Below, piece after piece: positions 1-64,000 of a stretch of DNA of 64,000 nucleotides. Location of the stretch: the NCBI RefSeq assembly GCF_015711605.1, contig NZ_JABTEZ010000001.1, positions 1,888,001 through 1,952,000 on the forward strand, given 5' to 3'. The notes under the pieces were generated by a model. It made no database searches. It was not told the origin of the DNA and was given only the letters and a program-made list of their open reading frames with translations. This stretch comes from Planomonospora sp. ID67723. GTDB taxonomy: Bacteria > Actinomycetota > Actinomycetes > Streptosporangiales > Streptosporangiaceae. Both the position numbers and the translations under genes were made by a program. How positions within the stretch are numbered: position 1 is the stretch's first letter; the number at the start of each line of letters is the position of its first letter.

Positions 1-71
1 AGTGGCGAAATGAGCAGGTTGTTCCGGCTTACGAGGCTTTGTCCTGTGGTTAGCCTGGAGCATTCTTTCCC

Positions 72-266
72 ATGGCCCGCTGGAGACCTCACATGCCCAT
101 GCTTGACTTCATCCTGCCCGTCCTCGTGATGATCGGCGGGTTCTGGCAGAGCCCGATCACCCTGGTGGTGCTCGCGCTCGGCTCTGCGTACATGGGCGTG
201 AAGGCCGTAGAGATCATCCCCTTCACCCGCAGGATCATCGAGCAGCGGGAGGCCGAGCGCGGCTGA
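72..266 (+). CDS. small two-helix membrane protein, unknown function
   Basis: A 64-residue ORF with two hydrophobic stretches (about residues 10-25 and 29-46) and a charged, Arg/Glu-rich tail ending in REAERG. I do not recognise the family. An internal ATG at 93 would give a shorter product. It precedes folD on the same strand but a strong hairpin separates them, so cotranscription is doubtful. The window begins only 71 bases upstream, so its promoter and operon context are not fully visible. Good codon bias for a high-GC genome supports a real gene. Confidence 0.55.
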   Translation: MARWRPHMPMLDFILPVLVMIGGFWQSPITLVVLALGSAYMGVKAVEIIPFTRRIIEQREAERG

Positions 267-277
267 CCCGGTGCGGA

Positions 278-314
278 CGGCCGCCCGCGGTCTCAGGGAG
301 GTGGCGGGCGGCCG
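278..314 (+). terminator. intrinsic terminator-like hairpin before folD
   Basis: A perfect 11-bp inverted repeat (CGGCCGCCCGC at 278-288, its complement at 304-314) with a 15-base loop. No T-tract follows, as is common in actinomycetes. It lies 11 bases after the stop of the small membrane protein and 32 bases before folD, so it probably ends the upstream transcript. Confidence 0.55.
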
Positions 315-346
315 GGCGCGGATGATCTCATGAGAAAGTTGGGTTC

Positions 347-1192
347 ATGAGCGCGCAGATTCTGGACGGCAAGGCCACCGCAGCAAAGATCAAGGCAGAC
401 CTCGCGGCGCGGGTGACCGCGCTGAAGGAGCGGGGGATCACCCCCGGACTCGGCACGGTCCTCGTGGGCGACGACCCGGGCAGCCAGATCTACGTCGCGG
501 GCAAGCACCGCGACTGCGCCGAGGTCGGCATCGCCTCCATCCGCAGGGACCTGCCCGCCAACGCCACTCAGGCCGAGCTCGAAGAGGTCATCGACGAGCT
601 CAACGCCTCCCCCGAGTGCACCGGCTACATCGTTCAGCTCCCGCTGCCCCGGCACTTCGACACCCAGGCGATCCTGGAGCGCGTCGACCCGGCCAAGGAC
701 GCCGACGGCCTGCACCCGATCAACCTGGGGCGGCTGGTCCACATGGTCGACGCGCCGCTGCCCTGCACCCCGCACGGGATCGTCCTGCTCCTGCAGGAGT
801 ACGGCGTGCCGATCAAGGGCGCCGAGGTCGCCGTGGTCGGCCGAGGCATCACCGTGGGCCGCTCGCTCGGCCTGCTGCTCACCCGCCGCACCGAGAACGC
901 CACCGTGACGCTCTGCCACACCGGCACCCAGGACCTGGCGGCCCACACCCGCCGCGCCGACATCGTCGTCGCCGCCGCGGGCGTGCCGCACCTGATCACC
1001 GCCGACATGGTGAAGCCCGGCGCGGCCGTGCTCGACGTCGGCGTCTCCCGGGTCGACGGGAAGATCGCCGGCGACGTCGCCCCGGATGTCCGGGAGGTCG
1101 CCGGCTTCGTCGCGCCCAACCCCGGCGGGGTGGGCCCGATGACCCGGGCCCTGCTGCTCGCCAACGTCGTCGAGGCCGCCGAGAAGGCGTGA
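347..1192 (+). CDS. folD: bifunctional methylenetetrahydrofolate dehydrogenase / cyclohydrolase FolD
   Basis: Interconverts 5,10-methylene-THF, methenyl-THF and 10-formyl-THF in the cytoplasm, feeding purine and formyl-methionine synthesis. Its 281 residues are full length. The family signatures are all present: [14 protein letters not shown] near residue 50 with the catalytic Lys, [10 protein letters not shown] in the middle, the NADP-binding loop [16 protein letters not shown], and PGGVGPMT near the C-terminus. The ATG at 347 is the only good start but has no strong Shine-Dalgarno sequence. It is convergent with the FHA gene with one base between them. In Streptomyces, folD lies close to a DUF3017 gene and mdh; here the same genes are spread over 10 kb. 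Confidence 0.97.
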
Positions 1193-1193
1193 G

Positions 1194-1850
1194 TCAGGAC
1201 GCCCGGCGGCCCGCGGTGGTGGTCGTCGCCGGCTGGGACTCCGGGGTGCCGGTCGCGCGCTGCGACGGCACCACCGGAGTGGGCCTGACCAGTCCCAGGG
1301 CGACGACCTCGTTGGCCAGCCTGGTGCGCCGGTTGGTGCCCTCCGGGATCCGGAACTTCTGGTAGAGGCGGAGCAGGTGCTGCTTGACGGCCGCCTCCGT
1401 CACCACCAGGTCGTCGGCGATCTCCCGCGCGGTGGCCGGGGCGACGAACGCCTCGTCCGACAGCGCCGGCCGGCACAGCGAGGTCAGCACGTCGACCTCC
1501 CGCCTGGTCAGCTCGGGGGCCGCGGCGCGGCGGAGCTCGACCTCGGGGGCGAAGTCCTCGCGGGGGACGCCGCCGATCCTGCCTCGTGCGGCGCCGAAGG
1601 AGACGACGTCGCCGTCGTCGAGCACCCTCCGGGCGATCGGCCTGCCGTTCACCCGTGTGCCGTTGCGGGACAAGCCCAGGTCAACGACGTACAGGTAGGG
1701 TCCGCGCCGGACGAATTCCGCATGCAGCCGGGAGACACTCGGATCGGTGAGCCGGATGTCAACCCCCCGGCCGCGCCCGATGGTCGTGATCTCGGGGCGC
1801 AACGGGACCACCTCGCCGGTGTCCTCGATGCGTATGAACGGCCCCTCCAC
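1194..1850 (-). CDS. FHA-domain protein with C-terminal HTH
   Basis: 218 residues. An N-terminal forkhead-associated domain (about residues 15-90) shows IGRGRGVDIRL, SVSRLHAEF and SRNGTRVNG, the phosphothreonine-binding loop residues. After it comes a helix-turn-helix-like segment (about 112-185) starting LTRREVDVLTSL and containing AREIADDLVVTEAAVKQHL, like LuxR-type DNA-binding helices. It is therefore probably a transcription regulator switched by Ser/Thr phosphorylation, plausibly by a kinase such as the one encoded at 6635-8752, though this link is only inference. The start is GTG at 1850 with GGAGGAA six bases upstream. It is divergent from the citrate synthase gene across 181 bases. 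Confidence 0.85.
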   Translation of the reverse strand: MEGPFIRIEDTGEVVPLRPEITTIGRGRGVDIRLTDPSVSRLHAEFVRRGPYLYVVDLGLSRNGTRVNGRPIARRVLDDGDVVSFGAARGRIGGVPREDFAPEVELRRAAAPELTRREVDVLTSLCRPALSDEAFVAPATAREIADDLVVTEAAVKQHLLRLYQKFRIPEGTNRRTRLANEVVALGLVRPTPVVPSQRATGTPESQPATTTTAGRRAS

Positions 1851-2031
1851 GGCAGTTCCTCCCCAGGTAGCCCGCCGTAACTGTTACTACAGCTCCGGCT
1901 TACCCAAACGAGGGGATGGGGAATCGCCTTTGCCAGAAGCAGAATCATTCGTGAAATTGGTCTGGACCTCTCTCCAGGGTTTCCCCTGCTCACGGGTAGA
2001 CTTCGAGCGAAGATAAGCGGAGGAAACACTC

Positions 2032-3153
2032 ATGGCGGACAAGCCCACCAAAGGCCTCGCCGATGTCGTAGCCGCGTCCACAGCGCTCAGTGACATCGAC
2101 GGCAAGGCAGGTCGCCTCTTCTATCGTGGCTACGACATCCACGATCTGGCCGGCCGCACCACCTTCGAAGAGACCGCTCACCTGCTGCAGTGCGGCGGGC
2201 TCCCGAACCGGGAGAAGCTGGCCGCCTACGGGGCGGAGCTGGTCCGCGGGCGCACCCTCGGTGCCCTCGTCGAGGCCAACATCCCCGAGATCGCAGAAAA
2301 GCAGGAGCCCATGGAGGCGCTGCGCACGCTGGTCTCCCTGGCCGGCGCCGACGATCCGGACAAGGGCTCCAACAGCCCCGAGGCCAACCTGCACAAGGCC
2401 GCGAGGCTGACCGCGCAGCAGCCCATCCTCGTGGCCCGCTACCACGCGGCCCGGACCGGCGCCGCGATCCCCGACCCCGATCCGGGACTGAGCATCGCGG
2501 CCAACTTCCTGCTGCAGATCACCGGCCGCGCCGCGGACTCCCGCGCGGTGGAGATCTTCGACGCCTGCCTGGTCCTGCACGCCGACCACACGATGAACGC
2601 CTCGACGTTCGCCGCGCGCGTGTGCGCCGCGACCCTGTCGGACATGCACTCGGCCATCGTCGCCGCGATCGGCACCCTCAAGGGCCCGCTGCACGGCGGC
2701 GCCAACGAGCAGGTCATGCGCACCCTGGAGTCGCTCGACCCGCAGGGCGTGGCCCAGGCCGTCCGCGACAGGCTCGCCGCCGGCGAGAAGATCATGGGAT
2801 TCGGGCACCGGGTCTACAAGACCGAGGACCCGCGCGCCACGCACCTGCGCCGGATGTCGCAGGAACTGGCCGAGGCCTCCGGCGACGACACCTACTACCG
2901 GATGTCCAAGGAGATGGAGGAGGTCGTCTTCGAGACGAAGGGCCTCTACCCCAACGTGGACTTCTACGCCGCGACGGTCTACCACTACCTCGGCATCCCG
3001 ACCGACCTGTTCACTCCGGTGTTCTCGGTCAGCCGCATGTCAGGATGGACCGCACACGTCATCGAGCAGCACGCCGACAACCGGCTGATCCGCCCGGACA
3101 GCGAATACATCGGTGAGCGCGACCAGAAGTGGAAGCCGATCGACGAACGGTGA
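2032..3153 (+). CDS. citrate synthase, type II-like (or 2-methylcitrate synthase)
   Basis: Condenses acetyl-CoA (or propionyl-CoA) with oxaloacetate. At 373 residues it matches the short Gram-positive citrate synthase 2 / methylcitrate synthase group. Active-site segments are intact: GPLHGGANEQ and GFGHRVYK with the two catalytic His, and PNVDFYAA with the catalytic Asp. The N-terminus FYRGYDIHDLA is typical. The ATG has an excellent GCGGAGGAAA ribosome site. It is followed after two bases by a DUF3017 gene and then icd, and mdh lies 6 kb on, which favours a TCA-cycle role over propionate metabolism. No prpB or prpD is seen nearby. Confidence 0.92.
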   Translation: MADKPTKGLADVVAASTALSDIDGKAGRLFYRGYDIHDLAGRTTFEETAHLLQCGGLPNREKLAAYGAELVRGRTLGALVEANIPEIAEKQEPMEALRTLVSLAGADDPDKGSNSPEANLHKAARLTAQQPILVARYHAARTGAAIPDPDPGLSIAANFLLQITGRAADSRAVEIFDACLVLHADHTMNASTFAARVCAATLSDMHSAIVAAIGTLKGPLHGGANEQVMRTLESLDPQGVAQAVRDRLAAGEKIMGFGHRVYKTEDPRATHLRRMSQELAEASGDDTYYRMSKEMEEVVFETKGLYPNVDFYAATVYHYLGIPTDLFTPVFSVSRMSGWTAHVIEQHADNRLIRPDSEYIGERDQKWKPIDER

Positions 3154-3155
3154 AC

Positions 3156-3425
3156 ATGAGCGCAATCGACGATCGTTGGGGACCGTACCCGCTGGTGCTG
3201 GCGGGTGCGGTCCTCGCCGTGACCTATGCCGCCCTGGTCGATCCCGAGTGGGGCGGGTTCGCGCTCGGCGCGGTCATCGCGCTGGGCGCCGTGCTGCGGC
3301 TGGCCGGGGGTGGGCGGCTGGCCGTACGGAAGAAGGCGACCGACGTCGTCACTCTCGCGGTCCTCGGCATCGCGCTGATGGGTGGCTCCCTCGTGCTGGA
3401 GTACCCGTCGCTCATGCCGTTATAA
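3156..3425 (+). CDS. DUF3017 membrane protein
   Basis: An 89-residue protein starting MSAIDDRWGPYPLVL, with three hydrophobic segments and a short basic loop (RLAVRKKATD). This is the actinobacterial DUF3017 pattern; function unknown. In Streptomyces the homologue sits next to folD and mdh (from memory), so its neighbourhood with TCA genes is conserved. I chose ATG 3156 rather than the in-frame ATG at 3129, which would overlap the end of citrate synthase. It starts two bases after that stop, so translation is probably coupled. Confidence 0.85.
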   Translation: MSAIDDRWGPYPLVLAGAVLAVTYAALVDPEWGGFALGAVIALGAVLRLAGGGRLAVRKKATDVVTLAVLGIALMGGSLVLEYPSLMPL

Positions 3426-3539
3426 GTCGGATGACCGGGTGGCCCGCAGGGTGCGGACGCCCGTCCGATAGCCTCGACGGCCAGTGAGCCTCAAAAGGAC
3501 TGTCTGGCCAGTTGTTAGTTCAGAAGGGGAACCACACGC

Positions 3540-4754
3540 ATGCCCAAGATCAAGGTAGAGGGTCCCGTCGTCGAGCTTGACGGCGACGAGATGACCCGGA
3601 TCATCTGGCAGTTCATCAAGGACCAGCTGATCCTTCCCTACCTCGACGTCGACCTGAAGTACTACGACCTCGGGATCGAGCACCGCGACGCCACCGACGA
3701 CCAGGTGACGATCGACGCCGCCAACGCGATCAAGCAGTACGGCGTCGGCGTCAAGTGCGCCACGATCACCCCGGACGAGGCGCGCGTCGAGGAGTTCGGC
3801 CTCAAGAAGATGTGGAAGTCCCCGAACGGGACCATCCGTAACATCCTCGGCGGCGTCATCTTCCGCGAGCCGATCATCATGTCCAACGTGCCGCGGCTCG
3901 TCCCCGGCTGGACCAAGCCGATCGTCGTCGGCCGTCACGCCTTCGGCGACCAGTACCGCGCCACCGACCTGAAGGTCCCGGGCGAGGGCACGCTGACCCT
4001 CACCTTCACCCCGAAGGACGGCTCCGAGCCGATCGAGCTCGACGTGTACGACTTCCCGGGCTCCGGCGTCGCCATGGCGATGTACAACCTGGACGAGTCC
4101 ATCCGCGACTTCGCCCGCGCCTCCATGCGGTACGGCCTGGCCCGCAACTACCCGGTCTACCTGTCGACGAAGAACACGATCCTGAAGGCCTACGACGGCC
4201 GCTTCAAGGACATCTTCGCCGAGGTGTACGAGACCGAGTTCAAGAAGGAGTTCGAGGCCGCCGGCATCTCCTACGAGCACCGCCTGATCGACGACATGGT
4301 CGCCGCGGCGCTCAAGTGGGAGGGCGGCTACGTCTGGGCCTGCAAGAACTACGACGGCGACGTGCAGTCCGACACCGTCGCGCAGGGCTTCGGCTCGCTC
4401 GGCCTGATGACCTCGGTCCTCATGACCCCCGACGGCCGCACCGTCGAGGCCGAGGCCGCCCACGGCACCGTGACCCGTCACTACCGTGAGCACCAGAAGG
4501 GCAACCCCACCTCCACCAACCCGATCGCCTCGATCTTCGCGTGGACCCGGGGCCTGGCCCACCGCGGCAAGCTCGACAGCACCCCCGCGGTGATCGACTT
4601 CGCCGAGAAGCTGGAGCAGGTCTGCGTCGAGACCGTCGAGGGCGGCCAGATGACCAAGGACCTCGCCCTGCTCGTCGGCGGCGACGCCAAGTGGCTGACC
4701 ACCCAGGACTTCCTGGCGGCCCTGGACGAGAACCTCAAGAAGAAGATGGCCTGA
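3540..4754 (+). CDS. icd: NADP-dependent isocitrate dehydrogenase
   Basis: Oxidises isocitrate to 2-oxoglutarate with NADP. At 404 residues it is the homodimeric, eukaryote-like type rather than the monomeric 740-residue form. Signatures include the substrate loop [34 protein letters not shown], and the metal-binding segment [21 protein letters not shown] SPxT-like [15 protein letters not shown] segment lies near the NADP site. The ATG follows AGAAGGGGAACC. It is probably transcribed separately from citrate synthase, since 114 bases intervene. A hairpin terminator follows the stop. Confidence 0.97.
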
Positions 4755-4770
4755 CCACGGTCATAGCGCG

Positions 4771-4800
4771 GGGCCGTCCCACGGGGCGGCCCTCTGCTTT
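4771..4800 (+). terminator. terminator of icd
   Basis: A 9-bp stem (GGGCCGTCC at 4771-4779, GGGCGGCCC at 4784-4792, one G-U pair) with a four-base loop, followed by a T-rich run TCTGCTTTT. It lies between the convergent icd and sigma-like genes and ends icd transcription. Confidence 0.65.
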
Positions 4801-4843
4801 TCCCGGCCGCTCCTTCCAAGGGCCACGGCCGTCGCCCCGGCCG

Positions 4844-6379
4844 TCACGGGGTCGGGGCCGCGCCGATGACGACCCGGTCCTCGGCGGGGACGCCGGGCAG
4901 GCGGCTGGTCCGGCCGGTGATCGCGTCGACCCGGTAGAAGCCCAGGATGTCCCGGCTGGCCCGGCCGGTCAGCTCGACGACGACCGCCCGGGTGTTCAGC
5001 CAGCCGACGACATCACCCGAGACGGGTTCTCCCAGCGGGGGCAGGGGCACGCGCTTGACGACCCGCCGCGCGGAGGCGTCCACGATGTGAAGGACGTCGT
5101 TGCGGGCCTCTCCCGATACGGTGGCCGCGGCGTACCTGCCGGTGGGAGAGCCCTCCCAGACGGAGTACTTCCCGTCGAGCCAGCGTCCGGCCTTCTCGAC
5201 GGGCGTCGTCTCTCCGGGGGACGGCGGAGCGGTCTTCCCCGTGGCGAAGTCGGTCCGCAGCCGCCCGGCGGCCAGATCCACGGTGAAGCGGCGCCCGTCC
5301 GCGGAGACGCGGACGGACGGGCCGTGCTCGATGTCGGCGGGTGTGATCACGGGGGACAGGTACCGCTTCGTCCCGGTCGGCAGGTCGTGGGCGACGTACC
5401 TGCGCTCGGCCGCGCTGAGGTAGGCGATGCGCCGGCCGTCACGGCTGACGACCGGGCTGAGCTCCCGGTAGCCGTCGATCTCGTGCCCCAGGTTCTGGAC
5501 GGCGTCGGGGACGGCCACCGTGGTCTCGCAGGGGCCGGGCTCGCAGTTCACCTTGGGAAGGTCGGGATACTGCGCGGGGTTGTGATCGGACATCAGCGCC
5601 AGTGTCCAGCCCGAGCAGAGGATCTTGCCGGTCCAGGGCATCTCGGGAGTGCCGTCAGGGCACTCGCCGGGGACCGCGTAACGGATCACGAAGGGTGTGG
5701 GGGGTATCTTCCACGGCCCGGGGGAGGCAGTGGCGGTTGCGGGGGAGGGCGCGGCGGTCCCCGGCGTCGCCGGGGCCTGGGGAGCTCTCTCCCCGGCGGC
5801 CAGCGCGGAGGTCCACACCTGGCCCTGCGGGGTCAGCGCGACGATGGAGCCGGCCACCAGGACGAGGGCGATCGCCGTCAGCAGGACCTTCCGCCTGGCG
5901 CGGCGGCGCAGCGCCGTGACGGACCGGGCGGAGAGGTCCGGTACGGAGGCCTCGCCCGCCTGGGCGGCGAACCTGTTGGTCAGCCGCTTCCGGTCGCCCT
6001 TGGTGAGCGCGTCCACCGCCTCGGCGATCTCCGCCTCCACGGTCTCCACCGTGAGGCCGAGGATGTCGGCCAGCTCGGCGGGGGCCCTGCCGTTGTGGAG
6101 GCAGGCGACGACGAGGAGGCGGCGGCGGGGCGGGAGCCGTACCAGGGCGGTGGCTCCGGCGGCGGTGGGCCTGCGCAGGAAGGCGCGGTAGAGCGCGACG
6201 CGGGCGTGCTCGCCGGGGCTCTCCCAGGCTGCGGGCGGCCAGGCCAGGCCGACGGTGCGGACGGCCTGCAGCACGAGGCGGATGGCCTGCTCGTGGCTGC
6301 CGGTCAGGAGCAGGGCGGTGCCCACGAGGGAACGCTGATCGCGCTGGACGAACTCGCGAAAACCGACATATCGCCACAT
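4844..6379 (-). CDS. sigma-70-like domain fused to a membrane anchor and extracytoplasmic beta-propeller-like domain
   Basis: 511 residues. Residues 5-125 resemble SigE-type ECF sigma factors: FREFVQRDQRSLVGTALLLT matches region 2, and ADILGLTVETVEAEIAEAVD matches the region 4 helix-turn-helix. The usual acidic region 2 core is degenerate, so promoter recognition is uncertain. One transmembrane segment lies at about 164-183 (LLTAIALVLVAGSIVAL). The outer part has repeats such as VSRDGRRIAYLSAAERRYVA and VSADGRRFTVDL, like WD40/TolB-type propeller blades. I chose ATG 6379, which has GGAGCAAG upstream; the frame stays open far beyond it, but that part has no protein character. It is divergent from a receptor kinase. 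Confidence 0.8.
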   Translation of the reverse strand: MWRYVGFREFVQRDQRSLVGTALLLTGSHEQAIRLVLQAVRTVGLAWPPAAWESPGEHARVALYRAFLRRPTAAGATALVRLPPRRRLLVVACLHNGRAPAELADILGLTVETVEAEIAEAVDALTKGDRKRLTNRFAAQAGEASVPDLSARSVTALRRRARRKVLLTAIALVLVAGSIVALTPQGQVWTSALAAGERAPQAPATPGTAAPSPATATASPGPWKIPPTPFVIRYAVPGECPDGTPEMPWTGKILCSGWTLALMSDHNPAQYPDLPKVNCEPGPCETTVAVPDAVQNLGHEIDGYRELSPVVSRDGRRIAYLSAAERRYVAHDLPTGTKRYLSPVITPADIEHGPSVRVSADGRRFTVDLAAGRLRTDFATGKTAPPSPGETTPVEKAGRWLDGKYSVWEGSPTGRYAAATVSGEARNDVLHIVDASARRVVKRVPLPPLGEPVSGDVVGWLNTRAVVVELTGRASRDILGFYRVDAITGRTSRLPGVPAEDRVVIGAAPTP

Positions 6380-6508
6380 GGGGGCCTTGCTCCGCTTGGT
6401 TGGGGGACTCAACGGTAGCGATCCAAGCACTTGCAGCGCCAAATGGGGGTGATTGTCAGCAATTGGATGGCATTGGTGTGTCGGATGCGACTCTCGCGCT
6501 CGCCGAGC

Positions 6509-6541
6509 GGCGAGGGGGCGGCGAGGGGACGGCGAGGGGGC
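6509..6541. repeat. three tandem 11-bp repeats in the kinase/sigma-like divergent promoter region
   Basis: Three adjacent copies of GGCGAGGGGRC at 6509-6519, 6520-6530 and 6531-6541. The 11-bp period is one helical turn, so the copies face the same side of DNA, as in binding sites for response regulators or polymeric activators. They lie about 95 bases before the kinase ATG. No known binding protein is identified. Confidence 0.55.
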
Positions 6542-6634
6542 AACAGGGTCACGTCGAGGTAACACGTAGGGATCGGGGACCGGCGGGCCGTAAAGTTTGG
6601 CTTGTCGGGGATTGACGAGCACGTGGGGACGAAG

Positions 6635-8752
6635 ATGCCGCAGATCGAGCCACTGGGAGCGGGGGAGCCGCGCCAGCTGGGGCCGTTCCGCGTCGTCGGG
6701 CGGATCGGCGAGGGCGGGCAGGGGATCGTCTACCTCGGCATGAACGACGCCGGGGAGCGGGTGGCGATCAAGCTCCTGCACGTGAAGTTCTCCGGTGACG
6801 CGACCGCCAGGTCCCGTTTCGCCCGTGAGGCTCGCGCGGCCCAGCGGGTCGCCTCGTTCTGTACGGCGGGCGTCGTCGCCGCCGACCTCGAGGGCGACAC
6901 CCCCTACATCGCCAGCGAGTACATCGAGGGCAGGTCGCTGCGGGAGCTCGTCGACACCGGCGGCCCGCTGCGGGGCGGCGCGCTGCAGCGGCTGGCGGTC
7001 GGCACGGCCACCGCGCTCACCGCGATCCACCACGCCTCGATCGTGCACCGCGACTTCAAGCCGGACAACGTCCTCATGGCCGCCGACGGGCCCCGGGTGG
7101 TCGACTTCGGCATCGCGCGCATCCTCGACTCCACCGGCACGATCACCAGCCGGGCCATCGGCACTCCCGCCTACATGGCCCCGGAGCAGATCGCCGGTGA
7201 CGACGTCGGCCCCTACACCGACGTGTTCGCCTGGGGAGCGACCATCGCGTTCGCCGCGACCGGGGAGATGTCCTTCGCCGGCGACTCGATCGCGGTGGTG
7301 CTCAACCGCATCCTCAACCACGAGGTGGACGTCAGCTCCATGCCGGATCCGCTGCGGAGCGTGGTCCGCTCGGCGCTGGCCAAGTCCCCCGCCGCGCGGC
7401 CCTCCGCCGACCAGATCCTGCTCCGGCTGCTCGGCCACCCCGAGACCGCGGGGGCCTCGCCCGCGGTGCTGACCCAGGGAGCCCAGGTCGCCAGCCCGGA
7501 ACCGGGCGAGGCGACCAGCGTCATGCGGTTCCCCTCGCACACCGGCACGTCCCTGCCCCTCCCCGGCCCCCGTGACCCGCACACGGGTGTCTCCACCCCC
7601 TCCACCGGTCATCTCGCCGGGGGCTCCACGGGTGCGCAGGCGCAGTACCCCACCCGCCAGGACGGGCCTCTGGGGCCCGCGTGGAACGAGCCCCCGCAGG
7701 AGCGTTCCACGCCGCTCCCGCACGATCGGCCCACCGCCTACCCCACCCCGCGGGAGCTCCCGGCCTACGGCGGGCCCTCCACGGAGGTCGGGCCGCCGAG
7801 CTGGCAGGAGACCCGGCCGGCCCTGTCCGAGGCCCCCTCCGGGCCGCCGAGGCGTGCGCGCCGGGGCCGCTGGATCGCCGCGGCCGTGGCCGCGGCCCTC
7901 CTGACGGGGAGCGCCACGGCCGTCTACGCCACCGGCTGGCGGCCGCCGTTCCTCTCCGGCGCCGAGACCACCCCCGGACCGACCGGCGGGTCCACCCCGG
8001 CGGTGCTCACCTCCGTGGTGGACAGGGCCGCCGCGACGAAGAAACTCACCGTCGGGATGCGCGACTTCCTGCCGGGCATCGCGCTGAAGAGCAACGGCAG
8101 GTGGAGCGGGTTCGAGGTGGATCTCGTCACGGAGATCGCCAAGGCGCTGGGGGTGCCCGAGAGCGGCGTCACCATCCGGGCCACCAGCCGGGACGAGCGG
8201 CCCAGGCTGCTGGCCGACGGCGACCTCGATCTGGTCGTCTCGACCTACTCGATCAACGACGAGGACGACGTCACCTTCGCCGGGCCGTACTACCTCGCCC
8301 ACGTCGACGTGCTCGTCAAGGACGGCTCCGCGATCAGGACCGCGGCCGGTCTGGAGGGCATGCGGCTGTGCCAGCCGGCCGGCAGCGCCTCGGTCACCAG
8401 GGTGCAGGAGGCGGTGAACGATCTCACGCTCGTCCCCGTGCAGACCTACACCGAGTGCATGAACATGCTGATGGCGGGGGAGGTCGACGCGGTGCCCGGC
8501 GACGACCTGCTGCTGGCCGGGTTCGCCCACCGCGAGCCCATCCGCTACAAGGTGGTCGGCCTGAAGCTCACCGACGAGCGCTACGCGGTGGCGTTGAAGA
8601 AGGGCGACGAGCGCGGCTGCAAGGCGGTCCAGGCCGCGATCGCGGACCTCTACCAGCGGGGCGTGATCGGCGACCTGCTCGACAAGCACTTCTCCAACGT
8701 CGACTTCGCCAGCCGCGAGAACGCCCTCCCGGCCATGGCTAGCTGCGGATAG
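6635..8752 (+). CDS. membrane Ser/Thr protein kinase with extracellular solute-binding (SBP_bac_3-like) domain
   Basis: 705 residues. The kinase domain (17-270) is complete: P-loop GEGGQG at 25-30, ATP-binding Lys46 in VAIKLL, HRD with Asp140, DFG with Asp158, and MAPEQ. A Pro-rich linker follows, then one transmembrane helix (about 413-432), then an outer domain (470-700) that reads like amino-acid ABC transporter binding proteins: KKLTVGMRDFLPG, GFEVDLVTEIAKALG, DGDLDLVVSTYSINDE. The predicted role is a receptor kinase sensing a small solute. ATG 6635 has GGGGACGAAG before it; the in-frame TTG at 6602 is less likely. The last 14 bases overlap the convergent PadR gene. Confidence 0.9.
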   Translation: MPQIEPLGAGEPRQLGPFRVVGRIGEGGQGIVYLGMNDAGERVAIKLLHVKFSGDATARSRFAREARAAQRVASFCTAGVVAADLEGDTPYIASEYIEGRSLRELVDTGGPLRGGALQRLAVGTATALTAIHHASIVHRDFKPDNVLMAADGPRVVDFGIARILDSTGTITSRAIGTPAYMAPEQIAGDDVGPYTDVFAWGATIAFAATGEMSFAGDSIAVVLNRILNHEVDVSSMPDPLRSVVRSALAKSPAARPSADQILLRLLGHPETAGASPAVLTQGAQVASPEPGEATSVMRFPSHTGTSLPLPGPRDPHTGVSTPSTGHLAGGSTGAQAQYPTRQDGPLGPAWNEPPQERSTPLPHDRPTAYPTPRELPAYGGPSTEVGPPSWQETRPALSEAPSGPPRRARRGRWIAAAVAAALLTGSATAVYATGWRPPFLSGAETTPGPTGGSTPAVLTSVVDRAAATKKLTVGMRDFLPGIALKSNGRWSGFEVDLVTEIAKALGVPESGVTIRATSRDERPRLLADGDLDLVVSTYSINDEDDVTFAGPYYLAHVDVLVKDGSAIRTAAGLEGMRLCQPAGSASVTRVQEAVNDLTLVPVQTYTECMNMLMAGEVDAVPGDDLLLAGFAHREPIRYKVVGLKLTDERYAVALKKGDERGCKAVQAAIADLYQRGVIGDLLDKHFSNVDFASRENALPAMASCG

Positions 8753-9263
8753 ACCGCTCGATCTCCTCGGCGGTCTCCCGGGCCCAGTCGCGGAACATCC
8801 GGGTCTGGCGCATGCCCAGATCCAGGGCGTACCTGCCGAAGTTCCCCTTGCCCGCCTGTGTCTTGGTCCTCCAGATCTCCTCCAGCTCGGCGAGCTTGGC
8901 CTCGCAGATCCGCGCCGCGTCCCGGAGCGCGATCACCGCCTCCTCCGGCTCCAGCGTGGGCAGCAGGAAGGCGCGCAGCGCCAGTTCGTCGCGGATCGAC
9001 CGGGACGGCCCCGCCGACAGCAGCCACTCGCGCAGCAGTCGGGAGCCCTCCTCGGTGACGGCGTAGGTCTTCCGGCCGCGCGGGCCCTCCTCCTCGATCA
9101 CCACCAGGCCTCCGGCGGCCATCTTGTTGAGCTCCGGGTAGATCTGGCTGTGCCGGGCCTGCCAGACGTGGTTGACGGATCTCTCGAAGAGCTTCGTGAG
9201 GTCGTAGCCGCTCGACGGGCCGGAGACGGTCAGCAGCCCGAGGAGCGCCATGCGAAGGGACAT
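8739..9263 (-). CDS. PadR-family transcriptional regulator
   Basis: 174 residues from the ATG at 9263 (MSLRMALLGLL, the usual family start); an in-frame ATG at 9290 would add nine residues but lies inside the operator palindrome. The winged-helix part (1-95) contains ALLGLLTVSGPSSGYDLTKL and HSQIYPELNKMAAGGLV. A C-terminal helical dimerisation part (95-174) follows. Family members repress divergent drug-export or detoxification genes. Here the divergent partner is an MFS exporter across a very short gap containing an inverted repeat, which fits a ligand-released local repressor. Confidence 0.9.
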   Translation of the reverse strand: MSLRMALLGLLTVSGPSSGYDLTKLFERSVNHVWQARHSQIYPELNKMAAGGLVVIEEEGPRGRKTYAVTEEGSRLLREWLLSAGPSRSIRDELALRAFLLPTLEPEEAVIALRDAARICEAKLAELEEIWRTKTQAGKGNFGRYALDLGMRQTRMFRDWARETAEEIERSIRS

Positions 9264-9283
9264 GCCCTCATCATAGTTATCGT

Positions 9284-11795
<2,512 letters not shown>

Positions 11796-11834
11796 GCGTG
11801 CAGGACTGTCCCGGCGCTGTCACGACAGGGCCGG

Positions 11835-11878
11835 GCGGGAGGGCCCCGGAGTCCGCTGCGGCTCCGGGGCCCTCCCGC
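11835..11878 (+). terminator. strong terminator of mdh
   Basis: A perfect 17-bp stem (11835-11851 with 11862-11878, left arm beginning GCGGGAGGGCCCC) and a 10-base loop, 40 bases after the mdh stop. No T-tract follows. Confidence 0.75.
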
Positions 11879-11995
11879 GTCCGGGGTCCCGGTGGTCACG
11901 GGACGACCAGAAGAACAGGACGTGGCGTGTCGGTCGGCCGGGAGGGCGTGATCTCCGCGTTCAATTGACCACTGATGGTCGGGGGATCGGTGTTC

Positions 11996-12814
11996 ATGAG
12001 GCGTGGTGCGGCGCGGGTCGTCGCGGGGATGGTCGGTTTCGCTCTCGTCGCGGTGCCCGGGACGGCCCGGGCGCAGGCCCGTGAGCCGGACCCGGGCGGG
12101 GCGGACCTGTCCGTGCGGATGGACGTCTCACCGGGGCGGGCGCAGCCGGGGCAGCCGCTGGTCTACCGGGTGAGGGTCCGCAACGCGGGCCCGGGCGACG
12201 CGGTGCTGCCGACGCTCACCGTCCGGGTGCCGGCCGGGGTGGACATCCTCAACGCCGACGTGGCCGAGTGCCGGCCGGGCCGGAACGCACGCGAGGTGGT
12301 CTGCGCCGCCGGCGCCGACATCCCGGCGGGCAGCACCGGAGAGGTGAGGATCACCGGCCTGGTCCGCCCCGGCGCACGCGGTCCGCTGCCGGCGAGCGCC
12401 ACCATCTTCTCCGAGGTGGTGGACGGGCGGCCCGCCAACGACTCGGTCCGCCTGCTGACCCTGGTGGACGAGGGCGCCGACCTGGCGATCCGGCTGACGG
12501 ACCGCTCCCGGGCCGGCCGTACCGTCACGATGGGCGCGGTGGTCCGCAACCGGGGCCCGCGGGCCGTCCGCGACGCGCTGGCCCTCTTCCGGGTCGGGCG
12601 GGCGCGCCTGGTGTCGGCGCACGGTGCGCGCTGCCTGCCCCGCCCCGCCTACGTCGGCTGCAGGCTGCGCACCCTCGGCTCCGGCGAGCAGGTCAGGCTC
12701 AGTTTCGCCTTCCGCGCGCGCGGCCGTACGGTGACCGCGGAGGCGAGCGTCTACTCCGGGGACGTCGGGGACCGCCGCCCGCGCAACAACGTGGCCCGGA
12801 TGACGGTGCGCTGA
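11996..12814 (+). CDS. secreted protein with two DUF11/CARDB-like domains
   Basis: 272 residues from ATG 11996 ([20 protein letters not shown]), giving a classical signal peptide cut near ARAQA; an ATG 21 bases upstream lacks a ribosome site. Two similar Ig-like beta-sandwich repeats follow: residues about 38-140 ([37 protein letters not shown]) and about 155-270 ([33 protein letters not shown]). Each has paired Cys, suggesting disulfides. This is the DUF11 or CARDB family of extracellular adhesion-like modules. There is no sortase signal or membrane anchor, so it is probably released. Function unknown. The gene is convergent with galE. Confidence 0.82.
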
Positions 12815-12862
12815 CCTTCCCCGTGGAGGGAGGCGCCGGTGCGGGCCCGCGCGCACCCGCGT

Positions 12863-13822
12863 TCAGCGGGGCAGCGCGGCCCAGGCGTCGGCGACGATGT
12901 CCCGGACGGCCGGATGCTCGGGCTTCCAGCCGAGCTCGCGCTGGATCTTCTCGGAGGAGGCGACCAGCACCGCCGGGTCTCCCGCGCGGCGCTCGGCGAC
13001 GGCCGCGGGGATCTCGTGGCCGGTGACCTCGCGGCAGACCGACAGCACCTCCTGGACCGAGAACCCGGTCCCGCTGCCCAGGTTGTAGATCTTGTGCTCT
13101 CCCGGGGCGCAGGCGCCCAGTGCCAGCAGGTGGGCCCGGGCCAGGTCGGCCACGTGGATGTAGTCGCGCACGCAGGTCCCGTCGGGGGTCGGGTAGTCGG
13201 TGCCGAACACGCTGACCGACTCGCGCCGCCCGAGCGCCACGGCCAGGATGTTGGGGATCAGATGGGTCTCCACGGCGTGGCGCTCGCGGTAGACCCTGCC
13301 GTCGGCGGCGGTGTGGGCGCCGCCCACGTTGAAGTAGCGCAGGCTCACCGCGGCCAGGCCGTACAGGCCGGCGAAGGCGGTGAGCGCGGTGTCGACCGCG
13401 AGCTTGGAGGCGCCGTAGGGGTTGGTCGGGCGGGTCGGGTCGGTCTCCAGGATCGGGGAGCGCTCCGGCTCGCCGTACGTGGCGGCGGTGGAGGAGAACA
13501 CGATCCGGCCGACGCCGGCGGCGCGCATGGCCTCCAGCAGGGCGAGGGTGCCGCCCAGGTTGTGCGCCCAGTAGAGTCCCGGCTGCTGCACGGACTCGCC
13601 GACCAGGGACTTCGCCGCGAAGTGCAGCACGCCGTCGGTTCCCTCCAGCAGGGCGGCGGCCTCGGTGATCGAGCCCTCGACGAAGCGCGCGCCGGGCGGG
13701 ACCGCGTCGGCGTGGCCGGTGGAGAGGTCGTCCAGCACGGTGACCTGGTGGCCCGCCTCGACGAGTTGCGCCGCGACGGCGCTTCCGATGTAGCCGGCGC
13801 CCCCGGTGACCAGCAGTTTCAC
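12863..13822 (-). CDS. galE: UDP-glucose 4-epimerase
   Basis: Interconverts UDP-glucose and UDP-galactose for envelope polysaccharides and the Leloir pathway. 319 residues, an extended short-chain dehydrogenase fold. Visible: NAD-binding TGGAGYIGS at residues 7-15, the catalytic Ser-Ser-Thr-Ala segment, YGASK with catalytic Tyr and Lys, and [11 protein letters not shown] chose GTG 13822, which has GGAGG four bases upstream; the frame is open far upstream but without protein character and over the divergent gene. The genes galT and galK are not nearby. Confidence 0.95.
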
Positions 13823-13875
13823 GGAGCCTCCTGTTTGGTCATGTTTATAGATGTTTACTTCTGTAAGACTATTGC

Positions 13876-13887
13876 CAGCATATGCTG
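13876..13887. promoter_or_regulatory. 12-bp palindrome in the galE/CorC-like divergent spacer
   Basis: CAGCATATGCTG is a perfect palindrome in an unusually AT-rich spacer between two divergent genes. The spacer also holds ATGTTTA-type repeats near 13847-13856. It could be an operator for either gene. No regulator is identified. Confidence 0.3.
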
Positions 13888-13943
13888 TCAGACCACATAC
13901 AGGTTCAGCCGGAACGGGCGACGGCCGCGACGGAGACATTTTC

Positions 13944-15341
13944 GTGAACAGTGTCCTGGCTAACATCGCTCTGGTCCTGCTCTTCGTGCTGATCGGCGGA
14001 TTCTTCGCGGGCGCGGAGATGGCCCTGGTCTCCCTCAGGGAGAGCCAGGTCCGCAGGCTGAGCGCCCGGGGGCGCAGGGGCGCCCGGGCGGCCACGCTCG
14101 CCCGCGACCCCAACCGCTTCCTGTCGGCCGTGCAGATCGGTGTCACCGTGGCGACGATGCTGTCGGCCGCGTTCGGCGCCGACACCCTCGCCGAGGACCT
14201 CGTGCCCACGGTGGCCGGCTGGGGTCTCCCGGAGAGCGCCGCCGCCCCGATCTCGCTGGTGCTGGTGACCCTCGCCATCTCCTACGTCTCACTCGTCCTC
14301 GGTGAGCTGGTGCCCAAGCGGCTGGCCCGGCAGCGGGCGGAAGGGCTGTCGCTGCTGGTCGCGCCGTTCCTGGACCGGATGGCCGTGCTCTCCCGGCCGA
14401 TCATCTGGGCGCTGTCCAAGTCGACCGACGGCGTGGTCAAGCTCCTCGGCGGCGATCCCGAGGCCGACCGGGAGGAGATCTCCACCGAGGAACTGCGGGA
14501 CATGGTCGTCGGCCACCAGGAGCTGACCGAGGACGAACGCAGCCTGATCGCGGAGGTCTTCGCAGCCGGCAAGCGGCAGTTGCGCGAGGTGATGCTGCCC
14601 CGCACCGAGGTGGAGTTCATGGCCGCCGACACCCGGCTGGCCGAGGCCGCGGTGCTGGCCGCGGCCATGCCGCACTCCCGGTTCCCGGTCTACCGCGACA
14701 CCTACGACGACGTCATCGGCTTCGTGCACATCCGCGACCTGCTCGACCCGGTGCTGACCGGATCGATCGAGCCGATCAGCGAGGTGGTGCCGATCCGGCC
14801 GGTCAAGCTGGTGCCCACCAGCAAGCAGGTGCTGACCACGCTCTCGGAGATGCGCGACGAGGGCCACCACCTGGCGATCGTGGTGGACGAGTACGGCGGC
14901 ACGGCGGGCATCGTCACCCTGGAGGACCTCGTCGAGGAGCTCATCGGTGACATCCGCGACGAGCACGACATCGAGGACGAGCAGGTCGTGCTGCCCGCGG
15001 GGGAGATCGAGCTCGACGGGCTGAGCAATCTCGGCGAAGTGGCCGAGCAGGCCGGGATCAGGCTGCCCGACGGCCCCTACGAGACCCTCGGCGGGTTCGT
15101 GATGGCGACCCTGGGCCATCTGCCGGTCCGGGGAGAGCTGGTGGAGGTCCCCGGTTTCGAGATGTCGGTCACGGAGATGGACGGGCGCAGGGTGGCGCGG
15201 GTCCGCATCAAACGCCGCCCGGCGGGGCCGGCGGAGGAGGGGGCGCGGGCGGCCCGGGAGCCCGGCTCCTCCGGCGCGGACTCCTCCCCCGGCATCGGCA
15301 TGTCTTCCCCGGAGGAGGGGCCGACCACTCCCGACACCTGA
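13944..15341 (+). CDS. CNNM/CorC-type membrane protein (hemolysin-like, DUF21-CBS-CorC_HlyC)
   Basis: 465 residues. An N-terminal DUF21 domain with about four membrane helices (1-190), starting with [20 protein letters not shown], is followed by a CBS pair (about 205-330, containing [14 protein letters not shown] and [20 protein letters not shown]), then a CorC_HlyC domain (about 350-430). The family is linked to Mg2+/Co2+ transport or ion homeostasis, not to true haemolysis. The GTG start at 13944 follows GGAG at nine bases. The C-terminal 35 residues are low-complexity. It lies 14 bases before trpS, so the two may be cotranscribed. Confidence 0.9.
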
Positions 15342-15355
15342 CAGAATTACCTCTC

Positions 15356-16360
15356 ATGGCGAGTCCCCGTGTTCTGTCCGGCATCCAGCCCACCGCCGAC
15401 TCCTTCCACCTGGGCAACTACCTGGGCGCGGTGCGGCAGTACGTCTCCATGCAGGAGGGTTACGACGCCTTCTACTGCGTCGTCGACCTGCACGCGATCA
15501 CGGTGGACTACCAGCCGGAGGTCCTGCGCCGCCGCTCCCGGATCGCCGCGGCCCAGCTCTTCGCCGTCGGCCTGGACCCCGAGCGCTCCACGGTCTTCGT
15601 CCAGAGCCACGTGCGCGAGCACACCGAGCTGGCCTGGATCCTGATCTGCCTGACCGGCATGGGCGAGGCCGGGCGGATGACGCAGTTCAAGGACAAGTCG
15701 GCGCGATACGGCGAGGGCTCGACCGGGGTCGGCCTGTTCACCTACCCGATCCTGCAGGCCGCCGACATCCTGCTCTACCAGGCGAACAAGGTCCCGGTCG
15801 GGGCCGACCAGAAGCAGCACCTGGAGCTCACCCGCGACCTGGCGCAGCGCTTCAACCACCGCTTCGGCGAGACCTTCACGCTGCCCGAGCCGCACATCGT
15901 CAAGGGCGTCGAGAAGATCACCGATCTGCAGGACCCGACGGCCAAGATGTCGAAGTCGTCCTCCTCGCCCGCGGGCATCCTGGACCTGCTGGAGCAGCCG
16001 GGCCCGCTGCGCAAGAAGATCATGCGCGCGGTCACCGACACCGGTTCCGAGATCGTCTTCGACGAGGAGAACAAGCCCGGCATCGCCAACCTGCTGCGCA
16101 TCCAGTCCGCGCTGACCGGCACGCCGATCCCCGAGCTGGAGGCGCGCTACGCGGGACAGGGCTACGGCACCTTCAAGAAGGACGTGGCCGAGGCCGTGGA
16201 GGAGACCTTCGCGCCGATCCGGGAGCGGACGGAGAAGCTGCTCGCCGACGAGGCCGCGCTCGACAGGATGCTCGCCGCCGGGGCCGCCAAGGCCCGTGCC
16301 GTGGCCGCCGAGACCATGGAGAAGGTCCGCGAGCGGGCCGGGTTCCTGCCCATCCCCTGA
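15356..16360 (+). CDS. trpS: tryptophanyl-tRNA synthetase
   Basis: Class I aminoacyl-tRNA synthetase charging tRNA-Trp. 334 residues, normal for bacterial TrpRS. The HIGH-like motif appears as [10 protein letters not shown] near residue 20 and the KMSKS loop as [12 protein letters not shown] near residue 200. The tryptophan-binding region [20 protein letters not shown] is intact. It starts at ATG 15356, 14 bases after the CorC-like gene. Many actinomycetes carry a second, antibiotic-resistant TrpRS; nothing here shows which class this one is, but its position in a conserved housekeeping region suggests the main enzyme. Confidence 0.96.
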
Positions 16361-16642
16361 CGCTTCCCCCGCCCCCGCCCGGGACCGGGCACGGGGCTCC
16401 CTCCCGTACGGCGCCGCCGGACGGGGAGCCTCCCCGCACGACCCGGTCCGGCGCCGGGGCGGGGTCCTGCCGGATGCGGCCGGACCTGCCGCAGATGACC
16501 GGATAGCGACTGTTTGCCGACGATGGCCCCGGGTACCGGAACGGTCACACGCGGTGGTGCCCGGTGGTCTTCTCCGTCCCGGCGTCCCCGGACAACGCGT
16601 GAGAACGGTGCATGCGTCGGCGGCGGCCGGGAGGAGGCGCGG

Positions 16643-17599
16643 GTGGCCGGACTGGGAGAGCGGATCCAGGCGCTCCGTGAGTGGGGTCATGGCCGGGTCG
16701 AGTCCGACCGGGTCAGGTGGTCCTGGTTCGACCACGTGCTGCGGACCGTCCAGCGCTACCAGCTCCAGTTCGGCGACCGGCTGGCCGGGGCGGTGAGCTA
16801 CTTCGCGTTCCTGTCCTTCTTCCCGATCATCGTGCTGGCCTTCGCGGTCTTCGGCTTCTTCCTCTCCTCGCAGGAGAACGCCGACACCACCCTGACGGAG
16901 GCCATCAACGGCTACCTTCCCGGCCTCGCCTCGAAGCTCCCCATCAAGGAGATCGCCGAGTCCAAGACCACCGCCGGGATCATCGGCCTGCTCGGTCTGC
17001 TCTACTCCGGCCTCGGCGCGATCGACGCCCTGCGCGGCGCCCTGCGGCAGATGTCCATGACCACCGAGCCGCCGCTCAACTTCGCCCTCGGCAAGCTCCG
17101 CGACCTGTCCGCGCTGATCCTGGTCGGCATCACGATGATCGTCTCGGTCGTGGTCGGCGGCTTCGCCACGCAGGCCAGCACGACCGTGGCCGGCTGGCTG
17201 GGGCTGTCGCAGTCGTTCCTCGCCACCGGAACGGTCTGGCTCGCCGGCCTGGCGGTCAGCGTGGCCGCCGACACCGTGGTCTTCCTGATCCTGCTGGGCT
17301 GGCTGGGCCGGTCCACGCAGCCCTTCCGGACGGTGCTCCGCGGCGCGCTGCTGGGCGCGGTCGCCTTCGCGCTGCTCAAGCAGCTCGCCGCGTTCGTCCT
17401 CTCGTTCACTTTGGGCAACCCCATCTACGGGGCGTTCGCGGTGATGGTCGGCCTGCTGGTGTGGATCAACCTCTCCGCTCGGGTGATCATGTACGCCGCG
17501 GCCTGGACCGCCACCGCCTCCTTCGGCCCGCCCCCCGAACCCACCCCCGTCCCCGGCAACGCCCTCAGCGGTCCGTCCGACCCGCCGAAGATCGTCTGA
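16643..17599 (+). CDS. YihY/BrkB-family inner-membrane protein
   Basis: 318 residues with six predicted membrane helices. The family hallmark is GDRLAGAVSYFAFLSFFPIIV near residue 50, followed by GLLGLLYSGLGAIDALRGAL and VMVGLLVWINLSARVIMYAA near the end. The molecular role of this family is unsettled; it was once called ribonuclease BN in error. The GTG at 16643 sits behind a perfect GAGGAGG site; the frame extends upstream only through non-coding sequence. The 282 bases between trpS and this gene hold GC-rich inverted sequence likely ending trpS, and nothing else I recognise. Confidence 0.9.
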   Translation: MAGLGERIQALREWGHGRVESDRVRWSWFDHVLRTVQRYQLQFGDRLAGAVSYFAFLSFFPIIVLAFAVFGFFLSSQENADTTLTEAINGYLPGLASKLPIKEIAESKTTAGIIGLLGLLYSGLGAIDALRGALRQMSMTTEPPLNFALGKLRDLSALILVGITMIVSVVVGGFATQASTTVAGWLGLSQSFLATGTVWLAGLAVSVAADTVVFLILLGWLGRSTQPFRTVLRGALLGAVAFALLKQLAAFVLSFTLGNPIYGAFAVMVGLLVWINLSARVIMYAAAWTATASFGPPPEPTPVPGNALSGPSDPPKIV

Positions 17600-17639
17600 T
17601 GCGAGGCGTCCGCCCTCGCACCGGACGGCCGCGGGGCGG

Positions 17640-18815
17640 TCAGTTCTGCGATCCCGTCCGGCGCAGGCGGCGGCGCAGGCGGTGACCGGACCAGGCGAGG
17701 GCGGCGAGGGCGGCGGCGCCGAGCAGATAGGGAGCCGGAGAGGCGGACTCCTCCCCGGTCTGCACGGGCCGCGCCGCGTCGGCGTCCCCGGCGGCGGGCG
17801 CCGGGCTCTGGGCCGCGGCGTCGGCGGTCGGCAGGGGAGCGGGCTCGGGGACCGGGTCCACCAGGTGGCCGACCGGGGCGACCTTGCCGCGGGCGGTGAA
17901 GCCCCAGTCGAGCAGGTCGGCGACGTCTCCCCAGAAGTAGCCCTCGTGCCGCATGATCGCGACGATGACCGTGTGCCCGCCCCGGCGGGCCGCGCCGACG
18001 AAGCTGCCCAGGGCCTTGGAGGTCCAGCCGTTCTTGACGCCGATCATGCCCTTGTAGCGCCAGAGCAGCTTGTTGTGGTTGCCGATCTCGTAGTAGCCCT
18101 TGGGTGCTGGGAACTTGTCAGTTTTTAAGCTGATATATCGACGGAAATCAGGGTTGGCGAGGCCGGCGCGCGCGATCAGGGCCAGGTCGTAGGCCGAGCT
18201 GCTCTGGCCGGGCTTGTCCAGACCGCTCGGGGTCTTGGCCACGGTGTCGAGCGCCTGGAGCCGCTTGGCCTCGGCGTTCATGTCCGCCAGCGTCTTGTGC
18301 AGGCCGCCGTTGGCCTCGGCCAGCGCCATCGCGGAGTCGTTGCCCGAGACCAGCAGCAGCGCCTTGAATAAGTCCTCCACGGTGTAGAGCGGCTTGGGCA
18401 CCAGCCCGACCGCGCTGCCCTCCTGGTTGACGGCGTTCCTGCTCGGCTTGATCCTGGTGGCCTTGTCGAGCTTCGGGATGAGAGTCAGGGCGGTCAGCGC
18501 CTTGAGCGTGCTCGCCGGGAGATAGCGTCCGTGCGGGTCCTTGGCGGCGAGCACCTCGCCCGTGTCCGCGTCCGCGATCACGTAGGATTTCGCAGCTGTC
18601 CTGGGCGGGGCCTTGACCCCGGTGGGAAGGACCAGGCCCCGGCCGCCGAGCCGTACGCCTCCGACGGGCTCGGCCCCGGTGGGTTCGGTCCCGGCGGCGG
18701 GCGCCGGCCGTACGAGAGAACGGGTGTGCGCGGGAGGCTCCGCGTAGGCGGGAGCGCCCAGAAAGGCGATCACCGAGAGCAGGGCCCCAACGGGCGCGAT
18801 ATGTTTCGTCCCCAT
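17640..18815 (-). CDS. D-alanyl-D-alanine carboxypeptidase (low-molecular-weight PBP, S11)
   Basis: 391 residues. Trims the terminal D-Ala from peptidoglycan stem peptides outside the cell. Signal peptide at 1-25 (ending APAYA). Active-site motifs: PASTLKA (SxxK), VSGNDS (SxN) and GVKNGWTSKALG in the place of KTG. The KNG form replaces the usual Thr by Asn, a variant I recall from other actinobacterial members. After a Pro/Ala-rich linker, one C-terminal helix (PYLLGAAALAALAW) and a basic tail anchor it to the membrane. ATG 18815 has GAGG upstream. It is divergent from an SCO4848-like gene, as in Streptomyces. Confidence 0.93.
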   Translation of the reverse strand: MGTKHIAPVGALLSVIAFLGAPAYAEPPAHTRSLVRPAPAAGTEPTGAEPVGGVRLGGRGLVLPTGVKAPPRTAAKSYVIADADTGEVLAAKDPHGRYLPASTLKALTALTLIPKLDKATRIKPSRNAVNQEGSAVGLVPKPLYTVEDLFKALLLVSGNDSAMALAEANGGLHKTLADMNAEAKRLQALDTVAKTPSGLDKPGQSSSAYDLALIARAGLANPDFRRYISLKTDKFPAPKGYYEIGNHNKLLWRYKGMIGVKNGWTSKALGSFVGAARRGGHTVIVAIMRHEGYFWGDVADLLDWGFTARGKVAPVGHLVDPVPEPAPLPTADAAAQSPAPAAGDADAARPVQTGEESASPAPYLLGAAALAALAWSGHRLRRRLRRTGSQN

Positions 18816-18902
18816 AGTGGCCTCAGGGTAGCTTCGTACCGATTCGCATGGGTTTGCACATCCCCGGCCAGGGGGCGGAGCACGCGAGGGGATACCGACA
18901 TA

Positions 18903-19139
18903 ATGCAAATATCACGAAAGATCGCCAGATTTCTGCTGGCCCTTGCCGCTTTCATGATCTTCGAGTGGGTCAGCCTTGGCTTCAACCTCCAGGACGGCCA
19001 TCCCCGGTCCTTCTACGTCGTCCACGGCATCCTGATCGCGGTCAACATCGTCCTGGCGATCGTGCTCGCGGCGATCGGCGTGCGCGGCCTGCGCCGTCTA
19101 GGGGGTCGGGCACAGGGCGCGAAGCGTCCGCCGGTGTAG
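18903..19139 (+). CDS. SCO4848-like small membrane protein
   Basis: 78 residues, two membrane helices: about 8-25 (ARFLLALAAFMIFEWVSLGF) and 40-62 (VVHGILIAVNIVLAIVLAAI), then a basic tail. The start MQISRKIARF and spacing fit the actinobacterial family next to the D-Ala-D-Ala carboxypeptidase gene in Streptomyces (SCO4847/SCO4848, from memory). Function unknown. GAGGGGA lies about 12 bases before the ATG, a long spacing. Its last 42 bases overlap the end of the convergent ATP-grasp gene. Confidence 0.8.
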   Translation: MQISRKIARFLLALAAFMIFEWVSLGFNLQDGHPRSFYVVHGILIAVNIVLAIVLAAIGVRGLRRLGGRAQGAKRPPV

Positions 19140-20549
19140 CTCGGCGGCCTCCTCCGCCGAGTTCCCGATGCTGGTGAAGCCGAGCTTCCCGTGCTCCGGG
19201 ATCGCGCCGAGCAGGTGCAGCACGTTCCCGGTGCGGGCCTCGCGGTCGAAGCCGAGGCCCGCCGCCCGGACCGTCTCGACGATCTCCCCCGGGGTACGGC
19301 CCCGCAGGGTGGTGGCGGCGCAGTTGTCGGTGGCGACGTAGTACTTGGACTGCTCCCCGCACCTGAGCGTGCCGGTGCCGGGGTCGTAGACGGCGCCGGT
19401 GGTCAGCAGCGCGGCGCCGAAGGGATGGGTGGTGCCGCCGATGCGCAGGTTGATCTCGCACAGCAGCGCCCGGTAGCCGCCGTCGGTCTTGACGGCGAAG
19501 AAGTCCATCCCGAACAGGCCCACCACGCCCCGGTCGGCGAGGACCCCGGCGATCCGCTCGGCGCACTCGCCCACCTCGGCGCGGTACTCGGGGCGCGCGG
19601 GGAAGGCGCACCCCTGGTACACGTCCCCGTTGGGGCCGCCGAGGACCTGCTCGTGCGTGGCCACCACGTCGTAGGCGCCGCCGGGGGTGATCCTGGCCAG
19701 CGCGCTGGGGCAGTACAGCGGCCGCCCCTCGATGAACTCCTCGATCACCGCGCCCCGCTCGGCGATCTTCTCGGCGAAGGTCGTCCAGTCCTCGTCGGCG
19801 GCGGAGAAGCTCGTGTGGCAGGCGGTGAGCGGGCGGTCGTCCTTGACCACGACGGCGTTGCCCAGGCCGGAGTAGCTGTTGTTGAGCTTGACCATCAACC
19901 TGCCGCCGCCCAGCGCGCGCGCCGCGTGCTCCACCTCGGTCAGCGAACGCAGGTCGGCGAAACCGCGGGCCAGCGGCACCTTGGCCTCCTCCCCGACCAG
20001 CCGGCCGCCGCTCTTGGAGCCCAGGTAGGCCAGCGAGGTGGCGGGGCCGTAGACCGGCAGCCCGAGCAGGGCGGAGAGGCGCTCCTCGGCCTCGCTGACG
20101 ACGAAGGGGACCATCCAGGCGTCCTCCGCGCCGTCCAGCGCCTCCCGGATCCGGTCAAGGGCGCCGGGGGTGTGCAGGATCTTCTCGGTGAGGGGGCAGG
20201 GCCGGGGATCACCCAAACTGATCATTTCGAGGCGCTCGCGGGCCTCTCGCGGGTCGTCCAGGAACCCGAGGTAGTAGTCCACGATCGCCGGATCCACCGG
20301 CGCCGAGGTGAGGTAGACGAGTCTCACGCCCGGTCGCTTGAGGGTGAGAAGCAGGAAGAGCAGCCGCTCCTCGTAGCAGCGTGCTCCGGTTATCCTGCGC
20401 AGTTCGTCCTGGGGAAGCGACAACGAGGGGGTGACCACCAGGGTTCCCTCGTTCGGTTCGAAGATGCTCAACCTAGAGTGCTTCTCCCCAAATGGGATAT
20501 TAGTGATCATATGCGGAGTGAACCACGCGTTCTTCTCTCTGACATCCAT
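19098..20549 (-). CDS. ATP-grasp peptide ligase, PGM1-related
   Basis: 483 residues from ATG 20549 (MDVREKNAWF); a GTG at 20582 and an ATG at 20510 are other possible starts, none with a clear ribosome site. An N-terminal pre-ATP-grasp domain (about 15-180: LFLLLTLKRPGVRLVYLTS) is followed by an ATP-grasp fold (RLMVKLNNSYSGLGNAVVVK for the ATP-binding Lys and glycine loop, then LCEINLRIGGTTHPFG with the metal-binding Glu/Asn) and a PGM1 C-terminal part. PGM1 of pheganomycin synthesis joins amino acids to ribosomal peptides. The first 60 codons are AT-richer than the rest. A 46-residue ORF lies just upstream on the same strand. Confidence 0.85.
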   Translation of the reverse strand: MDVREKNAWFTPHMITNIPFGEKHSRLSIFEPNEGTLVVTPSLSLPQDELRRITGARCYEERLLFLLLTLKRPGVRLVYLTSAPVDPAIVDYYLGFLDDPREARERLEMISLGDPRPCPLTEKILHTPGALDRIREALDGAEDAWMVPFVVSEAEERLSALLGLPVYGPATSLAYLGSKSGGRLVGEEAKVPLARGFADLRSLTEVEHAARALGGGRLMVKLNNSYSGLGNAVVVKDDRPLTACHTSFSAADEDWTTFAEKIAERGAVIEEFIEGRPLYCPSALARITPGGAYDVVATHEQVLGGPNGDVYQGCAFPARPEYRAEVGECAERIAGVLADRGVVGLFGMDFFAVKTDGGYRALLCEINLRIGGTTHPFGAALLTTGAVYDPGTGTLRCGEQSKYYVATDNCAATTLRGRTPGEIVETVRAAGLGFDREARTGNVLHLLGAIPEHGKLGFTSIGNSAEEAAELHRRTLRALCPTP

Positions 20550-20654
20550 CCGCCGGGTTCGATGAGTGGCACCTGAAGTCACGCAAGTTGCCAGTTCAGC
20601 GAGGTTTCAACCGAGCGGACGAGGTCAGAGGCTGAACCACGCCCTCCGGTACGG

Positions 20655-20795
20655 CTACCGCTCCTGAACAATTCGGATCATGCGCCATGGTTCTTCCGGG
20701 TCAGGAGGGGCGGAAGAAGGGCAGGGGGCGACAAAACATTTGGTGGAGATGTCGGCGAGCTCCTCCTGAAGAGAGATAAAGTCGGTGTCATACAT
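20655..20795 (-). CDS. candidate small peptide (possible ligase substrate or RiPP precursor)
   Basis: 46 residues beginning MYDTDFISLQEELADIS, an acidic leader-like stretch, then KCFVAPCPSSAPPDPEEPW and a short basic end RMIRIVQER. Two Cys are six apart. It ends 105 bases before the PGM1-like ATP-grasp gene on the same strand. Codon use is striking: TTT, TCT, CTT, AAA, ATT and GTT occur where the genome normally uses G or C. That argues either for a real, unusual gene or for unselected sequence. No clear ribosome site precedes the ATG; an in-frame ATG at 20816 has GGAGG about 12 bases upstream and adds seven residues. I recognise no homologue, so the call rests on context. Confidence 0.4.
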   Translation of the reverse strand: MYDTDFISLQEELADISTKCFVAPCPSSAPPDPEEPWRMIRIVQER

Positions 20796-20994
20796 CCGGC
20801 GCGCCGGCGGCCGCATACCGGCCTGCCGCCTCCACGCCGGCGTGTTGTCGTCCGCACTGCCGTGGCCCGTGACACCCACTCCGGCCCCTCCGTGCGGTAA
20901 TCGCTTTTGGGGCTGCCTCATGGGTCGGGCGATTCTGGGCAGTGGCACATGCGTCGAGGACTCCAACGAACTGGCGCGGATAGGACGGTGGCCG

Positions 20995-22236
20995 ATGCGG
21001 GGGCGTAATCTGCGAGGGGAACTCGACGCGTTCCTCGCCGAGGTCGAGGGCGGACTGATCGCTTTCCGCCGTGACCTGCACATGAATCCCGAGCTCGCGT
21101 TCGCCGAGTACCGCACGACGCAGCACATCGCCGACCGGCTGAGCGCGATCGGCCTCGCCCCCTCGGTGCTGCCGCGCGGCACCGGCCTCATCTGCGAGGT
21201 GGGCAGCGGTGACGGGCCGACCGTGGCGCTGCGGGCCGACATCGACGCGCTGCCCGTGTCCGACGAGAAGGACGTGCCCTACAGCTCGACGGTCCCCGGT
21301 GTCTGCCACGCCTGCGGTCACGACGTGCACACCACGATCCTGCTCGGCGCCGGGCTCTTCCTCGCCCGCCAGGCGGAGGCCGGGCTGCTGCCCGGCCGGG
21401 TCCGGCTGCTCTTCCAGCCGGCCGAGGAGCTCCCCGGCGGGGCGCTGGAGGTGATGGCCGCGGGCGGCCTCAGCGGCGTGGACCGGATCTTCGGCCTGCA
21501 CTGCGACCCCCGGGTGGACGTCGGCAAGGTCGGGCTCAAGACCGGCCCGATCACCTCAGCCTGCGACCGGGTCACCGTCCGGGTCAGCGGCCCCGGCGGG
21601 CACACCGCCCGGCCGCACCTCACCGCCGACCTGGTCTTCGCGCTGGCCAAGATCCTCACTGAGCTGCCCGCCGCGCTCTCCCGCCGGATCGACCCCCGCT
21701 CCTCGCTCAGCCTGGTCTGGGGCCGGGTCGAGGCGGGGTCGGCGGCCAACGCGATCCCGGACGACGGTGTCGCCGAGGGCACCGTGCGCTGCCTGGACGA
21801 GGAGGCGTGGCACGCCGCCCCCGACATGATCAAGGCCCTGCTGGAGTCGGTCGCCGGAGCCTACGGCGTCGAGGCGCAGATGGACTACGTGCGCGGCGTC
21901 CCGCCCGTCATCAACGAGGAGATCAGCGTGCAGATGCTGATCGAGGCGGCGGAGGGCGTGCTCGGCGAGGGCGCCTCCGTGCCGACCCAGCAGAGCCTGG
22001 GCGGCGAGGACTTCGGCTGGTACCTCGAATCCGTCCCCGGCGCCTTCGCCCGCCTCGGCACGCGCACGCCGGGTGAGGCCCACTCCGGTGACATCCACCA
22101 GGGCACCTTCGACGTCGACGAGACCTGCATCGCCACCGGCGTGCGCTTCATGGTGGCGACCGCGCTGACCGCGCTCTGGGAGGGGCAGCGACCCGCCACC
22201 AGCGAGCCCGCCGTCCTGATGAATTTGGACAACTAG
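20995..22236 (+). CDS. M20-family amidohydrolase
   Basis: 413 residues. A metal-dependent amidase/deacylase of the M20D type (IAA-amino acid hydrolase, hippurate hydrolase or N-acyl-amino-acid deacylase like). Metal-ligand motifs: HACGHDVHTT near residue 105, the catalytic Glu in PAEELPGGA, and GEAHSGDIHQG near the C-terminus; the lid-domain motif SGPGGHTARP is present. No signal peptide, so cytoplasmic. ATG 20995 was chosen over far-upstream starts whose translation looks random. It is divergent from the small peptide and ATP-grasp genes, which may or may not be functionally linked. Confidence 0.9.
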   Translation: MRGRNLRGELDAFLAEVEGGLIAFRRDLHMNPELAFAEYRTTQHIADRLSAIGLAPSVLPRGTGLICEVGSGDGPTVALRADIDALPVSDEKDVPYSSTVPGVCHACGHDVHTTILLGAGLFLARQAEAGLLPGRVRLLFQPAEELPGGALEVMAAGGLSGVDRIFGLHCDPRVDVGKVGLKTGPITSACDRVTVRVSGPGGHTARPHLTADLVFALAKILTELPAALSRRIDPRSSLSLVWGRVEAGSAANAIPDDGVAEGTVRCLDEEAWHAAPDMIKALLESVAGAYGVEAQMDYVRGVPPVINEEISVQMLIEAAEGVLGEGASVPTQQSLGGEDFGWYLESVPGAFARLGTRTPGEAHSGDIHQGTFDVDETCIATGVRFMVATALTALWEGQRPATSEPAVLMNLDN

Positions 22237-22571
22237 CACCGGTGGGTGGATTTCCCCTTACGCCGTCGCGGTCACGCTAACCAGTAAAAAGTGCATCGCG
22301 TAACGAGATAGTCGCCTTCCGTCGGGGCAAGGGTGTGAACGGTCCGCGAGCCGGGCCGACGGCCTCCCGGTTGATCTCTTGAGGGGGCGGTCGATCCTAC
22401 CCGCTGGTAGCGTCGGCCGCCTTCGCTTGTCACAGGGTGGCGTGAGCTGGGTAACGGACCTATTGCGGAGCTGTGCGCCGGTTTGGTCCGTGCTCACCGA
22501 ACAACTATCTTCCGTGCAGGGTTGCCGTGCGTCTCTTCGCGCGTGCACTGAGAACGCGAAGGGAGTCCATC
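22237..22571. promoter_or_regulatory. 335-base leader region of the nucleoside-transport operon with candidate promoter
   Basis: No gene is visible. A promoter-like pair stands at 22483-22488 (TTGGTC) and 22507-22512 (TATCTT) with an 18-base spacer, placing the transcription start about 50 bases before the TTG start at 22572. The part before 22480 is GC-rich and contains no repeat or riboswitch that I recognise. Confidence 0.45.
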
Positions 22572-23645
22572 TTGCTTCAGAACCGATTCGGCAGGCTGGC
22601 CGCGACCGCACTGGCCGGCGGCATGCTCATGGGCGCCGCCGCGTGTGGTGGAGGCGAGGAGCCGACCACGTCCGCCAGCCCGACCGGTGGCGCGACCAGC
22701 GCGGCCACGAGCGGCAGCGGCGCGAAGGTCGGTCTCGCCTATGACATCGGCGGCCGCGGAGACCAGTCGTTCAACGACGCCGCCGCCGCCGGTCTGGACA
22801 AGGCCAAGGCCGAGCTGGGCCTGGCCGAGACCAAGGAGCTGGAGGCCGGAAGCGGCGAGACCGAGGCGGCCAAGGAGGAGCGGCTCCGTCTGCTCGCCCA
22901 GGGCGGCTTCAACCCGATCATCGCCGTGGGCTTCGCCTACTCCGGTCCGCTGAAGAAGGTCGCCACCGAGTTCCCCGACGTCAAGTTCGCCATCGTCGAC
23001 GACGAGGCCGCGACCGGTCCCAACATCTCCAACCTGGTCTTCGCCGAGCACGAGGGCTCCTTCCTGGTCGGCGCCGCCGCGGCGCTGAAGTCGACCAAGA
23101 ACCACGTGGGCTTCGTCGGCGGCGTCGAGGTTCCGCTGATCAAGAAGTTCGAGGCGGGCTTCGTCGCGGGCGCCAAGGCCGTCAAGTCCGACATCAAGGT
23201 CGACGTCAAGTACCTGACCCAGCCGCCGGACTTCGCGGGCTTCGCCGACCCGGCCAAGGGCAAGACCGCGGCCGAGGGCATGTTCGACGCGGGCGCCGAC
23301 GTGGTCTACCACGCCGCGGGCGGTTCCGGCGGCGGCGTGTTCGAGGCGGCCAAGGCCGCCAAGGGCTGGGCGATCGGCGTCGACTCGGACCAGGCCAAGA
23401 CGGCCGCCGCCGACGTGCAGAGCGTCGTCATGACCTCCATGATCAAGAAGGTCGACGTCGCGGTCTTCGACTTCCTGAAGAGCGCCGCGGCCGGCTCGGC
23501 CAAGGCGGGCACGACGGTCTACGACCTCAAGGCCGGCGGCGTCGACTACTCCACCACCGGTGGCCAGGTCGACGACATCAAGGCCAAGCTCGACGAGTAC
23601 AAGCAGAAGGTCGTCTCCGGCGAGATCACCGTTCCGAAGGAATGA
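22572..23645 (+). CDS. BMP-family nucleoside-binding lipoprotein of an ABC importer
   Basis: 357 residues. A lipoprotein signal (LAGGMLMGAAAC, Cys25) is followed by a Ser/Thr-rich linker and a PnrA/BmpA-type fold: KVGLAYDIGGRGDQSFNDAA, IAVGFAYSGPLKKVATEFPD, and VVYHAAGGSGGGVFEAAK. These proteins capture purine or other nucleosides outside the cell and pass them to the permeases encoded downstream. The start is probably TTG 22572 with AAGGGAG eight bases upstream; a GTG 45 bases earlier is a possible alternative. A strong hairpin lies between it and the ATPase gene, which would raise the binding protein above the membrane parts. Confidence 0.92.
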   Translation: MLQNRFGRLAATALAGGMLMGAAACGGGEEPTTSASPTGGATSAATSGSGAKVGLAYDIGGRGDQSFNDAAAAGLDKAKAELGLAETKELEAGSGETEAAKEERLRLLAQGGFNPIIAVGFAYSGPLKKVATEFPDVKFAIVDDEAATGPNISNLVFAEHEGSFLVGAAAALKSTKNHVGFVGGVEVPLIKKFEAGFVAGAKAVKSDIKVDVKYLTQPPDFAGFADPAKGKTAAEGMFDAGADVVYHAAGGSGGGVFEAAKAAKGWAIGVDSDQAKTAAADVQSVVMTSMIKKVDVAVFDFLKSAAAGSAKAGTTVYDLKAGGVDYSTTGGQVDDIKAKLDEYKQKVVSGEITVPKE

Positions 23646-23656
23646 CCTGACCAGAT

Positions 23657-23689
23657 GAAGGGCCCGGCGGACGATTCCCCGGGCCCTTC
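23657..23689 (+). terminator. attenuating hairpin inside the nucleoside-transport operon
   Basis: A perfect 11-bp stem (GAAGGGCCCGG at 23657-23667, CCGGGCCCTTC at 23679-23689) with an 11-base loop and no T-tract, between the binding-protein and ATPase genes. It could partially terminate transcription or protect the upstream message from 3' decay. Confidence 0.65.
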
Positions 23690-23730
23690 GCCCTACTTTC
23701 CCCATCACGTTACGTAATCGGGCCATCCGT

Positions 23731-25269
23731 ATGGAGGAGGCCGTCATCAGCACCTCGACACCGGCCGTCGAGCTCGCGGGGATCACCAAGCGGTTCCCCG
23801 GCGTCGTGGCCAACCGCGACATCGCCCTTGCCGTGGAGCAGGGGCACGTGCACGCCATCGTCGGAGAGAACGGCGCGGGCAAGTCCACCCTCATGAAGAT
23901 CCTGTACGGCATGCAGCGCCCCGACGAGGGAGAGATCCGCGTCAACGGGGCGGCCGTCGCCTTCCGTTCCCCCTCGGACGCCATCTCCGCCGGCATCGGC
24001 ATGGTCCACCAGCACTTCATGCTGGCCGACAACCTGACCGTGCTGGAGAACGTGGTCCTCGGCAGCGAGCCCCGCAAGGGCGGCATCGCCATCGACTTCG
24101 GCGCCGCGCGCAAGAAGATCAAGCAGATCTCCGACACCTACAGTCTGGGCGTCGACCCCGACGCCCTGGTCGAGGACCTCGGCGTCGGAGCCCGGCAGCG
24201 GGTGGAGATCCTCAAGGTCCTCTACCGGGGCGCCCGCATCCTGATCCTCGACGAGCCGACCGCGGTGCTCGTCCCGCACGAGGTGGACGAGCTCTTCGGC
24301 AACCTTCGCGAGCTGGTCCGCGAGGGCCTGACGATCATCTTCATCTCGCACAAGCTCGACGAGGTGCTCTCGGTCGCCGACGCCATCACCGTCATCCGGC
24401 GCGGCACCACCGTGGCGAGCGTGGACCCCAAGGCCGTGACCGCCCGGCAGCTCGCCGAGCTCATGGTCGGCAGCGAGCTGCCCAGCCCGGAGACGCGCGA
24501 GTCCACCGTCACCGACGTGGTGGCGCTCTCGGTGCGGAACCTGTCGGTGCACTCGCCGGACGAGCGTTGCATCGTGGACGGCGTCACCTTCGACATCCGC
24601 AAGGGCGAGGTGCTCGGCATCGCCGGCGTCGAGGGCAACGGCCAGGCCGAGCTCGTCGAGGCCATCATGGGAATGCGCCCCGCCGAGGGGGAGATCCGCC
24701 TCGGCGAGGAGGACATCTCCGCCTGGTCCACCCTCCGCCGCCGCGAGGCCGGCGTCGGCTACATCCCCGAGGACCGGCACCGGCACGGCCTGCTGCTGGA
24801 GGCCCCGCTCTGGGAGAACCGAATCCTCGGCCACCAGACCCGCAGGCCCAACGTCAAGGGTCCGTGGATCGACCGCGCCGGAGCCCGCGCCGACACCCGG
24901 CGCATCGTCGAGCAGTACGACGTCCGCACCCCCGGCATCGACGTGGACGCCGCAGCCCTGTCCGGCGGCAACCAGCAGAAGCTGATCGTCGGCCGGGAGA
25001 TGAGCGGCGACCCGGTGTTCCTCATCGCCTCGCACCCGACCCGTGGCGTGGACGTGGGCGCCCAGGCCGCGATCTGGGACCACCTGCGCGCCGCCCGCGC
25101 GGCCGGCCTGGCCGTCCTGCTGATCTCGGCCGACCTGGACGAGCTCATCGGCCTGTCGGACACGCTGAAGGTGATCCTGCGCGGGCGCATCGTCGCCGAC
25201 GTGGATCCGCAGAACGTGACGCCCGAGCAGCTCGGCTCGGCCATGACGGGTGCCGGTGAGGCGGCATGA
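23731..25269 (+). CDS. ABC transporter ATPase with two nucleotide-binding domains (nucleoside import)
   Basis: 512 residues with two fused ABC domains, as in RbsA/NupA-type proteins. The first half has Walker A GENGAGKST, a signature LGVGARQRVEI and Walker B ILILDEPTA. The second half has a degenerate Walker A (GVEGNGQAE, no Lys), a signature LSGGNQQKL and LIASHPTRG in place of a canonical Walker B. The asymmetry is typical of this subfamily. Start ATG 23731 lacks an upstream ribosome site, but GGAGGAGG falls within its own second to fifth codons, so a shorter start cannot be excluded. It energises the two permeases encoded next. Confidence 0.94.
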   Translation: MEEAVISTSTPAVELAGITKRFPGVVANRDIALAVEQGHVHAIVGENGAGKSTLMKILYGMQRPDEGEIRVNGAAVAFRSPSDAISAGIGMVHQHFMLADNLTVLENVVLGSEPRKGGIAIDFGAARKKIKQISDTYSLGVDPDALVEDLGVGARQRVEILKVLYRGARILILDEPTAVLVPHEVDELFGNLRELVREGLTIIFISHKLDEVLSVADAITVIRRGTTVASVDPKAVTARQLAELMVGSELPSPETRESTVTDVVALSVRNLSVHSPDERCIVDGVTFDIRKGEVLGIAGVEGNGQAELVEAIMGMRPAEGEIRLGEEDISAWSTLRRREAGVGYIPEDRHRHGLLLEAPLWENRILGHQTRRPNVKGPWIDRAGARADTRRIVEQYDVRTPGIDVDAAALSGGNQQKLIVGREMSGDPVFLIASHPTRGVDVGAQAAIWDHLRAARAAGLAVLLISADLDELIGLSDTLKVILRGRIVADVDPQNVTPEQLGSAMTGAGEAA

Positions 25270-25324
25270 ACACCTACGTAACGCACGCCGTACCCGGAGA
25301 TCCCGGAGCCCCCGGAGCCATCGC

Positions 25325-26476
25325 ATGAAATCCGCTGAGTCGAGCTTCGCCGACCGCCTGCTCGGGCGGGTACGGCTGACCGGCCTCCTCTCGCTCGCCG
25401 CGCCGCTGCTGGCCATCGTGTTCGCCGGGCTGATCACCTCGGTCGTCCTGCTGGTCAGCGGCGACCCGCCCCTGGAGACGCTGGGCGTCATGGCCGACTA
25501 CGGCACGCAGCCGCGGTCGATCGTGCTCATGCTGAACTACGCGACGACCTACTACCTGTCCGCGGTCGCGGTGGCGATCGGGTTCCGGATGAACCTGTTC
25601 AACATCGGCGTCGACGGCCAGTACCGCCTCGCGGCGCTCGTGGCCGCGGCGGTGGGCGGCGCGGTCACCCTGCCCGCTCCCCTGCACATCGCCCTGATCC
25701 TGCTCGTGGCGATGCTGGTCGGCGCCGGCTGGGCCTCGATCGCCGGCCTGCTCAAGGTCAAGCGCGGCGTCAGCGAGGTCATCTCCACGATCATGCTGAA
25801 CGCCATCGCCACCGCGCTCGGCGCGTGGCTGCTCAACAAGGAGCGCCTGGCGGTCGAGGTCGCGGGCAGCAACAACATCGGAACCAAGCCGATCCCCGAG
25901 TCCGGCCGGGTGGCCGGTATGGCGATCATCCCCGGGACCGAGGCCAAGGTGTTCGGCCTGATCATCCTGGCGGTCGTCGTGGGCGTCGGCTACCACGTGC
26001 TGCTCAGCCGGACCCGGTTCGGCTTCGACCTGCGGGCGACCGGCCGTTCGGAGTCGGCCGCGGTCGCCAGCGGCGTGAACGTCAAGAAGATGGTCGTGAC
26101 CGCGATGATTCTGTCCGGCGCGGCGGCGGGCCTGATCGGCATGCCGCAGCTGCTCGGCTCGTCCTACTCCTACAGCCTCGACTTCCCGACGGGGCTCGGT
26201 TTCACCGGCATCGCGATCGCGCTGCTGGGCCGCAACCACCCGGTCGGCATCGCGTTCGGCGCGCTGCTGTGGGCCTTCCTCGACACCTCGTCGAGCATCC
26301 TCCAGCTCCACGAGATCTCGCCCGAGATCGTGGCGATCATGCAGGGAACCATCGTGCTCTCGGTCATCATCGCCTACGAGCTGGTCCACCGTTACCAGAT
26401 CACGGCCGAGCAGCGCCGGGTGAGCAAGGAACTGGCGGGCGGGACCCCGCCGCGGGTCGAAGGAGCGTCGGCATGA
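25325..26476 (+). CDS. nucleoside ABC transporter permease 1
   Basis: 383 residues, about eight to ten membrane helices, of the BPD_transp_2 family (RbsC/NupP-like). Typical segments: FRMNLFNIGVDGQYRLAALV and VKRGVSEVISTIMLNAIA, and LDFPTGLGFTGIAIALLGRN near the end. The ATG at 25325 has GGAG nine bases upstream. Its stop overlaps the next permease start by the ATGA tetranucleotide, so the two membrane subunits are translationally coupled. Confidence 0.93.
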   Translation: MKSAESSFADRLLGRVRLTGLLSLAAPLLAIVFAGLITSVVLLVSGDPPLETLGVMADYGTQPRSIVLMLNYATTYYLSAVAVAIGFRMNLFNIGVDGQYRLAALVAAAVGGAVTLPAPLHIALILLVAMLVGAGWASIAGLLKVKRGVSEVISTIMLNAIATALGAWLLNKERLAVEVAGSNNIGTKPIPESGRVAGMAIIPGTEAKVFGLIILAVVVGVGYHVLLSRTRFGFDLRATGRSESAAVASGVNVKKMVVTAMILSGAAAGLIGMPQLLGSSYSYSLDFPTGLGFTGIAIALLGRNHPVGIAFGALLWAFLDTSSSILQLHEISPEIVAIMQGTIVLSVIIAYELVHRYQITAEQRRVSKELAGGTPPRVEGASA

Positions 26477-27747
26477 GCGCAAGCGGCCTGAAGACGGGCC
26501 AGCCTCCGGTGGAGCGGGCCAAGGCCGGGACGTTCAAGCTCACCTGGCGGCTCCTGCTGATCGGCATCGGCGCGCTGGTCCTCCTGCTCTCGGTCACCCG
26601 GTTCTTCACCGGCGCCGTCGACCTCACCTCGGCGGGCGCGATCAACGCCGCCGTCGCGCTGGCCGTGCCGATCGGCCTGGCCGGTCTGGGCGGCCTGTGG
26701 TCCGAGCGGGCCGGCGTGGTCAACATCGGCCTGGAAGGCATGATGATCCTGGGCACCTGGGCCGGGGCCTGGGGTGCGATCCAGTTCGCCAACCCCTGGG
26801 CGGGCGTGCTCGCCGGGGCGATCGGCGGCGCCGTCGGCGGCCTGCTGCACGCGGTGGCCACCGTGACCTTCGGCGTCGACCACATCATCTCCGGTGTCGC
26901 GATCACCATCCTGGGCGGGGGCATCACCCAGTTCCTGTCGAAGGTGACCTTCGCCGAGATGCCGGGCGGCGGGGACACCCAGTCGCCGCCCGTGCCCAAG
27001 CCGGGGGTCGTGAGCCTGCCGTGGGTCGGCGAGCCGCTGGCCGACCTGGAGGCCCAGCGCTGGTTCCTGCTGTCCGACCTGGCGGGGATCCTGCGGGGCC
27101 TGACCACCAACGTCTCGCTCTTCACCATCCTGGCGGTCGCGCTGGTCCCGCTGACGTTCTACGTGCTCTGGCGCACGGCGTTCGGCCTGCGGCTGCGCTC
27201 CTGCGGCGAGCGGCCGGTCGCCGCGGAGTCGCTGGGCGTCAACGTCTACACCTACAAATATGCCGCGGTCGTCGTCTCCGGCGCGCTGGCGGGCCTGGGC
27301 GGCGCGTTCCTGTCGCTGGTGGCCTCCAGCGCCTACCGCGAGGGCCAGACCGGCGGGCGCGGCTTCATCGGCCTCGCCGCCATGATCTTCGGCAACTGGC
27401 GGCCCGGCGGCCTGGCGGCCGGCGCGGCGCTGTTCGGCTACACCGACGGCCTGCAGCTGCGCCGGGGCGGCGAGTCCGTGCACGCGCTCCTGCTGCTGGT
27501 GGCCATCCTGATCGCCGCGGTGGCGGTCTACCAGCTCGTGCAGCAGAAGCGCGCCCAGGCGGCGGTGTTCACCGGCTCCGCGGCGGTCATCGTGTTCGTG
27601 ATCTTCGCGTTGACCGACAGCATCCCGGCGCAGTTCACCTCCGTCACCCCGCACATCACCACGCTGCTGGTGCTGTCTCTGGCGGCCCAGCGCCTGCGCA
27701 TGCCCGCCGCCGACGGCCTGCCGTACCGGAAGGGACAGGCCAAGTGA
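26473..27747 (+). CDS. nucleoside ABC transporter permease 2
   Basis: 424 residues, BPD_transp_2 family with about ten helices. It carries GLWSERAGVVNIGLEGMMIL, the conserved periplasmic-to-helix segment of NupQ-like permeases, and GVDHIISGVAITILGGGITQ. At the C-terminus there are two extra hydrophobic helices (AVFTGSAAVIVFVIFALTD and ITTLLVLSLAAQ). ATG 26473 lies behind AGGAG; the longer upstream frame is spurious. It overlaps the preceding gene by four bases and the following cytidine deaminase GTG by four bases. Confidence 0.93.
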   Translation: MSASGLKTGQPPVERAKAGTFKLTWRLLLIGIGALVLLLSVTRFFTGAVDLTSAGAINAAVALAVPIGLAGLGGLWSERAGVVNIGLEGMMILGTWAGAWGAIQFANPWAGVLAGAIGGAVGGLLHAVATVTFGVDHIISGVAITILGGGITQFLSKVTFAEMPGGGDTQSPPVPKPGVVSLPWVGEPLADLEAQRWFLLSDLAGILRGLTTNVSLFTILAVALVPLTFYVLWRTAFGLRLRSCGERPVAAESLGVNVYTYKYAAVVVSGALAGLGGAFLSLVASSAYREGQTGGRGFIGLAAMIFGNWRPGGLAAGAALFGYTDGLQLRRGGESVHALLLLVAILIAAVAVYQLVQQKRAQAAVFTGSAAVIVFVIFALTDSIPAQFTSVTPHITTLLVLSLAAQRLRMPAADGLPYRKGQAK

Positions 27748-28160
27748 GCACCGAGAAGACGAACGCCGCCATCGACTGGGCCGCGCTGAAGGCGGAGGCC
27801 GTACGGGCCATGGCCAACGCGTACGCGCCCTACTCCAAGTTCCCGGTGGGCGCCGCCGCGCTGGTGGACGACGGGCGGATCGTGTCCGGCTGCAACGTGG
27901 AGAACGCCTCCTACGGCGTCGGGCTGTGCGCGGAGTGCGGGCTGGTCTCCGCGCTCCGGGCGAGCGGGGGCGGCCGGCTGGTCGCCTTCACCTGCGTGGA
28001 CGGGCACGAGGAACTGCTCATGCCGTGCGGGCGATGCCGTCAGCTGCTGTTCGAGTTCGGCGGCGACGAACTGCTCGTGGAAACCGTGGACGGGCCGAAG
28101 CCGATGGCGGAGATCCTGCCGTACGCCTTCGGACCCGACGACCTGAGCCGGGGGGCTTGA
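27744..28160 (+). CDS. cdd: cytidine deaminase
   Basis: Deaminates cytidine and deoxycytidine to uridine and deoxyuridine. 138 residues, the homotetrameric short type. Zinc site: GLCAECGLVSAL (Cys ligand plus catalytic Glu) and MPCGRCRQ (two Cys ligands). The substrate-binding segment SKFPVGAAALVDDGRIVSGC with FxVxA and NVENASYG is intact. The GTG start overlaps the permease stop in GTGA, so it is made with the transporter; imported cytidine would be deaminated directly. Two bases separate its stop from the thymidine phosphorylase ATG. Confidence 0.95.
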   Translation: MSTEKTNAAIDWAALKAEAVRAMANAYAPYSKFPVGAAALVDDGRIVSGCNVENASYGVGLCAECGLVSALRASGGGRLVAFTCVDGHEELLMPCGRCRQLLFEFGGDELLVETVDGPKPMAEILPYAFGPDDLSRGA

Positions 28161-28162
28161 TC

Positions 28163-29443
28163 ATGGACGCCATCGACGTCATCGTCACCAAGCGGGACGG
28201 CAGGGAGCTGTCCCGGGAGCAGATCGACTGGGTGATCGACGCCTACACCAGGGGTGTGGTGGCCGACGAGCAGATGTCCTCGCTCGCGATGGCGATCCTG
28301 CTCAACGGCATGAACCGCCGGGAGATCGCCGAGTGGACCCAGGCGATGATCCGGTCCGGGGCGCGGATGGACTGGTCCGCGCTGCCGGGCCGTACCACCG
28401 ACAAGCACTCCACCGGCGGCGTCGGCGACAAGATCACCCTGCCGCTGGCCCCGCTGGTCGCCGCGTGCGGCGGCTACGTCCCCCAGCTGTCCGGGCGCGG
28501 CCTGGGCCACACCGGCGGCACGCTGGACAAGCTGGAGTCCATCCCGGGCTGGCGGGCCCTGCTCTCCAACGACGAGATGCTCGGCGTGCTGAACAAGGCG
28601 GGCGCGGTCATCTGCGCGGCCGGCGACGGGCTCGCCCCGGCCGACAAGAAGCTCTACGCGCTGCGCGACGTGACCGGCACGGTCGAGTCGATCCCGCTGA
28701 TCGCCTCCTCGATCATGTCCAAGAAGATCGCGGAGGGCACCGGCGCGCTGGTGCTGGACGTGAAGGTCGGCTCCGGCGCGTTCATGAAGACCGTGGAGCG
28801 GGCCCGTGAGCTGGCCACCACCATGGTCGAGCTGGGCACCGACGCCGGGGTGAACACCGTGGCCCTGCTCACCGCGATGGACCGGCCGCTGGGCTGCGCG
28901 ATCGGCAACGCGCTGGAGGTGACCGAGTCCGTCGAGGTGCTCGCCGGCGGCGGCCCCGCGGACGTGGTCGAGCTGACCGTGCGGCTGGCGCGCGAGATGC
29001 TCCAGGCCGCGGGCGTGGACGGGGGCAAGGACCCGGAGGAGGCGTTGAAGGACGGCTCGGCGATGGACGCCTGGCGCCGGATGATCGTCGCCCAGGGCGG
29101 CGACCCGGACGCCCTGCTGCCGAAGGCCGCCGAGACCATGCAGCTCAACGCACCCGCCTCGGGCGTGCTGACCAGGCTCGACGCCTACGGCGTGGGCCTG
29201 GCGGCCTGGCGCCTGGGCGCGGGCCGGGAGCGCAAGGAGGATCCGGTCTCCTTCGGCGCCGGGATCATGCTGCACGCCAAGCCGGGCGACCTGGTCCGGG
29301 AGGGCCAGCCGCTGATGACCCTGCATGCCGACGAGACCTCCCGCTTCGAGCGGGCGCTGGCCGCGCTGGAGGGCGCCTACACGGTCGCCGACTCCGGCGA
29401 CGAGGACCTGCTCCCGCTGGTGATCGACCGCATCACCGCCTGA
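28163..29443 (+). CDS. deoA: thymidine (pyrimidine-nucleoside) phosphorylase
   Basis: Phosphorolysis of thymidine, deoxyuridine or uridine to base and (deoxy)ribose-1-phosphate. 426 residues. Signature KHSTGGVGDKITLPLAPLVA (residues 76-95) includes the phosphate-binding Lys and Ser/Thr; SGRGLGHTGGTLDKLESIPG is the family signature of thymidine/pyrimidine phosphorylases. A C-terminal alpha/beta domain (about 335-426) ends the protein. It is the last gene of the salvage operon; a hairpin terminator follows. The actinobacterial enzymes often accept both uridine and thymidine, which the sequence alone does not settle. Confidence 0.95.
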   Translation: MDAIDVIVTKRDGRELSREQIDWVIDAYTRGVVADEQMSSLAMAILLNGMNRREIAEWTQAMIRSGARMDWSALPGRTTDKHSTGGVGDKITLPLAPLVAACGGYVPQLSGRGLGHTGGTLDKLESIPGWRALLSNDEMLGVLNKAGAVICAAGDGLAPADKKLYALRDVTGTVESIPLIASSIMSKKIAEGTGALVLDVKVGSGAFMKTVERARELATTMVELGTDAGVNTVALLTAMDRPLGCAIGNALEVTESVEVLAGGGPADVVELTVRLAREMLQAAGVDGGKDPEEALKDGSAMDAWRRMIVAQGGDPDALLPKAAETMQLNAPASGVLTRLDAYGVGLAAWRLGAGRERKEDPVSFGAGIMLHAKPGDLVREGQPLMTLHADETSRFERALAALEGAYTVADSGDEDLLPLVIDRITA

Positions 29444-29462
29444 GCCCCGCCCGGTGGCTCGC

Positions 29463-29494
29463 CCGCCCTCCCCGCCGGCCGGTGGGGAGGGCGG
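29463..29494. terminator. bidirectional terminator between deoA and the MarR gene
   Basis: A perfect 11-bp stem (CCGCCCTCCCC at 29463-29473 with GGGGAGGGCGG at 29484-29494) and a 10-base loop between two convergent genes. It can end transcripts from both sides. Confidence 0.65.
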
Positions 29495-29501
29495 ACCCGT
29501 C

Positions 29502-29957
29502 TCAGGACGTGCGCGCCGTCTCCGGGGCGTGGGCCGTCTCCGCCGCATGGACCGCCTCCAGGGCGCAGGGCGGCGGGGGGGACGCGCCGGAGTCGAAGGC
29601 GGCGACGACCACCGCGCGGTGGGCGGGCAGGGCCGCCGCGTGGCGTGCCCGGCCCTCCTCGGTGATGACCACGAAGACGCCGCGCCGGTCGGCCTCGCAG
29701 ATCGCACGGCGCACCAGACCGGCCTTCTCCAGGCGGGCGATCACCCGTGAGCACGCGCTCTGGCTCAGGTGCACCGCGGCGGCGATCTCCTGAGACCGGT
29801 ACTTCTCCTGGTCGCCCTCGACCATGCGCTCCAGGACCTCGAACTCGCTCACGCCGAGGTCGTACTTGTCGGAGAGCTCCCGCTCCAGTGCGCACGTGAC
29901 CGACGCGTGCCTGGCCAGCACCTCACGCCACGCACGGACAGCGGACTCCTCGCTCAT
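29502..29957 (-). CDS. MarR-family transcriptional regulator
   Basis: 151 residues, a winged-helix dimer. Residues 55-110 hold the DNA-binding part: SQEIAAAVHLSQSACSRVIA for the HTH and EADRRGVFVVITEEGRARH for the wing. The C-terminal 25 residues are Ala/Pro-rich and probably disordered. It is divergent from an MFS exporter; the 87-base spacer is full of ATGC-type repeats. It probably represses both genes until an exported compound binds. The ATG at 29957 has no strong ribosome site. Confidence 0.9.
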   Translation of the reverse strand: MSEESAVRAWREVLARHASVTCALERELSDKYDLGVSEFEVLERMVEGDQEKYRSQEIAAAVHLSQSACSRVIARLEKAGLVRRAICEADRRGVFVVITEEGRARHAAALPAHRAVVVAAFDSGASPPPPCALEAVHAAETAHAPETARTS

Positions 29958-29981
29958 GCCGCGGATCGTACCATGCGCGGA

Positions 29982-30036
29982 CATTAAATGCATCGTCATT
30001 AAATGCTTTTGCATTAGATGCGCTTGCATGTATTGT
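29982..30036 (+). promoter_or_regulatory. MarR operator cluster and MFS promoter
   Basis: Direct repeats CATTAAATGC at 29982-29991 and 29997-30006, plus an inverted pair AATGC-TTTT-GCATT at 30002-30015. A promoter overlaps: TTGCAT at 30009-30014, 16-base spacer, TATTGT at 30031-30036, giving an almost leaderless MFS message (ATG 30045). This arrangement is what a local MarR repressor would use. Confidence 0.55.
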
Positions 30037-30044
30037 CGGGCGAC

Positions 30045-31466
30045 ATGATCTCCTCGACACACGACGAGCGCTGGGACGCCCGGCTGTGGGCCGCGCTCGC
30101 AGTTCTCTGCGCAGTTGTCTTCCTCGACGCCTTGGACGTCTCGATGGTGGGCGTCGCCCTCCCGTCCATCCAGTCGGATCTCGGCCTGTCCACTTCCTCC
30201 CTGCAGTGGGTGGTCAGCGGCTACGTGCTCGGATACGGCGGTCTGCTGCTTCTCGGGGGCCGGACCGCCGACCTGCTCGGCCGGCGCAGGGTCTTCCTGG
30301 TCGCGCTGGCGGTCTTCGCCGTGGCCTCCCTGCTCGGCGGACTGGTCGACAACGGCGCCCTGCTGATCGCGGCCCGGTTCGTCAAGGGCATCAGCGCCGC
30401 TTTCACCGCTCCCGCCGCCCTGTCCATCATCACCACGACCTTCGCCGAGGGCCCGGCCCGCAACCGGGCCCTCAGCATCTTCACCGCCTCCGGCGCCAGC
30501 GGCTTCTCCCTCGGCCTGGTCATCTCCGGCCTGCTGACCGAGCTCGGCTGGCGCTGGACGTTCCTCATGCCCGTCCCCGTCGCGGTCATCGCCCTGGTCG
30601 CGTCCCTGAAGTTCCTGCCCAAGCAGCACGAGGAACGGGCCGAGGGCGGCTACGACCTCATCGGCGCCGTGACGATCACCGCCTCGATGCTGCTGCTGGT
30701 GTACGCCGTGGTGGAGGCTCCCGAGGCGGGCTGGGGCTCGGCCCGGACCATCGGCTCCCTGCTCGCCGCCGCCGCCCTGCTGGCCGTCTTCGTCGTGGCC
30801 GAACGGAGGGTCAGGCACCCGCTGGTACGGCTCGGCATCCTGCGCTCCGGCCCTCTCGTCCGGGCCAACCTCGGGCTGGTGATCCTGTTCGGCTCCTACG
30901 TCGGCTTCCAGTTCGTCGCCATGCAGTACTTCCAGAACTTCCTGCACTGGTCCGCGCTGGAGACCGCCCTGGCCTTCCTGCCGGCCGGGCTGCTGGTCGC
31001 CGTCACCTCCACGAAGATGGGCGGCCTGGCCGACCGCTTCGGCACCGCCCGGCTCATCGTGATCGGCTCGGCGGCCCTGGCCGGGGGATACGCCTTCTTC
31101 CTCCGCGTCGACGCGGACCCCGACCTGACCACGCTGGTCATCCCGGGCATGATCCTGCTGGGCATCGCCTTCGCCCTGTCCTTCCCCTCGCTCAACATCC
31201 AGGCCACCAACGGCGTCGCCGACGACGAGCAGGGGCTGGCCTCCGGCCTGCTCAACACCTCCGGCCAGGTCGGCGGCGCGGTCGTGCTGGCGATCGTGAC
31301 GGCGGTGCTGACCTCCAGCGCCGGCCCGGACCCGCTCAGCAGCTTCCGCGCCTCGATCACGGTCTCCGTCATCCTCGGCCTGCTCGGCCTCGGGATCGCC
31401 CTCACCGGCCTGCGCGGAGCCCGTACGGCCGCCGCGGCGCGGGAGAAGGTCCTGGAGGCCGTCTGA
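30045..31466 (+). CDS. MFS transporter, DHA2 (EmrB/QacA) type
   Basis: 473 residues with about 14 predicted membrane helices. FLDALDVSMVGVALPSIQSD in the first helix and GGRTADLLGRRRVFL in the first loop mark the drug/proton antiporter family; SGLLTELGWRWTFLM lies at helix 6. It should export an antibiotic or toxic metabolite. I chose ATG 30045 (MISSTHDERW) since the upstream in-frame ATG at 30018 falls within the operator repeats. It is the second regulator/exporter pair in the window, the first being PadR/MFS at 8.7-10.8 kb. Confidence 0.92.
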   Translation: MISSTHDERWDARLWAALAVLCAVVFLDALDVSMVGVALPSIQSDLGLSTSSLQWVVSGYVLGYGGLLLLGGRTADLLGRRRVFLVALAVFAVASLLGGLVDNGALLIAARFVKGISAAFTAPAALSIITTTFAEGPARNRALSIFTASGASGFSLGLVISGLLTELGWRWTFLMPVPVAVIALVASLKFLPKQHEERAEGGYDLIGAVTITASMLLLVYAVVEAPEAGWGSARTIGSLLAAAALLAVFVVAERRVRHPLVRLGILRSGPLVRANLGLVILFGSYVGFQFVAMQYFQNFLHWSALETALAFLPAGLLVAVTSTKMGGLADRFGTARLIVIGSAALAGGYAFFLRVDADPDLTTLVIPGMILLGIAFALSFPSLNIQATNGVADDEQGLASGLLNTSGQVGGAVVLAIVTAVLTSSAGPDPLSSFRASITVSVILGLLGLGIALTGLRGARTAAAAREKVLEAV

Positions 31467-31478
31467 GGACGTCCGTGC

Positions 31479-31507
31479 CCGCCGCGGAGATCCGGGATCC
31501 GCGGCGG
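31479..31507 (+). terminator. terminator of the MFS gene
   Basis: A 10-bp perfect stem (CCGCCGCGGA at 31479-31488, TCCGCGGCGG at 31498-31507) with a nine-base loop, 12 bases after the MFS stop. No T-tract. The rest of the gap to 31672 is GC-rich with more inverted sequence and no gene. Confidence 0.55.
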
Positions 31508-31672
31508 ACACGGGCCCGCCGCCGTGGGGGAACGGGGTCCCCGCGGCGGCGGTTCCGCGTTCCGGGAGGGCCGGCGCCACGGGTGCCGAGCCGTACCAGA
31601 GCGGCGGTCCCACGTCCCGGGAACGTCACTCCCGGGTACCGGGATGACCACCTCCGGACACGCGGATGTGGC

Positions 31673-31699
31673 TGAACCTTTCCTGGGTATTGGACGTCC
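31673..31699 (+). promoter_or_regulatory. ECF-sigma-like promoter before the AMIN-like lipoprotein
   Basis: TGAACC at 31673-31678, a 16-base spacer, and CGTCC at 31695-31699. The AAC motif at -35 and CGTC at -10 with 16 bases between them fit the general ECF sigma factor consensus. The lipoprotein ATG follows 20 bases later with a strong ribosome site. Confidence 0.45.
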
Positions 31700-31718
31700 T
31701 ACCAGGCAGGAGGCCCAC

Positions 31719-32384
31719 ATGAACCGTTCCCGCGTCGCCCTCGCACTCGTTCCCCTCGCGCTGCTGGCCGGCTGCGGCGACCCGGCCACCCGGGCCACCG
31801 CCTCTCCCGCCCCGTCCGCCACGGCTCCCTCCGCGGCCCCGTCCACTACGGCCCCGTCCACTACGGCCACGGCCGCCGGGACGGCCACCCCTGCGCCGGA
31901 CGGCTCCTCCACGCCGGAGCCGCCGCCGTCGCCCGGGCCGAACGAGCTGGCGCCGCCGACGGGCACCAATGAGGTCGAAGTCGAGCGGAGCCCCGCCGCA
32001 CCGCCGATCGTCACCGGGACGCGCTTCGCCGAGCACCGGGGGTTCGACCGGGTGGTGGTCGACTTCAAGGGTGATCTGCCCGGGTACCGAGTGGAATGGG
32101 TGCCCGAGCTCGTCCAGGACGGGTCCGGCGAGCCGATCGACGTCAAGGGCGGGGCCTACCTGCAGGTGACGATCACCCCGGCCAACGCGCACACCGAGGC
32201 GGGCGCGCCGACCTGGACCGGCGGGCCGATCTTCCAGGCCGGGCTGGGCAACGTGCAGAACGTCGTCAAGACCGGTGACTTCGAGGCCGTGGTGGGAGTG
32301 GGCATCGTCCTGGACCACAAGGCGGGCTTCCGGGTCCTGGAGCAGAAGCAGCCGAACCGCCTGGTCATCGACGTGGCCCACTGA
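31719..32384 (+). CDS. AMIN-like domain lipoprotein
   Basis: 221 residues. Lipoprotein signal with LALLAGC (Cys19), then a 70-residue Ser/Thr/Pro/Ala linker, then a C-terminal globular domain (about 100-221). That domain starts VTGTRFAEHRGFDRVVVDFK and ends KQPNRLVIDVAH, the pattern of the actinobacterial AMIN-like domain, thought to bind cell-wall material. The ATG sits behind AGGCAGGAGG. The upstream ECF-type promoter suggests induction by envelope stress, an inference. The next gene, a cupin, starts 33 bases later. Confidence 0.87.
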   Translation: MNRSRVALALVPLALLAGCGDPATRATASPAPSATAPSAAPSTTAPSTTATAAGTATPAPDGSSTPEPPPSPGPNELAPPTGTNEVEVERSPAAPPIVTGTRFAEHRGFDRVVVDFKGDLPGYRVEWVPELVQDGSGEPIDVKGGAYLQVTITPANAHTEAGAPTWTGGPIFQAGLGNVQNVVKTGDFEAVVGVGIVLDHKAGFRVLEQKQPNRLVIDVAH

Positions 32385-32417
32385 GCGGCCCACGGAGGCC
32401 GGTGGCAAAATGGCCTG

Positions 32418-32771
32418 ATGGTACGGAAAATCGATAGTGCGACACGGATTCCGGTCCCCGGCGGCAAGGTCATCGACGAGTACGTCGGCCGGGTCAACAG
32501 CGGTGACGACCGGGTCTCGATCGCTCATATGACGGCCCCGGCCGGATGGGACGAGCCCGCCCAGGCGCCGGAGTTCGCCGAGTACACCCTGGTGCTGAGG
32601 GGCACGGTCCTCGTCGAGCACGACGGCGGTGTGACCGAGGTCCACGCCGGGCAGGCCATCGCGTGCGAGCCGGGGGAGAAGATCCGCTACAGCTGCGGGA
32701 CCGAGGGTGCGGAGTACGTCGCCGTCTGCCTGCCCGCCTTCTCCCCCGAGACGGTCAACCGCGACGAATAG
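32418..32771 (+). CDS. small cupin-domain protein
   Basis: 117 residues, a single conserved beta-barrel. PEFAEYTLVLRGTVLVEHDG matches cupin motif 1 with Glu in place of some His ligands, and GQAIACEPGEKIRYSC matches motif 2 of the barrel. Metal ligands are incomplete, so it may be a sensor or binding protein rather than an enzyme. No signal peptide. It stands between the AMIN-like lipoprotein and adenosine deaminase on the same strand; its role cannot be told from context. Confidence 0.82.
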   Translation: MVRKIDSATRIPVPGGKVIDEYVGRVNSGDDRVSIAHMTAPAGWDEPAQAPEFAEYTLVLRGTVLVEHDGGVTEVHAGQAIACEPGEKIRYSCGTEGAEYVAVCLPAFSPETVNRDE

Positions 32772-32835
32772 CCCGCGGGACTTTCGGCGGATCTTGCAAA
32801 ACCGCTGATCGGACCCTTGACATTAGGATGGCGAG

Positions 32836-33915
32836 ATGAGCCAGCTACCTACTCTCGAAGAGATCCGCCAGGCTCCGAAAGTCTTGCTCCACGATCACCT
32901 CGACGGTGGTCTGCGGCCCGAGACCATCGTCGACCTGGCCCGCGAGACCGGCTACGACCGGCTGCCCACGACCGACCCGGACGCCCTGAGGACCTGGTTC
33001 CAGGAGGCGTCCGACTCCGGTTCCCTGGAGCGCTACCTGGAGACGTTCGACCACACGGTCGGGGTCATGCAGACGCGCGAGTCGCTGGTCCGGGTCGCCG
33101 CCGAGTGCGCCGAGGACCTCGCGAACGACGGCGTGGTCTACGCCGAGGTGCGCTACGCGCCCGAGCAGCACACCTCCGCGGGGCTGAGCCTGGAGGAGGT
33201 CATCGAAGCCGTCCTGGAGGGGTTCAGGATCGGCTCGGAGGGCCGGGGCATCCGGGTGGGCACGCTGCTCACCGCCATGCGCCACCAGGCCAGGTCCATG
33301 GAGATCGCCGAGCTCGCGGTCCGCTACCGCGACGTCGGCGTGGCGGGGTTCGACATCGCCGGGGCCGAGGCGGGCTACCCGCCCACCCGTCACCTCGACG
33401 CGTTCGAGTACCTCCAGCGGGAGAACGCGCACTTCACCATCCACGCCGGTGAGGCCTTCGGCCTGCCGTCGATCTGGCAGGCGATCCAGTGGTGCGGCGC
33501 CGACCGGCTGGGCCACGGCGTCCGGATCATCGACGACATCACGGTGTCCGAGGACGGCGAGGCCAAGCTCGGCCGCCTGGCGGCCTACGTCCGCGACAAG
33601 CGCATCCCACTGGAGATGTGCCCGACCTCGAACCTGCAGACCGGGGCCGCGTCCTCCATCGCCGAGCACCCGATCGGCCTGCTCCGCCGCCTGAACTTCC
33701 GGGTGACGGTCAACACCGACAACCGGCTGATGAGCGGGACCACGGTCTCCGAGGAGTTCGCCAAGCTGTCGGAGGCGTTCGGGTACGGCTGGGACGACAT
33801 GCAGTGGTTCACGATCAACGCCATGAAGTCGGCGTTCCTGCCGTTCGACGACCGGCTCGCGCTCATCAACGGGGTCATCAAGCCCGGGTTCGCACGACTC
33901 AAGTGGCAGGCGTGA
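32836..33915 (+). CDS. add: adenosine deaminase
   Basis: Converts adenosine and deoxyadenosine to inosine and deoxyinosine. 359 residues, the usual bacterial size. Metal and catalytic motifs: [12 protein letters not shown] (two His ligands) at about residue 18, [10 protein letters not shown] (His ligand and catalytic Glu region), [11 protein letters not shown], and [10 protein letters not shown] with the Asp ligands. The ATG at 32836 has no strong ribosome site. It supplies inosine for the purine nucleoside phosphorylase at 38.3-39.1 kb. Its TGA overlaps the first GTG of a chain of small repeats. Confidence 0.96.
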
Positions 33916-33974
33916 GCGAGCGAGCCATGGGCACAGCAGCGGCGCGAGCGCGGCCGACGGAGGAGGCCACGTGA
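33912..33974 (+). CDS. micro-ORF 1 of the repeat chain (20 codons)
   Basis: GTG start overlapping the add stop in GTGA. Encodes [19 protein letters not shown] after the initiator. It is the shortest repeat copy, lacking nine bases found in the others. It ends in GGAGGAGGCCAC followed by the next GTG, so its last codons carry the next ribosome site. Whether the peptide matters is unknown; it may only transmit translation. Confidence 0.4.
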
Positions 33975-34042
33975 GCGAGCGGAGCGAGCGAGCCATGGGC
34001 ACAGCAGCGGCGCGAGCGCGGCCGACGGAGGAGGTCACGTGA
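33971..34042 (+). CDS. micro-ORF 2 of the repeat chain (23 codons)
   Basis: GTG start behind GGAGGAGG, overlapping the stop of micro-ORF 1 in GTGA. The peptide is [20 protein letters not shown] plus VT after the initiator. It is very basic and Ala-rich. Its stop overlaps the next GTG in the same way. Confidence 0.4.
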   Translation: MSERSERAMGTAAARARPTEEVT

Positions 34043-34110
34043 GCGAGCGGAGCGAGCGAGCCATGGGCACAGCAGCGGCGCGAGCGCGGCCGACGGAGGA
34101 GGTCACGTGA
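34039..34110 (+). CDS. micro-ORF 3 of the repeat chain (23 codons)
   Basis: Identical in sequence to micro-ORF 2. Its TGA at 34108-34110 overlaps the GTG of the PH-domain gene at 34107, so ribosomes could pass from add through three micro-ORFs into that gene by termination-reinitiation. Confidence 0.4.
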   Translation: MSERSERAMGTAAARARPTEEVT

Positions 34111-34775
34111 GCGGGCCGATGAGACAGGTGTTCCGGTCGAAGCTCGCGCTGATCCTGGGCTGGGTCTGGATGGCGTTCGCCGCGGCCAACGCCGTCGACC
34201 TGGTCGTCCGCTACAGCGGGCCGTCCTCGCTGGTGGCGGGGGCGGTGCTGGGGGCGTTGACGGCGCTGGTCTTCGTCACCTGCCTGCGCCCGGCGGTCGT
34301 CCTCACCGAGGACGGCGTGCTGGTGCGCAACCCGCTCAGGAACGTCTTCGTCCCGTGGACGGGCATAGACGACGTCACGGTCTCCCACGCGATCACGATC
34401 TCCTCCGGGGACCGGGTCGTCCGCTGCTGGACGCCGCAGACCACGGCCCGGGAACGGGCGTCGGCCACGCGGCGGGGGGAGCCCGCCGCCCCGGGGAGGG
34501 GGCGCTTCGCGACCGAGCCGGCGCGCACCAAGGGGGAGCAGGCCGCGGCCGAGGCGCTGGCGGGCAGGACCCACGCCGACTGGGTGGCCGAGCAGATCAC
34601 CGAGCGGGCCGGAGCCGCCAGGCAGGCCGGAGCCGCCGAGCCCGGGAGCACAGAGGCCCGGGCCGCAGAGGCCGGGACCGTGTCCGGGGGGATGCAGGTC
34701 GGCTGGGCCCTCAGCGCGCTGGCCGCGCTCGGCGTCGCGCTCGTCTTGGTGGCGGCGGCCGTCGTCGTCTCCTGA
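34107..34775 (+). CDS. membrane protein with bacterial PH-like domain
   Basis: 222 residues. Two membrane helices near the N-terminus (about 12-28 and 38-58), a short PH-like beta domain (about 60-110: PAVVLTEDGVLVRNPLRNVF then VPWTGIDDVTVSHAITISSG), a long charged Ala/Glu/Arg-rich helix (110-190), and a last membrane helix (VGWALSALAALGVALVLVAA). Actinobacterial proteins of this kind have no settled function. The GTG start has the GGAGGAGGTCAC site at the end of the third repeat, suggesting that the repeats arose by duplication of this gene's own translation start. Confidence 0.82.
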   Translation: MSGPMRQVFRSKLALILGWVWMAFAAANAVDLVVRYSGPSSLVAGAVLGALTALVFVTCLRPAVVLTEDGVLVRNPLRNVFVPWTGIDDVTVSHAITISSGDRVVRCWTPQTTARERASATRRGEPAAPGRGRFATEPARTKGEQAAAEALAGRTHADWVAEQITERAGAARQAGAAEPGSTEARAAEAGTVSGGMQVGWALSALAALGVALVLVAAAVVVS

Positions 34776-34808
34776 CGGGCCGCCGGGGCGCCCTGCGGAC
34801 GCCGGGCG

Positions 34809-34840
34809 CCCGGGAGAGTCCGGGGATCAGCTCTCCCGGG
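34809..34840. terminator. hairpin between the convergent PH-domain and ATPase genes
   Basis: CCCGGGAGAG at 34809-34818 pairs with CTCTCCCGGG at 34831-34840 across a 12-base loop; flanking GCG/CGC bases extend the stem. It overlaps the stop of the ATPase gene and can serve both strands. Confidence 0.55.
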
Positions 34841-36248
34841 GGCGCCAGGCGTTCACCAGGTCCTCGGGAGTGACGAGGGTGACCTCCGCTGTGGCCGTGC
34901 CGCTCCGCGAGACGGCCAGCAGCGGGACGTCGGCGCCCGCACCGGGCAGTTTGGAGCGGCGGACGATGAGCTCGCTCAGGTCGCGCCGGTCGAACGGCCG
35001 CTCCTCCAGCCAGGTGATCGAGCCGACCAGCGTGATCCGCTCGCCGACCGGCCCGCGGTCCGTTCCCACGACGTCGATCTCCGGGTCACCGGTGCGGGTC
35101 CAGTAGCCGCCGATCGCGCCGGCCTTCGCCGGGAGTCCCTCCATCCGCCGGAGGGACTCCCGGACCAGTGGCGCCACGGCCGCGCTCCGCCACGGGGCCC
35201 ACGAGCGGAGCAGACGCGCGAGGGTGAGGTCGCCCCGGCCCCGCTCGATCTCAGGGAGCCGGGGGCCGACGAAGGACAGCCAGAACCCCAGGTGCGTGCC
35301 GGCGACGCGGTAGCGGGTCTCGCGGGACGGCCGGGTGGCGAGCGGGAGGTCCGCGGAGACCAGCCGTTTCTCCACGAGGAGCTGCAGGGCGCGGTTGAGC
35401 GAGGCCCGGGGGACCTCCGGCACCGCACGGCCGATCGACGAGTGGGTGCGCAGGCCCGAGCCGACGGCGTTCAGGACGGCGCGCGCCTGCGCGTCCGGCG
35501 CCAGCTCGGAGGCGAGGATGCGCTCGCCGGTCACCACCAGGGCCGAGGCGGGGTCGGCCAGGGCCTGGCGGAGGTACTGCCGGACGCCGAGCCCCCGCGG
35601 CCATCTCGCGCAGATCATCGGCAGGCCGCCGGAGACCAGGTGGGCGTCGACGGCCTCGGCCGCGGGCAGTTCCAGGGCCGCCGCGAGGTCGGCGGGAGTG
35701 AGGGGGTGGACCGCCATCTCGACCGCCCGCATGTAGAAGGGCCTGCCCGGCTGGTTGACCGCCTCCATTACCGCCGGATCCGAGCCGATGAGGACGAGCA
35801 TCACGGGGCGGCGTGACAGTTCCCGGGCGAACGCCACCTGCAGCGTGCTCTCAAGACCGGGGTCGCCCTCCAGCAGGAGGGGAAGCCCGTCCAGGACGAT
35901 GACACTCGGCGTGTCCTGCGGAACGGCGGTCGCCACGATCCCCAGCGCCTCCTCCCACGACCCGGCGGAGCGCCCGGCCAGGGACGGGGCACCGGGGAGA
36001 TCGGAGGCGGCCGCCGCGGAGAGGAACTCCCGGACCTGCCGGTCGGGGGTTCCCCGGGCGACCGAGTAGAAGACGCACGGCACTCCCGAACGCCTGACGA
36101 ACTCCTCCACCAGCCTGGACTTGCCGACCCGGCGGCTTCCCCGGATCAGGACCGCCCGCCCCGGCCTCCCGGCCCGGCCGCCCTCCACCTTGGCCAGGAC
36201 TCGCTGGAGTTTTCCCAGTTCAGAGGCCTTCTCGATGAAGCGGTCCAT
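34827..36248 (-). CDS. AAA-type ATPase of the archaeal ATPase_2 / DUF234 kind
   Basis: 473 residues. N-terminal P-loop domain (about 1-220): Walker A IRGSRRVGKSRLVEEF near residue 35, Walker B VIVLDGLPLLLEGD, and a sensor-like LIGSDPAVMEAV. A winged-helix middle part (about 255-320) and a C-terminal nuclease-like domain follow; the latter contains GDPEIDVVGTDRG and ITLVGSITWLEE, the D-ExK-like pattern of DUF234. Such STAND-like proteins are widespread and often linked to defence or mobile regions, but no function is established. A 9-bp palindrome lies ten bases before the ATG, hinting at tight control. Confidence 0.82.
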   Translation of the reverse strand: MDRFIEKASELGKLQRVLAKVEGGRAGRPGRAVLIRGSRRVGKSRLVEEFVRRSGVPCVFYSVARGTPDRQVREFLSAAAASDLPGAPSLAGRSAGSWEEALGIVATAVPQDTPSVIVLDGLPLLLEGDPGLESTLQVAFARELSRRPVMLVLIGSDPAVMEAVNQPGRPFYMRAVEMAVHPLTPADLAAALELPAAEAVDAHLVSGGLPMICARWPRGLGVRQYLRQALADPASALVVTGERILASELAPDAQARAVLNAVGSGLRTHSSIGRAVPEVPRASLNRALQLLVEKRLVSADLPLATRPSRETRYRVAGTHLGFWLSFVGPRLPEIERGRGDLTLARLLRSWAPWRSAAVAPLVRESLRRMEGLPAKAGAIGGYWTRTGDPEIDVVGTDRGPVGERITLVGSITWLEERPFDRRDLSELIVRRSKLPGAGADVPLLAVSRSGTATAEVTLVTPEDLVNAWRPRES

Positions 36249-36257
36249 TCCCCTCCA

Positions 36258-36279
36258 AGAGTCTCAGTTGTGAGACTCT
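36258..36279. promoter_or_regulatory. perfect 9-bp inverted repeat before the ATPase gene
   Basis: AGAGTCTCA at 36258-36266 and TGAGACTCT at 36271-36279 with a four-base spacer GTTG. Being 10 bases upstream of the ATPase start codon, it could be an operator or a translational hairpin. A short echo (CTCTCAG) follows directly. Confidence 0.5.
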
Positions 36280-36327
36280 CAGCCAGGAGACCATCAGCGG
36301 TGAAACCCTCTCCGTCGGTTTGCCCAT

Positions 36328-36359
36328 GGTTGAGGCAATCATCGGTTGAGGCAATCATC
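36328..36359. repeat. 16-bp tandem duplication
   Basis: GGTTGAGGCAATCATC occurs twice head-to-tail at 36328-36343 and 36344-36359, in the gap between the phosphosugar mutase and the ATPase gene. It is AT-richer than its surroundings. It may be a binding site pair or a slippage product. Confidence 0.7.
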
Positions 36360-36519
36360 GCCGGTCCTCCCGGCCGCGATCCCCGCGCGGGGTCGTCGCT
36401 CCTGGGCTGGGGAGGCCGCCAGGGGACGTCCTGCAGGGACGGCCGGACCGCGAGGAGAAGGCGCCCGTGCCGGAGGTCACCGGGATCGGCCCGGTACGGC
36501 TGGTGCGTCCCCGCGGTTC

Positions 36520-38208
36520 CTACAGGCTCTCCAGGTTCAGCAGGGCCGCGAGGTCCAGCTTCAGGGCGGACAGGTCCTCCGCGGCCCGCGTCCGCGCGTC
36601 GGCGACCTCCTCGGTCACCGGGACCACGACCTCCAGGTAGCACTTGAGCTTGGGCTCCGTGCCCGAGGGCCGGACCACGACCCGGGTGCCACCGGAGAGC
36701 AGGTAGCGCAGGCCGTCGGTGGGCGGGAGGCCTCCGGCGCCCAGGCTCAGGTCCTCGGCCGACTCGACCTTGCGCCCGCCCAGCTCCACCGGCGGGGTGG
36801 CGCGCAGCCGGGCCATGGCGCCGGTGATCAGCGACAGGTCGCTCACCCGGACCGAGAGCTGGGAGGTGGCGTGCAGGCCGTACCGGCGGGCCTGGTCGTC
36901 CAGGAGGTCCAGCAGGGTCCGGCCGTCCCGCCTGGCCTGGGCGGCGATCCCCGCGACGGTCAGGGCCGCGCCGATGCCGTCCTTGTCGTGCACGGGCAGG
37001 CCGGTGTCGGAGCCGACGCTGTAGCCCAGCGCCTCCTCGTAGCCGAAGACCAGGCCGCTGCCGCCGCCCTGCCGCCCGGAACCGTCCGCGTCGCCCGAGC
37101 CGGCCTTCATGATCCACTTGAAGCCGGTGAGGGTCTCGGCGTAGCGCACGCCGTACTCCGCGGCGATCTTGCCGAGCAGGGACGACGAGACGATGGTGGT
37201 GGCCACCAGCCGGTCGCCGGAGGTCTGCCGGATGACGTGCTCGCCCAGCAGGGCGCCGGCCTCGTCGCCGGTGAGCATCCGGTGACCGCCGCCGGGCAGG
37301 GGCACGCCCACCGCGCAGCGGTCGGCGTCCGGGTCGTTGGCCAGCACGAGGTCCGCGCCGATGCGCCCGGCCAGCTCCAGCGCGAGGTCCATCGCGCCGG
37401 GCTCCTCCGGGTTGGGGAAGGCGACGGTCGGGAAGTCGGGGTCCGGGTCGGCCTGGGCCTCCACCGAGACCGGGCTCTCGAACCCGGCGGCGAGGAAGGC
37501 GGAGGTGAGGGTGAGGCCGCCGACGCCGTGCAGGGGGGTGTAGACCACCCGCAGGTCGCGGGCGTCGCCGAGCGGCAGCAGGGTCACCGCGTCCAGGTAG
37601 GCGGCGACGATCTCCTCGCCCAGGTCGGTCCAGGCGGGGTCCTCCGGCGAGCCGAGGGGCAACTCGGAGACCGGGCCCGTGGCGTCTATGGCGGCGGAGA
37701 TCTCCGCGTCGATCGGGGGCACGATCTGGGAGCCGTCGCCCCAGTAGACCTTGTAGCCGTTGTCGCGGGGCGGGTTGTGACTGGCGGTGACGGTCACGCC
37801 CGCGTCGGCACCGAGGTGGCGCACGGCGAAGGCCAGCACGGGGGTGGGCAGCGGCGCGGGGAGCAGCGATGCCTGGAGCCCCGCGCCGGTGAGCACGGCG
37901 GCGGTGTCGCGGGCGAAGACGTCGGAGTTGTGCCGGGCGTCGTAGCCGATGACGACGTGCCGGTCGGGGCCGAGGACGGCGGCCAGGCCGGCGGCGGCGC
38001 GCATGACGGTGACCCGGTTCATCCGGTTGGGGCCGGCGCCCAGCTCGCCGCGGAGCCCGGCGGTGCCGAACTCCAGCTTGGCCTGGAACCGGTCGCGCAG
38101 CGCCGCCTCGTCGCCGCTGGAAAGGAGTGCCTCCAGCTCGGCCCGGGTCTCCGGGTCCGGGTCCTGGGCCAGCCAGGCCTGTGCCAGCCGTACGAGATCG
38201 CTGCTCAT
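36520..38208 (-). CDS. phosphosugar mutase (phosphomanno-/phosphopentomutase type)
   Basis: 562 residues, the long alpha-D-phosphohexomutase form. The N-terminus has FGTAGLRGELGAGPNRMNRV, the active site is VTVTASHNPPRDNGYKVYWG with the phosphorylated Ser, the metal loop is NDPDADRCAVG, and the phosphate-binding loop near the end is VVRPSGTEPKLKCYLEV. Its nearest neighbours are nucleoside-salvage genes (punA directly upstream, add 3 kb away). A phosphopentomutase role turning ribose-1-phosphate into ribose-5-phosphate is therefore plausible, though the homologue is usually labelled phosphomannomutase. Confidence 0.9.
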   Translation of the reverse strand: MSSDLVRLAQAWLAQDPDPETRAELEALLSSGDEAALRDRFQAKLEFGTAGLRGELGAGPNRMNRVTVMRAAAGLAAVLGPDRHVVIGYDARHNSDVFARDTAAVLTGAGLQASLLPAPLPTPVLAFAVRHLGADAGVTVTASHNPPRDNGYKVYWGDGSQIVPPIDAEISAAIDATGPVSELPLGSPEDPAWTDLGEEIVAAYLDAVTLLPLGDARDLRVVYTPLHGVGGLTLTSAFLAAGFESPVSVEAQADPDPDFPTVAFPNPEEPGAMDLALELAGRIGADLVLANDPDADRCAVGVPLPGGGHRMLTGDEAGALLGEHVIRQTSGDRLVATTIVSSSLLGKIAAEYGVRYAETLTGFKWIMKAGSGDADGSGRQGGGSGLVFGYEEALGYSVGSDTGLPVHDKDGIGAALTVAGIAAQARRDGRTLLDLLDDQARRYGLHATSQLSVRVSDLSLITGAMARLRATPPVELGGRKVESAEDLSLGAGGLPPTDGLRYLLSGGTRVVVRPSGTEPKLKCYLEVVVPVTEEVADARTRAAEDLSALKLDLAALLNLESL

Positions 38209-38272
38209 CCGTCACCTCACGCTCCGGGCGGGGGACCCGCGCCCCCGCCGGTTGTCCCTGGGGCCCGATCGA

Positions 38273-38305
38273 GGGACCGCTCCCCGTCCGGCGGGGAGCG
38301 GTCCC
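38273..38305 (-). terminator. terminator of punA
   Basis: A perfect 13-bp stem (GGGACCGCTCCCC at 38273-38285, GGGGAGCGGTCCC at 38293-38305) with a seven-base loop. It lies between punA and the phosphosugar mutase on the minus strand, so these two are probably not one simple transcript. Confidence 0.65.
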
Positions 38306-38316
38306 GTATGCGGGCG

Positions 38317-39120
38317 TTACAGCTTGCCGACGACCTTGGCGAGGAGGTCGCCCATCCGGGTGGCCGTGGCGCGGCCGACCTCCAGCACCTCCTGGTGGTT
38401 CAGCGGCTCGCCGACCAGGCCGGCGCCCGGGTTGGTGACCAGGGAGATGCCGAGCACCTCGGCTCCGCCCTCACGGGCCGCGATGGCCTCCAGCACGGTG
38501 GACATGCCGACCATGTCGCCGCCGAGCGTCCTGCACATCTGGATCTCGGCCGGGGTCTCGTAGGTCGGGCCGCGGAAGGCGATGTAGACGCCCTCGGCCA
38601 TGCCGGGCTCCACCTCGCGGACCAGGGTGCGCAGGCGCCGGGAGTAGACCTCGGTGAGGTCGATGAAGGTGGCCCCGCTGAGCGGGTTGGACCCGGTCAG
38701 GTTGATGTGGTCGCTGATCAGGATCGCCTCGCCGACCCGCTGGGTCTCCGGGCGCAGCCCGCCCGCGGCGTTGGTCAGCACGACCGTGCGGACTCCCGCC
38801 TTGATCGCGGTCCGCACGCCGTGCACGACCGGCTCGACGCCGCGGCCCTCGTAGAGGTGGGTGCGGCCCAGGAAGATCAGCGCGTTCGCACCCGTGGCGG
38901 TCCGCACGGCGCGGATCCGGCCCGCGTGGCCGGCCACGGCGGCGGGTGTGAAACCGGGCAGGTCGGTCACCGGGATCTCGGCGACGGTCTCGCCGATCGC
39001 GTCGGCGGCCGGGACCCAGCCCGACCCCATCACCAGCGCGACGTCGAAGGAGTCGACTCCGGTGGCGCTCCTCAGCGCGGTCGCGGCGTCCGTGGCGAGT
39101 GCATAAGGGTCATTGCTCAC
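38317..39120 (-). CDS. punA: purine nucleoside phosphorylase
   Basis: Phosphorolysis of (deoxy)inosine and (deoxy)guanosine to base plus (deoxy)ribose-1-phosphate. 267 residues, the trimeric low-molecular-weight family. Visible: VALVMGSGW (phosphate-binding Ser), GRTHLYEGRG (His and Glu), VVLTNAAGGLRP, GPTYETPAEIQMCRTLGGD, and VVGMS-like MVGMSTVLEAIAAR. The GTG start at 39120 was chosen because upstream sequence in this frame has no protein character. Together with add, cdd, deoA and the nucleoside importer it makes up a near-complete nucleoside salvage set. Confidence 0.95.
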   Translation of the reverse strand: MSNDPYALATDAATALRSATGVDSFDVALVMGSGWVPAADAIGETVAEIPVTDLPGFTPAAVAGHAGRIRAVRTATGANALIFLGRTHLYEGRGVEPVVHGVRTAIKAGVRTVVLTNAAGGLRPETQRVGEAILISDHINLTGSNPLSGATFIDLTEVYSRRLRTLVREVEPGMAEGVYIAFRGPTYETPAEIQMCRTLGGDMVGMSTVLEAIAAREGGAEVLGISLVTNPGAGLVGEPLNHQEVLEVGRATATRMGDLLAKVVGKL

Positions 39121-39169
39121 CTCACCGAGCGTACTCGTCGGGCGCCGCCGATCACGCCAGGGACAGGCC

Positions 39170-39631
39170 CTAACCGCCCAGGGACGTGCAGGGACGGCCG
39201 CGCAACGCCTTGACGTAGTCGTCGGGGGCCCCGGCGTTCTCGGCGGCCTCGGCCAGAGCGCCGAGGTAACGCGCCGTGGGCAGACCGCCCTCGTAGCCGT
39301 CGAGCACATAGAACCAGGCCACGACCTCGCCCTCCAGGGTCTGCACCCGCAGGCGCACCTTGTGGTAGGTGCCCCGGATCGCGCCCTCCCACTGGTCGAG
39401 GGAGGTCTCGTCCCACTCGGGGACGTCGTAGAGGACGACGAAGACCTCTTCGGCGGCGTCCTCGACGATGGTGGCGAGCGCGCCCTCCCGGTCGGGGTCG
39501 CCTCCGCCGAAGGTCAGGCGCCAGCCCTGGAGCCAGCCCGACCCCCGCATCGGGGAGTGGGGGGCCCGCTGGGCCATCTGCTTGGGGTCCATGTTGCTGC
39601 CGTAGGCGGCGTAGACAGGCACGGCATGCAA
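39170..39631 (-). CDS. gamma-glutamylcyclotransferase-like protein
   Basis: 153 residues. The YGSNM start (PVYAAYGSNMDPKQMAQRAP) and a later DQWEG segment with the conserved Glu mark the AIG2/gamma-glutamylcyclotransferase fold, and VAWFYVLDGYEGGLPTARYL is typical of the actinobacterial subgroup. It may cyclise gamma-glutamyl groups to 5-oxoproline, but substrate is unproven. Start is either ATG 39631 or GTG 39622 (VPVYAAYGSNM); neither has a strong ribosome site. It lies 49 bases before punA on the same strand and could be cotranscribed with it. Confidence 0.87.
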   Translation of the reverse strand: MHAVPVYAAYGSNMDPKQMAQRAPHSPMRGSGWLQGWRLTFGGGDPDREGALATIVEDAAEEVFVVLYDVPEWDETSLDQWEGAIRGTYHKVRLRVQTLEGEVVAWFYVLDGYEGGLPTARYLGALAEAAENAGAPDDYVKALRGRPCTSLGG

Positions 39632-39785
39632 GCCTAATCCACGATCGCCGGAAGCTCACCCCGCCGCGGTATGCCGTGGTTTTTCTCCGGATGCGCGCGG
39701 TCTACAGGGATTTGGTACTGGGTTGTGTGGTTTTGAGGCGTAGTGAGGGGGACCCGGCGGTGGCCCGGTCCGCAGATGCGGGACA

Positions 39786-41189
39786 ATGGGCTACGTGACA
39801 AGGATCGTGATCATCGGTGGCGGGCCCGGCGGATACGAGGCGGCCCTGGTGGCGGCCCAACTGGGGGCCCAGGTCACCGTGGTGGAGCAGGACGGTCCCG
39901 GCGGGGCCTGCGTGCTCACCGACTGCGTGCCGTCCAAGACCCTGATCGCGACCTCCGTGCGCAAGCAGGCGCTGCTCGACGCCGCCGCGCTCGGTGTGCA
40001 CTACACCGGAGGGCCCGACGGCGACGCCGGCAGCCCGGTCGCCGACATGCCGCTGGTCAACCGGCGGGTCAAGGAGCTGGCCCAGGCGCAGTCCGCCGAC
40101 ATCGCGGCCCGTCTCGCGGCCGAGGGCGTGGAGGTCGTGCGGGCTCCCGGGCGGCTGGTGGACCCGCAGGTGGTCCGGGCCGGCGACCGGACGATCCGGG
40201 CCGACGTCGTGATCGTGGCCACCGGCGCGACCCCGCGCATCCTGCCCACCGCCGAGCCCGACGGGGAGCGCATCCTCACCTGGCGGCAGATGTACGACCT
40301 GAGGGAGCTGCCCGAGCACCTCATCGTGGTCGGCTCCGGCGTCACCGGCGCGGAGTTCGCCGGCGCCTACCGCTCGCTCGGCTCCGAGGTGACCCTCGTC
40401 TCCTCGCGGGACCGGATGATGCCCAACGAGGACGCCGACGCCGCCGAGGTCCTGGAAGAGGTCTACCGGCGGCGCGGGATGAACGTCATGGGCCGTTCGC
40501 GCGCCGAGTCGGTCAAGCGCACCGCCGACGGCGTGGTCGTCACGCTGGAGGACGGCAGGACCGCCGAGGGCAGCCACTGCCTGATGACCGTCGGCATGGT
40601 CCCCAACACCGCCGGGATCGGCCTCCAGGAGGCCGGGGTCACCCTCGACCGGGGCGGCTTCGTCCAGGTGGACAAGGTCTCCCGCACCTCCGCCCCCGGC
40701 GTCTACGCGGCCGGCGACTGCACCGGCGTGCTGATGCTCGCCTCGGTCGCCGCCATGCAGGGCCGGATCGCCGTCTGGCACGCCCTGGGGGAGGCCGTGC
40801 AGCCGCTCCGGCTGGCCACCGTGGCCTCCAACATCTTCACCGACCCCGAGATCGCCGCCGTGGGGGTCGCGCAGAAGACGATCGAGGCCGGGGAGATCGA
40901 GGCCAACGTGGTCAAGCTCCCGCTCGCCACCAACGCCCGCGCGAAGATGCAGGGCTTCCACGACGGCTTCGTGAAGCTGTTCTGCCGTCCGAACACCGGC
41001 ATCATCCTGGGCGGCGTGGTGGTCGCCCCGCGCGCCTCCGAGCTGATCCTGGCGGTCTCGGTCGCCGTCCAGCAGCGCCTCACCGTGGACCAGCTCGCCC
41101 ACACCTTCGCGGTCTACCCGTCCCTGTCCGGCTCCGTCACCGAGGCGGCCCGCCGCCTGATGCAGCCGATGACCCCCACCGGCATCTGA
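39786..41189 (+). CDS. NAD(P)H-quinone dehydrogenase of the LpdA type (flavoprotein disulfide reductase family)
   Basis: 467 residues, two Rossmann domains: FAD-binding VIIGGGPGGYEAALVAAQLG at 8-27 and NAD(P)-binding VVGSGVTGAEFAGAYRSLGS. The redox segment GGACVLTDCVPSKTL keeps a C-x4-C pair (Cys42, Cys47). The C-terminal dimer domain has YPSLSGSVTEAARRL where lipoamide dehydrogenases have a His-x4-Glu catalytic pair; the His is missing. That agrees with the M. tuberculosis LpdA group, which reduces quinones rather than lipoamide. GTG 39795 is an alternative start. It stands alone, divergent from the minus-strand gamma-glutamylcyclotransferase-like gene. Confidence 0.9.
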   Translation: MGYVTRIVIIGGGPGGYEAALVAAQLGAQVTVVEQDGPGGACVLTDCVPSKTLIATSVRKQALLDAAALGVHYTGGPDGDAGSPVADMPLVNRRVKELAQAQSADIAARLAAEGVEVVRAPGRLVDPQVVRAGDRTIRADVVIVATGATPRILPTAEPDGERILTWRQMYDLRELPEHLIVVGSGVTGAEFAGAYRSLGSEVTLVSSRDRMMPNEDADAAEVLEEVYRRRGMNVMGRSRAESVKRTADGVVVTLEDGRTAEGSHCLMTVGMVPNTAGIGLQEAGVTLDRGGFVQVDKVSRTSAPGVYAAGDCTGVLMLASVAAMQGRIAVWHALGEAVQPLRLATVASNIFTDPEIAAVGVAQKTIEAGEIEANVVKLPLATNARAKMQGFHDGFVKLFCRPNTGIILGGVVVAPRASELILAVSVAVQQRLTVDQLAHTFAVYPSLSGSVTEAARRLMQPMTPTGI

Positions 41190-41216
41190 CCCCGGTCCGA
41201 CCGGAGGCCCGGGGGC

Positions 41217-42437
41217 TCAGCCGACTCTGGCGCGGAGGCGGGCCAGGGCGTTCCTGCCGTCCTGTACGGCGCGCGCCACGGTGTGCAGATCCTGCTCGCC
41301 CCTGGCCATGACCAGGGCGTTCTTCGCGGCCTCGTAGGCGTCGATGGCGTAGCGCCAGTCCTGGTCGGCCGTCATGCCGCCGCGCCCGCTGATCTGGAAC
41401 TCGTAGTCGAGCCGGTCGATCTCCTCGCCGAGCCGGGTGATGTCCTCCTCGGCGCCCCGGCGCATCAGGGAGAAGCGGGCGTTGCGCCTGGCCCGCCGCT
41501 GGGCGCTGACGCCCCAGACCACCACGGTGAGGGCCAGGCCCACGGCGCTGAGCACGACCATGACGAGTCCGGCGGAGGGGCCCTCGCTCCCGGCGGAGGC
41601 CTGCGGGGCCTGCTCGGTCGCCTCGTCCTCGGCGGGCTCGTATTCGGCGGACGGCGGGGCGGTGGGTGTCTCGACGCCCGTCGCGGTGCCCTTGGAGCCC
41701 TTCAGGTTCACGTCGTCGGCCTGGGTGAAGGAGGCGTCCTGGACCGTCGCGCCGGTGAAGTCGGCTCCGGCCAGCTCGGCCTGGGTGAACTCGGCCTCGG
41801 TCACGTCGGCGTCCTTGAAGACGGCGTAGTTCAGGCGGGCCTGGCCCAGCTTGGCGTCGACGAGCTTGGCCCGGGTGAAGTCGGCCTTGCGTCCCTTGAT
41901 CTGGCCGGGCGTGCTCTCACTGAGGTCGGCGTCGACGAGCTTGGCGCTGGTGAAGTTGGCCTGGGTCAGCACGGCCCGGGTCAGGGTGGCCCCGGTCAGG
42001 TCCGCGTACGGGAACTCGGCCTGCCCCGCCTCGGCGTCGATCAGGATCGCGCCCCGCAGGTCGGCGTGGTCGGCGTGCATCTGGCCGAGGTCGGCCTCGG
42101 TGAAGTCGGCCTCACGCAGGTCGGCGTACTTCAGCGTGGCCTGGGTGAACCGGGTCCGCTTGAGCGAGGCTCCGCGGAGGATCGCCCCGGTCATGTCCTC
42201 CTGGACGAACTCGATGTCGTCCAGCTTCGCCCCCGTCAGGTCGGCGCAGCGCAGGTTGTCGGGGAGCTGGGCGCCCTTGGTGAAGTCACGGCCCCGGAGG
42301 TTGGGGCCCTGGCCGGGCTTGCACGGACCGGCCGAGACCTGACCGGTCCGGTCGGTTCCGGCGTGGGCGGGAGCGGCGGTGAACCCCGACAACGCGAAGG
42401 TCGCGGTGAGAAGTGCCAGGGGGATGGAACGGCGCAC
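41217..42437 (-). CDS. membrane-anchored extracellular pentapeptide-repeat protein
   Basis: 406 residues. Signal peptide ending APAHA (about residue 26). Residues 45-250 are pentapeptide repeats of the A(D/N)LxX type: ADLTGAKLDDIEF, ADLREADFTEADLGQMHADH, ADFTRAKLVDAKLGQARLNY, so a right-handed quadrilateral beta-helix is expected. After an acidic Pro/Glu linker comes one membrane helix (LVMVVLSAVGLALTVVVWGV, about 290-310). A charged cytoplasmic helical tail of about 90 residues follows, containing RRNARFSLMRRGAEEDITRL. GTG start behind AAGGAGG. Function unknown; the layout suggests an outside binding surface linked to an inside signalling or scaffold helix. Confidence 0.87.
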   Translation of the reverse strand: MRRSIPLALLTATFALSGFTAAPAHAGTDRTGQVSAGPCKPGQGPNLRGRDFTKGAQLPDNLRCADLTGAKLDDIEFVQEDMTGAILRGASLKRTRFTQATLKYADLREADFTEADLGQMHADHADLRGAILIDAEAGQAEFPYADLTGATLTRAVLTQANFTSAKLVDADLSESTPGQIKGRKADFTRAKLVDAKLGQARLNYAVFKDADVTEAEFTQAELAGADFTGATVQDASFTQADDVNLKGSKGTATGVETPTAPPSAEYEPAEDEATEQAPQASAGSEGPSAGLVMVVLSAVGLALTVVVWGVSAQRRARRNARFSLMRRGAEEDITRLGEEIDRLDYEFQISGRGGMTADQDWRYAIDAYEAAKNALVMARGEQDLHTVARAVQDGRNALARLRARVG

Positions 42438-42541
42438 GGGAAGCCTCCTTCAAGACGGCCCCGAGCCTGCCAGCGGATCATTTCATCCCGCTGGACTTCT
42501 GCTTGAACCTCGGCTACAGCGTCGCGACCGGGTGTCGTGGC

Positions 42542-44401
42542 TCAGGACCGGGGCACCTTGACCACCGCGTAGCCGCCGGGGGGCAGCAGCAGATTACCGG
42601 GCACCGCCCGCTCCTCGTCGCCGTGGTTGAGGGCGAACAGCCACTCGCCGCGCCGGACCAGCTCGACCGGGGCGGCGGGACCGAGCCCGAGCAGACGGGC
42701 GTAGGCCTCGTCGGACAGGCGGGTGGACAGATAGGTGACGCGGCCGGAACGGGTGATCGCGGGGGTGCCGTCCGGGTACCTGGCCAGCGCCTCGGCCCCG
42801 GCCAGGTGGACGCGCTCGGTCCAGGCGGAGGCGGTCTCGCCGGTGTCCAGCGTCACCGGGGCGCCGATCGGCAGGAACTCCTCGACCCGGACGCCGAGCA
42901 GGTCGCGCAGGGCCCCGGGGTAGCCTCCGAGCCGGATCCGCCCGTGCTCGTCGGCGATCCCGCTGAGGAAGGAGACCACGAGGGTCCCGCCGCCCTCCAC
43001 GTAGCGGCGCAGGTTGCCGGCGTCGTCGTCGGAGATGAGGTAGAGGCTGGGGACGATCACCGTCTCGTACGCCGACAGGTCGGCCGAAGGGCGGCGGAAG
43101 TCGGCGGTGACGCCGTGCCGGTACAGCACCCGGTGCGCCTGCCGTACCGCCTCCAGGTAGCCGACCTCGGTGGAGGGGAACCCGGGAGCCTGCAGGGCCC
43201 AGCCCGCCTCGGGGTCCCAGAGGATCGCGGCCGTCGCCTCGACCGTCGCCTCGCAGGCCTCGGCCAGGGCGGGCAGGAGCCCCCCGAGGTCGCGGATCTC
43301 GCGGAAGATCCGCGTGTCCGGGCCGGCGTGCGGGACCATCCCGCCGTGCCAGAGCTCGGCCCCGCCCCGTGAGGCCCGCCACTGGAAGAACATCGCCCCG
43401 CGTGAGCCCCGGGCGACGTGCGACAGGCTCAGCCGGGTGATCTCCCCGGGCCGCTTGGCGACCATCCGGGGTCCGGTGTAGGTCACCACCGCCTGCTCCA
43501 TCAGCAGCCACGGCCCGCCGTCCGCCCAGCCGCGTGCCAGGTCGGCGGCGAAGGCCGTCTCCTCGGGCGGGTTCTCCGACGGGTAGTGGTCGATCGCGAC
43601 CAGGTCCACCTCCTCCGCCCAGTCCCACTGGTTCACCGGTACCCAGTCGCCGAAGACGAAGTTCGTGGTGACCGGGACGTCCGGGGTGAGCTCGCGCAGG
43701 ACGGCCTTCTGCTCCCGGAAATGGGCGAGCATCCCGTCGGAGAGGAACCGGCGGAAGTCGAGGACCTGGGAGGGGTTGGGCAGGTACTGGGTGGCGCGGG
43801 GCGGCATGATCTGCTCCCACGCGGAGTAGTGCTGGCTCCAGAACGAGGTGGTCCAGGCGTCGTTGAGCGCCTCCAGGGTGCCGTGGCGTGCCCGCAGCCA
43901 GGCGCGGAAGGCGGCGGCGACGTGATCGCAGTGGCACCAGGTGCCGTACTCGTTGTGCACGTGCCACATGGCCAGCGCGGGATGGTCCGCGTAGCGCTCG
44001 GCGAGCGTGCGGGCGATGCGGACGGAGGCGTCGCGGTACGCCGGGGCGGCCACGCAGTAGGTGTCGCGGCTGCCGTGGGTCAGCCGGGTCCCGTCGGCGG
44101 TGACGGCGAGCGCGTCCGGGTGGGCCAGGGAGAACCAGGGCGGCGGGGAGGCCGTGGGGGTGGCCAGGTTCACCTTGATCCCGCCCTCGTGGAGCAGGTC
44201 GAGGACGCGGTCCAGCCAGCCGAAGTCGTGGCGGCCCTCGACGGGCTCCAGCCGGGCCCAGGAGAACACCCCGACGCTGACCAGGTTGACCCCGGCCTGC
44301 CGCATCAGGGCGACGTCCTCCTCCCAGACCTTCTCCGGCCACTGCTCGGGGTTGTAGTCCCCGCCGTAACACAGCCCCTCAAGCCCGTTCGGCCAGCGCA
44401 C
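42542..44401 (-). CDS. GH42 beta-galactosidase
   Basis: 619 residues, three domains as in family 42: TIM barrel (1-390), a trimerisation/glutaminase-like domain (about 400-560) and a small beta domain. Starting GLCYGGDYNPEQWPEKVWEE is a GH42 hallmark. Acid/base Glu151 lies in MWHVHNEYGTWCHCDH and the nucleophile Glu302 in WLLMEQAVV. No signal peptide, so it acts on imported oligosaccharides, removing terminal beta-galactose (or alpha-L-arabinose in some members). GTG start at 44401 with AAGGAA upstream. It is divergent from the GH95 gene; their 40-base spacer holds a copy of the 27-bp ROK-type element. Confidence 0.92.
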   Translation of the reverse strand: MRWPNGLEGLCYGGDYNPEQWPEKVWEEDVALMRQAGVNLVSVGVFSWARLEPVEGRHDFGWLDRVLDLLHEGGIKVNLATPTASPPPWFSLAHPDALAVTADGTRLTHGSRDTYCVAAPAYRDASVRIARTLAERYADHPALAMWHVHNEYGTWCHCDHVAAAFRAWLRARHGTLEALNDAWTTSFWSQHYSAWEQIMPPRATQYLPNPSQVLDFRRFLSDGMLAHFREQKAVLRELTPDVPVTTNFVFGDWVPVNQWDWAEEVDLVAIDHYPSENPPEETAFAADLARGWADGGPWLLMEQAVVTYTGPRMVAKRPGEITRLSLSHVARGSRGAMFFQWRASRGGAELWHGGMVPHAGPDTRIFREIRDLGGLLPALAEACEATVEATAAILWDPEAGWALQAPGFPSTEVGYLEAVRQAHRVLYRHGVTADFRRPSADLSAYETVIVPSLYLISDDDAGNLRRYVEGGGTLVVSFLSGIADEHGRIRLGGYPGALRDLLGVRVEEFLPIGAPVTLDTGETASAWTERVHLAGAEALARYPDGTPAITRSGRVTYLSTRLSDEAYARLLGLGPAAPVELVRRGEWLFALNHGDEERAVPGNLLLPPGGYAVVKVPRS

Positions 44402-44410
44402 TCTGGTTCC

Positions 44411-44437
44411 TTTGTTCGGATGATAGCTAAACTAATT
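44411..44437. promoter_or_regulatory. 27-bp sugar-regulon element, copy 1 (GH42/GH95 divergent spacer)
   Basis: TTTGTT at 44411-44416, 13 bases, AACTAATT at 44430-44437. It fills most of the 40-base spacer and ends four bases before the GH95 ATG, so a bound protein would block both promoters. Confidence 0.65.
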
Positions 44438-44441
44438 ATCC

Positions 44442-46712
44442 ATGGACCATGGATTCGTCTCAAGGGATGCCGCCGGGGACTGGGAACGGGCGCTGATCAC
44501 CGGCAACGGTCGCCAGGGCGCTCTCGTGTACGGCGGGCCGGAGGCGTCCGGCGGGTCCGGCGATCTCCGGGTGACCCTCTCCCACGAACGCCTGTTCCTG
44601 CCGGTCGCCGAGCCGCTGGCGCCCCCGCACACCGCCCCCGTCCTGCCGGAGCTGCGCGCCCTGCTGTACGGCGGGCGCCCGCGCGAGGCGGCCGGGCGGG
44701 TCGTGGAACTCGCCGCCGGAGAGCACGCCGGCTACGCGGACACCCGCTGGATCGACCCCCTGGTCCCCTCCGCCACCCTGGCCTTCTCCCCGGCCACGCC
44801 GGACGCGGTGCCGGGGGACTACCGCAGGAGCTGCGACTTCGCCACCGGTCTGGTGACGCAGCAGTGGGGCCGGGCCCGGCAGGAGGTGTTCGTCTCCCGT
44901 CCGGCCGACGCGGTGGTGATCCGCTTCTCGGGGGCCGGGGGGCTGCTGAGCCTGGCCCCGATCGGGGAGGAGCCGCCGGTTCCCGTCCGGTTCACCGTGG
45001 ATGCCGGTCCCGGCCGGCTGACGCTGGAGGCGGGGTTCTCCGCGCGGTGGCCGGGGGCGGCCGGGGGATACACGGTCGAGTGCCGGGTCTCCGGGGCCGC
45101 CGAGCCGTCGGCCGGCGGCCTGGTGATCGAGGGCGAGGCGACCGTCCTCGCCAGGACGGTGGTCCACGGCAGCCGGCCGCGCCCGATCGAGGAGATCCCC
45201 GGCGGCTTCGACCTCCTGCTCCGCGAGCACGCGGCCGTCCACGGCGACCTGTTCGCCCGCTCGTCGGTCCGCCTCGGCCGCCGTGCGGAGAACCCCGCCT
45301 CCGGCGTCAGCCGGCCGGAAGGAGAGGCCGGGGCGAGGGTCGAGCGGCTGTTCCGGGCGGGGCGGTACGCGGTGATCTCCAGCTCGGGGGAGCTGCCCCC
45401 GACCCTGCAGGGGGTGTGGAGCGGGACGTACGACCCGCCCTGGCGCAGCGGGTTCACCATGGACGGCAACCTGGCCTCGGCGGTCGCGGGGCTGGCGGCC
45501 ACCGGGACGCCGGAGCTCATGCTCCCGGTGTTCGACCTGGCGGAGGGCCTGATGGAGGACTTCAGGCAGAACGCCCGCAGGCTGTACGGCTGCCGCGGGA
45601 TCCTGGTCCCCGCCCACCTGTCGACGCACGGTCTGCACAACCACTTCGGCCCGGTCTGGTGCCTGACCTTCTGGACGGCGGGGGCGGGCTGGCTGGCCAG
45701 GCTCTACCACGACCACTACGCCCACACCGGCGACCTGGCCTTCCTGCGGGAGCGGGCCTGGCCGTTCATGACCGAGGCGGCCCTGTTCTACGAGGACTTC
45801 CTCACCGCGAGCGGCGACTTCGCGCCGTCCTACTCGCCGGAGAACACCCCCTCGGGGGGCGACTCCCAGGCGTGCGTCAACGCGACCATGGACGTCGCGG
45901 TCGCCCGGGACCTGCTGCGCAACCTCGTCCACGCCGGGGAGCGCCTCGGCCTCGGCCACGCCAGGTGGCAGCGGCTCCTGGACCGCCTCCCCGGCTACCG
46001 GATCGCGCCGGGCGGGGAACTGGCCGAGTGGATCGGCGCGAGGGACTCCGCGGCGGACGGCGCCCGGGGCCCCGCGGCGGGGAGCCCCGTGGCGGACAAC
46101 CACGCCCACCGGCACGCCTCGCACCTCTACCCGCTCTGGTACGAGCGGGATCCCGCCTTCGACGATCCGCGGCTGGCGGCGGCGGCCGTCCTCGCGGTCC
46201 GGCGGCGGCTGGCGTGGTGGCGGGGGTCCGACAGCGACGAGATGGCGTTCGGGCTGGTGCAGCTCGGCCTGGCGGCGGCGGCGCTCGGGCTGGCGGAGGA
46301 GGCGCACGAGGCGCTCACGCTGCTGGCCACCCGGTACTGGCGCGAGGAGAACCTGGTCTCCACCCACAACCGGGACGCGATCTTCAACGTGGACGTCTGC
46401 GGAGGGCTGCCCGCGCTGGTGGCCGCCATGCTCGTCCGCTCCTCGCTGCCGCCCTCCGGCTACGGCCGGGTCGACCTGCTGCCCGCCCGCCCGCGCGCGT
46501 GGCCGTCCGGCGAGGCGCGCGGGCTGACCGTGCGCGGCGGGACGGTCGAGCGCCTGACCTGGGAGCCCGGCCGGGTGGAGGCCGTGGTGACGGCCTGGGC
46601 TCCGCTGCTGGTCGTCTGCGGTTCCCAGCGGGCCCGGGTGCTCCCCGGCGAGACGCTGCCATTGACGTTTGTTGGTTTGGACGCAAAACTAATTCAGGAA
46701 CTGGAAGCCTGA
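44442..46712 (+). CDS. GH95-family glycosidase (alpha-L-fucosidase/alpha-L-galactosidase like)
   Basis: 756 residues: N-terminal beta-sandwich (1-250), helical linker, (alpha/alpha)6 barrel (about 290-640) and a C-terminal beta domain. Family segments: LPPTLQGVWSGTYDPPWRSG, SPENTPSGGDSQACVNATMD with the presumed general-acid Glu, and IFNVDVCGGLPALVAAML at the Asp position. In fucosidase members the first stretch continues with an N-x-N pair; here it reads TMDGNLA, so one Asn is Asp and specificity may differ. No signal peptide. The ATG has no ribosome site and lies just after the operator, so it may be leaderless. Its last 15 codons contain another operator copy. Confidence 0.85.
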   Translation: MDHGFVSRDAAGDWERALITGNGRQGALVYGGPEASGGSGDLRVTLSHERLFLPVAEPLAPPHTAPVLPELRALLYGGRPREAAGRVVELAAGEHAGYADTRWIDPLVPSATLAFSPATPDAVPGDYRRSCDFATGLVTQQWGRARQEVFVSRPADAVVIRFSGAGGLLSLAPIGEEPPVPVRFTVDAGPGRLTLEAGFSARWPGAAGGYTVECRVSGAAEPSAGGLVIEGEATVLARTVVHGSRPRPIEEIPGGFDLLLREHAAVHGDLFARSSVRLGRRAENPASGVSRPEGEAGARVERLFRAGRYAVISSSGELPPTLQGVWSGTYDPPWRSGFTMDGNLASAVAGLAATGTPELMLPVFDLAEGLMEDFRQNARRLYGCRGILVPAHLSTHGLHNHFGPVWCLTFWTAGAGWLARLYHDHYAHTGDLAFLRERAWPFMTEAALFYEDFLTASGDFAPSYSPENTPSGGDSQACVNATMDVAVARDLLRNLVHAGERLGLGHARWQRLLDRLPGYRIAPGGELAEWIGARDSAADGARGPAAGSPVADNHAHRHASHLYPLWYERDPAFDDPRLAAAAVLAVRRRLAWWRGSDSDEMAFGLVQLGLAAAALGLAEEAHEALTLLATRYWREENLVSTHNRDAIFNVDVCGGLPALVAAMLVRSSLPPSGYGRVDLLPARPRAWPSGEARGLTVRGGTVERLTWEPGRVEAVVTAWAPLLVVCGSQRARVLPGETLPLTFVGLDAKLIQELEA
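46668..46694. promoter_or_regulatory. 27-bp sugar-regulon element, copy 2, inside the GH95 3' end
   Basis: TTTGTT at 46668-46673, 13 bases, AACTAATT at 46687-46694. It lies within coding sequence for FVGLDAKLI of GH95 using AT-ending codons that are otherwise rare here. TTGACG at 46662-46667 directly precedes it and may be a -35 box for the GH31-importer operon starting at 46728. Confidence 0.65.
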
Positions 46713-46727
46713 AGCGCTGGAGCACCC

Positions 46728-48995
46728 ATGCCCTACCGTCCCCCTCTGATCGCGCACGAGTACTTCGTCGCCGACCCGCCGGAACTGCCCGTGCGCTCGC
46801 ACGGCGAGGGCGGGCTGTCGGCGTTGACGGCGGCGGAACCGGTGGCGGCCGACGCGGCCGGAGTGACCTTGAAGGCCTCGACCTCCGCCGGGGAGACACT
46901 GGTGGTCCAGGTGAACGCGGCCGGTGAGGGGGTGATCCGGGTACGGCTCGGTCAGGACGCGGACGCGCGGACCCGGTCGGCCCGGGCGATCTCCATGGTC
47001 ACCCCGGGCACGTTCGCCGGGGCGCGGGTTGAGAGCACGCCCGAGGCGTCCGGAACGCCCGGGACGATCGTGGTCGACGCGGGGTCGCTCCGGGCGGAGA
47101 TCACCCTCTCCCCGTGGCACCTGCGCTTCACCGACGCCGCCGGGGGGACCCTGCTGGAGCAGGACCCGGGCCACACCGACATCAGCGGCCGGCTGCGCAC
47201 CCTCCCGTTCGGCCGCTCCCTCGCCGGCGGCGAGGTCGCCGGCTACCACGAGAGCTTCGCCGCTCCCGCCGACGAGGCGTTCACCGGGTTCGGCGAGTCG
47301 TTCACCCCGCTGGACAAGCGCGGCCAGCGGCCGGTCATGTGGAACTTCGACGCCTTCGGCGCCGAGTCCCAGCGCGCCTACAAGAACGTGCCGTTCTACC
47401 TGTCCAGCCGGGGGTACGGCGTGCTGGTCGACAGCGGCACGCCGGTGGAGTTCGACGTCTGCCAGTCCACCCACAGCTGCGTGCAGATCGTCGTCCCGGA
47501 CGACCTGATCGACTACTACGTGATCGCCGGGCCGACCCCGCCGCAGGTGCTCGACCGCTTCGACGAGCTGACCTGCCGCCCGCTGCTCCCGCCGAAGTGG
47601 GCGTTCGGCACCTGGATCTCCTCGGGGTTCTTCGTCGACACCCAGGAGCGGGTGATGAACCGGGCGCGGACCATCCGCGAGCGCGGGATCCCCTGCGACG
47701 TTCTCCACCTGGACACCTACTGGCAGACGGACGGGCACTGGTCCGACCTACGCTGGGACGAGGCGAACTTCCCCGACCCGGCCGGGATGCTGGCGGAGCT
47801 GAAGGAGATGGGCTTCAAGGTCTGCCTCTGGATGAACCCGTACATCTCCCACCTGAGCCCGGCCTTCCCCGCCGCTGCCGAAGCCGGATATTTCCTGAAG
47901 AATCAGGACGGTGAGGTCTACGTCGCCGACTCCTGGCACGGCTCCTACCCGGCCTGCGGCATCGTCGACTTCACCGACCCGGCCGCCGTCGAGTGGTTCC
48001 GGGGGCTGCTGCGCCCACTGCTGGAGCAGGGGGTGCAGATCTTCAAGACCGACTTCGCCGAGGGCGTGCCGCACGACGCGGTCGCGGCCAACGGGATGAC
48101 CGGAACCGACCTGCACAACGTCTACACGCTGCTGTTCAACGACGTGGTCTCCGAGGTGACGCGCGAGGTCGCCGGGCACGGCATGGTCTGGGCACGCTCG
48201 TCGTTCCTCGGCGGCCAGCGGCACGCGGCCCAGTGGAGCGGCGACACCTACACCAGCTACCCCGCGATGGGCAGCACGCTGCGCGGCGGCCTGGCCCACG
48301 GGCTGTCCGGCATCCCGTTCTGGAGCCATGACGCGGGAGGCTTCACCGGCCGCCCCACCGACGACCTGTACGTCCGCTGGACCCAGTTCGGCGCCTTCTC
48401 CCCGCTGCTGCGCCTGCACGGCACCACCAGCCGCGAGCCGTGGGAGTTCCCCGAGGTGGAGGCCGAGGCCGTGGCCGCGCTGAGGCTGCGCTACCGGCTG
48501 ATGCCGTACATCTACACCGCCGCCGTCGAGGCCGCGCGGACCGGGGCGCCGATGATGCGGGCGCTGTGCGTCGACTACCCGGACGACCCGGTCGCCTGGC
48601 GGGCCGACCTGGAGTACCTTCTCGGCCGCGACCTGCTGGTGGCCCCGATGACCTCGCCGGAAGGCACCCGGAGGGTCTACCTGCCGGCCGGTGACTGGGT
48701 GGACCACTGGACCGGCGAGGTGCTCGCGGGCGGGCGCTACGTCACGGTCTCCGCGCCGCTGGAGCGGATCCCGCTGTTCGCACGGCACGGCGCGCTCATC
48801 CCCGTCCTGGCCGAGCCCGGCGACGCCGTGGGCGACGGGCCGTTCGGGGAGATCATCCTGGTCGGCTACGGCACGGAGACCGGGACCGCCCTGATCTCCG
48901 ACGCCGGCGGCGACACCACGGTCACCGTGACCGCGGACGGGATCCGGGCCGACGGTCCCGCGCGCGTCACGCGCGTCGAGCGGGCCGGCCGCTGA
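46728..48995 (+). CDS. GH31 alpha-xylosidase (YicI-like)
   Basis: 755 residues, four-domain GH31 enzyme of the YicI size and layout. The nucleophile Asp442 lies in QIFKTDFAEGVPHDA, close to the FKTDFGE segment of E. coli YicI, and the acid/base Asp506 in AAQWSGDTYTSYPAM. Also seen: WAFGTWISSGFFVDTQERVM and CDVLHLDTYWQTD. Alpha-xylosidases remove terminal alpha-1,6-xylose from xyloglucan oligosaccharides; an alpha-glucosidase role cannot be excluded. No signal peptide. ATG behind GGAG. It heads an apparent operon with a sugar-binding protein and two permeases; the operator-promoter is inside the preceding gene. Confidence 0.9.
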   Translation: MPYRPPLIAHEYFVADPPELPVRSHGEGGLSALTAAEPVAADAAGVTLKASTSAGETLVVQVNAAGEGVIRVRLGQDADARTRSARAISMVTPGTFAGARVESTPEASGTPGTIVVDAGSLRAEITLSPWHLRFTDAAGGTLLEQDPGHTDISGRLRTLPFGRSLAGGEVAGYHESFAAPADEAFTGFGESFTPLDKRGQRPVMWNFDAFGAESQRAYKNVPFYLSSRGYGVLVDSGTPVEFDVCQSTHSCVQIVVPDDLIDYYVIAGPTPPQVLDRFDELTCRPLLPPKWAFGTWISSGFFVDTQERVMNRARTIRERGIPCDVLHLDTYWQTDGHWSDLRWDEANFPDPAGMLAELKEMGFKVCLWMNPYISHLSPAFPAAAEAGYFLKNQDGEVYVADSWHGSYPACGIVDFTDPAAVEWFRGLLRPLLEQGVQIFKTDFAEGVPHDAVAANGMTGTDLHNVYTLLFNDVVSEVTREVAGHGMVWARSSFLGGQRHAAQWSGDTYTSYPAMGSTLRGGLAHGLSGIPFWSHDAGGFTGRPTDDLYVRWTQFGAFSPLLRLHGTTSREPWEFPEVEAEAVAALRLRYRLMPYIYTAAVEAARTGAPMMRALCVDYPDDPVAWRADLEYLLGRDLLVAPMTSPEGTRRVYLPAGDWVDHWTGEVLAGGRYVTVSAPLERIPLFARHGALIPVLAEPGDAVGDGPFGEIILVGYGTETGTALISDAGGDTTVTVTADGIRADGPARVTRVERAGR

Positions 48996-49025
48996 GCCGT
49001 CATCATCCCCCCAGAGGAGAGAGCG

Positions 49026-50339
49026 ATGTTCAAGGTGAGAACCGGCGTGGCCGCGGTGGCCGCGGCGACCATGCTGGCGGCGCTGGCCGCGTGCGGGAGC
49101 ACCGAGCAGGCGGCGGGCGAGCCCGCCGCGGACGGGCCCCGGGTGCTGAAGCTCTGGCACTACGAGAGCGCCGACGGCGCGATGGGCAAGGCCTGGGCCG
49201 AGGCGATCAAGCAGTTCGAGGCCTCGCACCCCGGGGTGAAGGTCCAGTTCGAGGAGAAGGCGTTCGAGCAGATCCGCCAGTCGGCGGGCATGATCCTCAA
49301 CTCGGACGAGGCCCCGGACGTGATGGAGTACAACAAGGGCAACGCCACGGCCGGGCTGCTGTCCAAGCAGGGGCTGCTGACCGACCTGACCCCCGAGGTC
49401 ACCAAGCGGGGCTGGGACAAGCTGCTCAGCCCGTCGCTGCAGACCACGGCGAGGTATGACGAGCGCGGCGTCATGGGCGCCGGCAACTGGTACGGCGTCC
49501 CCAACTATGCCGAGTACGTGATGGTCTACTACAACAAGGACCTGTTCGAAAAGCACAAGGTCGATGTGCCGAAGACGTTCGACGAGTTCACCGCGGCCAT
49601 GGACGCCTTCGTCAAGGCCGGGGTCACCCCGCTCGCGGTCGGCGGCGCCGAGTACCCGGCGCAGCAGATCTTCTACCAGCTCGCCCTGAGCAAGGCGCAG
49701 CGGCCGTGGGTCGACAACTTCCAGCTCTACAAGGGCAAGGTCGACTTCAAGGGGCCGGAGTTCACCTACGCGGCCGAGACCATGGCCGACTGGGTGAAGA
49801 AGGGCTACATCGCCAAGGACTCGGCCGCCATCAAGGCCGAGGACATGGGTGTCTCCTTCATCGGCGGCAAGTATCCGATCGTGGTCACCGGCTCGTGGTG
49901 GTACGGCAGGTTCGCCAGCGAGATCAAGGACTTCGAGTGGGGCTCGTTCCTCTGGCCGGGCAACACCATGAGCGCCGGGTCGAGCGGGAACATCTGGGTG
50001 GTCCCGGAGAACGCCAAGAACAAGGACCTGGCCTACGACTTCATCGACATCACGATGAAGAAGGAGATCCAGAACCTGCTCGGCAACTCCGGCGGCATCC
50101 CGGTGGCCGCGGACGCGTCGGCGATCACCGACCCGAAGAGCAAGGAACTGATCGAGAACTTCAACACGCTCTCGACCGGTGACGGGCTGGCGTTCTACCC
50201 CGACTGGCCCGCGCCGGGCTACTACGACGTGCTGGTGGCCGGGGTTCAGAACCTGATCAACGGCAGCAAGAAGCCCGCCGAGGTGCTCGACGAGATCGCG
50301 GCGCCGTACGAGGAGAACCTCGCCGACATCGGCGACTGA
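49026..50339 (+). CDS. sugar-binding lipoprotein of a CUT1 ABC importer (system 1)
   Basis: 437 residues. Lipoprotein signal MLAALAAC (Cys23), then a family 1 extracellular solute-binding fold: RVLKLWHYESADGAMGKAW, FEEKAFEQIRQSAGMILNSD, GVPNYAEYVMVYYNKDLFEK. Such proteins bind mono- to oligosaccharides. The ATG has GAGGAGAG upstream. It starts 30 bases after GH31 and lies 21 bases before the first permease, so substrate is probably what GH31 and its neighbours cut. No ATPase gene accompanies the system. Confidence 0.92.
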   Translation: MFKVRTGVAAVAAATMLAALAACGSTEQAAGEPAADGPRVLKLWHYESADGAMGKAWAEAIKQFEASHPGVKVQFEEKAFEQIRQSAGMILNSDEAPDVMEYNKGNATAGLLSKQGLLTDLTPEVTKRGWDKLLSPSLQTTARYDERGVMGAGNWYGVPNYAEYVMVYYNKDLFEKHKVDVPKTFDEFTAAMDAFVKAGVTPLAVGGAEYPAQQIFYQLALSKAQRPWVDNFQLYKGKVDFKGPEFTYAAETMADWVKKGYIAKDSAAIKAEDMGVSFIGGKYPIVVTGSWWYGRFASEIKDFEWGSFLWPGNTMSAGSSGNIWVVPENAKNKDLAYDFIDITMKKEIQNLLGNSGGIPVAADASAITDPKSKELIENFNTLSTGDGLAFYPDWPAPGYYDVLVAGVQNLINGSKKPAEVLDEIAAPYEENLADIGD

Positions 50340-50360
50340 GGCGGGACGGGAGACAGACTC

Positions 50361-51296
50361 ATGGCAGTGCACGCTCCGGCCGCGCGGCCGAAGGCGGTCC
50401 GCGAGCCGGAGCCGCGCCCCCGGCGCCGCCGTACCGGTGGCTACTGGGTGTTCCTGCTGCCCAGCGCGGTGCTGTTCACCGTGGTGATCGTGGTGCCGTT
50501 CCTGATGAACATCGGGATCTCCTTCACCCGGTGGCAGGGGATCGGCGACCCGAGATGGCTCGGGATCGACAACTACACGCGGCTGTTCGCCGACGAGCGC
50601 TTCTGGTCGTCGTTCCGCAACAACACCGCGCTGATCGTCGCGATGGCGATCGTGCCCACGATCATCGGGCTGGTTCTCGCCGCGACGCTCTTCGACTACG
50701 TGGGCAAGAGGTTCGGCCCCCGTACGGCGAGCCTGCTGCGGGCCGCCTACTACCTGCCGCAGGTGCTGCCGGTCGCGATCGCCGGCATCGTCTGGGGATG
50801 GATCATGCATCCCCGGTTCGGCGCGCTCAACGCGTTCCTCGGGCTGTTCGGCATGGAGCCGCGCAGCTGGCTCGGCGACCCGGACTGGGCGCTGCCCAGC
50901 GTGATGCTGATCCTGGTGTGGTTCCAGATCGGCTATCCCGTCGTCATCTTCATGGCGGGCCTGCAGCGGGTGGACCCCGCGCTGTACGAGGCCGCGGAGA
51001 TGGACGGGGCCTCGTGGTGGCGGCGGTTCTGGCACATCACGATTCCGCAGATCAGACCGGAGATCTACGTGGTCCTGCTGACCTGCACGATCGCCGCGCT
51101 CAAGGTCTTCGGCCCGATCTTCGTGCTCACCCGGGGCGGCCCCGGCGGGGCCACGCTCGTGCCGTCGTACTTCAGCTACCAGAACTTCTTCGAGAAGGCC
51201 AACGTCGGGTACGGCGCCGCGATCGCCACCGTGCTCACCCTTGTGATCATCGTGGTCACGGTGTTCTTCCTGCGGATTCAGGACAGGGAATCATGA
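50361..51296 (+). CDS. sugar ABC permease, MalF-like (system 1)
   Basis: 311 residues, six membrane helices. The EAA loop that contacts the ATPase is EAAEMDGASWWRRFWHITIP near residue 210. The first helix is YWVFLLPSAVLFTVVIVVPF after an Arg/Pro-rich cytoplasmic N-terminus. It pairs with the next gene; their reading frames overlap by ATGA at 51293-51296. Confidence 0.93.
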   Translation: MAVHAPAARPKAVREPEPRPRRRRTGGYWVFLLPSAVLFTVVIVVPFLMNIGISFTRWQGIGDPRWLGIDNYTRLFADERFWSSFRNNTALIVAMAIVPTIIGLVLAATLFDYVGKRFGPRTASLLRAAYYLPQVLPVAIAGIVWGWIMHPRFGALNAFLGLFGMEPRSWLGDPDWALPSVMLILVWFQIGYPVVIFMAGLQRVDPALYEAAEMDGASWWRRFWHITIPQIRPEIYVVLLTCTIAALKVFGPIFVLTRGGPGGATLVPSYFSYQNFFEKANVGYGAAIATVLTLVIIVVTVFFLRIQDRES

Positions 51297-52108
51297 TCCG
51301 GAAGTACTCGGTCCTGGTCTCGCTGGCCGTGCTGGCCGTCGTGATGCTGGTGCCGTTCGCCATCGTCACGCTCAACGCGGTGCGCTCACCGGAGGACTAC
51401 TCCGCCAACGGGCCGCTGAGCCTGCCCGACGGGCTCTACCTCGACGGCATCATCGAGTTCTGGAACCGCGTCGACTTCGGCGGGAAGCTGTGGAACAGCC
51501 TGCTGATCAGCGCCTCGGTGGCGGTGCTGGCGGTGGTGCTCTCGGTGCTGAACGCCTACGCGCTCGGCGTCGGCCGGGTGCGGGGCCGTACCTGGATCAT
51601 GGTCGTCTTCCTGGTGGCCAACACGCTGCCGCAGGAGGCGCTGGTCTACCCGCTGTACTACCTGGCCAAGGAGGTCGGCCTCTACGACACCCGGCTCGGG
51701 GTGATCATCATCTTCACGGTCATCCAGAGCGCGTTCGGGACCTACCTGCTCGCCTCGGTGCTCGGCCGGTTCCCGCACGAGATCCTGGAGGCGGCCGCGA
51801 TCGACGGGGCGGGGAAGTGGCGGGCGCTGTGGCGGATCGTGGTCCCGGTCAGCCGTCCGACCCTTTCGGTGCTGCTCATCTTCTTCTTCATCTGGACCTG
51901 GAACGAGTTCTTCCTCCCCCTGGTCTTCCTCATCTCCAACGAGAACCAGACCGTGCCCGTCGCGCTGGGCGTGCTCCAGGGCGACAAGATGATGGACGCG
52001 ACCATGTCGAGCGCCTCGGCGCTGCTCGGCGTGCTCCCGGCCGTCGTCTTCTTCCTGATCTTCCAGCGCACCCTCACCCGCGGCGTGACCGTGGGCGCGA
52101 TCAAGTGA
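51293..52108 (+). CDS. sugar ABC permease, MalG-like (system 1)
   Basis: 271 residues, six membrane helices. EAA loop: EAAAIDGAGKWRALWRIVVP. Starts at ATG 51293 (MIRKYSVLVSLAVLAVVMLV), overlapping the previous stop by four bases; the longer upstream frame is a shadow of that permease. No ATPase gene follows, so the pair probably uses a shared MsiK-type ATPase encoded elsewhere, as in Streptomyces cellobiose and maltose import. Confidence 0.93.
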   Translation: MIRKYSVLVSLAVLAVVMLVPFAIVTLNAVRSPEDYSANGPLSLPDGLYLDGIIEFWNRVDFGGKLWNSLLISASVAVLAVVLSVLNAYALGVGRVRGRTWIMVVFLVANTLPQEALVYPLYYLAKEVGLYDTRLGVIIIFTVIQSAFGTYLLASVLGRFPHEILEAAAIDGAGKWRALWRIVVPVSRPTLSVLLIFFFIWTWNEFFLPLVFLISNENQTVPVALGVLQGDKMMDATMSSASALLGVLPAVVFFLIFQRTLTRGVTVGAIK

Positions 52109-52120
52109 ACCCCCGGCCGT

Positions 52121-52150
52121 GGTCCGGCCCGGGACGTGACCGGCCGGACC
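52121..52150 (+). terminator. hairpin ending the GH31-importer operon
   Basis: GGTCCGGCC at 52121-52129 pairs perfectly with GGCCGGACC at 52142-52150. It starts 12 bases after the last permease. No T-tract. It separates that operon from the secreted GH3 gene, which has its own operator. Confidence 0.5.
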
Positions 52151-52202
52151 GGCCCGGTGACCGGAGCCCGTCCGCAGCTCGGGGGCGGACGACGCCCCGT
52201 CA

Positions 52203-52216
52203 TCGAAGCGCTTCGA
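52203..52216. promoter_or_regulatory. LacI-type operator before the secreted GH3 gene
   Basis: Perfect 14-bp palindrome TCGAAGCGCTTCGA, 19 bases before the GTG start and just upstream of the ribosome site. CG-centred palindromes of this kind are classic LacI-family sites. The same sequence occurs twice before the second GH3 gene. Confidence 0.7.
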
Positions 52217-52235
52217 CCCCTGACCTGGAGGCGCA

Positions 52236-52283
52236 GTGTCCCCACGCATGTCCTCACGCATGTCCTCACGCATGTCCCCGCGC
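52236..52283 (+). repeat. four in-frame 12-bp repeats at the GH3 start codon
   Basis: Units at 52236, 52248, 52260 and 52272: GTGTCCCCACGC, ATGTCCTCACGC, ATGTCCTCACGC, ATGTCCCCGCGC. They encode MSPR-MSSR-MSSR-MSPR. Each unit begins with a possible start codon, so slippage would only lengthen or shorten the basic n-region of the signal peptide. Confidence 0.85.
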
Positions 52284-55229
52284 ACGCCCCTGCGCGTGTC
52301 ACGGCTGTCCCCGTCCAGACCCGCCGCGGCGGCGGCCGTGTTCGCGCTGGCTCTCGGCCTGTGCGCCGCCCCGGCGCACGCGGAGGCCGACCACCCCTTC
52401 CGCGACCCCTCGCTCCCGCTCCAGCAGCGGATCGACGACCTGCTCGGCCGGCTGACCCTGGAGGAGAAGGTCTCCTGGCTCCACCAGTACCAGCCCGCCG
52501 TGGACCGGCTGGGCATCGGGCTGTTCAAGACCGGCACCGAGGCGCTGCACGGCGTCGCCTGGTCCACCGACGTCGACAACGGCGGAAACGTCGTCACCGC
52601 CCAGGGCACGGTCTTCCCGCAGGCCGTCGGCCTGGCCAGCACCTGGAACCCGGACCTCGTCAGGAAGGTCGGCTCCGCCGTCGGCGACGAGGCCCGCGGC
52701 TACCACTCCGAGAACCCCCGCGTGTGGGGCCTTCAGTTGTGGGCGCCCGTGGTCAACCTGCTGCGCGACCCGCGCTGGGGCCGCAACGAGGAGGGCTACT
52801 CCGAGGACCCGCTGCTCACCGGCGCCATCTCCACGGCGTACGGCCGGGGCATCCAGGGCGACGACCCCGACCACCTCAAGGCCGCCCCGGTGCTCAAGCA
52901 CTACATGGCCAACAACAACGAGGTCCGCCGGGACACCACCAACTCCAGCCTGCGGCCCAGGGTCATGAACGAGTACGAGATCCCGGCGTTCAAGGCCGCG
53001 ATCTCGGCCGACGCCGCCACCGGCGTGATGACCTCCTACAACCTCGTCAACGGCCGGCCGGCCACGGTCACCGACCTCGACTCCAGCGTGCGCAGGTGGA
53101 CCGACCGGACGCTGTTCAACGTCTCCGACGCCAACGGCCCGAACAACCTGACCGCCTCGCAGAAGTACTTCGCCACCCAGCCCGAGGCCGCCGCCGCGAT
53201 GATCAAGGCGGGGGTGGACAGCTTCACCGTCGACAACACCGACGGCGGCCCGACCGTCGCCTCGGTCAACGCCGCGCTGGCGCAGGGGCTGATCACCGAG
53301 AAGGACATCGACCGGACGGTGGGCAACATCCTCGGCGTGCGGTTCCGGCTCGGCGAGTTCGACCCGGACGGCGGGCCGTACGGGAAGATCACCAAGTCGG
53401 TGGTCGACAGTCCCGAGCACCGCAGGCTCAACCGGCAGGCCGCCACCGAGGCGATGGTCCTGCTCAAGAACGGCGGCCGGACCCTGCCGCTGGAGGCGTC
53501 GAAGAAGGTCGCGGTGGTCGGCCCGCTGGCCAGGACCCTCTACACCGACTGGTATTCCGGCAAGCTGCCCTACCAGGTCACCCCGCTCGACGGGATCAAG
53601 GAGCGCGCCGCGGCCACGGTCGCGACCGAGGGCGCCGACCGGATCGCGCTCAAGGCCGGCGGCAGGTACATCACCGCCGGGACGGGCCCGGGCGGAGACC
53701 TGAGGCTCTCGGGGACCACGGCGGGGGAGGCCGAGCAGTTCGACGTCTTCGACTGGGGCGAGGGCGTCGTGACGCTGCGCAGCGTCGCCAACGGCAAGTA
53801 CGTCAGCCGCGCCAACTGGTCCACCCTGGCCAACACCCAGGACCAGCCCACGGGCTGGTTCGTGCAGGAGCAGTTCACGCTGGAGGCCCAGGCCGACGGG
53901 TCCACACTGCTGCGCTACGCCGGATACGAGACCGCCGAGTCGTGGTTCGGCCCGAACGTCTACGTCAGGGCCGCCGCCGACGGCGCGCTCTCGCTCACCA
54001 CCGCGGAGAACGCCACCCGCTTCACCAAGGAGACCGTGCGCAGCGGGATCGACGAGGCCGTCGCGGCGGCAAAGAACGCCGACGCGGCGGTGGTCGTGGT
54101 CGGCAGCATGCCGTTCATCAACGGCCGCGAGGCCCACGACCGCACGGACCTGGACCTCGCCGAGGGCCAGGAGGCCCTGGTCGAGGCCGTGCACGCGGCC
54201 AACCCCAACACCGTGGTGGTCCTGGAGAACAGCTACCCGACGACGATCGACCGCCTGGCGGAGAAGGTCCCGGCGATCCTGTGGACCACCCACGCCGGAG
54301 CCGAGACCGGTCACGCCCTCGCCGACGTGCTGTACGGCGCGGCCAACCCGGCCGGTCGCCTCACCCAGACCTGGCCCCGCGCCGGGACCGAGCTCCCCGA
54401 CATCCTCGACTACGACATCATCAAGACCGGCTCGACCTACCTGTACTCCGAGGACAAGCCGCTGTACGCCTTCGGCCACGGCCTGAGCTACACCACCTTC
54501 GGCTACCAGGGGCTGCGCGCCACACCGCGCGGCGACGGCTTCGAGGTGAAGGTGAAGGTGACCAACACCGGCTCCCGCGCCGGTGACGAGGTCGTGCAGC
54601 TCTACACCCGCCAGCACTCCTCCCGGGTGGAGCAGCCGCTCAGGCAACTGCGCGGGTTCGAGCGGGTGCACCTGGCGCCGGGCGAGTCGAAGGCCGTGAC
54701 GTTCACGCTCAAGAAGGCCGACCTGGCGCTGTGGGACGTGACCCGGGGCCGCTTCGCGGTCGAGGCGTCCGCCCACGACGTGCTCGTCGGCTCGGCCTCC
54801 GACCGCATCCACCAGCGCACGACGATCCGGGTCGGCGGCGAGCGCATCCCCGACCGCGACCTGACCAGGGCCACCCGGGCGGCCGACTTCGACGACTACG
54901 CCGGCATCGAGCTGGTCGACGAGACCAAGGCGGCAGGGGACGCCGTCGAGGCGGCCTCCGGCGAGTGGATCGCGTTCTCCGGCGCGGACCTCGGCCGGGG
55001 CGTCACCGGGATCACTCTGGGCGTCGCCGCGAGCGCCGCCTCGTCGGTGGAGGTCCGCCTCGGATCCCCGACCGGCAGGCTCCTGGGCGCGGTCGCGGTG
55101 CCCGCCACCGGCGGGATCTACCGGTGGAGTACGGCCACCGCCCCGCTCGCCCGGGTCTCCGGCAGGCACGACGTCTACCTGGTCGCCAGGGGCGATCTAC
55201 GGATCAAGGACCTGATCCTGACCCGCTAG
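52236..55229 (+). CDS. secreted GH3 beta-glycosidase with inserted beta-trefoil and C-terminal CBM6-like domain
   Basis: 997 residues. A long signal peptide ends APAHA near 49. GH3 barrel (about 55-375) with nucleophile Asp298 in FNVSDANG and substrate segments DPRWGRNEEGYSEDP and LKHYMANNNE. The alpha/beta sandwich domain (400-750) is interrupted by about 135 residues (467-600: RITAG-like repeats ALKAGGRYITAG, SVANGKYVSR, TLLRYAGYET) that look like a fascin/ricin-type beta-trefoil. A fibronectin-like domain (about 760-860) and a CBM6-like domain (about 870-997) follow. The GTG start has GGAGG upstream. It probably releases glucose (or xylose) from oligosaccharides outside the cell. Confidence 0.9.
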   Translation: MSPRMSSRMSSRMSPRTPLRVSRLSPSRPAAAAAVFALALGLCAAPAHAEADHPFRDPSLPLQQRIDDLLGRLTLEEKVSWLHQYQPAVDRLGIGLFKTGTEALHGVAWSTDVDNGGNVVTAQGTVFPQAVGLASTWNPDLVRKVGSAVGDEARGYHSENPRVWGLQLWAPVVNLLRDPRWGRNEEGYSEDPLLTGAISTAYGRGIQGDDPDHLKAAPVLKHYMANNNEVRRDTTNSSLRPRVMNEYEIPAFKAAISADAATGVMTSYNLVNGRPATVTDLDSSVRRWTDRTLFNVSDANGPNNLTASQKYFATQPEAAAAMIKAGVDSFTVDNTDGGPTVASVNAALAQGLITEKDIDRTVGNILGVRFRLGEFDPDGGPYGKITKSVVDSPEHRRLNRQAATEAMVLLKNGGRTLPLEASKKVAVVGPLARTLYTDWYSGKLPYQVTPLDGIKERAAATVATEGADRIALKAGGRYITAGTGPGGDLRLSGTTAGEAEQFDVFDWGEGVVTLRSVANGKYVSRANWSTLANTQDQPTGWFVQEQFTLEAQADGSTLLRYAGYETAESWFGPNVYVRAAADGALSLTTAENATRFTKETVRSGIDEAVAAAKNADAAVVVVGSMPFINGREAHDRTDLDLAEGQEALVEAVHAANPNTVVVLENSYPTTIDRLAEKVPAILWTTHAGAETGHALADVLYGAANPAGRLTQTWPRAGTELPDILDYDIIKTGSTYLYSEDKPLYAFGHGLSYTTFGYQGLRATPRGDGFEVKVKVTNTGSRAGDEVVQLYTRQHSSRVEQPLRQLRGFERVHLAPGESKAVTFTLKKADLALWDVTRGRFAVEASAHDVLVGSASDRIHQRTTIRVGGERIPDRDLTRATRAADFDDYAGIELVDETKAAGDAVEAASGEWIAFSGADLGRGVTGITLGVAASAASSVEVRLGSPTGRLLGAVAVPATGGIYRWSTATAPLARVSGRHDVYLVARGDLRIKDLILTR

Positions 55230-55279
55230 CCCGGCTCCGGCGCGGTTCCGCCGCAGCCGGCGCTCCCGTGGTTCGTCCC

Positions 55280-55319
55280 GTACGGCCCGCGCCTCCCGTC
55301 CGCGAGGCGCGGGCCGTAC
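55280..55319 (+). terminator. terminator of the secreted GH3 gene
   Basis: A perfect 16-bp stem (55280-55295 with 55304-55319, left arm GTACGGCCCGCGCCTC) and an eight-base loop, 50 bases after the stop. Confidence 0.75.
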
Positions 55320-55414
55320 CCGTTCCTGCGCCCGGAGCCCGAGCAGGGCGGACCCCGGGCCGCATGAGCCGGGCGTGCGTGTGAAGGTCCCCGCGGGCGT
55401 CGCACCTTCTGGCC

Positions 55415-55443
55415 TTGCATTCTCAGCGGAAGGAACTTATAAA
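55415..55443 (+). promoter_or_regulatory. housekeeping-type promoter of hsp20
   Basis: TTGCAT at 55415-55420, 17 bases, TATAAA at 55438-55443, about 70 bases before the hsp20 ATG. It is unusually close to consensus for this genome. No HspR (HAIR) or HrcA (CIRCE) element is obvious around it. Confidence 0.6.
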
Positions 55444-55511
55444 TGAAGTAGGAGGTTTTCTGGAAGGAAGGGCAGAGGTAGTCTGCCTGGATCAACGGAG
55501 GTGGTTCACCG

Positions 55512-55964
55512 ATGCTGCTGACGTCGATCGACCCGTTCGTGCAGGAGTTCGACCGTCAGTTCGACCGGATCGCGCGTCAGACCCTCGGCTGGGGCGACGG
55601 CGGTGCGCGCGCGGGCGGGGCCATGGCTCTGGACGGCGTGCGCCGCAAGGACGACGTCCTTCTCAAGTTCGACCTTCCGGGCATCGACCCCGACTCCATC
55701 GAGGTCACCGTCGACCGCGGAGTCCTCTCGGTGAGCGCCCGGCGCGAGGAGGAGCAGGGGGAGGACGACCGCATGTTCGTGCGGGAGCGTCCGATGGGCA
55801 CCTTCACCCGCCGCGTCTACCTGTCGGAGCACCTCGACAGCGAGAAGATCGACGCCGCCTACTCCAACGGCGTGCTCGCGGTCCGCATCCCGGTGATCGA
55901 GAAGGCGAAGCCGCGCAAGATCGAGATTCAGCGGGCCGAACAGCACAAGTCCATCAAGGCCTGA
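55512..55964 (+). CDS. Hsp20 / alpha-crystallin small heat-shock protein
   Basis: 150 residues. An N-terminal arm (1-40: SIDPFVQEFDRQFDRIARQT) is followed by an alpha-crystallin domain (about 42-135: DVLLKFDLPGIDPDSIEVTV, GVLSVSARREEE, GTFTRRVYLSEHLDSEKIDA) with the conserved ANGVL-like motif YSNGVLAVRIPV, and a short tail with the IxI-type KIEIQ. It acts as an ATP-independent holdase forming oligomers. Ribosome site GGAGGTGG is near-perfect. A MerR-type gene follows, probably its regulator. It is unrelated to the sugar genes on both sides. Confidence 0.94.
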   Translation: MLLTSIDPFVQEFDRQFDRIARQTLGWGDGGARAGGAMALDGVRRKDDVLLKFDLPGIDPDSIEVTVDRGVLSVSARREEEQGEDDRMFVRERPMGTFTRRVYLSEHLDSEKIDAAYSNGVLAVRIPVIEKAKPRKIEIQRAEQHKSIKA

Positions 55965-56157
55965 CGGATACGAGACGGGGGTGGGCGCTGGGTTTCCGGC
56001 GCCCACCTCGGCGTCTTCGGAGGTCTCCGGGCCTCTCGGGGGTCGTGGCGAGGCTCCGCGGACCCTCCTGCACGTCCGGGGACCGTACGGGACGCGGGGG
56101 GTTCTCACAGGGCATGATCAGATGGGCCTTCGGGGCCCTTCACGGAGAGGAGCGGGG

Positions 56158-56466
56158 ATGGTCCGGCTGCCGTTCGACGACGAGCACGCGCCGCTGTACT
56201 CCGTGGGACAGGTGGCCGACATGCTCCAGGTCCAGCAGGCGTTCCTGCGCCGCCTCGACGAGCACGACGTGGTCCGCCCGTCCCGTTCGACCGGTGGCCA
56301 GCGCCGCTACAGCCGCCACGAGATCGGCGCCGTGCAGAGCGCGATCCAGCTCGTCGGCGAGGGCATGACCCTGGCCGCCGTGCGCCGGATCTTCGAGTTG
56401 CAGCAGCAGGTCCGCGAGCTGCAGGCCGAGCTCGCCCGCGAACGCGCCGACCGGAAGACCTCCTGA
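56158..56466 (+). CDS. MerR-family (HspR-like) regulator
   Basis: 102 residues. The HTH-wing unit is APLYSVGQVADMLQVQQAFL then RRLDEHDVVRPSRSTGGQRR YSRHEI. After it comes a short coiled coil (LQQQVRELQAELARERADRK). Size and sequence are like HspR-type MerR proteins that repress chaperone genes in actinomycetes. ATG 56158 follows GGAGAGGAGCGGGG; the frame is open further upstream but without protein character. The gap of 193 bases after hsp20 has no clear terminator, so cotranscription is possible. Confidence 0.85.
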   Translation: MVRLPFDDEHAPLYSVGQVADMLQVQQAFLRRLDEHDVVRPSRSTGGQRRYSRHEIGAVQSAIQLVGEGMTLAAVRRIFELQQQVRELQAELARERADRKTS

Positions 56467-56527
56467 CCCGGCACCATCAGCCGGAGCGGGGACACCGTGA
56501 CGCCGGGCGCGCGGGCCGCCGGAGGGG

Positions 56528-57427
56528 TCAGCCCTTGACGGCGCCGATGATGACGCCCTTGGTGAAGTGGCGCTGGACGAACGGGTAGACGAACAGCACC
56601 GGCAGCAGCGCGACCACCACGATGGCCATCTGGATGGCCAGGCTGGGCGGGAGGGCCTGGCCGCCGATCGTGGAGACGCTGCTCTGCCCGACGATCAGCG
56701 CCTGCCCCTGGAGGACGTACTGGCGGAGCACCACCTGCAGCGGCCACTTGGCGCTGTCGTTCAGGTAGAGCACGGCGTTGAAGAACGAGTTCCAGTAACC
56801 GACCGCGTAGAACAGGCCGATGACCGCGACGACCCCCTTCGACATGGGAAGCACGATCTTCCACAGGATGCGGAACTCGCTCGCGCCGTCGATGCGCGCG
56901 CTGTCGGAGACCTCCTCGGGGATGTTCATGAAGAAGGCCCGCATGACCACGAGGTTGAACGCGGTGACCGCGCCCGGCAGGATCAGCGCCCAGTACGAGT
57001 CGGTCAGTCCCAGCGAGCTGATCAGCAGGTAGCTGGGGATCATCCCGGGGCCGAACAGGAAGGTCAGCAGGACGAGGAAGAGCATCGGCCGGTGCAGCAG
57101 CGAGCCCGGCCGGGACAGGCCGTAGGCGGCCAGCACCGTGACGCTCAGGCTGATCGCGGTGCCGACGGCGGTCACGCCGAGGCTGACCATGACCGACCGG
57201 GTCACCACCCCGCCGCTGAAGAGCTCCGCGTAGGCGGCGAAGGAGAGCTCACCGGGCACGGTGACGAGCCCGCCCGCCGCCGTCACGGTCTCCTGGGTGG
57301 AGAGGCTGGTCAGCACGACCATGTAGATCGGGAAGAGCACCGAGAGTGCGATGAGTGTGAGGATGATGCCCTTGAGGAGGGCGCCGACGCGGCTCGGCCG
57401 CTCGGCCCAGGCGGGTGTGGTCGTCAT
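56528..57427 (-). CDS. sugar ABC permease, LplC/MalG-like (system 2)
   Basis: 299 residues, six membrane helices. EAA loop: DSARIDGASEFRILWKIVLP near residue 195; MTTTPAWAERPSRVGALLKG is the N-terminus. Its ATG at 57427 overlaps the stop of the previous permease by ATGA. No ATPase gene follows on this strand; the next gene is the opposite-strand MerR. Confidence 0.93.
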   Translation of the reverse strand: MTTTPAWAERPSRVGALLKGIILTLIALSVLFPIYMVVLTSLSTQETVTAAGGLVTVPGELSFAAYAELFSGGVVTRSVMVSLGVTAVGTAISLSVTVLAAYGLSRPGSLLHRPMLFLVLLTFLFGPGMIPSYLLISSLGLTDSYWALILPGAVTAFNLVVMRAFFMNIPEEVSDSARIDGASEFRILWKIVLPMSKGVVAVIGLFYAVGYWNSFFNAVLYLNDSAKWPLQVVLRQYVLQGQALIVGQSSVSTIGGQALPPSLAIQMAIVVVALLPVLFVYPFVQRHFTKGVIIGAVKG

Positions 57428-58446
57428 GATTTCTTGTAGATTCCCTGCTCGCCGAACCTGTGGGCGACCTTGTTCGCTATGAGGATGAGGACCAGGCCCA
57501 CCAGGCCCTTGACCAGGCCCGCCGCGGCGCCGTAGCTCCACTCCCCGGTCAGCAGCGTGCGCCAGTAGACGAAGGTGTCGAGCACCTCGGCCGCGTCCCG
57601 GCCGACCGCGTCGCGCTGCAGGAAGAACTGCTCGAAACCGACGTTCAGCGCCTCGCCCAGCCGGAGGATGAGCAGCAGGATGATGACCGGGCGCAGGCCC
57701 GGGAGCGTGATGTGCCACATCCGCCGCCATCGGCCCGCGCCGTCCACCGCCGCCGCCTCGTAGAGGTTCGGGTTGATCGCGGCCAGCGCGGCCAGGAAGA
57801 TGATCGTCCCCCAGCCGGCGTCCTTCCAGACCGTCTCGGCCGTCACCAGCGCGATGAACGCGTCGGGGTTGGTCATGATGTCGATGCCCTTGTGGCCGTT
57901 CTCCCGCAGGGTCTGCGAGATCAGCCCGGAGCCGCCGAACATCTGCTGGAAGAGCGTGACCACCAGCACCCAGGAGAAGAAGTGCGGCATGTAGACGATG
58001 CCCTGGATGAACAGGCGCAGCCGGGGCCGCACCACGCTGTCGAGCAGGATGGCCAGCATGATCGGGATAGGGAAGTAGAAGACCAGCTGGAAGACGGTGA
58101 TCGACAGGGTGTTGAGCGTGGCGTCCCAGAAGCTCTCGTCCAGCAGCAGCCACTGGAAGTTGGACAGGCCCACCCAGGGGCTGTCCTTGATTCCCACGTA
58201 GGGCGAGTAGTCCTGGAAGGCGATGACGTTGCCGAGCAGCGGCACGTAGTGGAAGACCAGCAGCAGGCCGATCGCCGGGACCGTCATCAGCAGCAGCTGC
58301 CAGTCGCGCCTCAGGCGGGCTCCCAGCGAGGGCCGGGAGACCGGCCGGGTCTTTTCATCGGCCTTGCTACCCTTTGCGGGAGCGCCGGCGCCGGCGGGTG
58401 AGGTCAGGTCACCCGCCGGTCCGGTGTTCACGGTGTCGTTAAGCAC
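57424..58446 (-). CDS. sugar ABC permease, LplB/MalF-like (system 2)
   Basis: 340 residues with a cytoplasmic N-terminal 45 residues and six helices. WQLLLMTVPAIGLLLVFHYV begins the membrane part, NVIAFQDYSPYVGIKDSPWV is the LplB-type loop, and the EAA loop is EAAAVDGAGRWRRMWHITLP. The GTG start at 58446 overlaps the binding-protein stop by eight bases; GTG 58431 is an alternative. Confidence 0.92.
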   Translation of the reverse strand: MLNDTVNTGPAGDLTSPAGAGAPAKGSKADEKTRPVSRPSLGARLRRDWQLLLMTVPAIGLLLVFHYVPLLGNVIAFQDYSPYVGIKDSPWVGLSNFQWLLLDESFWDATLNTLSITVFQLVFYFPIPIMLAILLDSVVRPRLRLFIQGIVYMPHFFSWVLVVTLFQQMFGGSGLISQTLRENGHKGIDIMTNPDAFIALVTAETVWKDAGWGTIIFLAALAAINPNLYEAAAVDGAGRWRRMWHITLPGLRPVIILLLILRLGEALNVGFEQFFLQRDAVGRDAAEVLDTFVYWRTLLTGEWSYGAAAGLVKGLVGLVLILIANKVAHRFGEQGIYKKS

Positions 58447-60133
58447 GGCCGTTGTCCTGCAGGACCTTCATGTAGAAGTCGCGGGCCTCGTTCCCGCCGT
58501 CCCGCTGCCACTCGGCGACGATCTGCTTGGCGTCGCTGACGGGGCGCCGGCCGCGCATGATGTCGGTGAACTTGTCCTCGGTCGGCACCTGCAGGCCGGA
58601 CATCTTCGAGGGCTTCTGGACCCGGATCCCGTCGAAGGGGGCCTTCTCCAGGTGGGGGAAGCTGGCGTTCTGCCAGTCCACGTTGAGCTTGACCGCGTCG
58701 GGATAGGGCCAGTCGACGTAGAGCGGGCGCCCGCCGAGGAAGCCGTAGGTGAAGGCGACCTCCTTGCGGCCCAGGTCGGTGAGCTCGGGGATGCCGCCGG
58801 AGCCCCGGTTGAAGTGCCTGCCCTCCACGCCGTAGTTGGACAGCTCGTACTCCTTGGTCCCGAACGGCGCCGCGCACCAGTTGAGGATGGAGAGGATCTC
58901 CTCCACCTTCTCCTTGGGCAGGCCCTTCTTGACGAAGGTGAACAGGCCCGCCGCGGTGCCGTGGTACATCAACGGCGTGCCGCCGTCGTGGGCGAAGACG
59001 GGGAAGGCGTTCATGGCGAAGCCGGGGTTCTTGCCCCGGTGCTGCTGGAGCAGTTCCTTCCAGCCGCCGAGGCCGTCGCGGTAGATGAGGATCTGCCCGG
59101 ACGCCATGAGATCCTTCTCGTTGGCGCCCTTGCTGCCGACGACCTCCGGGTGGACGAGCTCGGCCTTGAAGACCTTCTGCATGAAGGCCAGCATCAGCTC
59201 GAACTCCGGCGTCTCGTACTTGTGCACGAGCTTGCCGCCCTCGTAGCGCCACTCCTGCGGGATGCGGAAGGTCGGCCACATCATCTCGTGGATGCTGCCG
59301 AACGCCCAGCGCTTGGCCTTGGCGTCGGTGATCTCCTTGCCGAGCTCGAAGAGCTCGTCGGCGGTCTTGGGATTGGTGTTCCAGCCGTTCTCGTCGAACA
59401 GGTCCTTGCGGTAGAGCAGCGCGAAGGGATAGGGCTCGGTGGGGAACGGCACCGCCATCAGCTTGTTGTTCCAGACCGACCACTGCCAGGCGGCGGTCGG
59501 CAGGTTGGCCAGCAGCGGGTACGGCTTGACCTTGTCGCCCTGCAGGTAGGGGGTGAGGTCCTCGAAGGCCTTGTCGACGGCGGTGTTGAAGTCCGCCATC
59601 TTCTCGATCTCCCAGCTCGGGATGCACATGATGTCCGGCAGGTCGCCGGAGGCGAGCCGGGCGATGGCCTTGTCGGCGTAGACCGTACCGTCGGTGATCT
59701 GGAACTGCACGGTCGCGCCGATGTCGGCGTTGGCGGCCTGGAAGTAGGAATTGTCGTCCAGGCCGGGCGGGAGCGGGCCCCACAGCGGGGTCATCGCGGT
59801 GTAGGTGCCGCCCTTGCCGGCCTTCTGGGCGAGCGCCGCGACGGGAGTGGCGGGATACTTGGTGAAGCCGCCGCTGACGTCCGGCACGCCCGGCAGGGTG
59901 GAGACGGTGCCGGGCAGGTCCGGCTTGATGCCAGGGAACGCGGTGTAGGTCGGGGTCAGGGACGTCAGCTTCTCGGCGGCGGCGGCCGTGGCGCCGCCGC
60001 TGCCGGGGCGGGGGCCGCTGGGGGTGGAGCAGGCGCTGAGCAGGCCGCCGCTCGCGGCGGCGAGCGTGCTGAGTCCGACCAGGCCGAGGAAGCCCCGGCG
60101 GCTGGTGGTCGCGCCCTCGGGGGAATTGTTCAC
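58439..60133 (-). CDS. large sugar-binding lipoprotein, LplA type, Tat-like signal (system 2)
   Basis: 564 residues, larger than the usual 430, as in LplA/YtcQ-like proteins that bind long or branched oligosaccharides. The signal combines a twin-arginine segment SRRGFLGLVG (residues 11-20) with a lipobox GGLLSAC (Cys35). Binding-fold segments include SGDLPDIMCIPSWEIEKM, YPFALLYRKDLFDENGWN and AAGLFTFVKKGLPKEKVEEI. The GTG at 60133 has GAAGGGAA upstream. The 27-bp element lies 60 bases before it, and the ROK regulator gene is divergent, so it is probably the first gene of a ROK-controlled operon. Confidence 0.92.
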   Translation of the reverse strand: MNNSPEGATTSRRGFLGLVGLSTLAAASGGLLSACSTPSGPRPGSGGATAAAAEKLTSLTPTYTAFPGIKPDLPGTVSTLPGVPDVSGGFTKYPATPVAALAQKAGKGGTYTAMTPLWGPLPPGLDDNSYFQAANADIGATVQFQITDGTVYADKAIARLASGDLPDIMCIPSWEIEKMADFNTAVDKAFEDLTPYLQGDKVKPYPLLANLPTAAWQWSVWNNKLMAVPFPTEPYPFALLYRKDLFDENGWNTNPKTADELFELGKEITDAKAKRWAFGSIHEMMWPTFRIPQEWRYEGGKLVHKYETPEFELMLAFMQKVFKAELVHPEVVGSKGANEKDLMASGQILIYRDGLGGWKELLQQHRGKNPGFAMNAFPVFAHDGGTPLMYHGTAAGLFTFVKKGLPKEKVEEILSILNWCAAPFGTKEYELSNYGVEGRHFNRGSGGIPELTDLGRKEVAFTYGFLGGRPLYVDWPYPDAVKLNVDWQNASFPHLEKAPFDGIRVQKPSKMSGLQVPTEDKFTDIMRGRRPVSDAKQIVAEWQRDGGNEARDFYMKVLQDNGRA

Positions 60134-60192
60134 GGCGCGTTCCCTTCGTAGGTCATGGATCGGGGGTGTCGGTGAAGGACAGGTCGCGATAG

Positions 60193-60219
60193 AGTTAGTT
60201 CGTCTTTCGACCAAACAAA
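60193..60219 (-). promoter_or_regulatory. 27-bp sugar-regulon element, copy 3 (importer 2 / ROK divergent spacer)
   Basis: Read on the minus strand: TTTGTT (60219-60214), 13 bases, AACTAACT (60200-60193). Same spacing as the two other copies. Here the outer bases make it a better inverted repeat (AATTTGTT against AACTAACT). From memory it resembles xylose-repressor (XylR, a ROK protein) operators of bacilli. Confidence 0.7.
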
Positions 60220-60337
60220 TTAGTCGAGGGCGACTCCCGCCACAAGGGCTCGGCGATCGCGGACCCGGGGGCGGGTGGGGCATGATGGGGCCAGCCGGGG
60301 GCGTCCACGGACATCACCTGGGCCGATCAGGACGGGA

Positions 60338-61549
60338 TTGACCTTGATCACATCTACGACGAACCCGCAGCCGGCCGACTTCGCCGACGTCCGGGCCACC
60401 AACCTCGCCGTGGTGCTGCGGTTCGTGCGGGAGCACGCGCCGTGCTCCCGGGCGGACATCGCGGCCTCCACCGGGCTCAACAAGGCGACCGTGTCGAGCC
60501 TGGTCGCCGACCTCATCGACCGCCGTCTGGTGCGCGAGACCGGGCTGACCGAGAACCGGGTGGGCCGCCCGGCGACGATGCTCGTGCTCGACGGCTCGCC
60601 GTACGCCGCGATCGGGGTCGAGATCAACGTCGACTACGTCACCGCGGTCGCGGTGGACCTGTCGGGGGAGCGGCTGCTGTCCTGGCGGCGATCCTTCCCG
60701 GGCGCGACCAGCACGGTCAGCCAGGCCGTCGCCGCCGTCGCGGCGCTCGTGCGCCGGGTGACCGGCCGGATGGCCAAGGAGGAGCGCCAGGTCCTGGGGC
60801 TGACCGTGGGGGTGCCCGGCCTGGTCGGCACGGACGGCACGGTGCTCATCGCGCCCAACCTCGGCTGGCGCGACGCCGACCTGGCCGGTGACCTCGCCAA
60901 GGCCCTGCGCGACCCCGGCTTCGCCGTCCAGATCGACAACGACGCCAACCTCGCCGCCCTGGCCGAGTACCGCTTCGGCTCCCAGGCGGGGACGGCCAAC
61001 CTCGTCTACCTGACCGGTGAGATCGGGGTCGGCGCGGGGATCGTCATGGACGGGCGGCTGCGCCGGGGCGGACGGGGCTACAGCGGCGAGATCGGCCACA
61101 TCCAGCTCGACCCCCTCGGCGCCGAGTGCCGGTGCGGGCGGCTCGGCTGCCTGGAGGCCGTCGCCGGGATCGGCGCGGTGCTGCAGCACGCCGCACTCTC
61201 CCCGGCCGAGGTCGAGATCGAGCTGGAGGAGGTGGTACGGCTGGCCCGCGCGGACGAGCGCCGTACCCTCGACCTCCTGACTTCCGTCGGCCACCACCTG
61301 GGCAAGGGCGTCTCCGTCCTGGCCAACCTGCTCAACCCCGAGGTGGTCATCCTGGGCGGCTACTACGTGCCGCTCGCGCCGTGGCTGCTGCCTGCGGTCG
61401 CCGAGGAGATGCGCGGGCGCACCATCGCCCCGGAGGCCGGAGGCTGCCGGGTCGTCGCCTCCACCCTGGGGTACGACGCGGCGGCCCTGGGCGGTGCGGC
61501 CCGGGTGCTCGACTCGGTCGACTCCGGCCGCCTGCCCAGTGTCTCCTGA
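60338..61549 (+). CDS. ROK-family transcriptional regulator (XylR/NagC-like)
   Basis: 403 residues. N-terminal winged HTH (about 15-75: CSRADIAASTGLNKATVSSL). A ROK sugar-kinase-like domain follows, with IDNDANLAALAEYRFGS and the zinc motif GHIQLDPLGAECRCGRLGCL plus Glu (CxCGxxGCxE). It therefore binds a sugar or sugar phosphate and DNA, normally as a repressor. The start is probably TTG 60338 with AGGA five bases upstream; TTG 60344 is also possible. Divergent from importer 2 with a 27-bp element between them, so it likely controls that operon and the other two element copies. Confidence 0.92.
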   Translation: MTLITSTTNPQPADFADVRATNLAVVLRFVREHAPCSRADIAASTGLNKATVSSLVADLIDRRLVRETGLTENRVGRPATMLVLDGSPYAAIGVEINVDYVTAVAVDLSGERLLSWRRSFPGATSTVSQAVAAVAALVRRVTGRMAKEERQVLGLTVGVPGLVGTDGTVLIAPNLGWRDADLAGDLAKALRDPGFAVQIDNDANLAALAEYRFGSQAGTANLVYLTGEIGVGAGIVMDGRLRRGGRGYSGEIGHIQLDPLGAECRCGRLGCLEAVAGIGAVLQHAALSPAEVEIELEEVVRLARADERRTLDLLTSVGHHLGKGVSVLANLLNPEVVILGGYYVPLAPWLLPAVAEEMRGRTIAPEAGGCRVVASTLGYDAAALGGAARVLDSVDSGRLPSVS

Positions 61550-61636
61550 CGTGTCCCGTCGGCCGGACAAGCCGGAAACCGACGACTTTTCCGGTCTCTC
61601 TTGACCTCGGCCTCACAGCCGGGCACCCTTCAGGAC

Positions 61637-61676
61637 AAGCTCCGTTCGAAACACGCGTGTAACGAGCGGAGCTTTT
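61637..61676 (+). terminator. terminator of the ROK gene
   Basis: A 12-bp stem (AAGCTCCGTTCG at 61637-61648 with CGAGCGGAGCTT at 61663-61674, one G-U pair) followed by TTTT (61673-61676). The 14-base loop itself contains the palindrome ACACGCGTGT. This is a classical intrinsic terminator. Confidence 0.75.
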
Positions 61677-61688
61677 CCGGACCGATTA

Positions 61689-61739
61689 TCGAAGCGCTTC
61701 GACGAGAGGCGCGAGCCGCCCGTTGTCGAAGCGCTTCGA
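61689..61739. promoter_or_regulatory. paired LacI-type operators before the cytoplasmic GH3 gene
   Basis: Two perfect copies of TCGAAGCGCTTCGA at 61689-61702 and 61726-61739, with centres 37 bp apart (about 3.5 helical turns). The second ends 25 bases before the ATG. Same sequence as the site at 52203, so one regulator probably controls both GH3 genes. No LacI-family gene is in the window. Confidence 0.75.
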
Positions 61740-61764
61740 CGCTCATCCAGAGGGATGGTCCCCC

Positions 61765-64000
61765 ATGAACGAACCGTTCCGCGACCCGGAGCTCCCGCTC
61801 CCCGCCCGCCTCGCCGACCTGCTGGGCAGGCTGACGCTGGAGGAGAAGATCGGGCTGCTCCACCAGTACCAGGCTCCGGTCGAGCGCCTCGGCGTCGGGA
61901 TGTTCCGCACCGGCACCGAGGCCCTGCACGGCCTGGCCTGGCTGGGCCCGGCCACGGTCTTCCCGCAGGCGGTGGGGCTGGCCAGCACCTGGGAGCCGGA
62001 ACTGGTCCGGCGGGTGGGCGAGGCGACGAGCGACGAGGTCCTGGCCTTCCACCACAAAGACCCGACCGGAGCCGGGCGGAACGTGTGGGCCCCGGTGGTC
62101 AACCCGCTGCGCGACCCGCGCTGGGGCCGGAACGAGGAGGGCTACTCCGAAGACCCCTGGCTGACCGGCGTCATGGCGACGGCGTACGCGTCCGGCCTTC
62201 GTGGGAGCGATCCCACCATCCTCAAGACCGCGCCCACGCTCAAGCACTTCCTCGGCTACAACAACGAGACCGACCGCTGCGTCACCTCCAGCAACCTGCC
62301 GCCCCGGGTGCTGCACGAGTACGAGCTGCCCGCCTACCGGCCCGCGCTGGAGCACGGCGCGGCCGTGGCCGTGATGCCCTCCTACAACCTCGTCAACGGC
62401 CGCCCGGCGCACCTCAGCCCACTGATCAACGAGGTGCTGCGGGAGTGGGCCTCCGACGACGTGCTCGTGGTCAGCGACGCCTACGCGCCCGGCAACTTCA
62501 CCGGCCTGCAGGGGTACTACGAGGACCCGGCCGAGGCCTACGCCCACGCGATCAGGGCCGGCCTGGACAGCTTCACCCAGGACGACGACCGCGCGGAGGC
62601 GACGCTCGGGCATATCCGGGAGGCGCTGGAGCTGGGCCTGCTCGCGGAGGCGGAACTCGACACGGCGGTGCGGCACGCGCTGTCCGTCCGGTTCCGGCTC
62701 GGTGAGTTCGACCCCGCCACGCCGTACGACGACATCACCGAGGCCGTCGTCAACTGTCCCGAGCACCAGGAACTGGCCCGCGAGGCCGCCCGCCGCTCGA
62801 TCGTGCTCCTGGAGAACGACGGGCTGCTTCCGCTGCGCGACGTGCGGCGGGTCGCGGTCATCGGGCAGCTCGGCGACACCCTCATGGAGGACTGGTACTC
62901 CGGCACGCTGCCCTACGCCGTGACCGCGCGCGCCGGGATCGCCGAGCGGTGCGAGACCGTGTTCTGCGAGGCCGTGGACCGGATCACGCTGGCCGTCGAG
63001 GCCGGGGGCGCCGCGGGGTACGTCGTCGCCGACCCCGGCGGCGGGGCGCTGGGGGTCGGCGCGGAGCCGGGCCTGTTCGACCTGCTCGACTGGGGCGGCG
63101 GCTCCTACGCCCTGCGGGCCGTGGTCACCGGACGCCATCTGTCCGTGGACGACTCCGGCGTGCTGGTCAACGACCAGCCGGGGCCGAACGGCTGGGAGGT
63201 GCGCCAGACCTTCCGGCTGGAGGACCGGCCGCGCGGCACGTTCACGCTGCGGCACATCTCCACCGGACGGTACGTCGGGCTGGAGGACGGGGGCCTCCGG
63301 CTGACGGACGACGCGGACGCGGCGGCCTGGCTGAGCATGGAGGTGGTCGTCAGCGGCGCGGAGGCCGCCGCCGCCCTGGCCGCGACCGCGGACGTGGCGG
63401 TCGTCGTGGTGGGCGACCACCCGCTGGTCAACGGGCGCGAGACCGAGGACCGCCACGACCTCGCGCTGCCCCGGGCGCAGGAGGCCGTGGTCACGGCGGT
63501 GCGCGCGGCCAACCCGAGGACCGTCATGGTCATCAGCAGCGGCTACCCGATGACCTGGTCGGCCGAGGACCTGCCCGCGGTGCTGTGGTCCTCGCACGGC
63601 GGCCAGGAGTACGGCCACGCCCTGGCCGAGGTGCTCTTCGGCGACGCCGACCCCGAGGGCCGCCTCACCCAGACGTGGTACCGCTCGGCGTGCGAGCTGC
63701 CCGACCTGCTCGACTACGACATCATCGCCGCCGACGCCACCTACCAGTACTACCGGGGCACTCCGCTGTACCCCTTCGGTCACGGCCTGTCCTACACGAG
63801 CTTCGACTACGGCGACCCGGTCGTCTCGGTGGAGGGGGACACCGTCACCGCCTCGGCCACCGTGACCAACACCGGCTCCCGGCCCGGCGTGGAGGTCGTG
63901 CAGCTCTACACCCACCAGCGGCGCTCCCGGGTCAAGCAGCCCCTGCGCCGCCTGCGCGGCTTCGCGAAGGTGCGGCTGGCGCCCGGCGAGAGCGAGACGG
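61765..64000 (+). CDS. GH3 beta-glycosidase without signal peptide (cut by window end)
   Basis: At least 745 residues, running off the window. Starts MNEPFRDPELPLPARLADLL at ATG 61765 with no signal peptide, so cytoplasmic. It is a close paralogue of the secreted enzyme: nucleophile Asp238 in VVSDAYAP, DPRWGRNEEGYSEDP, and LKHFLGYNNETDR. The same position in the sandwich domain carries a beta-trefoil-like insert (about 410-530, with GRHLSVDDSG and GRYVGLEDGG). A fibronectin-like domain begins near the window end (VVQLYTHQRRSRVKQPLRRL). Likely role: final cleavage of imported glucosides (or xylosides) after the side chains are removed. Confidence 0.9.
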   Translation, partial: MNEPFRDPELPLPARLADLLGRLTLEEKIGLLHQYQAPVERLGVGMFRTGTEALHGLAWLGPATVFPQAVGLASTWEPELVRRVGEATSDEVLAFHHKDPTGAGRNVWAPVVNPLRDPRWGRNEEGYSEDPWLTGVMATAYASGLRGSDPTILKTAPTLKHFLGYNNETDRCVTSSNLPPRVLHEYELPAYRPALEHGAAVAVMPSYNLVNGRPAHLSPLINEVLREWASDDVLVVSDAYAPGNFTGLQGYYEDPAEAYAHAIRAGLDSFTQDDDRAEATLGHIREALELGLLAEAELDTAVRHALSVRFRLGEFDPATPYDDITEAVVNCPEHQELAREAARRSIVLLENDGLLPLRDVRRVAVIGQLGDTLMEDWYSGTLPYAVTARAGIAERCETVFCEAVDRITLAVEAGGAAGYVVADPGGGALGVGAEPGLFDLLDWGGGSYALRAVVTGRHLSVDDSGVLVNDQPGPNGWEVRQTFRLEDRPRGTFTLRHISTGRYVGLEDGGLRLTDDADAAAWLSMEVVVSGAEAAAALAATADVAVVVVGDHPLVNGRETEDRHDLALPRAQEAVVTAVRAANPRTVMVISSGYPMTWSAEDLPAVLWSSHGGQEYGHALAEVLFGDADPEGRLTQTWYRSACELPDLLDYDIIAADATYQYYRGTPLYPFGHGLSYTSFDYGDPVVSVEGDTVTASATVTNTGSRPGVEVVQLYTHQRRSRVKQPLRRLRGFAKVRLAPGESET

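Follow-up and report, generated by a model that had tools for sequence, protein, structure and literature searches.

The XylR proteins of Anaerocellum bescii, Thermotoga and bacilli are ROK-family repressors, and their sites overlap promoter elements or 5' UTRs, as expected of a repressor (PMC8579813). Purified A. bescii XylR binds a xylA operator, TTAGTT-N13-AACTAA, and a second tested A. bescii site keeps the spacing with both half-sites altered (PMC12285236). in vitro, T. maritima XylR responds to xylose and, when roughly tenfold more is supplied, to glucose as well (PMC3750489); the XylR operators of Paenibacillus (PMC9104551) and of some clostridia (PMC2873477) differ. RokB of S. coelicolor, also a ROK protein, has a mapped site at novH, TTTGTTC-N11-GAACAAA, that is, TTTGTT-N13-AACAAA (PMC4856308); the five RokB sites of the S. 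coelicolor genome itself are organised differently and point to amino-acid metabolism. As for xyloglucan, the locus of Ruminiclostridium cellulolyticum encodes Gal42A, Xyl31A and Glu3A with an ABC importer (PMC8576529) and is governed by an activating two-component system, XygS/XygR; the alpha-xyloside locus of Caldicellulosiruptor (Anaerocellum) bescii combines a GH31 enzyme with an ABC importer (PMC8579813, PMC12710961), with predicted control by AxuRS and XylQ of the AraC family.

The locus described here lies in a window of 64,000 nucleotides of Planomonospora sp. ID67723, the whole stretch of DNA that was analysed. It shares the GH42, GH31 and GH3 families and an ABC importer with the R. 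cellulolyticum locus, but carries a ROK operator instead of XygS/XygR control and has GH95 in addition; the likeness to C. bescii lies in GH31 and the ABC importer, not in the regulators. The geometry of the A. bescii xylA operator matches that of three sites in the window, as does that of the novH site, but where XylR acts on xylAB or xylan genes, the targets in the window encode transporters and enzymes of xyloglucan type. Among the papers listed by our literature search, none described a ROK regulator of an actinomycete xyloglucan locus. We consider it very probable that the repeated element is the operator of the adjacent ROK-family repressor, which would control genes for xyloglucan-type import and breakdown and be released by a sugar.

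A sequence-only reading of the window had described a 27-bp element, TTTGTT-N13-AACTAAYT, in three copies with the same 13-base gap. The window scan places exact copies at 44411-44437 (+), 46668-46694 (+) and 60193-60219 (-), and the genome scan which that reading proposed (8,336,304 bases) agrees, finding three exact matches, every one in the window; the reversed control pattern has none in the whole genome. The scatter of matches over unrelated genes that was to count against a regulon is not seen in this genome. With up to three mismatches the window holds five matches, two of which are opposite-strand readings of two of the three copies, against 0.09 expected by chance. The letters and the spacing of the two-box word thus stand, but not its asymmetry: the element is a 25-bp inverted repeat, TTWGTT-N13-AACWAA, whose exact places in the genome are again just the three copies (Table 1). 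Allowing one mismatch in the repeat adds four genomic places, and the reversed control likewise yields four, so that this class on its own is at background and context is required. On inspection, one of the four lies 5' of a GH74 gene (C2:652972) and one 5' of a GH46 chitosanase gene, and nothing is evident in the short stretches around the other two (C2:994289, C5:702088). The chitosanase site, TTTGTTAGGAAGGTTTCCTAACGAA (L093:8126-8150; G000:C2:116125), has an inner palindrome of its own and is likely to be the operator of another ROK, presumably of the CsnR type.

Table 1. Operators, predicted promoter elements and genes of the locus (window coordinates)
Feature	Position	Strand	Remarks
GH42 beta-galactosidase	42542..44401	-	PF02449, E 3e-137
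Operator 1	44411..44435	n/a	25-bp palindrome (27 bp in the first reading), with the divergent GH42 and GH95 starts on either side
GH95 (alpha-L-fucosidase family)	44442..46712	+	PF22124, E 5e-60
Predicted GH31 promoter, -35 TTGACG	46662..46667	+	abuts operator 2
Operator 2	46668..46692	n/a	within 3' end of GH95 reading frame, 35 bp 5' of GH31 start
Predicted GH31 promoter, -10 AAAACT	46685..46690	+	inside operator 2
GH31, probable alpha-xylosidase (YicI-like)	46728..48995	+	KTDFAE stretch, family models
ABC transporter solute-binding protein 1	49026..50339	+	PF13416
ABC permease (transporter 1)	50361..51296	+	PF00528
ABC permease (transporter 1)	51293..52108	+	PF00528
GH3 with CBM6 (beta-glucosidase/xylosidase type)	52236..55229	+	family models
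ABC permease (second transporter)	56528..57430	-	PF00528
ABC permease (second transporter)	57424..58446	-	PF00528
Probable solute-binding protein 2	58439..60133	-	GTG start at 60133
Operator 3	60195..60219	n/a	between divergent probable solute-binding-protein gene and ROK gene
Predicted solute-binding-protein promoter, -10 TAATTT	60217..60222	-	overlaps operator 3 edge
Predicted solute-binding-protein promoter, -35 TTGTGG	60240..60245	-	TTGTG in 20 of 22 picked regions
ROK-family transcriptional regulator, presumed repressor	60275..61549	+	PF00480, E 7e-53, and helix-turn-helix matches

By family, the set to be expected of a xyloglucan utilization regulon, a beta-galactosidase, an alpha-xylosidase, a beta-glucosidase and an importer of oligosaccharides, is present: GH42, GH31, GH3 and two ABC systems. 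GH31 scores 578 bits against the NCBIfam alpha-xylosidase model, under the cut-off of 606, and its best matches among solved structures are YicI chains. GH95 could serve fucose side chains. Its start codon follows a few bases after operator 1 (44411-44442), with no evident ribosome-binding site, and its transcript is possibly leaderless. The NCBIfam solute-binding models fall far under their cut-offs for probable solute-binding protein 2, and a Pfam search with it gave no match. Operator 1 has counterparts in a relative of the same genus (G001) and in G045, G087 and G016, and operator 3 bears out the earlier statement that one copy adjoins the ROK gene.

The locus also contains a LacI-type palindrome, TCGAAGCGCTTCGA, before two GH3 genes, at 52203-52216, 61689-61702 and 61726-61739. 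It occurs exactly three times in the genome, always in this ROK/GH3 locus, and a LacI gene follows the second GH3 (L095:4611-5630), of which protein the palindrome is, judged from the DNA, likely to be the own operator. The GH3 with CBM6 may also respond to the copy 5' of its gene. Among the 80 named ROK loci described below (best 80 of 322), 56 have the core of TCGAAGCGCTTCGA 1.1-1.7 kb past the ROK start.

How the operator sits relative to promoters was compared in upstream regions of relatives. In 31 GH31 upstream regions (28 distinct sequences) picked for holding a site, TTGACG or TTGACC stands immediately 5' of the operator in 29 and CAAACT or AAAACT at 17-nt spacing in all 31; the distance from operator to GH31 start is 33-39 bp in 30 of them and 58 bp in one. 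The operator thus occupies the spacer of the predicted GH31 promoter and overlies its -10. At the solute-binding-protein gene, 20 of 22 picked regions have TTGTG, which TAATTT or TAGTTT follows after 17 nt in 17 of the 20 and one base later in the other three. Since the operator is placed differently with respect to these two separate predicted promoters, it is not itself a promoter; since it lies over or at promoter elements at both genes, polymerase should be obstructed by whatever protein occupies it, and repression would be steric.

Operator 2 has a further peculiarity. It is not intergenic but lies within the last codons of GH95 (stop at 46712), the last residues of which are encoded by the predicted GH31 promoter-operator. 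The view that each copy precedes a different transcription unit must therefore be adjusted for copy 2, which is inside GH95 and has its own predicted promoter. The operator and its -35 are within GH95 in six genomes where GH95 is followed by GH31. The alignment of these, a small sample of six genomes, shows no variation at 22 of 25 operator bases and at 7 of 7 flanking bases, compared with 262 of 353 columns further upstream; of the third codon positions, 7 of 8 are invariant within the operator and 64 of 117 upstream of it. Four other genomes (G122, G006, G266 and G294) have no GH95 between two sites, which are separated by 77, 54, 16 and 16 bp respectively, the outer site of G006 being counted with one mismatch. 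The G122 gap seems, by eye, to retain the first bases of the GH95 frame, and this remnant suggests that GH95 was lost there.

Conservation was examined beside orthologues of the ROK gene, in a named set comprising the best 80 of 322 relatives of the protein. In 73 of these 80 loci the 400 bp upstream of ROK include an exact site, and in one more a site with one mismatch; the other 684,188 bases of the 80 loci contain no exact site. The set (best 80 of 322) includes Micromonospora and Phytohabitans, outside the Streptosporangiaceae to which the nearest relatives belong. In the seven of the 80 that have no exact site the helix-turn-helix is nearly unchanged; a changed recognition helix, which might have been expected in them, was rejected, the helix being identical. 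In the 4-kb flanks of six of these seven, homologues of the transporter genes of the window are missing, as they are from some site-bearing named loci. A homologue of solute-binding protein 2 is found in 54 of the named 80 (best 80 of 322).

In a survey of 297 genomes of the family, using the pattern with trailing YT and defining a close ROK orthologue by a best match below 1e-119, the motif is present in 127 and the reversed control in 5. Of the 109 genomes that have a close ROK orthologue 101 carry it, versus 26 of 188 others (Fisher p 4e-44, a statistic that ignores kinship). Twenty motif-positive relatives together have 47 exact places, against 2 for the reversed control; by hand count 44 of the 47 are within 28 kb of the ROK orthologue, and the remaining three lie 5' of a GH74 gene (L133), 5' of an LPMO_10 gene (L134) and, without explanation, at G023:C45. 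At the LPMO_10 gene, in G190, the exact site is at L134:10042-10066, with a GGGAGCGCTCCC palindrome between. In loci of relatives that were fetched because they bear a site, and so inform on position and not on frequency, the site is seen in the gap that separates ROK from the binding-protein gene and again immediately ahead of GH31, where the genes upstream vary. Among the fetched loci, those of one genus (g47) have the site, yet the nearest ROK gene there is about 50% identical to that of the window. One genome, G057, has two ROK genes (L062:4204-5400 and 8743-9960), 50% and 58% identical to the window's, flanking a GH3 gene of this locus. Uniqueness in the genome, presence at 73 of the 80 named ROK loci (best 80 of 322) and co-occurrence with the close orthologue (101 of 109 versus 26 of 188) lend strong support to the ROK regulon that had been proposed.

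The protein itself has a ROK domain (PF00480, 180.4 bits, cut-off 22.9) and an N-terminal helix-turn-helix at residues 46-88 (PF12802 and PF09339 above cut-offs), and matches Mlc and NagC-like chains over nearly full length; it is expected to bind operators at the target promoters. Many orthologues align with it just from residues 13-20 on, so its true start may be about 60 bp further downstream. Among solved structures, XylR 4ija matches it weakly (E 2.5e-14) and ranks behind the Mlc and NagC-like chains. In a tree of 31 of 33 ROK rows, two having been left out as too short, the window protein groups with its orthologues; because several deep branches are open and one row (G024_x) is mistranslated, the tree was not used for the relation to XylR. 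The ROK proteins of G043 and G041 (L050, L101) have no cysteine-rich CxCGxxGCxE stretch; the other nine aligned proteins have one.

The relation to XylR appears more directly in three relatives (G007, G050 and G072), where the same operator word stands between xylB, for xylulokinase, and a ROK gene whose product is 48-50% identical to the window ROK; xylA, for xylose isomerase, was checked beside xylB in two of the three. The helix-turn-helix is nearly the same, GLTKSTVSSLV in the proteins beside xylB versus GLNKATVSSLV. These copies and the A. bescii TTAGTT-N13-AACTAA site give substance to the resemblance to xylose-repressor operators that the first reading had pointed out. Linkage to xylAB, as a mark of XylR, is found just for these related ROK proteins and not for that of the window. 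The xylA gene of the same genome lies elsewhere, divergent from a different ROK (37% identity), with a palindrome, TTAAGTCCATTAAGTGGATTAA, between them (L092, about 7646-7668; G000:C1:1104691). We therefore regard the window ROK as working like a XylR, without filing it as one.

The one-mismatch site at C2:652972 precedes a gene for a GH74 xyloglucanase with CBM2, at a distance of about 130 bp from its presumed start. It has counterparts in the same genus and in Planobispora-like relatives. Exact sites occur in G016, 5' of GH74, and in G052, where the site is at the 5' end of the GH74 frame as called. A scan of 800 bp around the start at 30 of 40 GH74 places found an exact site in 1 of the 30, a site with up to one mismatch in 6 and one with up to two in 11, the background at these tolerances being 0, 1 and 5 sites in 100,298 bases; GH74 is thus a clear target just in near relatives (6 of 30, at most one mismatch). 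GH74 itself is present in 38 of 40 picked motif-positive versus 5 of 40 picked motif-negative genomes, or, in well-assembled genomes alone, in 37 of 39 versus 3 of 33. The targets GH42, GH95, GH31 and the two ABC transporters, with the GH74 site, point to a xyloglucan regulon.

Three other accounts of the element have to be weighed. It might be the operator of another regulator, either another of the genome's ROK proteins or the LacI-type protein encoded after the next GH3, and this seems to us very unlikely. The outer half-site is common to other ROK proteins, RokB among them (PMC4856308), and the LacI gene is in the same locus; but the motif co-occurs with this ROK clade and adjoins its gene, TCGAAGCGCTTCGA, whose three genomic copies are all in this locus, is likely to be the LacI gene's own operator, and the ROK beside xylA has the different palindrome TTAAGTCCATTAAGTGGATTAA in front. 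We give even less credence to the element being a promoter, its boxes forming a -35/-10 pair, perhaps for an alternative sigma factor. The half-sites at GH95 do stand roughly at -35 and -10 positions, with the ATG right after, but at GH31 the element falls between -35 and -10 and over the -10, and at the transporter gene it lies at or beyond the -10; moreover its outer arms mirror each other, and its conservation extends to places where it separates divergent genes. That AT-rich words have been repeated by chance is scarcely credible: there are just three copies in the window, but the number expected at up to three mismatches is given above, and the position is conserved in many genera.

The operator of the adjacent ROK repressor thus remains our preferred reading. 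Counting against it are the seven of the 80 named ROK loci (best 80 of 322) that have no exact site although their helix-turn-helix is nearly unchanged, the 26 genomes with the motif but no close ROK orthologue, the outer half-site common to ROK proteins, through which another ROK of this genome could bind, the departures of the second A. bescii site and of other XylR operators, the restriction of clear GH74 sites to near relatives and the background number of one-mismatch places. The working of such an operator can be sketched. Without inducer a ROK dimer would occupy TTWGTT-N13-AACWAA at the three places and obstruct RNA polymerase at the GH42 and GH95 promoters, at the promoter that GH31 shares with ABC transporter 1 and at the one serving ABC transporter 2; the divergent rok gene would likewise be repressed from operator 3. 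A xyloglucan breakdown product entering the cell would bind the ROK domain and release the repressor, allowing expression of genes to import and dismantle fucosylated and galactosylated xyloglucan oligosaccharides, and the fourth, slightly divergent site would bring the secreted GH74 xyloglucanase, encoded elsewhere in the genome, under the same control. A xylosyl signal, as first suggested, is plausible; we infer that the inducer is xylose, isoprimeverose or a xylogluco-oligosaccharide, and the enzyme activities likewise. A more speculative extension, towards which we are rather doubtful, is that this ROK clade branched off from XylR, retaining its operator while the signal became a xyloglucan-specific alpha-xyloside such as isoprimeverose, with the xylose pathway of the genome under a second ROK that has a different operator. 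On the same view the C-terminal coding end of GH95 would, in this lineage, be overprinted on the promoter and operator of GH31, the same DNA thus encoding protein and acting as a repressor site.

As a predicted ROK-controlled regulon of xyloglucan type the assignment is well supported, and the kind of system is one already known. For actinomycetes of the Streptosporangiaceae, and for outliers in the Micromonosporaceae, it would tie the use of xyloglucan to a specific regulator, its site and a set of genes; in the comparable loci of R. cellulolyticum and A. bescii this role falls to a two-component system and, by prediction, to AraC-family proteins. It also offers a case of a predicted promoter-operator within a coding end, and the related ROK clades, with one operator word, are a natural comparison for the evolutionary separation of sugar signal from DNA target.
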